A DNA stretch of 35,908 bases from a gamma proteobacterium symbiont of Ctena orbiculata (GTDB lineage: Bacteria; Pseudomonadota; Gammaproteobacteria; Chromatiales; Chromatiaceae). Under the pieces are notes generated by a model. The model saw only the letters and a program-made list of their open reading frames with translations, had not been told where the DNA came from and searched no databases. Of this stretch, positions 1-35,908 are shown piece by piece (positions within the stretch are counted from its first letter, which is position 1; every line of letters begins with the position of its first letter). Position numbers and translations under genes: made by a program. The DNA lies in contig NATV01000084.1 in the NCBI GenBank assembly GCA_003094535.1, positions 1 through 35,908 on the forward strand. The letters are read 5' to 3'.

Positions 1-731
1 CAGAACATGCTTTTCTCACCCATGTTGAAAAAGTTGGAGGGAACATGTTTTTTGCCGATAATGCCGCCGCCCCGCAACAGCCAGCTCATATCCCCCTTCT
101 GGTAGATATTGCGCCGGACAAATTTTATGAAGACCAGTATCAGCGCCACCAGGAAGAGCGGTCCCATCAGGTTGTGGCCCTCCTTACTGGCGGAGGCGAT
201 GACCGAAAAGAGCTCCTTGCCGAAGATCGGTATCAACAGCGGACGGCCGAAGAGAATGATCAGTCCGGTTAGCGCGAGAAAGATGAAGACGGATGCGATG
301 AACCAGTGGATCAGTCGCTCATAGCTGGTATATCTGGGCAGCTTCCTGTCCGAGGTGCCACCCTCTATCTTCACCTTGCCGCGGATCAGATAGAAGAGCG
401 TCAAGAAGATAGCCATACCGAGCAACAGATAACCACCGATGGGAATCAACTGGTCCATGCGGAACTTGCGCCATTTATCACCGTTGGCGTTGATCAGCAC
501 ACCCGAATCGACCCCCCTTACCTGGGTGGTACCGGTGGTCGGCATATCCCGCTGCCTGATATCCCGCCACAGATCCGCAGCGGGATTGAGCACCGCCGGC
601 GGCGGCAACCCCCTCGCCTGTTTCGACTCGGCGAGGCTCTGCATCGGCAGCAATAACAACCACAGCAAGAGCAACGACCAAGCCGCGCTTTTTATGCCAT
701 TGCCACCGGTAGGGAGGGATAGCCTGATCAT
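1..731 (-). CDS. fdhC: Formate dehydrogenase gamma subunit (cytochrome b), partial
   Basis: Membrane cytochrome b subunit that takes electrons from the iron-sulfur subunit and passes them to the quinone pool. I translated 243 residues from the ATG at 731-729; the gene continues past the left edge. A hydrophobic signal-like segment (about residues 16-34) is followed by a periplasmic stretch. Membrane helices lie near 95-117, 139-162 and 188-205. The run YERLIHWFIASVFIFLALTG (about 137-156) is typical of the FdhC/FdnI family and contains His142, and His186 lies in EGHNLMG; both are probable haem ligands. It is the last visible gene of the fdh operon, 29 bases after fdhB. Family assignment is firm; the C-terminal part cannot be judged. 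Confidence 0.9.
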   Translation of the reverse strand, partial: MIRLSLPTGGNGIKSAAWSLLLLWLLLLPMQSLAESKQARGLPPPAVLNPAADLWRDIRQRDMPTTGTTQVRGVDSGVLINANGDKWRKFRMDQLIPIGGYLLLGMAIFLTLFYLIRGKVKIEGGTSDRKLPRYTSYERLIHWFIASVFIFLALTGLIILFGRPLLIPIFGKELFSVIASASKEGHNLMGPLFLVALILVFIKFVRRNIYQKGDMSWLLRGGGIIGKKHVPSNFFNMGEKSMF

Positions 732-760
732 AAAACCCCATCTCTCGCTATAGCCGTTGT

Positions 761-1390
761 TCACTCTTTGGCGCTGCTCTTGCCGGCGGCGTTGTAAGGT
801 GCGCGGAAAGAGGCATCGCGATAGGAGACGCCGCGGGCCATCACGCTGGCACTGCGGTTGATGATGCGCTTGCGATAGATCTCGGAGATGGTATCCGAGT
901 CACCGGCCAACAGCGCCTTGGTGGAGCACATCTCGGCGCACAGCGGCAGCTTGCCCTCGGCGAGGCGGTTGGAGCCATACTTTCTGTGCTCGTCCGAGCT
1001 GTTGTCGGCCTCCGGTCCACCGGCGCAAAAGGTGCACTTGTCCATCTTACCGCGGGTGGCAAAGGCGCCATCCTCGGGAAATTGCGGCGCGCCGAAGGGA
1101 CAGGCGTAGAAGCAGTAGCCGCAACCGATGCAGATATCCTTGTCATGCAGGACAACCCCATCCTGGGTGGTGTAGAAACAGTCAACCGGGCAGACCGTGG
1201 CGCAGGGCGCGTCTGAACAGTGCATGCAGGCCACCGACAGGGAACGCTCGCCGTCGTCGCCATCGTTGATGGTCACCACCCGGCGGCGGTTGACGCCCCA
1301 TGGGACCTCGTTCTCGTTCTTGCAGGCGGTAACACATGCATTGCACTCGATACAACGTTCCGGATCGCAATAAAATTTCATTCGTGCCAT
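761..1390 (-). CDS. fdhB: Formate dehydrogenase beta subunit (4Fe-4S)
   Basis: Electron-transfer subunit carrying four [4Fe-4S] clusters between the catalytic and cytochrome subunits. The 209 residues contain four cysteine groups: C13/C16/C19/C23, C55/C58/C63/C67, C87/C90/C93/C97, and C119/C122 with C151/C155. It lacks the C-terminal membrane helix of the roughly 290-residue E. coli FdnH/FdoH type, so it is the short form that sits on a separate cytochrome b. The start MARMKFYCDPERC is preceded by an AGAGGA-type ribosome site. It lies 26 bases after fdhA and 29 before fdhC, consistent with one transcript. Confidence 0.95.
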   Translation of the reverse strand: MARMKFYCDPERCIECNACVTACKNENEVPWGVNRRRVVTINDGDDGERSLSVACMHCSDAPCATVCPVDCFYTTQDGVVLHDKDICIGCGYCFYACPFGAPQFPEDGAFATRGKMDKCTFCAGGPEADNSSDEHRKYGSNRLAEGKLPLCAEMCSTKALLAGDSDTISEIYRKRIINRSASVMARGVSYRDASFRAPYNAAGKSSAKE

Positions 1391-1416
1391 GTTGATATCC
1401 TCTGTTTAAAACCCAG

Positions 1417-4311
1417 TTATGCCTTGCTGATGCGGCAGAGACTGCATTTTGTCTCCTGCATCTGCGTCACTGAGTCATAGCCATAGGTCATGGCCGTGTT
1501 ACAGGCTTCGCCCAGAACGTAGGGATCCGCCCCCTCCGGATATTTGCTGCGCAGATCCTTACCCAGGAAATGCCCGCCAAAGTGGAACGGCATGAAGGCG
1601 ACACCGGCGGCAACCCGTCGGGTCACCATCGCCTTGACCTTGATGCGGGCGCCCTCGGCGCCTTCCACCCAGACATCCTCGCCATCCCTCACCCCGGCAT
1701 TGTTGGCATCCCGCGGATGCATCTCGATGAACATATCCTGCTGCAGCTCCGCCAGCCAGGGATTGGAGCGGGACTCGTCGCCGCCGCCCTCGTACTCCAC
1801 CAGACGCCCCGAGGTGAGGATGATCGGAAAATCCTGGGAGTAGTCTTTGGCCTGGATCGAGCCGTAGCGGGTCGGCAGGCGATAGAAGGATTTGCGATCT
1901 TCGTAGGTGGGATACTTCTCCACCAGGTCGCGCCGATTGGTATAGAGCGGCTCGCGATGGATCGGCACCGGATCGGGGAAGGTCCAGACCAGGGCCCTTG
2001 CCTTGGCATTGCCGAAGGGTGCGCAACCATGCTTGATGGCGACCCGCTGGATGCCGCCGGAGCGGTCGGTCTTCCAGTTCTTGCCCTCCGCCAGCGCCTT
2101 CTCATCCGGGGTCAGATCATCCCACCAACCCAGTTTCTTCAACAGATCGGCGGTGAACTCCGGATGGCCGTCCTTGAGCTCGTTGCCGACCGGGTAGGAG
2201 CCCTCGGCCAGGAGGTTCTCGCCATTGCGTTCGACACCGAAGCGGGCGCGGAAGTTGAGGCCACCCTTGGCCACCGGCTTGCTGGTGTCGTAGAGATTGG
2301 GTGTGCCCGGATGGCCCATCTCCGGGGTGCCCCAGCAGGGCCAGGGCATACCGTAGTACTCGCCGTCGCAGGGACCGCCCTCCGCCAACAGGCTGGTATA
2401 ATCGAAGGTGCCCCAGTTCTGCTGCTGCTTCTTCATCCGCTCCGGGCTCTGGCCGGTATAACCGATGGTCCACATCCCGTTGTTGAACTCGCGGGTGATG
2501 TCCTCGATCAGGGGCTCGTCGTTTTCAACCTTGATGTTCTTGAACAGCTCGTTGGCGAAACCGAGTTTGCTCGCCAGGCGGTACATGATGGTATGGTCGG
2601 GCAGGGACTCGAAGACCGGCTCGATGACCTTGTCACGCCACTGCAGCGAGCGGTTGGAGGCGGTGACCGAGCCGTAGGTCTCGAACTGGGTTGCGGCGGG
2701 GAGCAGATAGACGCCGTCGGTCCTGTCGTGCATCACCGCGGAGACGGTGGGATAGGGATCGATGATCACCATCATGTCCAGCTTCTCCATCGCCTTCTTC
2801 ATCTCCTGGCCGCGGGTCTGGCTGTTGGGGGCGTGTCCCCACATCACCATCACCCGCAGATTGTCCTTCTGCGCGATATTCCCTTTCTCCTCCAGGACGC
2901 CGTCGATCCAGCGGGAGACCGGAATACCCTTGGTATGCATCGGCGAAACATCCTTGCCCTTGGACTGTTCGTAGCTGCCGGAATCGAAACGTCCGGCAAG
3001 CCAGTCCGCATCCACATCCCAGACCTTGGCCCAATGCCCCCAGGCACCCTTGGAGAGGCCGTAGTAACCCGGCAGGGTATGGGAGAGAACACCGAAGTCG
3101 GTGGCCCCCTGTACGTTGTCGTGGCCGCGGAAGATGTTGGTGCCGCCCCCGGACGCGCCCATATTGCCCAGGGCCAGCTGGAAGACGCAGTAGGCGCGGG
3201 TGTTGTTGTTGCCGATGGTGTGCTGGGTGCCCCCCATGCACCAGATGAAGGTGCCGGGGCGGTTGTCCGCCATGGTCTTGGCGGCGGCATAGATCTGGTT
3301 TTCCGGGACGCCGCTGACCCGCTCCACTTCGTCGGGGGTCCACTTGGCGATCTCCTTCTTCACCTCCTCCAGACCGTAGACCCGTTGCCGGATGAACTCC
3401 TTATCCTCCCAGCCGTTCTTGAAGATATGCCAGAGCATGCCCCAGATGACGGGTATATCGGTGCCCGGGCGCAGCCGCAGGAACTGATTGGCATGGGCGG
3501 CGGTGCGGGTGAAGCGCGGATCGATGACGATCAGCTGGGCGTTATTCTGCTCCTTGGCCTTGAACACATGCTGCAGCGAGACCGGATGGGCCTCCGCCGG
3601 GTTGCCGCCGATGATCAAGATCGACTTGGCGTTGTGGATATCATTGTAGGAGTTGGTCATGGCGCCGTAGCCCCAGGTGTTGGCGACGCCGGCGACCGTG
3701 GTGGAATGGCAGATGCGGGCCTGGTGGTCCACATTGTTGGTGCCCCAGAAGGCGGCGAACTTGCGGAACAGGTAGGCCTGCTCGTTGTTGTGCTTGGCCG
3801 ATCCCAGCCAGTAGACCGAATCGGGGCTCGACTGTTCACGCACCTCCAGCATCTTGTCGCCGATCTCGTTGATCGCCTGCTCCCAGGAGATCCGTTTCCA
3901 TTTACCGTCCACCAGCTTGGTGGGATATTTCAGCCGCCGCTCGCCATGCCCGTGTTCCCGCACCGAAGCGCCCTTGGCGCAGTGGGCGCCCAGGTTGAAG
4001 GGGTGATCGAAGGCCGGCTCCTGGCCTGTCCAGACACCGTTCTCGACCTCGGCGATGATGCCGCAGCCCACCGAACAGTGGGTGCAGATGGTCTTGATCT
4101 GTTTCGCCTCACCGCCTTCGGCTGTCGCCGCATTGGCCTTCTTCATCATTCCCGGCGCGAAGCCGCCGGCCAGCGCCGCACCGCCCGCTACCAGGCTGGA
4201 GTTGCGCAGAAAGTCGCGGCGGCTCATGGTCATTGCGCCGGGCGATCTCTCGGCTGGGTTCGATTGGCGACTGTTACCGCTTACCAGATCGGAGGTTTTT
4301 TGCAGTTTCAT
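1417..4311 (-). CDS. fdhA: Formate dehydrogenase catalytic (alpha) subunit, Tat-exported, cysteine form
   Basis: Molybdopterin (Mo or W bis-MGD) enzyme oxidising formate to CO2, probably in the periplasm. It has 964 residues. A twin-arginine signal (SRRDFLRN, residues 30-37) precedes a hydrophobic Ala/Gly stretch. A [4Fe-4S] site is formed by C76, C79, C83 and C111. The metal-ligand position in QARICHSTTVAG is Cys201; E. coli FdnG has selenocysteine at the equivalent place. No in-frame TGA is present, so no selenocysteine machinery is needed. Further family motifs follow, such as GGNPAEAHPVS. The ATG at 4311 has a GAGGA ribosome site. It is followed by fdhB and preceded by the small Tat protein gene. 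Confidence 0.96.
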   Translation of the reverse strand: MKLQKTSDLVSGNSRQSNPAERSPGAMTMSRRDFLRNSSLVAGGAALAGGFAPGMMKKANAATAEGGEAKQIKTICTHCSVGCGIIAEVENGVWTGQEPAFDHPFNLGAHCAKGASVREHGHGERRLKYPTKLVDGKWKRISWEQAINEIGDKMLEVREQSSPDSVYWLGSAKHNNEQAYLFRKFAAFWGTNNVDHQARICHSTTVAGVANTWGYGAMTNSYNDIHNAKSILIIGGNPAEAHPVSLQHVFKAKEQNNAQLIVIDPRFTRTAAHANQFLRLRPGTDIPVIWGMLWHIFKNGWEDKEFIRQRVYGLEEVKKEIAKWTPDEVERVSGVPENQIYAAAKTMADNRPGTFIWCMGGTQHTIGNNNTRAYCVFQLALGNMGASGGGTNIFRGHDNVQGATDFGVLSHTLPGYYGLSKGAWGHWAKVWDVDADWLAGRFDSGSYEQSKGKDVSPMHTKGIPVSRWIDGVLEEKGNIAQKDNLRVMVMWGHAPNSQTRGQEMKKAMEKLDMMVIIDPYPTVSAVMHDRTDGVYLLPAATQFETYGSVTASNRSLQWRDKVIEPVFESLPDHTIMYRLASKLGFANELFKNIKVENDEPLIEDITREFNNGMWTIGYTGQSPERMKKQQQNWGTFDYTSLLAEGGPCDGEYYGMPWPCWGTPEMGHPGTPNLYDTSKPVAKGGLNFRARFGVERNGENLLAEGSYPVGNELKDGHPEFTADLLKKLGWWDDLTPDEKALAEGKNWKTDRSGGIQRVAIKHGCAPFGNAKARALVWTFPDPVPIHREPLYTNRRDLVEKYPTYEDRKSFYRLPTRYGSIQAKDYSQDFPIILTSGRLVEYEGGGDESRSNPWLAELQQDMFIEMHPRDANNAGVRDGEDVWVEGAEGARIKVKAMVTRRVAAGVAFMPFHFGGHFLGKDLRSKYPEGADPYVLGEACNTAMTYGYDSVTQMQETKCSLCRISKA

Positions 4312-4331
4312 TCAGGTATCCTCGAAAAAAC

Positions 4332-4547
4332 TCAACTCACGGTCGACTTGTAGTAGGCCGCGATGTGAGGGGTCAGACGATAGCCCTTCTTTGCCTTGGG
4401 TGCGTCGGCGGATGCCTCATCTTCCATCGATGCCGTGGTCAGGCCGGGGAGGCTGACTGCGACGGCGGCGCCGACACCGGCAGTCGCCGTGCCGCGCAGG
4501 AACGCCCTGCGCTTCTGATCTGGAGTCTGCTTAAGCTCTTTTTTCAT
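4332..4547 (-). CDS. Small formate dehydrogenase-associated Tat-signal protein
   Basis: A 71-residue protein with a twin-arginine-like signal (KRRAFLRGTATAGVGAAVAV, about residues 12-31) and a short Lys-rich tail ending near YRLTPHIAAYYKSTVS. It matches the known family of small Tat-target proteins encoded directly upstream of the catalytic subunit in this class of fdh cluster (TIGR02811 type). Its role is not established; a chaperone or assembly part is usually assumed. A very strong ribosome site (GGAGGAGG) precedes the ATG, and the stop is only 20 bases before fdhA, suggesting co-production with the catalytic subunit. Confidence 0.88.
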   Translation of the reverse strand: MKKELKQTPDQKRRAFLRGTATAGVGAAVAVSLPGLTTASMEDEASADAPKAKKGYRLTPHIAAYYKSTVS

Positions 4548-4663
4548 GAAATCCTCCTCCGGTCGGATTCTCGGTTCGGTATGGGCAGGCCAATACTCTC
4601 CTTACGACTGAATGCTCAGCGTTCGTCCTAACCCGCTGCTGTATAGGCCATGACCTATGAGCG

Positions 4664-5329
4664 CTATACCGGCATGCTCAGGTAGCGTTTCTCCATCGCT
4701 GCGAAAGCGGCGCCGAAGCGCCCTACCGCGCGATAGAAGACCGCTGTTTTCGCCTCGCTCAAATCGGCGAAAAAGCGCTCCAGCCAACCAGCCATGTTAG
4801 ATTCGAAGAAGTGTGATTGACGCCCGAATTCGACCCCTTCAGTGATCAGCATCGCCATCACCTCGCACAGCGCGGCGACGTGATCCTCCGGTTCCGTGAC
4901 CCCCTCCTGGCGTTGAAAACCGAGCATCGCGAGATCGTCACGCAGGCGTCCCAGGGGCTTCTCCATGAGAAAACCGGTGAGATACCAGGAGCCGTAGGGC
5001 ACCAGCTCGCCGCGGCCCATGCCGATGAACAGATCGTGAAACTCGATCTCAACCGCATCCGGCCTTGAGTCGGAAGCGGAGAGGCCCAGCATCGACATCG
5101 CCAGGGCCATCTCGTCCCTGCTGGGCTCGATGGCTGCAAAGCCTGCCACCCGATCGAGCATCGTCTGATCCGGGGACTGTCTCAATAGATGAGCCAGCAT
5201 GCCGTAGGCACCTATCCGATAGTGCTGCTCCTCATCCAGGTCGACCGCCAAAGGCAGGTCCAAGGCCTCGGACAGCTTGCTGTCCGCGCACTCGTCATCA
5301 GTCTGGACAGCTTGGCTCATATCGCTCAT
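4664..5329 (-). CDS. TorD/DmsD-family maturation chaperone
   Basis: Cytoplasmic chaperone expected to bind the Tat signal of the molybdoenzyme and hold it until the cofactor is inserted. The 221-residue all-helical product carries family motifs: EFHDLFIGMGRGELVPYGSWY (about 97-117) and EPEDHVAALCEVMA (about 147-160). I chose the ATG at 5329 over the GTG one codon upstream because AGGAG lies 6-7 bases before the ATG. It lies inside the fdh operon, between the iron-sulfur protein and the small Tat protein, so FdhA is the likely client. Confidence 0.9.
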   Translation of the reverse strand: MSDMSQAVQTDDECADSKLSEALDLPLAVDLDEEQHYRIGAYGMLAHLLRQSPDQTMLDRVAGFAAIEPSRDEMALAMSMLGLSASDSRPDAVEIEFHDLFIGMGRGELVPYGSWYLTGFLMEKPLGRLRDDLAMLGFQRQEGVTEPEDHVAALCEVMAMLITEGVEFGRQSHFFESNMAGWLERFFADLSEAKTAVFYRAVGRFGAAFAAMEKRYLSMPV

Positions 5330-5523
5330 CACACTCTCCTCAATCGATCATAGGTGCAAACACCGGACCAGCTTTTACGGAAAAGAAATGACAAATAGGG
5401 CTGAATTCGACCAAACCCACCCTTTTCCGCGCCTGCGTCACCCTGTCCGAATGGCCGACTCTCCGCTGCCTCGCCCTGGCGATCATCGTCGGCCCTCTTC
5501 AAACAGTCGCTTCCAGTGCGGTA

Positions 5524-6714
5524 CTACTGTTGTAGGTGCCCATCCATATCCCCCCCCATGGCCTCCTGATCCTGCACGATATCGACAACCCGGCAGGCAT
5601 CGCAGAGGGTCAGGCGTTTCAATGCCCGCTCACTCTGGAACATGTAGTGATCCTTGAGCTTGCTGCGCATCTTTTCGATCACCGAGCGGGTAGCGAAGGG
5701 CTTGCCGCAGGCGGTACAGCGGAAGGGCTGCTCCTCGTGCAGGGTGCGCAGCCGGTTCCGGTTCTCGGTATCGAACAGCAGCCGCGGGGTAATCCAGATC
5801 GCATCCTCCGGGCAGGTGCGGGTGCAGAGACCGCATTGCAGACAGTTGGCCTCGATGAATCGAAGCTGGGGCAGTTCCCCGTCGCCACTCTGCAGCGCCT
5901 TGCCGGGACAGGCACCGACACAGGAGAGGCAGAGGGTGCAGGCCTTCTGCTCCACATAGACGGTGCCGAACGGCGCACCTGCGGAGAGGCTTGCCATCGG
6001 CTTGGCGCGCTCCGCCTGGGCAAAGAGATGATCGAGGGCGAAATAGATCGACTGCCGCTTGCCGCCGATCCCGGAATAGGCCGCCGCCGCGATCCCAGGC
6101 ATGGCCTCGCCCCCCTCTTGGATCAGGTTTTCAGGGTGCAGCAGCCTGATCGCCGTCAGGGGATAGCCCATTGCGTCGAGGATCTCACCCGCTATGGTCA
6201 ACTGCTCCCGCATGGCCTGGGCAACCCGTGGCGGCATCCCGCCGCCGTCCGCCAGCACCACCTGCCTGGCACCGTAGGCAAGTGCGCTCAGCCAGATATC
6301 CATGCCGACACTGGCCAGCTCCTCCACCGCCAGCGGCAGATAGTGGCCGGGGATCTCATCCGGCAGCGGGTCGTCCGATGCGGCGTGAAACACCACCACC
6401 GGAGATCTCCCGCCCTGCTCCCGATAGACCTGCAACAGCCTGCGCAGCCGTTGCAGACTATCCTTGACCGAGGGAAAGACATAGCGAATCGCTCCGCTGG
6501 GACAGACGCTGGCGCAGGCCCCCCCGCCCTGACAGAGATAGCTGTTGATTTCGATGGTTTCGCCCAGGCTGGTGATCGCATCGGCGGGACAGGCCTCGAG
6601 GCAGCGGGTGCAGGCACGCTTGCCCGAGCGGCCATGGGCGCAGATCGACGGATCGTAGTCGAAGTAGCGCGGTTTCTCGAAGGTGCCGGTCATCTGCGCA
6701 ACCTCTTCGATCAC
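5524..6714 (-). CDS. fdh-associated multi-cluster 4Fe-4S protein, C-terminal part after frameshift
   Basis: C-terminal 396 residues of an fdh-accessory iron-sulfur protein. Visible cysteine groups are C25/C35/C38/C42, C61/C67/C71, C259/C262/C265/C269 and C291/C294/C297/C301. Two CxxC pairs (C333/C336 and C371/C374) may form a zinc-ribbon-like end. The only start codon at the head is an internal GTG without a convincing ribosome site. The frame stays open upstream into residues GYYHSSGEEDQ, which should continue the 6711-7151 frame. Adding one C to the C8 tract at 6757-6764 gives one 542-residue protein, close to the roughly 550 residues I recall for this family. Either the gene is intact and the assembly has an error, or it is broken or phase-variable here. 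Confidence 0.85.
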   Translation of the reverse strand: MIEEVAQMTGTFEKPRYFDYDPSICAHGRSGKRACTRCLEACPADAITSLGETIEINSYLCQGGGACASVCPSGAIRYVFPSVKDSLQRLRRLLQVYREQGGRSPVVVFHAASDDPLPDEIPGHYLPLAVEELASVGMDIWLSALAYGARQVVLADGGGMPPRVAQAMREQLTIAGEILDAMGYPLTAIRLLHPENLIQEGGEAMPGIAAAAYSGIGGKRQSIYFALDHLFAQAERAKPMASLSAGAPFGTVYVEQKACTLCLSCVGACPGKALQSGDGELPQLRFIEANCLQCGLCTRTCPEDAIWITPRLLFDTENRNRLRTLHEEQPFRCTACGKPFATRSVIEKMRSKLKDHYMFQSERALKRLTLCDACRVVDIVQDQEAMGGDMDGHLQQ

Positions 6715-7151
6715 CGCTGCGATCTGATCCTCCTCGCCGCTGCTGTGGTAGTAACCGGGGGGGGCATGCCCCGATCCACCAGGGGTTGCGGCGACAGATC
6801 GAGAATCAGATCCACGGCGAGGGTTTCGGCATTGGCGCGTCCCGTTTCGCCGAGCGCTATCCTGAAGGCGCCGAGATAGCCCTCGATGCGTATTTCGCGC
6901 CCACCCAGGGGCACCACCGGGGCGCCCGGCTCCTCGGCACCCTGGGTCAGGACGACGATCGGACTGAGCCGGTCGTTGAGCCGCGGTGCGATCTCCTGTG
7001 CCAGTTGATCGCCGATCACCGCGATCCTGCCACGGGATTGGTAGTTCACCAGGCTGGTCGGTTCCACGGTCACCGCCTGCATCGCATGCAGCGCCTGCTC
7101 CCGCGCCTTGCGGTTGAGCATCGCTTCCGGTGTCGTTATCGAATCACTCAT
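6711..7151 (-). CDS. fdh-associated 4Fe-4S protein, N-terminal part, ends in C8 frameshift
   Basis: N-terminal part of the protein described at 5524-6714. The first about 131 residues (MSDSITTPEAM to about VDRGMPPP) form the cysteine-free N-terminal domain of that family, with SRGRIAVIGDQ and LDLSP segments. After the C8 tract the frame reads nonsense (VTTTAAARRIRSQR) and stops at 6711, whereas homologues continue PPPGYY. The ATG overlaps the stop of the DUF3306 gene by four bases, showing translational coupling and confirming this start. As written the gene would give a truncated product without any iron-sulfur cluster. Confidence 0.85.
   Translation of the reverse strand: MSDSITTPEAMLNRKAREQALHAMQAVTVEPTSLVNYQSRGRIAVIGDQLAQEIAPRLNDRLSPIVVLTQGAEEPGAPVVPLGGREIRIEGYLGAFRIALGETGRANAETLAVDLILDLSPQPLVDRGMPPPVTTTAAARRIRSQR
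6757..6764 (-). other. C8 homopolymer causing the frame break
   Basis: A run of eight C on the coding strand (eight G as given), directly after an ATG codon. The upstream frame reads Pro-Pro-Pro-Val. The downstream frame, which encodes all the cysteine clusters, needs nine C to read Pro-Pro-Pro-Gly-Tyr-Tyr. It could be a sequencing error, a slippage-prone contingency tract or a transcriptional slippage site. Confidence 0.85.
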
Positions 7152-7687
7152 GTTTCTGCCTCGTCGCTTGGGTTGGCCTCCTCTTCAGCATCGGCTGGGG
7201 ATACCTGCTCATCCGCCGCATCGGCATCCGCACTCTGCGCCAGCCTGTCGTCAGTCTCTTCATCATCTTCTTCGAGCCCATGATCCCTGGCCTCCTCCCC
7301 GCGCGCCTGCTCACGCTTCGCCTCCTGCTCAAGCCTGTGACGCAGATCCGCCGTCATCACATCACCGAGTTTTTCAAAGCTGGTGAAGTCCTCGGCGTAG
7401 TCATCCAGACCGTCACAGACATTGAATGCCGCACTCTGGAACAGCTTGCGCAAGGCCAGTTGGCGCAGCCCATCGGATACCCGCGGGGAGAGAAAACCGC
7501 TGTAGTCGGCGTTTTCGTCCAGGCTCTCCAACGGCGGCATATCCTCATCACCGGGTAGCTTGTCCTCAACGACCGCCTCTTGCTGTTCCACCGGCGCTTG
7601 CCGGGATGCCTGCTTTCTCTCCGACCAGCGATCGTAGAAGCTGCCGCTCTGCTCAGCGATGGTCTCCGGTGAATCCTCAGATTTCAT
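7148..7687 (-). CDS. DUF3306 protein, formate dehydrogenase accessory
   Basis: 179 residues from the ATG at 7687, the start that gives the family N-terminus (SFYDRWSERK near residues 14-23). The conserved core is MPPLESLDENADYSGFL and LRQLALRKLFQSAAFNVCDG, followed by DDYAEDF; this is the DUF3306 pattern found beside respiratory fdh operons. The last about 60 residues are a highly acidic Glu/Asp/Ala tail with no predicted fold. The biochemical role is unknown. It starts one base after the DUF3305 stop and overlaps the next gene by four bases. An open frame extends upstream to 7969, but that part lies inside the DUF3305 gene and is not real. Confidence 0.88.
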   Translation of the reverse strand: MKSEDSPETIAEQSGSFYDRWSERKQASRQAPVEQQEAVVEDKLPGDEDMPPLESLDENADYSGFLSPRVSDGLRQLALRKLFQSAAFNVCDGLDDYAEDFTSFEKLGDVMTADLRHRLEQEAKREQARGEEARDHGLEEDDEETDDRLAQSADADAADEQVSPADAEEEANPSDEAET

Positions 7688-7688
7688 G

Positions 7689-8207
7689 TCACTGCGGCCT
7701 CTGCTGCGACGATTTCCAATCGGCGCGCTTGCGTTTGCTGCGCTTCTTCGGGGTGTAGTGCTCGAGGACAAAGGCCTCTGTCCAACGATAGAGCTCGGCG
7801 GGCATGGGTACCGTGTAGACTGTTTCATCCCCCTCCAGGTAGGCATGGGCCTCGTCGTAACTGAGGCTGACCAGGAAGGGTTCGGGCTTGCCCTGATCAT
7901 CCAGGTTCGCCACCACGTAGCAGTGGGGCTGGGGCGAAAGCAGATTGTAGTAGTAGCTTTCACACTCATCCCGGTGCAGCTTGAGGGTGAAACCGGAATA
8001 GAGAAAACGGGCGATCACTCCTTTCCGATGGATCTGGCTGGACTTCGCATCGCTCTCCCGCAACGTCTCCCCCGCGGCAATCAGGCCCACCGCCTCCCAG
8101 CTGTTCTCCAGCCAGGGCGAGTCGCTGGGCGACTGCTGCATGATCACGGAAACATTGAATTTTGAAGGGTTATCATCCCCTACCCGGTGATTATTCGCTG
8201 TCGTCAT
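7689..8207 (-). CDS. DUF3305 protein, formate dehydrogenase accessory
   Basis: First gene of the fdh operon, 172 residues from the ATG at 8207. Its features are an early NVSVIMQQSPSDSPWLENSWE segment (split here as NVSVIMQQ and SPWLENSWEAVGL), a central RFLYSGFTLKLHRDECESYY, and a basic tail (KKRSKRKRADWK). This matches the DUF3305 family, which regularly pairs with DUF3306 in this type of fdh cluster; function unknown. The open frame extends to 8291, but the ATG at 8207 is better because the sigma-54-like promoter at 8243-8258 would start transcription near 8231. It is tightly coupled to DUF3306. Confidence 0.87.
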   Translation of the reverse strand: MTTANNHRVGDDNPSKFNVSVIMQQSPSDSPWLENSWEAVGLIAAGETLRESDAKSSQIHRKGVIARFLYSGFTLKLHRDECESYYYNLLSPQPHCYVVANLDDQGKPEPFLVSLSYDEAHAYLEGDETVYTVPMPAELYRWTEAFVLEHYTPKKRSKRKRADWKSSQQRPQ

Positions 8208-8242
8208 GGTTTCAGACCCTGAAGATATTCGAACCTGGTACC

Positions 8243-8258
8243 GCAAGTTGCATACCAA
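8243..8258 (-). promoter_or_regulatory. Candidate sigma-54 promoter of the fdh operon
   Basis: On the minus strand the site reads TTGGTATGCAACTTGC. Against the -24/-12 consensus TTGGCACGNNNNTTGC it differs at two positions and keeps the essential GG-N10-GC spacing. Transcription would start near 8231, about 25 bases before the DUF3305 ATG, with AGGG as a weak ribosome site. The half-site cluster at 8339-8403 would lie about 108-172 bases upstream, normal for an NtrC-type activator. Confidence 0.6.
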
Positions 8259-8338
8259 TTGGGCAATTGGGCAGAAAAGTCGCCAAAGCATCGCGTCGGG
8301 AAAATAATCCGTAAATCGGCAAGGGGGAAAATCAGGGC

Positions 8339-8403
8339 AAAATGTCCCGTTCGGTGTCAGTGAGGTGGGACATTTCTGACCAGTTGTCTCACTCTCGGGT
8401 CAT
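8339..8403. promoter_or_regulatory. Cluster of TGTCYC half-sites, candidate activator-binding region
   Basis: A perfect 9-base inverted repeat, AAATGTCCC (8340-8348) and GGGACATTT (8367-8375) with an 18-base spacer, is followed by a third related half-site, TTGTCTCAC (8384-8392). The segment GACCAGTTGTCTCAC (8378-8392) recurs with one mismatch at 20861-20875 upstream of the tup operon. The cluster sits between two divergent sigma-54-like promoters, so it may be a shared enhancer. No protein in the window is proven to bind it. Confidence 0.5.
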
Positions 8404-8616
8404 CCAGCAAGGGGAATTCAAGCTACGACGAGATGCCGGCACGCCGCGGGGCAGACCTTCCATAGTCAGGATTGTGGGTGGTGCGATTCAACACGGCAGC
8501 CGCACAGCCGGCCTCCAGGCCCCGTCTTCCAAGGCAACTGCCACGACGGCGCGCACACTTGGCCAATGAGGAACCCGGGCAGTCCATCGGCGGGAGAGCG
8601 ACCGGGTTTAATCCGT

Positions 8617-8632
8617 TAGGTACGGTATTTGC
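8617..8632 (+). promoter_or_regulatory. Candidate sigma-54 promoter of moaA-fdhD
   Basis: Reads TAGGTACGGTATTTGC, keeping GG-N10-GC and matching TTGGCACGNNNNTTGC except at two positions. Transcription would begin near 8643-8644, which excludes the upstream TTG start of moaA and supports the GTG at 8668. Confidence 0.55.
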
Positions 8633-8667
8633 GTAAGGATCCTGAGACAACCCTTGAGAGAGCGAGC

Positions 8668-9687
8668 GTGAACAGAGAGAGCACCGAGCAACAGAACCCC
8701 ACATCCTTGATCGATCGTTTCAATCGACGCATCAACTACCTGCGCATCTCTGTAACCGATCGCTGCGACCTGCGCTGTGTCTACTGCATGGCGGAGGATA
8801 TGGAGTTCGTACCCCGCTCCCAGCTGTTGACCCTGGAGGAGCTGTTCCGGGTAGGCAAATCCTTTGTCGACTTGGGGGTGAGAAAAATACGCATCACCGG
8901 GGGCGAGCCCCTGACCAGACGCGGCGTGATGCAGCTTTTCGAGGCCCTCGGCGAGCTGCGGGGGTTGGATGACCTGACCCTGACCACCAACGGCACCCTC
9001 CTCGGACGCTATGCCCAGGCGCTGAAGGATGCGGGAGTGACCCGGGTCAACATCAGCCTCGACTCCCTGCGCGAGGATCGCTTTCGCAGGATTACCCGGA
9101 TCGGCGATATCCACCGCACCCTGGCCGGTATCGATGCCGCCCTCAAGGCCGGCTTCCAACGGGTCAAGCTCAACTCGGTGATCATGAAGAATCGCAATGA
9201 GGACGAAATCCATGACCTGGTCGCATTCGCCGAAGAGCGGGGTATGGACATCAGCTTCATCGAGGAGATGCCCCTCGGCGAGACCGAGGATCACGACCGC
9301 GGGGAGCTCTACTACGCCAGTCACCAGGTGCTTGCGGTTCTGCAGCAGCACTACGAGCTGCTGGCCACCACGGAAACCACCGGTGGACCGGCGCGCTACT
9401 ACCGTATCGATGACAGTGATACCCGAATCGGTTTCATCTCGCCCCACAGCCACAACTTCTGCGAACACTGCAACCGGGTGCGTCTTACCGCCGAGGGACG
9501 ACTGCTGCTCTGTCTTGGCCAGGAGCACTCGGTGGACCTGCGCCGGGTGGTACGGGCCAACCCCCTCAATGACGAGCCCCTGCACCGGGCGATCATCGAT
9601 GCCATGGAGATCAAGCCCAAGGGACATGAGTTCGACCTGACCGCGAAGCCGGTGTTGTTCCGCCATATGAACGTGACCGGCGGTTGA
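8668..9687 (+). CDS. moaA: GTP 3',8-cyclase MoaA
   Basis: Radical-SAM enzyme making the first intermediate of molybdopterin synthesis from GTP. It has 339 residues from the GTG at 8668. The radical-SAM cluster is C33/C37/C40 in TDRCDLRCVYCM. The second [4Fe-4S] site is C265/C268/C282 (CEHCNRVR and LLLC). The C-terminus is the conserved Gly-Gly (MNVTGG). The frame is open upstream to a TTG at 8629, but that codon overlaps the promoter; GAGAGAG lies before the GTG. fdhD follows nine bases after the stop. Being divergent from the fdh operon, it probably serves cofactor supply for formate dehydrogenase. Confidence 0.95.
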   Translation: MNRESTEQQNPTSLIDRFNRRINYLRISVTDRCDLRCVYCMAEDMEFVPRSQLLTLEELFRVGKSFVDLGVRKIRITGGEPLTRRGVMQLFEALGELRGLDDLTLTTNGTLLGRYAQALKDAGVTRVNISLDSLREDRFRRITRIGDIHRTLAGIDAALKAGFQRVKLNSVIMKNRNEDEIHDLVAFAEERGMDISFIEEMPLGETEDHDRGELYYASHQVLAVLQQHYELLATTETTGGPARYYRIDDSDTRIGFISPHSHNFCEHCNRVRLTAEGRLLLCLGQEHSVDLRRVVRANPLNDEPLHRAIIDAMEIKPKGHEFDLTAKPVLFRHMNVTGG

Positions 9688-9696
9688 GACGAGGAT

Positions 9697-10581
9697 ATGC
9701 AGGCAGCAGACGAAAAACAGCGTCCATTGATGTCCGATGCGGGGCTCAGCGCCGCGGTGGAGGCGGTTGCCATCGACGAGTATGGCGAGGTCAGGGATGG
9801 CCATGTGGCCGCGGAACGGGCGCTGACCCTCTATCTGGACAAAAAGGAACTGGTAACCCTGATGACCCTGGGCACCCGACCGGAGATGCTGGTGCTGGGG
9901 TGGCTGCGCAATCAACGACTGGTGGAGCGTATCGATCAGATCAAGGCGATTCAGGTCGACTGGGAGACTGACTCCGTCGCCGTCACCACCCACCGGGGCG
10001 TGGAGGGACTCGAGGAGAAGATGGCGCGCAAGACCGTCACCACCGGCTGCGGCCAGGGAACGGTGTTCGGTGATCTGATGGACGACCTGGAAAGAATCGA
10101 ACTGCCGCGGCGGGGGATACGTCAATCGGAGATCTACGCCCTGTTGCAGACACTGAACGAGCATAACCAGGTCTACCAGCGGGCGGGAGCCGTACACGGC
10201 TGTGCCCTCTGTAGCGAGGGCGAGATCCACTCCTTCATCGAGGATGTGGGCCGGCACAACGCCGTCGACGCCATCGCCGGCCAGATGTGGCTCGAGGGGA
10301 TGGACGGCGGCGACAAGATCTTCTACACCACCGGCAGGCTCACCTCGGAGATGGTGATCAAGGTCGCGCAGATGGGAGTCCCGATCCTGCTCTCCCGCTC
10401 GGGGATCACACAGATGGGGTTGGAGCTGGCGAAAAAGGTCGGCGTCACCCTCATCGCCCGCGCCAAGGGCAGACACTTCCTGGTCTACAACGGTGCGGAA
10501 CAGGTCAGTTTCGATGCGGTGCCGAAGCCGCATCCGCAGGGTTCGGGATCACGACATGTCAGTCGGATCAAAAGCCGATAA
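9697..10581 (+). CDS. fdhD: Formate dehydrogenase accessory sulfurtransferase FdhD
   Basis: Transfers sulfur from a cysteine desulfurase to the molybdenum cofactor before insertion into formate dehydrogenase. It has 294 residues, and the catalytic CxxC is C169-A-L-C172 in GAVHGCALCSEGEI. EDVGRHNAVD follows and TTGCGQG lies near 116-122; all are hallmarks of the family. It lies nine bases after moaA and 12 before the regulator gene, so it is likely cotranscribed. A later in-frame ATG (residue 12) could also serve as the start. Confidence 0.96.
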   Translation: MQAADEKQRPLMSDAGLSAAVEAVAIDEYGEVRDGHVAAERALTLYLDKKELVTLMTLGTRPEMLVLGWLRNQRLVERIDQIKAIQVDWETDSVAVTTHRGVEGLEEKMARKTVTTGCGQGTVFGDLMDDLERIELPRRGIRQSEIYALLQTLNEHNQVYQRAGAVHGCALCSEGEIHSFIEDVGRHNAVDAIAGQMWLEGMDGGDKIFYTTGRLTSEMVIKVAQMGVPILLSRSGITQMGLELAKKVGVTLIARAKGRHFLVYNGAEQVSFDAVPKPHPQGSGSRHVSRIKSR

Positions 10582-10593
10582 GGGAGGCTAGTG

Positions 10594-11508
10594 ATGGTTG
10601 CGGTGATGTCCCAGGATCAACATGTCTTCATGAACGTCAAGCAGGTGGCGGAGTATCTCCATCTCAACGAGAAAAAAATCTACGCCCTGGTCAACGAGGA
10701 GCGGATTCCGGCGACCAAGATCACCGGCAAGTGGCTCTTCCCGAGAGAGCTGGTCGATCGCTGGATGCTCGACTCCGCCCATGGCGGGCTGATGACCAAC
10801 CGGCTGGTGATCGCCGGCAGCGACGATCCCCTGCTCTACCGTCTGATCATGACCTTCGCCGACGAGACCGGCTCACATGCCCTGATCAGCTACTCCCCGA
10901 CGGGAACCCGGCTGGGCCTGGAACTGCTGCAGGCCAACCGCATCGATGCCTGCGGCATCCACTGGGGCCCCAACGAGGAGAGCCATACCCGCCACCCCGC
11001 GCTGCTGCGCCAATACCCCCAGTATCGCCAATGGGTGTTGATACGCCTGTTCCGCCGCGAGCAGGGATTGATGGTAAGCCGCAAGATGGAGCAGCGCATG
11101 CTGCAGCCGGAGCATCTCTTCGATCACGAGTTCCGCTGGACCATGCGCCAGAGCGGTGCCGGTGCGCAGCGTTTCCTGCTCGAGGTGTTGAGCAACTACG
11201 GCACCAGTGCGGAAAAACTGAACACAGTCGGCACCGCCCTGTCGGAGCGCGAGGCCGCCGCCAGCATCGCCATGGATCATGCGGACGTGGCCCCGGGTGC
11301 CCGCGCCGCCGCCAACGAATATGGCCTTGCCTTCATCCCCTTCGGCTGGGAATCCTTCGATCTGACGCTGCCCCGCAGCATCTGGTTCCGGCGCCTGTTT
11401 CAGGACCTCATCGGACGCCTGCGCTCATCCGAATGCAACGCCATGGCGAAACAGCTGACCGGCTATGACCTGCGTGAGGCGGGAGAACTTGTCTGGGGAG
11501 ACGAGTGA
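10594..11508 (+). CDS. HTH regulator with substrate-binding (PBP-like) domain
   Basis: One-component regulator of 304 residues. The N-terminal region (about 12-60: VFMNVKQVAEYLHLNEKKIY) is an excisionase/MerR-like helix-turn-helix. The rest resembles the periplasmic-binding-protein-like domain (PF12727 type) found in regulators near molybdoenzyme genes. It probably senses an oxyanion such as molybdate or tungstate, or a related ligand, though the ligand is not readable here. The ATG at 10594 is preferred over the GTG at 10591, with GGGAGG six bases upstream. It closes the moaA-fdhD transcript, so it may feed cofactor or metal status back onto this locus. Confidence 0.85.
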   Translation: MVAVMSQDQHVFMNVKQVAEYLHLNEKKIYALVNEERIPATKITGKWLFPRELVDRWMLDSAHGGLMTNRLVIAGSDDPLLYRLIMTFADETGSHALISYSPTGTRLGLELLQANRIDACGIHWGPNEESHTRHPALLRQYPQYRQWVLIRLFRREQGLMVSRKMEQRMLQPEHLFDHEFRWTMRQSGAGAQRFLLEVLSNYGTSAEKLNTVGTALSEREAAASIAMDHADVAPGARAAANEYGLAFIPFGWESFDLTLPRSIWFRRLFQDLIGRLRSSECNAMAKQLTGYDLREAGELVWGDE

Positions 11509-11568
11509 TCTATCTCTATCAATTCCATTACCCATCCACTCAAAACTTAAAATATAAACTTAAAAATA

Positions 11569-11666
11569 AAAACTCAAAACTCAAAACTCAAAACTCAAAA
11601 CTCAAAACTCAAAACTCAAAACTCAAAACTCAAAACTCAAAACTCAAAACTCAAAACTCAAAACTC
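11569..11666. repeat. 14 perfect tandem copies of AAAACTC
   Basis: A heptanucleotide minisatellite: the triplet CTC recurs every seven bases from 11573 to 11666 without one mismatch. A degenerate A-rich lead-in with ACTTAAA/ACTCAAA variants lies at 11540-11568. Any frame through it encodes a KTQNSKL-type repeat, but the short frame at 11505-11696 shows no sign of being a gene. The array lies between the regulator stop and the next gene, about 50 bases before its ATG. Confidence 0.97.
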
Positions 11667-11717
11667 CAGAGCTTAGCTCATGCATCGGTTGAGTAAAGCA
11701 GGTAAACTGATGAACCA

Positions 11718-12149
11718 ATGAAAACCGGTTATCTAACACTTGAGACGCATCCGGAACATCAGGGTATGGTACGCGTCCTGGTAAAGGATGAGTTACCCAA
11801 CACCCAAGACGGAAGCTACGGCTCTCATGTCCGCTATATCGCCCGCTTCAATGATATCGAGGCGGGCCAGATGCATCTGCACAACATGATGCACAACCAT
11901 ATGGTCGACCTGGACAACCATATCTACCGCATCGACCTGAACCGGGCGATCGCCGCCATCGAAGCCGATGACCTGAATCACGCTCGGGTTTGGATCGATC
12001 CATCATTGAGCGAAGGTGACAGGAGCCTAATCGATCAGCAAGCAAGTAAGTTCAAACTACGCCACAAAAGATGGAATACATTTTGGTTGTTTGTTGGTGG
12101 CTTTTTTATTGTGTTGTTTTTTATCATGAGCACCATTGGTCATATATAA
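11718..12149 (+). CDS. Hypothetical protein with C-terminal membrane anchor
   Basis: 143 residues, family not recognised. The soluble part (1-112) is rich in His, Asp and Asn, with the striking stretch MHLHNMMHNHMVDLDNHIY (about 52-70) that could bind metal. One transmembrane helix follows near the C-terminus (about 118-138, FWLFVGGFFIVLFFIM) after a basic patch (KLRHKRW). This predicts a cytoplasmic domain tethered to the inner membrane. No strong ribosome site is visible before the ATG. Codon usage and length support a real gene, but it has no clear link to its neighbours. Confidence 0.7.
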   Translation: MKTGYLTLETHPEHQGMVRVLVKDELPNTQDGSYGSHVRYIARFNDIEAGQMHLHNMMHNHMVDLDNHIYRIDLNRAIAAIEADDLNHARVWIDPSLSEGDRSLIDQQASKFKLRHKRWNTFWLFVGGFFIVLFFIMSTIGHI

Positions 12150-12427
12150 CCTCTACTCGATAAATAAGCTGATGCGAATATCCTAACGAAATCTGCTGCA
12201 AAACCCGGGCTGTAGCACACACACAATTATCTTAATAGCTGTATATGAAACCAGCACTTATGGTTCATATTGGTTCATTGAACAGCAATGCGACTAAAGC
12301 GGTTGCTCTATCGCTGAGACGTACGCGTAATCAACGCATCTTTTTTTCATCAATAAATTGTCATTGTTCTGTGTCATTTTCCCCAGTTCCTATATACCGA
12401 ACCACTATTGATCTGGAGGCAGGCTCA

Positions 12428-14350
12428 ATGGCACACGACGATGAAATATCAAACAAATCCAGTAACCGCCCTTTCGAAGACGTACTTAAAGTCAATATGA
12501 CTCGCCGCGGCGCCATTAAAGGCGGTCTGGCATCTGCGGCAGCGTTCTTCGCTGCATCCAACCCGGCGCTGGCTGCTGGAGTTAAATTAAGCAAAATGGA
12601 TCAGCTGGTCGGTTTTGAACCGGTACCGGTTGCACAAGGAAACGGCCCAGTGCCGGTTATTTCGGCAGATTACGAATATGATGTTCTGATTCCGTGGGGC
12701 AGCCCACTCGAGCCGGGCGGTCCCTCCTACGATGGAAATCCGTCGACCCGTCCGACAGCCGCCGAGCAGCGTGAGATGATCGGCATCGGTCACGACGGCA
12801 TGTGGTACTTCCCGATCAAGGACGAGAAGGCAACTCGCTGCGGTTGGAATGACGACTGGGACGAGTGGAAGGATGACCGTGACTGGCACGACAACAATGG
12901 CAGGCATGGCAAAGGCAACCGTCACGGCATGCTCTGCATTAATCATGAATTCGGTAGAAACCCGCATGTACTCGGCAAGGAACAGCCGGAGAATCTGGGT
13001 GACGTGCAGTTGTCGCAGCATGCACACGGTGTAGCCGTCGTGGAACTGCAGAAGAAAAAAGGCAAGTGGACGACTGTTGCAAGCAAGCGCTCGCGGCGAA
13101 TCCACGTTAATTCGCCGGTGAACTTCAGTGGTGCGGCGGCTGACAGCGATCTGCTCAAAACACCGGCAGGTAACGCGCCGCTGGGTACCGTGAACAACTG
13201 CGCGAACGGCTATACGCCGTGGGGCACCTACCTGACTTGCGAAGAAAACTTCAACGGTTATTTTGGTGCGACCAATTCAACCAACACTTGGTCTGCGACT
13301 CCGGCTCAGGAACGCTACGGATTCTCAGAAGAAGGCTTCAATTATGGCTGGGAAAGGTTCGATGCGCGTTTCGATCTTTCCAACCCGGATTTCGTCAACG
13401 AAGAGAACCGCTTTGGCTGGGTCGTGGAGATTGACCCGATGGACCCCACGCAGACTCCGGTCAAGCGTACCTCGCTGGGCCGTATCAAACACGAGGGTGC
13501 GACCGTCACGGTCGGCAAGGACGGACGTGTTGTCTGCTACATGGGTGACGACCAGCGTTTCGATTACATCTACAAATTCGTGTCGGAAGACAATTGGCGC
13601 AAGATGTTAAAGAAGGGCAAGAGCCCCCTGGATCACGGTAAGCTGTATGTTGCGCGTTTTAACGACGACGGCACAGGCGACTGGCTCGAGCTGACCATAG
13701 ACAATCCAGCACTTGCCGCCAACTTTGCGGACCAGGCGGAGGTGCTTGTCTATACGCGTATGGCGGCAGATCTGTTGGGCGCCACCCCAATGGATCGCCC
13801 GGAGTGGATATCGGTCGCGCCGAATCGTGACGTCTACTGCACACTGACCAACAACAGTAGGCGCTCTGAACCAAATGCCGCAAATCCGCTGGCGCCGAAC
13901 CCCGATGGCCACATCATTCGTTGGACCGACAGTGATAAGCACACCGGTAAAGAGTTCAAGTGGGACATCTTCGTCTTCGCGCAAGACACCCACGGCACGG
14001 AACAGAGTTTCTCTGACCCGGACGGTATCTGGATCGATCCCGACGGCCGCCTCTTTGTCGAGACAGATGGCGGTCAGAAGGACGGCCTCAACAACCAGTG
14101 CCTGGTAGTCGATACCCGCAGTGAGAACCCGGCTGCCGAGATGAAACGCCTGTTTACAGGTGTCACCGGCGATGAGATCACTGGTGTTACAGTAACGCCC
14201 GACCGCAAGACACTGTTCATCAATACACAGCATCCGGGTAACGGCGATCCGTCGCTGACCAACTTCCCGGCACCGACGGATGGCGTCACGATACCTCGCG
14301 ATTGCACGTTTGTGATTACCCGTAAGAACGGTGGAATTGTGGGCTCTTGA
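12428..14350 (+). CDS. phoX: PhoX-family (DUF839) Tat-exported phosphatase
   Basis: Probable periplasmic Ca/Fe-dependent phosphatase acting on phosphate esters. It has 640 residues from the ATG at 12428, with GGAGG upstream. The Tat signal is TRRGAIKGGLASAAAFF (25-41) with cleavage after ALA. Family motifs include CINHEFGRNPH (170-180), CANGYTPWGTYLTCEENFNG (258-277, with the Cys and Glu residues expected at the metal site) and GRIKHEGATVTVGKDGRVV. An Asp/Trp/His-rich stretch (about 140-167, WNDDWDEWKDDRDWHDNNGR at its core) is an unusual insertion. A strong terminator follows. An upstream in-frame extension to 12245 is not supported. Confidence 0.9.
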   Translation: MAHDDEISNKSSNRPFEDVLKVNMTRRGAIKGGLASAAAFFAASNPALAAGVKLSKMDQLVGFEPVPVAQGNGPVPVISADYEYDVLIPWGSPLEPGGPSYDGNPSTRPTAAEQREMIGIGHDGMWYFPIKDEKATRCGWNDDWDEWKDDRDWHDNNGRHGKGNRHGMLCINHEFGRNPHVLGKEQPENLGDVQLSQHAHGVAVVELQKKKGKWTTVASKRSRRIHVNSPVNFSGAAADSDLLKTPAGNAPLGTVNNCANGYTPWGTYLTCEENFNGYFGATNSTNTWSATPAQERYGFSEEGFNYGWERFDARFDLSNPDFVNEENRFGWVVEIDPMDPTQTPVKRTSLGRIKHEGATVTVGKDGRVVCYMGDDQRFDYIYKFVSEDNWRKMLKKGKSPLDHGKLYVARFNDDGTGDWLELTIDNPALAANFADQAEVLVYTRMAADLLGATPMDRPEWISVAPNRDVYCTLTNNSRRSEPNAANPLAPNPDGHIIRWTDSDKHTGKEFKWDIFVFAQDTHGTEQSFSDPDGIWIDPDGRLFVETDGGQKDGLNNQCLVVDTRSENPAAEMKRLFTGVTGDEITGVTVTPDRKTLFINTQHPGNGDPSLTNFPAPTDGVTIPRDCTFVITRKNGGIVGS

Positions 14351-14360
14351 TCCGCACCTT

Positions 14361-14663
14361 TTAGCAGGCGGCAGTGAAGCTGCTTTTGCAGAAGCCCTGG
14401 CTCAAGCCAGGGCTTTTTGCTTTAGAACATTCCGTTAGCAGGTAGTGGAACTGCGGATACTTGAAATGAGCCATTAATATATAAGCCGGAATCTTGCCTT
14501 TTTCCCCTAGAATAAGTTCAATATTATCAAGATCAAAACGAAATGCGCTCACATCAAGAAGAAATGCAGATGAATATTGTTGTTGATCGCCAATGCCATC
14601 TTCAACAATGAACGGAGCATCCAGTCCATAGCAACAGATTCTTCCAATTTCATAGCCATAACA
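14361..14663 (-). pseudogene. Possible gene remnant behind brnA, no normal start
   Basis: An open minus-strand frame of about 100 codons begins after a TGA at 14664-14666, just eight bases past the brnA stop. It has no ATG; the first possible start is GTG at 14552. The translated text (RICCYGLDAPFIVEDGIGD, then SAFRFDLDNIELILGEKGKI) looks protein-like until about 14420. It then runs through the phoX terminator and stops at 14361. I do not recognise it. It may be the truncated end of a gene displaced by the toxin-antitoxin insertion, or chance. Confidence 0.3.
14392..14418 (+). terminator. Rho-independent terminator after the PhoX gene
   Basis: AAGCCCTGGC (14392-14401) pairs with GCCAGGGCTT (14406-14415) across a TCAA loop, and the stem runs into five T (14414-14418). 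It lies 42 bases after the stop at 14350. Confidence 0.88.
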
Positions 14664-14671
14664 TCAACAGA

Positions 14672-14923
14672 TTAACCAGCTTTTTTAAGTTCCTCCCGCA
14701 AAATTCTGCGTAAAGTTTTTGCATCTATAGCTGTATTACTTTTTCGAAGCGTTTCTCGAAGCGCCTCGTTAATCAGTGTTTGATATCCTTGACCCTGCTC
14801 GTCTCCCTTTTTTCTATACGCCTCGACAATATCATTATCTAAATAGATGGTAATACGCGTCTTACCGGTACTCTTTGCCACGGCTCCGCGTTTGCCATGA
14901 CTAAAATCATATTCCTTTCTCAT
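14672..14923 (-). CDS. brnA: BrnA-family antitoxin
   Basis: 83 residues. A basic, flexible N-terminus (MRKEYDFSHGKRGAV) is followed by a ribbon-helix-helix-like core: TRITIYLDNDIVEAYRKKGD, then QGYQTLINEALRETL. This is the BrnA pattern, expected to neutralise BrnT and repress the operon. Its ATG lies inside brnT (17-base overlap), so synthesis is probably translationally coupled. The region is clearly more AT-rich than the flanking genes, in keeping with horizontal gain. Confidence 0.9.
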   Translation of the reverse strand: MRKEYDFSHGKRGAVAKSTGKTRITIYLDNDIVEAYRKKGDEQGQGYQTLINEALRETLRKSNTAIDAKTLRRILREELKKAG

Positions 14924-15179
14924 AATATTTATGCTCCGCCTTTGTTGCCCTACGAGCCGAAATAATCCTTATTGAATCATCACGGTAGGTATAGATAACT
15001 ACAACCAGCCTACCTAGTGCATCCAGTCCAATCAGCACATAGCGCTCTTCAATTGTTGTATCGGGATCGCGCATCGATAATGCGTGCTGATCGTAGAATG
15101 CAGGCTCTACATCAGAGAAGCTAATTCCGTGCTTGATTAAATTTGACCTTGCTTTTGCAGGGTCCCATTCAAAGTCCAT
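14907..15179 (-). CDS. brnT: BrnT-family toxin (RelE-like ribonuclease)
   Basis: 90 residues with the family N-terminus FEWDPAKARSNLIKHGISF and a core ERYVLIGLDALGRLVVVIYT followed by RIISARRATKAEHKYYE. BrnT toxins adopt a RelE-like fold and block translation by RNA cleavage. The ATG at 15179 is the only start fitting the family. No ribosome site lies upstream, and the promoter geometry predicts transcription starting at the ATG itself (see 15186-15214). brnA follows with an overlap. Confidence 0.92.
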   Translation of the reverse strand: MDFEWDPAKARSNLIKHGISFSDVEPAFYDQHALSMRDPDTTIEERYVLIGLDALGRLVVVIYTYRDDSIRIISARRATKAEHKYYEKGI

Positions 15180-15185
15180 AAATAT

Positions 15186-15214
15186 AATATATGCATATAA
15201 TATGCATATGTCAA
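15186..15214 (-). promoter_or_regulatory. brnT-brnA promoter with two embedded palindromes
   Basis: On the minus strand TTGACA (15214-15209), a 17-base spacer and TATATT (15191-15186) form a near-consensus sigma-70 promoter. Six bases separate the -10 from the brnT ATG. Two copies of the perfect palindrome ATATGCATAT (15189-15198 and 15200-15209) start 11 bases apart, one helical turn, and fill the spacer and promoter edges. They are likely operators for BrnA autorepression. Confidence 0.75.
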
Positions 15215-15239
15215 GGCGCGATTCGCGCTTGGAGAGCGG

Positions 15240-15867
15240 TACAAGGCAAAGCTAGCCGGACAGGTTGGCCTCACCAGGTTCAAGTAAAAAAACAAGCTAT
15301 GTTTGACTGATGGTCGGTGACTGGCGGTTTCTTTATTTTTATTTATTTATAATAAGCACTATCGACAGGATACAAACTCCCGCTGTAAACAGGTGTAGGG
15401 TGCGGCTTGCCGCACCAACTACAGATTGTCTGTGTAACAATATCTCACAAACGTCAGTTTATTGCTGCTTGCAGCTGCATTGTCAGAACCAACTAAGTTG
15501 CATTTACTCTTCCCTAAACTTACCAGAACCACAAGTCAGGATACAAAAAGCACTAGAGGAGCGGGCAAGGGCACTGCATTCAAGGTGATATTCGTAGGAT
15601 AGGTGCCGGGAAGATTGCTCCAGTTATCAATAGCACACAGTTCAAGTCTTTAATTTCCTTTATGCCGGAACGGTCCATCATGCGATGAAACCGGATATAT
15701 TACAGTTCCATTACTCCGAACCAGCTCCTATTAAAAACCCTGGGCTTGGCCCATGGCATCCTCTCAGACCGTTATCCTGAGTTAACTTGATAGAGTCCGC
15801 TGTAACGGCAAACCTAACATAAAAAAATTCAACCACAAGAATTTTGGAAGCTCGTTGCCATACACAA
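15240..15867. other. Intergenic stretch, no convincing gene
   Basis: AT-rich, mixed-composition DNA between brnT and moaB. A 92-codon frame (15310-15588) has low-complexity, cysteine-rich text and no ribosome site, so I do not call it. The stretch holds one copy of the GTAGGGTGCGGC hairpin at 15399-15416. I see nothing else that I can support. Confidence 0.6.
15399..15416. repeat. Short hairpin repeat, copy 1
   Basis: GGTGCGGC (15399-15406), loop TT, GCCGCACC (15409-15416) form a perfect 8-base stem, preceded by GTGTAG. The segment TGTAGGGTGCGGC also occurs at 16436-16448, so this looks like a dispersed palindromic element. Confidence 0.7.
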
Positions 15868-16389
15868 TCAACTTTCAAGCAGCCTGGGCATCAGTTCAAC
15901 CAGATTGCAGGGTCGCGTCCTGTAGTCGAGCTGGGCCGAGATCAGTTTACTCCAGCCGTCCATGCAGGCGCCGGTGGAGCCCGGCAGGCAGAAGATGAAG
16001 GTGCGGTTGGCGACGCCCGCCAGGGTCCTCGACTGCAGGGTCGAGGTGCCGATGGTCTCGTAGGAGAGGACGCGGAACATCTCGCCGAAGCCGTCGATCA
16101 CCTTATCCAGCAGGGGCGACACCGCTTCCGGCGTGCCATCCCTGCCGGTCAGGCCGGTGCCTCCGGTGGTGATCGCAATCTGGATGTCGCCATCCGCGAT
16201 CCATTTGGAGACCACCTCCCGGATGCGGTAGATATCGTCGGGGACGATCACCTTTTCGGCCAGCCTGTGCCCCGTCTCCTCGAGTAACGTCTTCAACTTC
16301 AGTCCCGATTTGTCGTTCTCTTCCGTCCTGGTGTCGGATACGGTAAGTACTGCGATATTCAAGGGTATGAATTGTCTCTCTTCACTCAT
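15868..16389 (-). CDS. moaB: Molybdenum cofactor biosynthesis protein MoaB (MogA-like)
   Basis: Molybdopterin-binding protein of the MogA/MoaB family, which adenylylates molybdopterin before metal insertion by MoeA. It has 173 residues, starting IAVLTVSDTRTEENDKSG (about 12-29), with the nucleotide/pterin motif TTGGTGLTGRDGTPEAV (about 74-90) and FCLPGST (about 133-139). AGGAGA precedes the ATG. Together with moaA, mobA, mobB and moeA, the window holds much of the cofactor pathway, but moaC, moaD and moaE are not present. Confidence 0.93.
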   Translation of the reverse strand: MSEERQFIPLNIAVLTVSDTRTEENDKSGLKLKTLLEETGHRLAEKVIVPDDIYRIREVVSKWIADGDIQIAITTGGTGLTGRDGTPEAVSPLLDKVIDGFGEMFRVLSYETIGTSTLQSRTLAGVANRTFIFCLPGSTGACMDGWSKLISAQLDYRTRPCNLVELMPRLLES

Positions 16390-16434
16390 CTGGTTCTGTC
16401 TCCTTTGGCAGGTAATTTTTTTGGCTTTTTAATA

Positions 16435-16464
16435 ATGTAGGGTGCGGCAAGCAGCACCCTACAT
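16435..16464. repeat. Short hairpin repeat, copy 2
   Basis: A perfect 11-base inverted repeat, ATGTAGGGTGC (16435-16445) and GCACCCTACAT (16454-16464), with loop GGCAAGCA. It lies between the alarmone hydrolase gene and moaB and shares its left arm with copy 1 at 15399. No T-run follows on either strand, so it is not a classical terminator. Confidence 0.75.
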
Positions 16465-16479
16465 GACAGAGATTTGCGT

Positions 16480-17040
16480 TCATTCGCGTTCATTTGCGGA
16501 CTGATCCATAGGTCTCTTTGCATAGACTTCGTCGAAGATGCTCTCGAGAGTTGAGTGAGTACCTCTGAGCCCGTCGATCACCTCCTTGGCCCAGTCGAAA
16601 TAGCCCTGCATTCTCTCCAGTGACCAGCCGGCGGGCGGACTTCTGTCGATGTCCCGCAGATTGGCTATCTTGTCCGCCAGCTTGACCAGCCTGGCCTGAT
16701 ACGACAGTTCGGGGGCATGTTTTATCTGCAGCGCCTTGCGCTCCAGCTTCGGCAGGCTACCGTCATCGGTCACTTCCATCACCAGATCCGCTACGGTCAG
16801 TCCGAACTCCGCCTCGATCTCCTCCACCGTGGTGTCGGTATCCTCGATGGTGTCATGGAGCAGCGCGGCTATCAGGGTTTCAGGATCGGTGACATCGCCT
16901 TCGTTGACCAGGATATCCACCAGGGTGATGGGGTGGTTGATATAGGGCGAGGCCTCGATGTCCTTGCGCCGCTGATGGCGATGCTTTTGGGTCGCAAAAG
17001 CCAGGGTTTTTATCAGCTGTTTCAGGTCCGGGCTATTCAT
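16480..17040 (-). CDS. MESH1-type HD-domain (p)ppGpp hydrolase
   Basis: A small 186-residue HD hydrolase expected to remove pyrophosphate from (p)ppGpp; animal MESH1 also acts on NADPH. Motifs are QRRKD (23-27), PYINHPI (32-38, metal His36), [14 protein letters not shown] (58-71, His62-Asp63), [14 protein letters not shown] (89-102) and [13 protein letters not shown] (118-130, Asp124). The order and sequence match MESH1/SpoT hydrolase domains closely. There is no synthetase, TGS or ACT domain, so it is a stand-alone small alarmone hydrolase. It is encoded 90 bases upstream of moaB on the same strand. Confidence 0.9.
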
Positions 17041-17197
17041 GCATCTTCAAGGGTTGCCAATTCGATTATGATGATGTTCATTCTGCATCGGTTTGCTATC
17101 GATTAACCACTGGGATCGCAGAGGATATATAAAAACCGCAAGCCGACGGGATCAGTTCAGACGCACGGATTTGTACCTTTGTCGGTTTATCCCAGGC

Positions 17198-19318
17198 TCA
17201 GGCTCGCATCTTGTTATCTCCAACCGCCAACTCCGGCTCAACCGAGTGAAACTGCTCCATCAAGGCCGCCTCATCTTCCGTTAAGTCGGGTTCCTCAAGC
17301 AGCCAGACGCTGAACAGCGAACCCCGGCCCGGATCGGAGCGGACGCTGATATCGCCGCCATATTTTTTTATCAGCCCGTAGCTCACCGACAGGCCCAAGC
17401 CGGTGCCCTCCCCGACCCGCTTGCTGGTATGGAAGGGATCGAAGATCGATTCGATCTGCTGCTCATCGATACCCACACCGTTATCCTCCACCTCGATCAC
17501 CACCCCTTTCTCGTCCCAGTCGGAGGTGGCCAGGGAGATAGTGCCTCCCTGCTTGTCCAGGGCGTGCACGGCATTGACGAAAAGATTGACCAGGACCTGC
17601 TGCAATTCGTGGGGATTGATCTTGATCGGCCGCGCTGCCTTCAGTTCCAGCGAAATTTCGAACTGTTTCTGTTTGCGCAGATGGCGCACCAGGGCCAGGG
17701 TGTGCTGCACCACCTCGTTGACATCGATCGCCGATGGCGTCTCGGTAATCTGGTCGGGTCGCGCATACTGCAACAGGTTGTTGATGATATCCTTGATGCG
17801 AAAGATCTGTTCGATGATCAGATCGATCTCGTTCTTCACCGGCGCCGCGCTGTCGCCCAACTCCGCGACCAGCAGGTCGAGATTGCCCAGCATCACGGCA
17901 GTGGGATTGTTGATTTCATGGGCCACGCCGGCGGTGAGTTCACCCAGCGCCGCAAGCTTCTCGGCGGCGATCAGCTGGGCCCGGGTTTCACGCAGGATCT
18001 GAATGGTGGTCAACAGCTTCTCATTCTTCTGCTTCAGTTCCGCGGTACGCTCATCCACCTTCTCTTCCAGTTGATCGGCCCACTGCTGAACCTGGAGATT
18101 GCGCTCCTGCAGCAGATCGAGCAGAAGATCGAACTCGTTCGCCAGGACGCCGATCTCATCCACGGACGAGATTCTGCCGATGCGCTTGGTATAGCCTTCC
18201 CGGGTCGCACGTACCACCGCCATCATCATCTCGAGGGGCTTGAAGATCGATTTCGCGCCGCTGATGGAGAGTATCGACGAGAACAGCATCAGGGCCAGAA
18301 ACAGCAGGATCAACACCCCCAGCGCCTGCCACAGGGCATTCCGCGAGGGGGATTCCAGGAAACCGGCATAGAGCATACCGACCCGTTCACCGCTGACATC
18401 GATTATCGGCTGATAGGCCGAGATGTACCAGTCGTTGACGACGAAGGCACGATCGATCCATTTCTCGCCGTGATCCAACACCTGGGTCCGGACCTCGTCG
18501 GAGACCCGGGTACCCAATGCCCGCTGATTGGGCGTACGCGGTACATTGGTGGTAATCCTCACATCGTCGAGAAAGACCGTGACCGTTCCGATACTCCCCT
18601 TGGGCAGGCTGCCCGGGCCGTAGACCAGGTCGCGTATGGTATCGACGAACTTGAAATTACCGTTCAACAACACCCCGCCATCGAGCAATGCAATCACCTG
18701 GCCGCGGGAGTTCTTGACCGGATAGAGGGCGCGAATCATCATGCCGCGATTCTCGACACGACGCTGGGTGGGCCTCGCCCGGGGTGTATCCAACAGCGGC
18801 AGTTCGACCTGTTTGGCCAATCCGTAGGCTTGTTGTTCCAGCGCATCGGCACTGAAGATCTCGATCTCCACCCTGGGCTGTCCCTGCAGCGCGACCAGCA
18901 GCGAGGGTGAGGGATGTCCCCGTTTTTCGACTTCGCCATGGGGGAGGAAGAGGCGTTTTGCATCGGTCCCGAGCAGATGCAGATAACTGAAACCGGTCGA
19001 TCTGCGCAGCGTATCCAGCTGCTCGTTGATGGCAAGACCGCTTCTCGATTCGAGGGCGGTGTAGAAGACGTGCGACTCGGCAAGCCGCCCCAGGGTATTC
19101 AGATAGTCTTCCTGCAGACGATGAAAGTTATCCTCCGCCACCGAGAGATCGGTGTTGACCTTGATAAAGAGCTGCTCGTAACTGAATTCGGATCCCCAGT
19201 AGATGGCCAGCGCCAGTGCGATGGGCATGATCAGGAGAATCGGGAACAGCACCAGGACCAACAGCTTATAGCGTAAGCTGCTGCGGATGGCCTGGATGAA
19301 GCTGAGTAGTGGATTCAA
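17198..19318 (-). CDS. Membrane sensor histidine kinase (Cache-like, HAMP, HisKA, HATPase)
   Basis: 706 residues. Transmembrane helices lie near 18-41 and 328-352, enclosing a roughly 285-residue periplasmic sensor domain of the Cache type (with SYLHLLGTDAKRLFLPHG). HAMP (about 353-405) and a coiled coil (406-450) lead to the H-box LGELTAGVAHEINNPTAV with phosphoacceptor His467. N box VNLFVNAVHAL (576-586), G1 EDNGVGI (611-617) and G2 GEGTGLGLSVSYG (636-648) complete an intact kinase. It lies 25 bases after the NtrC-type regulator and should phosphorylate it. The ligand is unknown; Cache domains often bind small carboxylates, so formate is an attractive guess only. Confidence 0.92.
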   Translation of the reverse strand: MNPLLSFIQAIRSSLRYKLLVLVLFPILLIMPIALALAIYWGSEFSYEQLFIKVNTDLSVAEDNFHRLQEDYLNTLGRLAESHVFYTALESRSGLAINEQLDTLRRSTGFSYLHLLGTDAKRLFLPHGEVEKRGHPSPSLLVALQGQPRVEIEIFSADALEQQAYGLAKQVELPLLDTPRARPTQRRVENRGMMIRALYPVKNSRGQVIALLDGGVLLNGNFKFVDTIRDLVYGPGSLPKGSIGTVTVFLDDVRITTNVPRTPNQRALGTRVSDEVRTQVLDHGEKWIDRAFVVNDWYISAYQPIIDVSGERVGMLYAGFLESPSRNALWQALGVLILLFLALMLFSSILSISGAKSIFKPLEMMMAVVRATREGYTKRIGRISSVDEIGVLANEFDLLLDLLQERNLQVQQWADQLEEKVDERTAELKQKNEKLLTTIQILRETRAQLIAAEKLAALGELTAGVAHEINNPTAVMLGNLDLLVAELGDSAAPVKNEIDLIIEQIFRIKDIINNLLQYARPDQITETPSAIDVNEVVQHTLALVRHLRKQKQFEISLELKAARPIKINPHELQQVLVNLFVNAVHALDKQGGTISLATSDWDEKGVVIEVEDNGVGIDEQQIESIFDPFHTSKRVGEGTGLGLSVSYGLIKKYGGDISVRSDPGRGSLFSVWLLEEPDLTEDEAALMEQFHSVEPELAVGDNKMRA

Positions 19319-19343
19319 AGCGCCGGTTTAAGGCCTGATAGCA

Positions 19344-20756
19344 CTAGTTGACACCCCAGGCCTGGGTCTTGCGCTCCAAAGTCTTGCGCGAGATGCCAAG
19401 CACACGGGCCGCCGCCGACTTGTTGCCGCCCTCGAGGTCGAGCACCTTGAGAATATGCTGTTTCTCTATCGCCTCCAGCAACAGGGTCTTGGAGGGGTCG
19501 AAAGGCGCCGATTGAGCGCCCACGGCCTCCGACCCCATCATGCAGAGGCTGGGAGACTTGTTGAGCAGCAGGCAGCGCTCGATCACGTTTTTCAGTTCAC
19601 GCACATTGCCTGGCCAGTCATAGTCCAGCAGTCTGACCAGATCGGCCTCCCCCATCTGCGGCGGGGTGATGCCCAGCTCCGCGGAGAGGGTCTCGACAAA
19701 GTGCTTCACCAACAGGGGAATATCCTCCTTGCGTTCACGCAGTGCGGGTATGCGCAGAGAGAGGACGTTCAAGCGATAGTAGAGATCTTCACGAAAATCA
19801 CCGCCACGCACCACCTGTTCAAGATCACGATTGCTGGCGGCAATGATGCGCACATCCACCGGCACCTCGCGGTTTGAACCGACGGGACGGATGGTCCTCT
19901 CTTCCAAGGAGCGCAGCAGATGGGCCTGCATGCTCAACGGCATCTCGCCGATCTCATCGAGAAAGAGGGTGCCGCCATTGGCGTAGGTGAAGAGACCGTC
20001 ACGGGAGAGATGGGCGCCGGTAAAGGCCCCCTTGACATGGCCGAACAGCTCGCTTTCCAGCAGCTCGGCGGTCATGGCGCCGCAGTTGACCGGGACAAAG
20101 CTGCCCGCTCTGCCGCTCATCTCGTGTATCGCCCTGGCCGCAAGCTCCTTTCCGGTACCCGATTCGCCTTCGATCAATACCGTTGAGGGCATCGGGGCGA
20201 CCCGCTTGATCACGCCGCAGAGGGTCTTCATCTGTTGGCATTGACCCACCATCCCCGAGCTGTCATAGATCTGCTCCACCTGTCGGCGCAGCACGAAGTT
20301 CTCACGCTGCATCTTCTGCCGTTCGAGATAGCGCTCCACCGCCGCGATCATCTGCTCCATGCGAAACGGCTTGAGAATGAAATCCTCGGCCCCCGCGCGC
20401 AGTGCGGCGATCGCCGTCTCCATGTCGGCATGGGCGGTCATGAAGATAACCCCGGTGACGCCTCCCTGCTCCCGCAACTCCCTTACCCACTCCACACCGC
20501 CGACCTGGCCGGGAAGCCGGATATCGGTAATAATGAGATCGAAATGGCAGTGCTGTCTCAGCTCTTCGGCGGTGACGACATCCTCGGCGGTCTCCACCAA
20601 GCCAAAATATTTACGCAATCCCTTCTGCAGAAAGCTGCGTATTCCCGGCTCGTCATCCACGATGAGAACGGACGCCATGCGGACCGGTGCTCCGTCCTTG
20701 ATGAATGGCTGTCTACTCTCGATCCTCTCCTCGAGTTCTTCTGCTTTTATATTCAT
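19344..20756 (-). CDS. NtrC-type sigma-54-dependent response regulator
   Basis: 470 residues. The receiver domain (27-145) has VDDE (33-36), phosphoacceptor Asp78 (ITDIRLPG), Thr107 (MTAHAD) and Lys129 (LKPF). The AAA+ domain has Walker A GESGTGKE (197-204), the sigma-54 contact loop GAFTGA (243-248) and GGTLFLDEIGE (261-271). A Fis-type HTH follows (SAAARVLGISRKTLERK). All elements for sigma-54 activation are intact. A start at the inner ATG (MASVLIVDDE, residue 27) is possible. It precedes its kinase and is divergent from tupA, whose promoter is sigma-54 type, so tup is the obvious target. Confidence 0.94.
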   Translation of the reverse strand: MNIKAEELEERIESRQPFIKDGAPVRMASVLIVDDEPGIRSFLQKGLRKYFGLVETAEDVVTAEELRQHCHFDLIITDIRLPGQVGGVEWVRELREQGGVTGVIFMTAHADMETAIAALRAGAEDFILKPFRMEQMIAAVERYLERQKMQRENFVLRRQVEQIYDSSGMVGQCQQMKTLCGVIKRVAPMPSTVLIEGESGTGKELAARAIHEMSGRAGSFVPVNCGAMTAELLESELFGHVKGAFTGAHLSRDGLFTYANGGTLFLDEIGEMPLSMQAHLLRSLEERTIRPVGSNREVPVDVRIIAASNRDLEQVVRGGDFREDLYYRLNVLSLRIPALRERKEDIPLLVKHFVETLSAELGITPPQMGEADLVRLLDYDWPGNVRELKNVIERCLLLNKSPSLCMMGSEAVGAQSAPFDPSKTLLLEAIEKQHILKVLDLEGGNKSAAARVLGISRKTLERKTQAWGVN

Positions 20757-20860
20757 CGGTATTTGTTCCAGTCTTCAAGCTGTTTCCTGCCTGAATCCGG
20801 TACTGCACGATCAGGCCCGATTGTGGGTCAAAATGACTAAACCGCCCGCAGCCGGTTTGC

Positions 20861-20875
20861 GACCATTTGTCTCAC
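20861..20875. promoter_or_regulatory. Candidate activator site upstream of the tup operon
   Basis: GACCATTTGTCTCAC matches GACCAGTTGTCTCAC at 8378-8392 at 14 of 15 positions. It lies about 175-190 bases before the predicted tupA transcription start and about 105 bases before the regulator gene. Only one half-site of the type is clear here; GTCAAAATGAC (20827-20837) is a nearby separate palindrome. Confidence 0.45.
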
Positions 20876-21022
20876 CAAAGGCGGCCGACCTCCTCCCTAT
20901 CGACCGCCATGCCGCCATTGAACTCCAGTTTTTACACTTTATTCCCAATAACACTCATAGAGTAGACAAAAGAAAACCAGATACTACTTCATTTGGCGAA
21001 CCTGGCGGACCAGTGGCAATTA

Positions 21023-21038
21023 TGGCACTTCTTTTGCA
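21023..21038 (+). promoter_or_regulatory. Consensus sigma-54 promoter of the tup-mob-moe operon
   Basis: TGGCAC (21023-21028), five bases, TTGCA (21034-21038): an exact match to the -24/-12 consensus. Transcription would start near 21049, about 32 bases before the tupA ATG at 21081, leaving room for the GAGG ribosome site. Confidence 0.85.
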
Positions 21039-21080
21039 GTTGATTGTAACCATAAAACAACAACCCGAGGCATTTACCCT

Positions 21081-21941
21081 ATGTTTAGCCGTATATTTTT
21101 GTATTTTGCCCGTTTTCTTGCCGTTGCCATGCTGTTAACTATTGGCACCAGCCATGCGGAAACTGTTCAAAAACAGACCATCCGTTTGGCAACGACAACC
21201 AGTACCGACAACTCCGGCCTGCTGGCCGATCTGCTGCCGGCCTTCACCGAAGCCACGGGCTACCCCGTTCACGTCATCGCCGTGGGAACGGGCAAGGCGT
21301 TGCGCATGGGGAGAGACGGCGATGTGGATCTGGTCCTGGTGCACGCCCGTGCCGCGGAAGATAAATTTGTCGCCGAAGGCCATGGGGTGAAACGCTTCGG
21401 TGTGATGTACAACGACTTCGTCCTGATCGGCCCCGCCGAGGACCCCGCCGGCATTGCCAATACCGAGGACGTCGTATCGGCGTTGGAAGCCATTGCCCGG
21501 CAACAGGCAAGTTTCATCTCCCGCGGGGACGACTCCGGTACCCACAAGAAAGAGCTCGGACTCTGGAAAAAGAGCGCGATCAAGCCCGAGGGGGATTGGT
21601 ATCGCGAAGTGGGCCAGGGTATGGGCAAGGTGATTCAGATCGCCTCCGAGATGGAAGCCTACACCCTGACCGACAGGGGAACATGGCTTGCCTATCGGAA
21701 GAAATCCCCGCTGCAGATCCGCTTCGAGGGAGACCCCCTGCTGTTCAACCCCTACGGCATTATCGCGGTAAGCCCGAAACGCTATCCCGATATCAATCAC
21801 CAGGGTGCCAATGCCCTGATCAAATGGATGATATCCCCCCAGGGCCAGGAGCGAATCGGCAACTTCAGGATCGGCGACAACAGACTCTTCACCCCTTCAG
21901 CCGATGCCGGGGAGTTTGCCTCCTTCAAGCCTAACCACTGA
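21081..21941 (+). CDS. tupA: TupA-like tungstate/molybdate-binding protein
   Basis: Periplasmic solute-binding protein of 286 residues. The signal peptide (1-26) ends SHA. The family motif ATTTSTDNSGLL (37-48) forms part of the oxyanion site, and GDVDLVLVHARAAED, SRGDDSGTHKKE and YTLTDRGTW follow, all typical of TupA. TupA proteins usually prefer tungstate, but specificity between tungstate and molybdate cannot be settled from sequence. Its TGA overlaps the tupB ATG by one base. Confidence 0.93.
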   Translation: MFSRIFLYFARFLAVAMLLTIGTSHAETVQKQTIRLATTTSTDNSGLLADLLPAFTEATGYPVHVIAVGTGKALRMGRDGDVDLVLVHARAAEDKFVAEGHGVKRFGVMYNDFVLIGPAEDPAGIANTEDVVSALEAIARQQASFISRGDDSGTHKKELGLWKKSAIKPEGDWYREVGQGMGKVIQIASEMEAYTLTDRGTWLAYRKKSPLQIRFEGDPLLFNPYGIIAVSPKRYPDINHQGANALIKWMISPQGQERIGNFRIGDNRLFTPSADAGEFASFKPNH

Positions 21942-22642
21942 TGGAATCACTCAGCGACACCACCCTGGCGGCACTACACCTCCTGTTCAGCGGCAACCGG
22001 GAGCTGTGGGAGATTATCGCCATATCCTTTCGCGTCTCCGGTGTCGCCATCCTGGTGGCGACGCCGCCGGCACTGATGGTGGCGTTTATTCTTACCTACA
22101 AACGCTTTCCCGGCCGTCGTCTGCTGATCTCTATAAACTCGACGTTTCTCTCGATACCGGCGGTGGTGGTGGGACTGACCTTTTTTATCCTGCTCTCGAG
22201 GCAGGGACCCCTGGGGGAGTGGAAACTGCTGTTCACCCAGACCGCGATGGTACTTGGCCAGATAACGCTCGCCTTTCCGATCCTGGTGGCGATGGGACAT
22301 TCGGCACTGCAGGCCTCCGATATTCGTGCCTGGGAGACGGCCCGCACCCTGGGCGCGAATCCGCTGCGGGCGCTTTTCACCGTGATGCGCGAGGCACGTT
22401 TCGGACTGATGGCGGCACTCCTCGCCGCCTTCGGCCGCATCATCGCCGAAGTCGGTGCATCGATGATGCTCGGAGGCAATATCCTCCACTATACGCGCAA
22501 TATACCCACCGCAATCGCTCTGGAATCGAGCAAGGGCGAATTCGCCCAGGGAATCGCCCTGGGTCTGGTATTATTGACCCTTGCATTCTCACTCAACGCC
22601 CTGCTGCAACATATTCAGGGCAAGGGGCAGCCGGCCACATGA
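21941..22642 (+). CDS. tupB: TupB-like ABC transporter permease
   Basis: 233-residue inner-membrane permease with about five or six hydrophobic helices. The ATPase-contacting EAA-type loop is WETARTLGANPLRALFTVMR (about 130-149), followed by AAFGRIIAEVGASMMLGGNI, highly typical of tungstate-type permeases. It is coupled to tupA (TGATG junction) and to tupC (four-base overlap). Confidence 0.93.
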   Translation: MESLSDTTLAALHLLFSGNRELWEIIAISFRVSGVAILVATPPALMVAFILTYKRFPGRRLLISINSTFLSIPAVVVGLTFFILLSRQGPLGEWKLLFTQTAMVLGQITLAFPILVAMGHSALQASDIRAWETARTLGANPLRALFTVMREARFGLMAALLAAFGRIIAEVGASMMLGGNILHYTRNIPTAIALESSKGEFAQGIALGLVLLTLAFSLNALLQHIQGKGQPAT

Positions 22643-23361
22643 GCGATCGGGCCATTCTCGATGTTTCCGTTCTCTCCAAGCGCTTTGCCAAAAGGGCGCT
22701 GCTGGACAGTGTCGACCTCTCCCTCAAACGGGGTGAGTGTGTTCTCCTGACCGGTGGCAACGGCGCCGGCAAGACCACCCTGTTGCGCATTCTGTCCGGT
22801 CTTGAAAAGCCGGACAGCTGCCGCATTTCCATCGCCACCGATACCCCCAGATCGTGGCGTCGCTGCAGGCATGATCTGCACAACCGGATTCTCTACCTGC
22901 ACCAACACCCCTACATGTTCGATGGCTCGGTGAGATACAACCTCGGTTACGCCCTGCCCAGCGGCTTGAATAAACTACTGAAGCGGCGCCTGATCGACGC
23001 CGCCATCGAGTGGGCCGAGCTCGGCCGCCTCCATGACACGCCGGCCAAATCCCTCTCCGGCGGTGAGCGGCAACGGGTATCCCTGGCGCGGGCCAGGCTG
23101 AGAAACCCGCAGATCCTGCTCCTCGACGAACCCACCGCCAACCTTGATCAGGAGGCGCGGCAGCGCACCTTGGACCTGCTTAACTCCTTCAAAGAACAGG
23201 GTATTGCCCTGCTCCTCGCGAGCCACGATCCACTACACTTCTCTTCATTGATCGACCGCCATATCCATCTCTATGAGGGCCGCCTGATAGCGATCGAGGA
23301 AGAGAAGCTGATGTCGATACCATCGTCAAACAACGAGACCGCGCTCAGGAGTACGGCATGA
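22639..23361 (+). CDS. tupC: TupC-like ABC transporter ATPase
   Basis: 240-residue ATPase that powers TupB. Walker A is GGNGAGKTT (39-47), the signature is LSGGERQRVSLARA, Walker B is ILLLDEPTANLD, and the switch His is in LLASHD. The start is the ATG at 22639 in the ATGA overlap with tupB; an open frame extends far upstream but lies within tupB. It overlaps mobA by four bases. Confidence 0.93.
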   Translation: MSDRAILDVSVLSKRFAKRALLDSVDLSLKRGECVLLTGGNGAGKTTLLRILSGLEKPDSCRISIATDTPRSWRRCRHDLHNRILYLHQHPYMFDGSVRYNLGYALPSGLNKLLKRRLIDAAIEWAELGRLHDTPAKSLSGGERQRVSLARARLRNPQILLLDEPTANLDQEARQRTLDLLNSFKEQGIALLLASHDPLHFSSLIDRHIHLYEGRLIAIEEEKLMSIPSSNNETALRSTA

Positions 23362-23951
23362 CCAAGTATACGAGCGTAACCGCAGTGATTCTCGCCGGCG
23401 GGCGCGGCCGCCGCATGGGCGGCGAGGACAAGGGCCTGATCGAATTGAACGGCGAACCACTGATTCAACACGTGATCACCTCGATAGTGCCCCAGGTCGG
23501 GCAGCTCCTGATCAACGCCAATCGCAACCGGGCGCGTTACGAAGCCTTCGGCTATCCGGTAGTCGCCGACTCCCTGCTCAACTATCAGGGTCCCCTGGCC
23601 GGTTTTATCGCCGCCCTGGAAGCCATCACCACGGAGGATATGCTCACCCTGCCCTGTGACGGTCCGCTGGTTCCCGCGGACATGGTCGAGCGCCTCTATC
23701 AGGCGCGCCAAACGGCCAATGCGGAGATCGCCGTGGCCCACGACGGCAAGCGCCTGCAGCCGGTTCACGCCCTGATTCCCAAGCGTCTGAGCGAGAGTCT
23801 TCACCACTACCTGGACGGGGGCGATCGCAAGATCGATCTCTGGTATGAACGTCATCGGGTCGCCTACGCCGACTTTTCCGATATCCCCAGAACCTTCATC
23901 AATATCAACACCCTCCAGGAACGGGACAACCTCCAGGGGAGTGCGGCATGA
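23358..23951 (+). CDS. mobA: Molybdenum cofactor guanylyltransferase MobA
   Basis: Attaches GMP to Mo-molybdopterin, giving the bis-MGD cofactor required by FdhA. It has 197 residues with nucleotide-binding ILAGGRGRRMGGEDKGLIEL (11-30), then NYQGPLAGFIAAL and LPCDGPLVPADM with the metal-binding Asp. The ATGA overlaps at both ends place it firmly in the tup operon. Confidence 0.95.
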   Translation: MTKYTSVTAVILAGGRGRRMGGEDKGLIELNGEPLIQHVITSIVPQVGQLLINANRNRARYEAFGYPVVADSLLNYQGPLAGFIAALEAITTEDMLTLPCDGPLVPADMVERLYQARQTANAEIAVAHDGKRLQPVHALIPKRLSESLHHYLDGGDRKIDLWYERHRVAYADFSDIPRTFININTLQERDNLQGSAA

Positions 23952-24529
23952 TTGAGTTCCCCCTCCCGCTGCTGGGATTCAGCGCCTTCAGCGGCACCGG
24001 CAAGACCACCCTGCTGACCCGGCTGCTGCCGATCCTGAAACGGCGTGGGCTGCGGATTGCCGTGGTGAAGCATGCCAGCCACCTGTTCGAGATCGACCAT
24101 CCGAGAAAAGACAGCTACGAACTGCGCAAGGCGGGAGCCAGCCAGATGCTGGTGAGCACCCGTGGGCGCATGGCATTGATTTCGGAGTCGGACGCCAGGC
24201 TTCCGGAACCCGGACTGGGGCAGATGCTCAGCTATCTCGACAGCAGTGAACTGGACCTGGTGCTGGTGGAGGGATTCAAGAATGAAGCGATCTATAAGAT
24301 CGAACTCCATCGCCCCGCGCTGGGCAAACCCCTGCTGTGTCATACTGACCCATTCATCATAGCGGTAGCAACCGATGAACTAGTCCCCGCTATTCCCCGC
24401 AGCCTGTCGATCCTGAACCTCAACGATCCCCAGGCGATTACCGGTTTCATCCTTCAATATATGCAACGATACGGAGAGAACGGATTTCATGAGCAGCCAA
24501 GCCATCGGCTCCAGCGTCAGTTGTGCTGA
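23948..24529 (+). CDS. mobB: Molybdopterin-guanine dinucleotide adaptor MobB
   Basis: GTP-binding partner of MobA. It has 193 residues with P-loop GFSAFSGTGKTTLLTRLLP (10-28), VVKHASHLFEIDHPRKDSYE and LVLVEGFKNEAIYKIE, all characteristic of MobB. The last 40 bases overlap the start of moeA in another frame, so the final dozen residues (HEQPSHRLQRQLC) are not conserved-looking. Confidence 0.93.
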   Translation: MIEFPLPLLGFSAFSGTGKTTLLTRLLPILKRRGLRIAVVKHASHLFEIDHPRKDSYELRKAGASQMLVSTRGRMALISESDARLPEPGLGQMLSYLDSSELDLVLVEGFKNEAIYKIELHRPALGKPLLCHTDPFIIAVATDELVPAIPRSLSILNLNDPQAITGFILQYMQRYGENGFHEQPSHRLQRQLC

Positions 24530-25760
24530 CCCGGAGGCACCCTCAACCCTAACCGTAGCCGCCGCCCGCGAGGCGATCCTTAAGAACATCACCCCGGTCC
24601 GGACTACCCTGAGACTGCCCCTGCGCGACGCCCTCAACGCGGTGCTGGCGGAGGAGATCATCTCGCCCATCGACGTGCCGGGCCATACCAACTCGGCAAT
24701 GGACGGTTACGCTATCGCCGGCCGCGATCTCCCGGAAGGTGAGTACAAGGATTTCACCCTGATCGGTACCGCCATCGCCGGTGCCCCCTTCGACCGACCC
24801 TGCGGCAGCGGCGAGACCATTCGAATCATGACCGGCGCCCCCATACCGGCGGGTACCGACACCGTGGTGATGCAGGAGCAGATCCTGCTCATCGATGAGC
24901 GCCTGGTGCGCATCGCCAAGGGTCACCGCCCGGGACAAAACGTTCGCCAGGCGGGCGAGGATATCGCCAGGGAGAGTGTCGTGCTCCATCCCGGCAGGCG
25001 CTTGACCCCCGCGGATCTGGGGATACTCGCCTCCCTCGGTTTTGCCGAGGTCAGCGTCCGCAGGCGCCCCCGTGTCGCCTTCTTCTCGACCGGCGATGAA
25101 CTGCGTTCCGTCGGTGAGCCCCTCGCCGCGGGCGAAGTCTACGACAGCAACCGGTACTCCCTCCACGGCATGTTACGCAAGGCGGATGTGGAGCTGCTTG
25201 ATATGGGTGTGGTCGGGGACGAACCCGTTGCGCTCAAGGAGGCGTTCGACCGCGCCGCCGAGGCGGCTGACATCGTCGTCACTTCCGGCGGTGTCTCGGT
25301 GGGCGAGGCCGACTATACCAAAGCGATACTGCAACAGCTTGGGGAGATGCAGTTCTGGAAGATCGCGATGAAACCGGGAAGACCCCTGGCCTTCGGCAAG
25401 CTCGCCAACAGCCATTTCTTCGGCCTTCCCGGCAATCCGGTGGCGGTGATGGTCACCTTCTACCAGTTTGTGCTTCCCGCGCTCCACTATCTCGCCACGG
25501 GCACCCCGTACCAGCCCCTGATCCTAGAGGCAGAGAGTGGTCAAGTGATTCGCAAGAAGGCAGGCAGGTACGAGTTCGTTCGCGGCCTCATGCAACGCCA
25601 GGAGGACGGTTCCTACCGGGTGGAGCCGGTGGGCCGCCAGGGTTCCGGAATCCTCACCTCCATGAGCCGGGGCAACTGCTTTATTCTGCTGCCCGAGGAT
25701 TGCGCCGGCGTGGAGAGTGGCGATAGGGTGACAGTACAGCCTTTCGACACCCTGGTGTGA
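24489..25760 (+). CDS. moeA: Molybdopterin molybdenumtransferase MoeA
   Basis: Inserts molybdate, or tungstate, into adenylylated molybdopterin made by the MogA/MoaB-type protein. It has 423 residues with PIDVPGHTNSAMDGYAI (57-73), GAPIPAGTDTVVMQE, STGDEL, YDSNRY, VTSGGVSVGEADY and the active-site FGLPGNPVAVMVTF. The ATG at 24489 overlaps mobB by 41 bases; this start gives the normal family N-terminus. It is the last gene of the operon and converges on the HTH gene at 25787. Confidence 0.95.
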   Translation: MSSQAIGSSVSCADPEAPSTLTVAAAREAILKNITPVRTTLRLPLRDALNAVLAEEIISPIDVPGHTNSAMDGYAIAGRDLPEGEYKDFTLIGTAIAGAPFDRPCGSGETIRIMTGAPIPAGTDTVVMQEQILLIDERLVRIAKGHRPGQNVRQAGEDIARESVVLHPGRRLTPADLGILASLGFAEVSVRRRPRVAFFSTGDELRSVGEPLAAGEVYDSNRYSLHGMLRKADVELLDMGVVGDEPVALKEAFDRAAEAADIVVTSGGVSVGEADYTKAILQQLGEMQFWKIAMKPGRPLAFGKLANSHFFGLPGNPVAVMVTFYQFVLPALHYLATGTPYQPLILEAESGQVIRKKAGRYEFVRGLMQRQEDGSYRVEPVGRQGSGILTSMSRGNCFILLPEDCAGVESGDRVTVQPFDTLV

Positions 25761-25786
25761 TCCAGGGCCTGTTAACACTAGGTGCT

Positions 25787-26230
25787 TCAACTATCCCTTT
25801 CCAAGCGATCGATCAAACGCACCACTATCTCCCAATCCTCGTCGGAGAGCTTGCCCTCCATGGCGGCACGCTCGATGCGGAGAATGACCTTCCTCGTCTT
25901 CGCAGACAGACGCTGCTGCATCTGATCGGCCTTCAGCAAAAGGGTCTTAAGCGCCTCGCTGTCGTTCTCGGCGACGCGATTATGATGATTTGTACGCTTA
26001 GGATGCGCATAACCCTGTTGCTGATGCTGCAGATCCATGTAGCCATCCGCAAGGTTGAGATTTTTTTCGATTCGCCGCGCCACTTCATCGCCCATGTTCC
26101 TGCGTTCGGTGACCATCTGGCTGACATGGGCAGGGACCAATCCCGCCTCTTCCGCAAATGCCCGTTGAGAACCGAAGCGTGCTATCTGCGCCAGCAGGTT
26201 AGCCTTTCGAATCGTCCTGATATTGACCAT
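25787..26230 (-). CDS. HTH (lambda repressor/Cro-like) DNA-binding protein
   Basis: 147 residues from the ATG at 26230. The N-terminal helix-turn-helix is ARFGSQRAFAEEAGLVPAHVSQMVTE (about 18-43, best part QRAFAEEAGLVPAHVSQMV), followed by RRNMGDEVARRIEKNL. The C-terminal half is a charged helical region that may dimerise. The frame is open to 26272, but an extended -10 (TGCTATGAT) ends six bases before this ATG, so the message may begin at the start codon. Target unknown; it converges with moeA. Confidence 0.75.
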   Translation of the reverse strand: MVNIRTIRKANLLAQIARFGSQRAFAEEAGLVPAHVSQMVTERRNMGDEVARRIEKNLNLADGYMDLQHQQQGYAHPKRTNHHNRVAENDSEALKTLLLKADQMQQRLSAKTRKVILRIERAAMEGKLSDEDWEIVVRLIDRLERDS

Positions 26231-26794
26231 AACCGGATCATAGCAATTTGCTACGGCGAATAGGAAGTACAAACCGTCTGTTCAACCCGGCAGAGTGGCG
26301 CCTCGCCTCCGCCACGCCAAGCGGGGAGTCAGGAAATCACTCTGTATGCCGCGATACCGGCTCCCGGTAAACACGCGTGTTGAGGTCGATTCTGGCCCCG
26401 GAGAAGAATACCAGCCCATGAACACGACAACGATCCTCAGGAGCCGGACACCCTTCTACAGGTTGGACTCGACGCTATCGACCGCCTATTTACCCGCTGC
26501 GGCTAACGGTGGGATTTGATCAGGCATAGCACCCTGTAGCGCGGAAAACAGATCTATCCTCCTCTTCCCTGGCCAGTAGCGGGCAAAACCAGGCTTGCTC
26601 AATCAACCGTGCACTCTCACTGAGTAGCCTAAAATGAGACTCAGAATCCGGGATATGCCGTAAAGATAGTGCATTTCACACACTCATTTTCAACCAGAAT
26701 ACACATATCCATCTGATTTTCATGAATAATTTTACTGGCATGTCTCTTGTAGTATTGAACGGACACAATAATACCGAGGATGAGGAACGTGCCG
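26231..26794. other. Intergenic stretch holding an acyltransferase gene fragment
   Basis: About 560 bases without an intact gene. Positions 26355-26414 repeat, with about four mismatches, part of the acyltransferase gene (28146-28205). On the minus strand the copy reads ARIDLNTRVYREPV and then stops, so it is a remnant or recombination scar. The rest holds no clear repeat, promoter or RNA. Confidence 0.7.
26355..26414 (-). pseudogene. 60-bp acyltransferase fragment
   Basis: TACCGGCTCCCGGTAAACAC and the following 40 bases match 28146-28205 except at about four positions. The encoded peptide is the same internal segment, ARIDLNTRVYREPV, as the complete protein at 27786-28868. Flanking sequence does not match, and the frame stops a few codons later. 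Confidence 0.75.
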
Positions 26795-27637
26795 ATGAAA
26801 AGACAAATACTGTTGAGCTTCCTGCTACTGGGACTGTCTCTCACTCAGACGACCTTCGCAGGCCCACGCGTTGTCGTGAGTCTGCCTGCGATCCACTCTC
26901 TTGTTGCCAATATCATGCAGGGTGTGGGAGAGCCTAGACTCCTTCACGATCAAGATGACCACCTTGCGAACACCCTGGGTCCTTTTCAAAAAAGTGAAGT
27001 ACTGACGGCGGATCTCATCATCTGGGTTGGCGCGGGACTGGAGGAGTCTCTTGCCGATATGCTGGAGAGCACCCCCCCACTGCACGACCGGACAATGACC
27101 CTATCAAACACGGTGCCTCTGCTGTTAAAGCGCAATTTTGATGGGATTGCGGCTTCACGAAAAGATTCACGAGATCTTAGATTCTGGCACGATCCGAAAA
27201 TCGCCATGATGGCGGTCAGACAGATCACCCCCACGCTTGTCCGTCTTGATCCGGCTAATACCGAGCGCTATCTGGATAATGAGATCGAGCTACTGAAACG
27301 AATCAAGCAGATGTCGAAAGAGATTGCTTCACGGTTTTCTACACAGATTGCCATTCCTGAGCGTGTCGCAACTCAGTTCTCTCAGTACTTCACGAATCGG
27401 TTCGTTATCGTAACAAAGGACTCGAGCGAAGCAGAGGGTACAGCCATAAAGGTCTCTACCAACCCCGTGAAGCACACTTGCCGTCACTATCCTGAGCAGA
27501 CACCGCAAACAGCCAACGCTACCAATTATTACTTCGAAGCCATGAAAAAAGAAGCCGACGGCATTCAAGCCTGCTCGGCACAATATACCCATGGCGAAGT
27601 TGCCAAGACCAGAGATCGAAGTAGCGTCTCTGGTTAG
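26795..27637 (+). CDS. ZnuA-like periplasmic solute-binding protein, degenerate metal site
   Basis: 280 residues from the ATG at 26795, with GAGGAA seven bases upstream. The signal peptide (1-21) ends FAG. The first lobe follows the ZnuA/TroA pattern: VVVSLPAIHSLVANIMQGVG, DDHLANTLGPFQ (one ligand-position His kept), ADLIIWVGAGLEESL and ITPTLVRLDPAN. The usual HxW motif is altered to RFWHDP, and the second-lobe HDAYGYF-type motif is absent (SQYFTNRFVIV instead). The C-terminal half is poorly conserved. It may bind another ligand or be decaying. No permease or ATPase partner lies beside it. Confidence 0.72.
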   Translation: MKRQILLSFLLLGLSLTQTTFAGPRVVVSLPAIHSLVANIMQGVGEPRLLHDQDDHLANTLGPFQKSEVLTADLIIWVGAGLEESLADMLESTPPLHDRTMTLSNTVPLLLKRNFDGIAASRKDSRDLRFWHDPKIAMMAVRQITPTLVRLDPANTERYLDNEIELLKRIKQMSKEIASRFSTQIAIPERVATQFSQYFTNRFVIVTKDSSEAEGTAIKVSTNPVKHTCRHYPEQTPQTANATNYYFEAMKKEADGIQACSAQYTHGEVAKTRDRSSVSG

Positions 27638-27659
27638 ATCCGATAGATATCAGTAGAGA

Positions 27660-27785
27660 GAAAAGGCATGGATGCCGCTCAGCGGCCTGCTTCGGTTCAA
27701 GCTGGCAACATGACAGGGAAAGGCAACTGGGCAGCCGAATCTTCCACCTGGGTGGGACCGGGGAGTTGCCCGGCCTGGCCGTTCA
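27660..27785. other. Intergenic segment with nested inverted repeats
   Basis: Between the ZnuA-like gene and the acyltransferase stop. GGCAACT (27722-27728) pairs with AGTTGCC (27764-27770), enclosing a CCACC-TG-GGTGG hairpin. GCCGCTCAGCGGC at 27673-27685 is another. It could be an RNA structure or a bidirectional terminator region; there is no T-run and I match it to no known riboswitch. Confidence 0.35.
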
Positions 27786-28868
27786 TCAGGGGATCTTGTT
27801 ATAGGGGACCGGTTCAGCGGCCTGTCCCGCTTCCCGCGCGGGCTGCTTAAATGGGAAGTAGAAATAGCTGAGAAACCGGTTTTTCGAAATGATGATCTTA
27901 CTCAGCAGCGGCAGGGTGACACTGAAGACAAAGGAGACGGCAGCAGTGAGCAGCAACCAGTCCGGGGATAGGAACTGATCCAGAAGCCATTGCATCTTTC
28001 GACCTAAAAAGTAGTGAAAAATTAGGATGAAGAGACTCGCGGATCCGAATGTCTTGAAAAATGCCTTGGCCCCTGGATAGCGGGAGAGATAGTAGGCACC
28101 CGAGATCACGAGATAGATACCGGACACGGCCGCGAGGGTCGCCAGTACCGGCTCCCGGTAAACACGCGTATTGAGATCGATTCTGGCCTCGGAGAAGAAT
28201 ACCACCAGGAAATAGATGCACCCCATCAACAGCAGCAGCGAGAATTGCGGGGTGAACGCCTTCACCTGCCGATGCAGAAAATGTCCGCTGAGGAAAAACG
28301 CCATGCTGATAAACATGAAATCGACACTCAACGGCATTCCCACCCAACTGGGTGTCTCATCGAACAGCGTGGGGGCGGCGCCACGAAACAGATTCATCGT
28401 GATCACGCCAAGCAGGATAAAACCGACGACGAGAGAGAAGCGAAACACAACGGATGTTCCATCCAGACGGAACCTGCGAACCAGAATGTAGCACGCCATG
28501 AACACCAACCACAGATGGGTCAAAAACCACATCGGCCTCCATCGAATCGTGAATCCTGTGCCGTAAAAGATGCCGAGTGCCTCCCTGAGAACACCTTCTC
28601 GTCCGATCAGGATCGTGGTCAGAAGCAGGAATATCAGGGTGGCGAAATAGGGTTTGAGCAGGGCATCGGTCTTATGGATGAAAAAATCACGGGGTGACCG
28701 CACGGTACTGAAAAACACACCCGACAGGAAAAAAAACAGCGGCATGCGAAACAGTCCCATGGCGTTATTGGCGTCCTGGAACAACGATGAGAGCTGGCTG
28801 TGATTGAAAGCCACAAGAAGAATACTGATGCCCTTGGCCACATCGACCAGGTCTACTCTTTTACCCAT
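27786..28868 (-). CDS. Acyltransferase-3 family membrane protein
   Basis: 360 residues with about ten hydrophobic helices. The N-terminus MGKRVDLVDVAKGISILLVAFNH and the following MPLFFFLSGVFF are typical of Acyl_transf_3 proteins, which O-acylate sugars, lipids or peptidoglycan across the inner membrane. The His in AFNH (residue 23) sits at the usual catalytic position. Substrate unknown. It is a single gene on its strand; a 60-bp piece of it is repeated at 26355-26414. Confidence 0.85.
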   Translation of the reverse strand: MGKRVDLVDVAKGISILLVAFNHSQLSSLFQDANNAMGLFRMPLFFFLSGVFFSTVRSPRDFFIHKTDALLKPYFATLIFLLLTTILIGREGVLREALGIFYGTGFTIRWRPMWFLTHLWLVFMACYILVRRFRLDGTSVVFRFSLVVGFILLGVITMNLFRGAAPTLFDETPSWVGMPLSVDFMFISMAFFLSGHFLHRQVKAFTPQFSLLLLMGCIYFLVVFFSEARIDLNTRVYREPVLATLAAVSGIYLVISGAYYLSRYPGAKAFFKTFGSASLFILIFHYFLGRKMQWLLDQFLSPDWLLLTAAVSFVFSVTLPLLSKIIISKNRFLSYFYFPFKQPAREAGQAAEPVPYNKIP

Positions 28869-29099
28869 ACCCCATCATCCATTATTAAGTCATGCAGACC
28901 TTCCACCCAGACTAGCCTCGAGAAAGCGTGGGTCGTCGCCAAGCATGTTTATTGTTATCTGCGCAAGTATAACGAAACCTGGATGACGAGCCAGCAACTG
29001 GCTTGAATTGAGTAAATAGATGATTATATAGCTTTTTGCTATAGATTTTTTCAGGAGCATCTTGCTACTTTCGCTCTCTGGCGCTACCATAATTCCGTC

Positions 29100-29306
29100 A
29101 TGGATATGAAGACCTATATCGAAACGGAAGGCCGCGATGCAGCCAGGCGATTGGCATTCCGGGCGGGAACCAACTATGTCTACCTGACCCAGATCGCCTC
29201 CGGCTTTCGCAAACCCAGCGGAAGACTGGCGCTGCTGCTGGAGCACCACTCCAACGGAAAACTCACCCGACACGAACTCAGGCCGGACCTCTACCCGGAA
29301 GCCTGA
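29100..29306 (+). CDS. Small Cro/YdaS-like HTH protein
   Basis: 68 residues. The segment RDAARRLAFRAGTNYVYLTQIASGFRKPS (about 13-41; key part GTNYVYLTQIASGFRKPS) is a compact helix-turn-helix of the Cro/YdaS type. Homologues are usually phage-like or host regulators recognising few bases. No ribosome site lies before the ATG, and a CATAAT sequence ends six bases upstream, so a leaderless transcript is possible. Real but of unknown target. Confidence 0.65.
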   Translation: MDMKTYIETEGRDAARRLAFRAGTNYVYLTQIASGFRKPSGRLALLLEHHSNGKLTRHELRPDLYPEA

Positions 29307-29377
29307 CCGCCGCAATCTCAGCCCGACTGCAATCGGCAGACTGCACACACCCGTGTCGAATCAATGGAATCAGCCTC

Positions 29378-29635
29378 ATGTTTAAGGGATCAGGGAAGAA
29401 ACCAGCTTCACTCACCGATGAGTTGCAGTACTACTGCCACGAGTTCAACGAATTCAACCAGCGCTGTGAAAGGATCTGCAAGGCCCTCGCGGAGATTGCC
29501 AATCAACACGAATCGATCAGCAGCTACTCTGTGCGCGGTATGCGGCACAACGCCACCTGGTTGAAGTACAGGATCAATGAGTTCAGTCGCCAGCTGCAGG
29601 CGCTCCATGAAAGGGCGCACAGGGAGGAGCGATAA
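29378..29635 (+). CDS. Small helical hypothetical protein
   Basis: 85 residues, no family recognised. The sequence is charged and helical, with a likely coiled coil through about 20-80 (DELQYYCHEFNEFNQRCERI, then AEIANQHESISSY and RINEFSRQLQALHERAHREE). No signal or membrane segment. The ribosome site is weak (GGAATC). It lies between the small HTH gene and the TetR gene on the same strand and is cytosolic if expressed. The opposite-strand frame is a shadow. Confidence 0.55.
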   Translation: MFKGSGKKPASLTDELQYYCHEFNEFNQRCERICKALAEIANQHESISSYSVRGMRHNATWLKYRINEFSRQLQALHERAHREER

Positions 29636-29794
29636 CAGCCAGCCGGTAGCTGCCCTGCCGGTCATCAGGATCGCGGGTTGCTGGAACTCACTGTGATAGA
29701 CCCTCTATCGACTATGTTTTACTTGAATTTCACTTTATATAGATATATTCTTTATTTTATGCATAGTATTTTCACATTAAGCGGAAGATAAGCC

Positions 29795-30532
29795 ATGAAA
29801 GTCAGTAAACAGGAGAAGGCGTTGACCCGTAAAAGGATCTTGCGGGCGGCTGCGGATGTCATCAGCGAAAAGGGCTACAAAACCGCCTCCATGCGTGAAA
29901 TAGCCCGCCGCGCCGAGGTGGGGGACGCCACCATCTACAACTACTTCCCAACCAAGGAGAGCCTGCTCTACGGCTATTGCGAGGAGAAACAGCGAGACGT
30001 GGCGGAAGCGCTGACGCAGATCGAGACGTTCCACGAGTACAGCCTTCGGGAGCAGCTGCAGCAGCTGACCGAGACCGAATTGGCCCTCTGGCTGCCCGAT
30101 CGCGAGTTCCTCACACAAGTCTTCACCCTGACCTTCTCCGCGCCGGTGGCGGGGGCCGTCAATCTGGCCGAGACCCGGCGCCTGTTCAACCGCATGGTGG
30201 AGGATATGATCGATGCCGCCATCGAGGCGGGAGAGATTCCCGATCAGCCTTACCGGGAGCTGTTGGCCCCCCTCTACTGGGACTACTTCACCGGCATTCT
30301 CGCCTATTGGCTGCATGACGACTCGCAGGATTTCGCCAACACCACACAGCTGGTCGACCGCAGCGTGGAGATCATCGCCACGGTGCTGCAGACGGCGATG
30401 ATCGGCAAGGCCCTCGATCTCTTCTCGTTCCTCTTCCGCAGCCAGATCAGCCGCCATCTGGAGAAGCTGGGTGACTACACCGGGCCCTGGAAAAAGGCGA
30501 AACGGCGTTTCATGGAGGGGGAGAGTGTCTGA
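29795..30532 (+). CDS. TetR-family transcriptional regulator
   Basis: 245 residues. The N-terminal TetR helix-turn-helix is TRKRILRAAADVISEKGYKT (11-30), with MREIARRAEVGDATIYNYFPTKESLL following; the rest is a helical ligand domain. Length is slightly above the usual 190-220. It heads an operon in which each following gene overlaps the previous one by four to eight bases, so it probably controls that operon. The AT-rich 29700-29794 region upstream (TTTATATAGATATATTC) is the likely promoter area. Confidence 0.92.
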   Translation: MKVSKQEKALTRKRILRAAADVISEKGYKTASMREIARRAEVGDATIYNYFPTKESLLYGYCEEKQRDVAEALTQIETFHEYSLREQLQQLTETELALWLPDREFLTQVFTLTFSAPVAGAVNLAETRRLFNRMVEDMIDAAIEAGEIPDQPYRELLAPLYWDYFTGILAYWLHDDSQDFANTTQLVDRSVEIIATVLQTAMIGKALDLFSFLFRSQISRHLEKLGDYTGPWKKAKRRFMEGESV

Positions 30533-31820
30533 CTCGATCCCCACGGGCAAACTGGCGCGCACCGGTATTGCCGGGGGCGCCCTGCTGAAGGCGGGGAGCA
30601 GGCAGCTTGGCCATGCCGCCAAGCGGCCCTTCCTCAGCGAGCCGGCGAGACGGGACCAGCGGCTGCAGCTCGATGACGATACCGCGAGGATTCTGTTCCA
30701 GGCCTTCTCCCGGCTTCGCGGCACCGCGCTGAAGATCGCGCAGATGTTGAGCATGGAGAGCAACCTGATGCCGGAATGGTTTCGCCGCGAGATGTCGAAG
30801 TCCTACCACCAGGTCCCTCCCCTGGGACGGCCGCTGGTCCGCAAACTGATCCTCCAGGAGTTCGGCAAAACCCCCGAGGCGCTCTTTGCCCGGTTCGAAC
30901 CAGAGGCCTTTGCCGCCGCGAGCCTGGGGCAGGTCCACGCCGCCACCGGACAGGACGGCGAGGAGCTGGCGGTAAAGTTGCAATATCCGGGTATCGACGT
31001 CGCCATCGACAATGACCTGCAGCTGCTTCGCACCCTGATCAAGCCTACCCGTTATGCGAAACTGATGCTCTCCTCCGTCGACGAGATCGAACAACGCCTC
31101 CATGAAGAGGTGGACTACCACCAAGAGGCGGACAACACCGAGTGGTTCAGGCGCCAGCTGCAGCTGCCTGGTGTCAAGGTCCCCGCAATCCACAGAGACT
31201 ACTCATCGAAACATGTTCTTGCCACCGAACACCTGCCGGGCCTCCACCTTGAGGCCTGGCTGGAGACTGATCCAACACAACAGGCGCGGGACCGCATCGG
31301 GCAACGACTCTATGATATTTTCGTCCACTCCTTCTATGGCCTGCATGCCCTGCATGCCGATCCCAATCCGGGCAACTATCTGTTCGCCGACGACGGCAAC
31401 CTGGGATTGCTCGACTTCGGCTGTGTCCGCTACTACTCGGCGGATTTCGTCGAGCTGATACCTGTACTGCTGCGCGCCTACATGGAGCGGGATGCAAAAA
31501 AGGTGATCTCCGCCTATCGGCGTCTCGGCATGGTGGCCGAGATGGGAGAGGATGAACTTCAGGCTTTCTACGATGAAGTGCTGCAACCCTTCGGTGACTG
31601 GCTGACCAAACCCTTCAAGGCGGGGCGATTCAATTTCGCCAACCAGGGCACGTCATACACCGCCGAGGGGTGGGCGACATTCAGCCAGCTCGCCAAGGTT
31701 CGCAAGATCAACAATCTCGCCAACGAGTTCATCTATTTCGACCGTACCTTTTTCGGTCTCTATCAGCTATTCGAAAGGATGGGTGCATGCATCGATATGG
31801 AACATCAATGGTTGGTATGA
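30525..31820 (+). CDS. ABC1/UbiB-family atypical kinase
   Basis: 431 residues from the GTG at 30525, preceded by a strong GGAGGGGG ribosome site inside the end of the TetR gene. ABC1/UbiB motifs are the Ala-rich loop FAAASLGQVHAAT, the ATP lysine in LAVKLQYPG, the catalytic HADPNPGNYLF and metal-binding LLDFGC. The usual KxGQ motif is KIAQ here (ALKIAQML). There are no C-terminal membrane helices as in UbiB, so it is closer to the ADCK/AarF-like soluble type. The role may be lipid or quinone related, which is inferred only. Confidence 0.88.
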   Translation: MSDSIPTGKLARTGIAGGALLKAGSRQLGHAAKRPFLSEPARRDQRLQLDDDTARILFQAFSRLRGTALKIAQMLSMESNLMPEWFRREMSKSYHQVPPLGRPLVRKLILQEFGKTPEALFARFEPEAFAAASLGQVHAATGQDGEELAVKLQYPGIDVAIDNDLQLLRTLIKPTRYAKLMLSSVDEIEQRLHEEVDYHQEADNTEWFRRQLQLPGVKVPAIHRDYSSKHVLATEHLPGLHLEAWLETDPTQQARDRIGQRLYDIFVHSFYGLHALHADPNPGNYLFADDGNLGLLDFGCVRYYSADFVELIPVLLRAYMERDAKKVISAYRRLGMVAEMGEDELQAFYDEVLQPFGDWLTKPFKAGRFNFANQGTSYTAEGWATFSQLAKVRKINNLANEFIYFDRTFFGLYQLFERMGACIDMEHQWLV

Positions 31821-32239
31821 ACCGGCCCCTGATGTGGGGCGGCCTGCTGAGCCTGGCCGCCGCCCTGCTCCACATGGCAATCATCGTTGGCGGCCCCGCC
31901 TGGTACCGCTTTTTCGGCGCCGGTGAGGCGCTTGCCCGGCTGGCCGAGGAAGGGTCGCCGATTCCCGCTGCGATCACCGCCCTCATCGCCCTGATCCTGC
32001 TCACCTGGAGCCTCTATGCCTTCGCCGGCACAGGCCTGATCCGCCCCCTGCCCTGGCTCAAGCGGGTGTTGATAGCGATTACCGCTGTCTATCTACTGCG
32101 CGGCATGGCACTTTTGCCGACGGCACTTTTTATGCCGCAAGCTGTCGATAGCTTTCTCATCACGAGTTCACTGACCTGCCTGGCAATCGGCATGCTCCAT
32201 CTCAGCGGTACTCGTCAGTTGATCTGGGAACTCTCATGA
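31817..32239 (+). CDS. Small four-helix membrane protein, unknown
   Basis: 140 residues from the ATG at 31817, in an ATGA overlap with the kinase gene. Four hydrophobic helices are visible (about 6-28, 47-70, 80-103 and 112-130), with no charged catalytic motif. I do not recognise a family. The overlaps at both ends with the kinase and hydrolase genes indicate a dedicated operon role, perhaps a membrane anchor for these enzymes. Confidence 0.8.
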   Translation: MNRPLMWGGLLSLAAALLHMAIIVGGPAWYRFFGAGEALARLAEEGSPIPAAITALIALILLTWSLYAFAGTGLIRPLPWLKRVLIAITAVYLLRGMALLPTALFMPQAVDSFLITSSLTCLAIGMLHLSGTRQLIWELS

Positions 32240-33153
32240 ACGACAGCAGTAGCGGCACGGCCGCGGAAAACAATCCCTTCACCAATCACCAGCTTCCCTT
32301 GGGCGTACGCCTCTATCTCAATGCCGCGAGGATCGTGTTCCGGGTCACCGGCTGGTTGTCCCCCAGGCTTGCCGGCGTGCTGGCACTGCGCCTGTTCATG
32401 ACACCACCCAGCTTTCCGATACCGCGACGGGAACTGAAGTTGAGGGAAAAGGCCGATGTTAAGGTGCTGGAGATCGATGGCGAGAAGATCGCGGTGCGAT
32501 CCTGGGGCAAGGGTCCCACGGTGCTGCTCTGCCACGGCTGGGGCGGACGCGGCACCCAGTTCTATGCCCTGATCGAGGCCCTGGCGGAGGCGGGCTATCG
32601 CGCCGTCGCCTTCGACGCCCCCGCCCACGGCGACTCGTCGGGTAAACGTACCAACATGCTGAAGGTTACCCGGACCATTGCCGGCATCAGGGAGAGGGAA
32701 CAGCCGATCCGTGCCGTGGTCGGTCACTCCTTCGGCTGCGGCACCGCCCTGCTGGCCATCGACCGCTACCGCCTGCCCTCGGACAAGGTGATCCTCTTCA
32801 GCTGCTTTACCGACACCCTGTGGATCGCGGAGCAGTTCGCCATGGCCTTCTCGATCAAAGAACCGGTGCTCAAAGCCATGCGCCGGGAGGCGAAGCGGCG
32901 CTATGCCGATCAGTTCGACAAACCCTGGGACTGGATGGATCTGTCACCGGTGAATACCATAAAAAAAGTGACCGGCGACCTGCTGTTGATCCATGACAAG
33001 CACGACACCGAAGTCCCCTACCGACATGCGCTGAAGCTCAAGGAGTTAGCTCCGGAGATTCAACTGTTGACCACCGAACGGCTGGGACATAAGAAAATAC
33101 TCAAGAACAGGGCGTGTATCGATGCCTGCATTACACACATAAGCAGCGAATGA
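32236..33153 (+). CDS. Alpha/beta hydrolase
   Basis: 305 residues. The oxyanion motif is HGWGGRGTQFY, the nucleophile elbow GHSFGCG (Ser in the centre), the acid is probably Asp in HDKHDTEVPY, and the His is in GHKKIL near the end. The N-terminal hydrophobic region (about 24-52) may associate with the membrane. Substrate unknown; given the ABC1-like kinase and membrane partner, a lipid ester is plausible. It starts in a four-base overlap and ends the TetR operon. Confidence 0.9.
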   Translation: MNDSSSGTAAENNPFTNHQLPLGVRLYLNAARIVFRVTGWLSPRLAGVLALRLFMTPPSFPIPRRELKLREKADVKVLEIDGEKIAVRSWGKGPTVLLCHGWGGRGTQFYALIEALAEAGYRAVAFDAPAHGDSSGKRTNMLKVTRTIAGIREREQPIRAVVGHSFGCGTALLAIDRYRLPSDKVILFSCFTDTLWIAEQFAMAFSIKEPVLKAMRREAKRRYADQFDKPWDWMDLSPVNTIKKVTGDLLLIHDKHDTEVPYRHALKLKELAPEIQLLTTERLGHKKILKNRACIDACITHISSE

Positions 33154-33200
33154 ATCGCATTCACCTACTGATTACATTATACGAGATATGAGGTAGCGAA

Positions 33201-33419
33201 ATGAATTACCTGGAGCGCGCGCTAAGCATATTGTTGGTTGCATACTTCGCAGTCTCTGCGATCGGCTGTTCCGCTGAAGAAAACAGCAGCCGAAAGGCCC
33301 AAGGTGACGCCGGCGTCTTTCAAGGGTACAGGGACAGCATGGATAAAGCCGAAAATGTCGAGCGGGTAATCATGCAGGCTGACAAGAACAGAAGAGAAGA
33401 GATGGAAAAAAACTACTAG
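33201..33419 (+). CDS. Small lipoprotein
   Basis: 72 residues. A hydrophobic signal is followed by a lipobox (VSAIGC, Cys23), giving a mature lipoprotein of about 50 residues. The mature part is highly charged and helical (YRDSMDKAENVERVIMQADK). GAGGTAGCG precedes the ATG. No function is recognised. It converges with the 33437 gene. Confidence 0.75.
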   Translation: MNYLERALSILLVAYFAVSAIGCSAEENSSRKAQGDAGVFQGYRDSMDKAENVERVIMQADKNRREEMEKNY

Positions 33420-33428
33420 CGTATGTAG

Positions 33429-33453
33429 AAGCTGCCCTAACGGGCAAGCTTCG
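33429..33453. terminator. Hairpin between convergent genes, possible terminator
   Basis: GAAGC/GCTTC plus TGCCC/GGGCA with loop GTTA and one bulged base. The nearest T-run on the minus strand (33407-33413) is about 15 bases away, so intrinsic termination is uncertain. Confidence 0.35.
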
Positions 33454-33925
33454 TGATATTGTGGATCAGCGTATCAAGGGCCTTCTCGGCCCGCTTCCTC
33501 ATAATCGCGGGTGTCACGTAGAGATGGATAGGGAGTTGGATCAACGGTATGCCGACACCCAAGCCTAGAGCCAGCAGCAGGGGCCATTTCTCCTCGAAGA
33601 GGAGCGCAAAAGGGATCCCCATACCGAGCCCGAGGAGAATCGCCAAGCCTACAAGCAGCCTAGTGATAAACCTCTTTGCCTTCTCAATGCCATCGAAGCC
33701 GGCACTGACATTGAGTCGCCCCTCCGAGATGGAAAACCTGATGGGTGAGGCGCCGTACATAGCGTTTCCAGACTGAGTTCTAACGAATCCACCCTCATGT
33801 TCGGCGCTAATGGCTGATTCCGAGATATCCGTTATCTTGTAGCCTGACTGGACGAACATCGCCTGGGCCATCTCGATGGCCTTCCCCGGCGCACCTGTAA
33901 ATATTTCGCTTCTCTCATAGGCCAT
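33437..33925 (-). CDS. Hypothetical protein with two membrane helices
   Basis: 162 residues. A soluble N-terminal half (MAYERSEIFTGAPGKAIEMA to about 85) is followed by two hydrophobic helices, about 88-108 (RLLVGLAILLGLGMGIPFAL) and 113-134, and a basic helical tail. No known family. A stem with one bulge (GAAGC/GCTTC and TGCCC/GGGCA) surrounds its stop codon at 33429-33453. Confidence 0.75.
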   Translation of the reverse strand: MAYERSEIFTGAPGKAIEMAQAMFVQSGYKITDISESAISAEHEGGFVRTQSGNAMYGASPIRFSISEGRLNVSAGFDGIEKAKRFITRLLVGLAILLGLGMGIPFALLFEEKWPLLLALGLGVGIPLIQLPIHLYVTPAIMRKRAEKALDTLIHNITKLAR

Positions 33926-34013
33926 GACGAAGGCTTACTATCTCGGTTGAATCAATGCCATGAGAGACAGATTACTGTATGGCATAAAGTTGTCATGCGT
34001 CGTAGGAATAACC

Positions 34014-34793
34014 TTAGCCAGCGACATTCACGTACATGCCTGTAATGGTGTTCATGGAATCCATGATACGGTCGGTGGTGGCAAATACAGTGACCGGTAG
34101 GCCGCCTTCCTCAACATCCATGAAAAATGGGCGGATAACCCGCCACAGACGGGTAACGCTGATGAGTTTCGCAGTGATATCGGGTGAATTGATTTTTTCG
34201 CTTTTCAGGACAACCATGGCCGATTCAAACTCATTGACTGCTTGCCTAAGCTGATTGACTGAATCCTGATCCTTGAACCCTAATTGATAGGCGATATAGT
34301 ACTTGGCAATACGTTGAGAGAGCATGCGCTGCCTGCCGGAGATATTGACGACCTTCGGTTTTCCCAGTTTGGAGAGCGCCTCGATCTTGACCACCACATC
34401 CTGGCTGACCTCCAAAATAGTCTCACTCAGATCGAGCACCATGGCGGCATTATTCTTATCGTATGGCAAAGCGACCAGCTTGGCATAATCATCGATTGCA
34501 ATATCCAGAAAAGCCAGAACTTTTTGTACGTCCTGACTCTTTATTTCAGCTTTTAGTTCAGCATGATTCTTTTTGAATTCGATAATACTGCTTTGCAGTT
34601 GTTGCTTTGCCTTGTCGCGTCTCACGTGTCCGCCTAGAAAAAAATAGGCCTTGGCGATTCTTTGCGAGAGCATACGCTGTTTGCCTGCCTTGTTTACCGC
34701 CTGGGCAAGATCGATTTCAGCTGCATAGGTGGGAAACGAGAGGTAGAATAATAAGCTCAAGCAGAGGCTTAATAGATATCTTGTGGTCTTCAT
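34014..34793 (-). CDS. Exported PilJ-type sensory-domain protein
   Basis: 259 residues. The signal peptide (1-24) ends TYA. The mature part holds two copies of the PilJ N-terminal (PF13675-like) helical domain, each marked by GxQRMLSQRIAK (GKQRMLSQRIAK at 37-48 and GRQRMLSQRIAK at 153-164). There are no HAMP, methyl-accepting or output domains, so it is a free periplasmic sensor-like protein. In other proteins this domain serves type IV pilus chemoreceptors and nitrate/nitrite sensors. A paralogue lies directly upstream on the same strand. Confidence 0.85.
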   Translation of the reverse strand: MKTTRYLLSLCLSLLFYLSFPTYAAEIDLAQAVNKAGKQRMLSQRIAKAYFFLGGHVRRDKAKQQLQSSIIEFKKNHAELKAEIKSQDVQKVLAFLDIAIDDYAKLVALPYDKNNAAMVLDLSETILEVSQDVVVKIEALSKLGKPKVVNISGRQRMLSQRIAKYYIAYQLGFKDQDSVNQLRQAVNEFESAMVVLKSEKINSPDITAKLISVTRLWRVIRPFFMDVEEGGLPVTVFATTDRIMDSMNTITGMYVNVAG

Positions 34794-35178
34794 AACGTTT
34801 TTCCTGATACTTCCTGGAAAAGTGATCTCACCTCTTGCTCATCTGTTGTGAAAGCGCTATTCATATCGAATGGGATATGATCGTCGGCGAACAAAGCAAT
34901 TGAAGGGGTACACTTACTCCTACGTTTAGGAATCTGCCCTAGGCAATGGCTACAGGACAGATTGTTTTTTAACTCCTACAAGCCCGGAACCCAAATAAAA
35001 CGCATCTATTAATACCTTTTTTTAGTATGGATATAGAGCGGCATCGTATGGCAAAGATTTAATCCATTAATTCTTAAGGATGTTTCATAGATTAAAATTT
35101 TCGCCTTTACCGGCTTCCACAGCCTTTCGATTGAAAAGTCGAAAATCCCCTTCTCGCCTATCTCACACTCATCAATTG
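34794..35178. other. Intergenic region between the two PilJ-type genes
   Basis: 385 AT-rich bases. A purine-poor lead region precedes the 34793 ATG, and a TTAATACC/TTTTTTTAGTATGG segment lies near 35010-35030. I find no clear promoter, operator or RNA motif. Confidence 0.4.
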
Positions 35179-35908
35179 TTACATTACCGTAACCTTTGCA
35201 TACATCCCGGTGACCTCGTTCATATCGATTAAGAGTTTCTCCGTAGTGCGTGCAACCACGGAGGGAAGATACCGACCCTTATCCATTATTTTTGTCAGTT
35301 GGAAGAAGCGCCACTGTTTATTCACCTGGCCGAGAACCTCGTTGATCTCAACCGTATTCAAGGATGAGTCGTTCAGTTCCGATAATGCCAGGGAAAATTC
35401 AAGTTCCGCCTTGTTGAATTCATGATGAAATCGCGGATCTTCCACCCCCCAAGAGAGCAGCAGATAGTATTTCGCCATGCGCTGAGACAGCATTCGCTGT
35501 CGTCCGGAAATATCGACAATATGCGCCTTTTCCGTTCCGGCCTCCTGCACCAGCGCCTGCACGACTTGCTGACTGGCTTGAAGCAATTCCTCGCTCAATC
35601 CGTTCAACTTGACTGCGTTTTCTTTGTTGACAACCCCATCAGCCACACGTCTGTAACGTTTCCATACAGTCTCTGCATCGGTTAAGGCTTGCTTTGTAGA
35701 TACAGATCTTGCAAAAGACTTTAAGTTGTTCAACTGTTTTTGATAGAGTCTAATTGCTGAATTCAATTGCTCCCTTGGATTGGCAAACAAAATCTGCTGG
35801 CCGATCTGGGCGAATGCCTTAACCATCCTTTGACTTAACATGCGCTGGCGTCCCGCCTGATTAATGGCTTCTCCATAATCCTGAATGGGTTCCGCATTGC
35901 TGCCCAGT
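35179..35908 (-). CDS. PilJ-type sensory-domain protein, partial
   Basis: The frame stays open to the right edge, so the true start lies outside; 242 residues are visible. Two GRQRMLSQRM motifs, one just inside the edge (residues 18-27 of the visible part) and one near 135, match the same two-domain layout as the 34014 protein, and the C-terminal NEVTGMYAKV resembles NTITGMYVNV there. It is clearly a tandem paralogue. The frame upstream of the 35841 ATG (DYGEAINQAGRQR) continues the domain, so that ATG is internal. Confidence 0.85.
   Translation of the reverse strand, partial: LGSNAEPIQDYGEAINQAGRQRMLSQRMVKAFAQIGQQILFANPREQLNSAIRLYQKQLNNLKSFARSVSTKQALTDAETVWKRYRRVADGVVNKENAVKLNGLSEELLQASQQVVQALVQEAGTEKAHIVDISGRQRMLSQRMAKYYLLLSWGVEDPRFHHEFNKAELEFSLALSELNDSSLNTVEINEVLGQVNKQWRFFQLTKIMDKGRYLPSVVARTTEKLLIDMNEVTGMYAKVTVM

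Follow-up and report, generated by a model that had tools for sequence, protein, structure and literature searches.

A predicted bidirectional sigma-54 control region between a formate dehydrogenase operon and moaA-fdhD-regP in a Ctena orbiculata symbiont

The region at positions 8208-8667 of the window (the whole stretch of DNA analysed here, 35,908 nucleotides in length) is likely to be a bidirectional sigma-54 control region, the shared enhancer of a dedicated sigma-54 two-component regulon for a Mo/W formate dehydrogenase. It separates an FDH3-type formate dehydrogenase operon from the divergently transcribed genes moaA-fdhD-regP. An earlier note, made from the sequence alone, had reported a sigma-54 promoter facing each way around a cluster of half-sites; this observation is confirmed, and the arrangement is strongly conserved. 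The interpretation offered there, that one enhancer drives the enzyme operon together with its cofactor and sulfuration genes, is supported by comparison of sequences among relatives, from which we infer that a single enhancer serves both sides.

Gene layout, sigma-54 sites and dyads

Its nearest named relatives, a MAG of a Ctena orbiculata symbiont and several members of Candidatus Thiodiazotropha, place the window in or next to that genus. The formate dehydrogenase cluster (Table 1) is of the FDH3 type, with a beta subunit that scores above the NCBIfam FDH3 cut-off (NF038355) and with neighbouring DUF3305 and DUF3306 genes (PF11749, PF11748). That these two families adjoin fdh genes is already on record in excerpts of the literature (PMC4464133). 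The ATG at 8207, taken as the start of DUF3305, is common to most relatives. The one-component regulator regP, with its HTH_17 and PBP_like domains, resembles regulators of the molybdate/tungstate type. Farther along the window, the genes for a sensor kinase and a response regulator are divergent from a tup-mob-moeA operon. Because its TupA score stays under the equivalog cut-off, the transporter is called only TupA-like and is assigned no metal; its permease and ATPase are apparently fused in one 485-aa open reading frame (21904-23361), with a Pfam match for the ATPase part only. Nothing reached the gathering threshold in an Rfam scan of the whole window, which gives no support to a known structured RNA leader.

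Table 1. Coordinates of genes and predicted control elements in the window
Feature	Position	Strand	Remarks
FDH3 beta subunit (fdhB)	761..1390	-	NF038355 340 bits, cut-off 240
Formate dehydrogenase catalytic subunit (fdhA)	1417..4311	-	PF00384/PF01568/PF04879; TIGR01591 468 bits, under 666 cut-off
TorD/NarJ-family chaperone gene	4664..5332	-	PF02613
Internal sigma-54 site before torD-fdhAB	5355..5370	-	score 9.5
Possible dyad before torD	5434..5450		score 12
4Fe-4S protein gene, fdh cluster	5524..6714	-	
146-aa gene, no family match	6711..7151	-	stays in cluster in most loci compared
DUF3306 gene	7148..7969	-	PF11748
DUF3305 gene, first in fdh operon	7689..8207	-	PF11749 1.5e-38 on longer ORF; start chosen by conservation
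Predicted sigma-54 promoter TTGGTATGCAACTTGC into DUF3305-fdhAB operon	8258-8243	-	score 10 of 12
Genus-conserved block around GGAAAATAATCC	8299..8312		between dyad I and fdh promoter; many invariant columns in 19 Thiodiazotropha loci
Dyad I CAGGGCAAAATGTCCCG, predicted activator site	8333..8349		score 10 of 14
Dyad II TGGGACATTTCTGACCA, predicted activator site	8366..8382		starts 33 bp after dyad I; score 10 of 14
Possible dyad III TCTGACCAGTTGTCTCA	8375..8391		overlaps dyad II, contains third half-site; score 11 of 14
Predicted sigma-54 promoter TAGGTACGGTATTTGC into moaA-fdhD-regP	8617-8632	+	score 9.5
moaA	8668..9687	+	TIGR02666 377 bits, cut-off 284; GTG start 8668
fdhD	9697..10581	+	PF02634; TIGR00129 132 bits, slightly under 141 cut-off
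regP, HTH_17 + PBP_like one-component regulator	10591..11508	+	PF12728, PF12727
Cache-domain sensor kinase, proposed partner of the regulator	17198..19318	-	PF17202, PF00512, PF02518
NtrC-type response regulator, proposed activator	19344..20756	-	PF00072, PF00158, PF02954; proposed on co-occurrence and HTH
Dyad TGGGTCAAAATGACTAA before tup operon	20824..20840		score 13; reached in 0 of 2000 gap shuffles
Dyad TGCGACCATTTGTCTCA before tup operon	20858..20874		score 12
Sigma-54 site TGGCACTTCTTTTGCA into tupA-tupBC-mobA-mobB-moeA	21023..21038	+	score 10
tupA-like, fused permease/ATPase, mobA, mobB, moeA operon	21081..25760	+	TupA 245 bits, cut-off 400

Sigma-54 promoters have the consensus GG-N10-GC at -24/-12, close to TGGCACG-N4-TTGC. 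The two sites proposed earlier for the ends of the region lie exactly where they had been placed, one on each strand, and both fit this pattern. Given the usual distance from -12 to +1, the predicted transcription start points are near 8231 and 8644, in each case about 24 nt ahead of the plausible start codons ATG 8207 (DUF3305) and GTG 8668 (moaA). When the region was shuffled 2000 times, 0.05% of the shuffles had a site scoring at least 9.5 on each strand; over the whole window, sites of such score show no clear excess (6 seen, 4.2 expected). The genome has one rpoN match (PF04552, 8.1e-70) and 21 strong matches to sigma-54 activators.

Between the two sites the earlier note had described a perfect inverted repeat, AAATGTCCC at 8340-8348 and GGGACATTT at 8367-8375, and a third half-site, TTGTCTCAC at 8384-8392. 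The repeat is correctly positioned, but its arms make more sense as the inner halves of two neighbouring 17-bp dyads (I and II). A single inverted repeat as the operator was ruled out by the conserved left flank GGGCAAAATGTCCCG and by the 17-bp dyads of other lineages. The third half-site is present in the window but not conserved in an alignment of 19 Thiodiazotropha loci, and the same holds for the possible dyad III that contains it; a half-site resembling the third one, TTTGTCTCA, occurs at tup.

By themselves these motifs prove little, and it is conservation that lends them weight. A dyad score of 10 turns up somewhere in 64% of region shuffles, and two score-10 dyads at 30-33 bp in 1.0%; since a score of 10 of 14 is so easily reached, dyads I and II of the window rest on conservation. 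Set against its reversed control, the short pattern TGTCCC-N16-20-GRGACA proves no rarer in the genome (1 place for the pattern, 6 and 4 matches for the control). Of 56 genomes, 18 contain a longer pattern, AATGTCCC-N14-22-GRGACATTT; they all belong to the one genus, and the pattern stands at one place per genome beside DUF3305 and at one extra place in G001, with 1 hit overall for the reversed control. A genome-wide dyad scan for more regulon members, allowing up to three mismatches, was uninformative: it showed no excess, with 966 places for the dyad and 1129 for its reversed control.

Conservation within and beyond the genus

DUF3305 occurs in 27 of the 56 genomes searched, that of the window counted. 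A sigma-54 site scoring at least 9 faces DUF3305 at all 27 loci, and 21 of the 27 have a sigma-54 site each way, again with the window counted. The six loci without sites both ways are one interrupted by other DNA (L035), one at a contig edge (L037) and four without a score-9 site (L041, L043, L045, L047); on the moaA side of L035, the other DNA, which carries a short ORF, breaks in after the enhancer. moaA is present on 21 of the 27 fetched pieces, and L029, L044 and L046, which have no moaA on the fetched piece, retain the outward sigma-54 site. Most columns that are invariant across the 19 aligned Thiodiazotropha loci coincide with the two sigma-54 sites, GGGCAAAATGTCCCG, stretches within TGGGACA and ACCA, or an additional block near 8299-8312. 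The distance from promoter to promoter ranges from 153 to 691 bp over 20 measured loci. At the upper extreme (L028), extra repeat-like DNA lies between the enhancer and moaA, and both promoters and the paired arms are retained.

For the wider comparisons, a unit was defined as a sigma-54 site scoring at least 9 together with a dyad scoring at least 11 before DUF3305. Within the genus and family, only 14 of 25 genomes have the unit by this rule, since a score of 10 is common among the dyads of the genus.

The element shared across lineages is a 17-bp dyad, TGGGWCA-N3-TGWCCCA, perfectly palindromic in some cases, such as L128 (TGGGACATAATGTCCCA) and L174 (TGGGTCATTCTGACCCA). This consensus was derived after viewing the genus loci as well as L041, L043-L047 and L070-L076, and was scored on a test set of 107 loci (L089-L195), from which 17 Thiodiazotropha were left out and 10 redundant loci and 1 short locus dropped. 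The remainder comprised 53 loci at which moaA, fdhD or regP lies divergently within 800 bp and 26 where none does; L170, one of the 53, was too short, leaving 52 scored. Among these 52 nonredundant divergent loci, 48 have an fdh-side sigma-54 site (at least 9), 46 a partner-side site (at least 8.5) and 45 a dyad (at least 11). Both sigma-54 sites flank the dyad in the right order at 37 of the 52, as opposed to a rate of 0.0001 in shuffles (200 per locus), and 36 of 50 loci have all three elements once L112 and L162, which are like loci viewed while the consensus was drawn, are taken out. Sigma-54 promoters on either side of a group of activator sites, as found at those 37 loci, constitute the shared divergent enhancer layout known from hycA/hypA.

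A motif-free count of 7-mers points to the same elements: its top four consist of sigma-54 halves, TGGGACA (second) and TGGGTCA (fourth), of which TGGGACA occurs in 14 of 51 regions (1.9 expected) and TGGGTCA in 14 (2.03 expected). The genus-conserved block at 8299-8312 is absent from the 25 top 7-mers outside the genus. When pairs of dyads with a summed score of at least 22 were sought at 21-49 bp outside the genus, 27 of 31 proved to be spaced 30-33 bp, so that paired dyads there are helically phased; the pair in the window has a spacing of 33 bp but is weak by score.

The earlier note had staked its reading on conservation of the GG/GC pairs and half-sites among relatives, and that reading withstood the comparison, given the sites both ways at 21 of 27 loci, all elements at 37 of 52 loci outside the genus and the invariant columns on the sites. 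The same evidence bears on the possibility that the sites are chance matches to the consensus and that transcription starts from sigma-70 promoters. Matches of such score are indeed common over the window, and one weak sigma-70-like hit was seen at 8280-8308 (0.4 expected), but the conservation and order of the elements and the position of the invariant columns make this explanation highly improbable. It also has against it that, of six nonredundant loci where moaA is farther than 2 kb, not one combines all three elements before DUF3305; because the two sigma-54 sites and a dyad do not occur together there, control at such loci is probably different. A DUF3305-fdh cluster with a distant moaA (more than 2 kb) was seen in gammaproteobacterial MAGs or symbionts (L141, L143, L146, L149, L158 and L161, also L144, L150 and L156). 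Of the 26 loci at which no divergent partner lies close by, several retain a promoter and dyad.

Alternatively, the two promoters could stand back to back and be regulated independently, with the dyads serving only the nearer fdh promoter. The geometry of the window would allow it, as its dyads lie about 85-117 bp from the fdh promoter and 245-277 bp from the moaA promoter, and so would that of L028 with its widely separated promoters. Yet the sigma-54 sites are only 153-247 bp apart at 11 of 20 paired loci, a dyad lies between them at 37 of 52 loci outside the genus, and the pairing is retained when the divergent partner changes. Moreover, a sigma-54 promoter requires an activator, and this applies to one that faces moaA, fdhD or regP. 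We consider independent regulation decidedly unlikely and favour the shared enhancer.

The candidate activator and its other predicted targets

The response regulator encoded at 19344-20756, which the earlier note had singled out for footprinting, emerges as the best candidate for the protein that would bind the dyads: its orthologue accompanies the DUF3305 cluster, and between its gene and tupA the same dyad is found in a stronger form. It has AAA+ and Fis-type HTH domains (PF00158, PF02954). With orthologues defined by at least 53% identity (next best matches are 46% identical), 27 of the 56 relatives have both DUF3305 and the regulator, 0 have DUF3305 only, 1 has the regulator only (G029, 88% complete) and 28 have neither. 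The Fisher p of 7.6e-15 for this co-occurrence is overstated, with 22 of the 56 genomes belonging to one genus; linkage and shared descent explain part of it, because the genes are often neighbours and the genomes so related. The recognition helix RKTL[ED]RK is found in most regulator orthologues and in 0 of 19 paralogues examined in the same genome; the paralogue L008 has RKTL in its recognition helix. VC1522 of V. cholerae may be the same regulator.

In a sample of the class, DUF3305 was found in 46 of 369 genomes, of which 44 were searched for the regulator (G000 and G009 were left out; G043 and G048 belong to both sets). A match at 1e-110 was present in 23 of the 44, the weakest best match being 48% identical. 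The unit was called in 14 of the 23 genomes with the regulator versus 4 of the 21 without (p 0.0065), a looser link than among the 56 relatives. One genome, G333, has a fragment of the regulator at the contig edge of its cluster, and counting it changes the numbers to 15 of 24 with and 3 of 20 without. The other three genomes with the unit and no match to the regulator, G132, G241 and G359, remain exceptions. Nine genomes have the regulator but no unit (G101, G127, G141, G247, G291, G336, G338, G344 and G386); in G127, G247 and G338, a sigma-54 site and dyad stand near torD instead.

These exceptions matter for a further possibility, that the promoters do depend on sigma-54 but the dyads are bound by regP or by another NtrC-type activator of the genome. 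The gene for regP lies in the divergent operon and was found at 1e-30 in 27 of the 44 DUF3305-bearing genomes of the class; the genome encodes about 20 further sigma-54 activators, L008 with its shared RKTL helix among them; and G132 and G359 possess dyads and regP with no clear orthologue of the regulator. On the other hand, G048, G095 and G318 retain the regulator and the dyads while regP is absent or only distantly similar, which weakens regP as the dyad binder, and G241 has dyads with neither protein, though its genome is 87% complete. The conservation of the recognition helix in most orthologues and the presence of a dyad next to the regulator gene at all 27 tup loci also speak for the regulator at 19344-20756, and we regard a different dyad-binding protein as unlikely.

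The result at tup comes from loci at which a regulator at least 50% identical has a divergent tupA within 900 bp (44 rows, reduced to 27 nonredundant loci, 9 in the genus and 18 outside it). The gap between the two genes contains a sigma-54 site of at least 9 and a dyad of at least 11 at every one of the 27, against a shuffle rate of 0.0076. Three of the 18 loci outside the genus had been viewed earlier (L071, L073, L074), and the site of L206 is weak.

A second possible target lies inside the fdh operon, before torD. Among 42 nonredundant gaps between the 4Fe-4S gene and torD, the window counted, a sigma-54 site of at least 9 occurs in 32, a dyad of at least 11 in 16 and both together in 10 (0.0012 in shuffles); L236, L237 and L241 have no unit before DUF3305 but a site and dyad near the torD start. 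In the torD-fdhA gaps, which served as a negative control, 1 of 44 nonredundant gaps had both site and dyad, compared with a rate of 0.0041 in shuffles. Control of torD by the regulator is uncertain, because site and dyad occur together in only 10 of 42 gaps. The regulon is predicted to extend beyond the fdh and moaA sides to the tup operon, and perhaps to torD-fdhAB too.

Related systems and a proposed mechanism

The NtrC enhancer at glnA consists of 17-bp dyads with a 3-bp centre, in paired sites about three helical turns apart, and its half-site is TGCACCA. Dyads of the type seen in the window share the length, the centre and the pairing with it but have the half-site TGGGWCA, and the regulon here is predicted to be a dedicated one. 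In E. coli, FhlA, a formate-binding activator without a receiver domain, has sites at hycA<>hypA that serve both sides; its system differs from that of the window in enzyme and operator. The hycA<>hypA region is tabulated as a divergent RpoN region and resembles the region studied here in that enzyme and maturation operons stand back to back under sigma-54, as far as the available part of that source goes (PMC8743547).

The Vibrio fdh cluster VP1510-VP1515 is similar to that of the window by gene description, with an Fe-S protein, a chaperone and FDH subunits. According to excerpts of its source, expression of this cluster changes by log2 -3.2 to -4.8 without rpoN, -24/-12 sites are predicted before VP1508 and VP1510, the VP1510 promoter showed no shift with purified RpoN, and ChIP-seq in V. 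cholerae is cited for control of the formate dehydrogenase cluster in Vibrio by RpoN (PMC9817140). Unlike for the window, these excerpts describe no activator, operator or divergent enhancer and make no molybdate link, the string 'molybd' having 0 occurrences in the text (PMC9817140). In Geobacter sulfurreducens, an RpoN promoter precedes GSU0777-0781, an fdnG operon with fdhD; in contrast to the window this is a single operon with a different FDH, and the part of the source available describes no shared divergent enhancer (PMC2725144). In excerpts of a survey of predicted sigma-54 regulons, formate dehydrogenases account for 32% of a group with 176 members (PMC12316311). Passages of three papers describe formate oxidation in Thiodiazotropha (PMC6712303, PMC11171427, PMC12172469).

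The suggestion in the earlier note that such an arrangement is new for this kind of fdh cluster has to be softened, as RpoN control of the related Vibrio cluster (PMC9817140) and a divergent RpoN region for enzyme and maturation genes in E. coli (PMC8743547) are already known from the portions of these sources at hand. Among the open-licence papers searched, we found none that brings together an activator, an operator, a divergent enhancer and tungstate uptake in connection with this cluster.

We propose that the phosphorylated response regulator, probably fed by the adjacent Cache-domain kinase, would bind dyads I and II, about three helical turns apart, and assemble there. The bound regulator would contact RNA polymerase-sigma-54 at the fdh promoter, about 85-117 bp from dyad centres to -24, and likewise, presumably through looping of the DNA, at the moaA promoter, about 245-277 bp away; both distances are in the usual range for sigma-54 enhancers. 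In this way the FDH3 operon and moaA-fdhD-regP would be turned on together, and the tup-mob-moeA operon would be turned on through the same kind of dyad. The signal may be formate or Mo/W status, both of which are guesses.

In its broadest form, to which we give about an even chance, this is a dedicated two-component sigma-54 regulon widespread in FDH3-carrying Gammaproteobacteria, in which one signal and one operator would govern the enzyme, cofactor synthesis, sulfuration and tungstate/molybdate uptake, with the region as a two-way enhancer and the HTH-PBP protein as a metal-sensing feedback regulator. Metal uptake, cofactor synthesis and the enzyme are predicted to be made together. For a common respiratory formate dehydrogenase, the control of which in Vibrio is known only as RpoN-dependent in the excerpts seen (PMC9817140), the analysis offers a concrete operator, a promoter set and a candidate activator. 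The region provides a specific target for identifying the signal sensed by the Cache-domain kinase, and the proposed regulon bears on formate use by clam symbionts as well as on laboratory expression of these enzymes.
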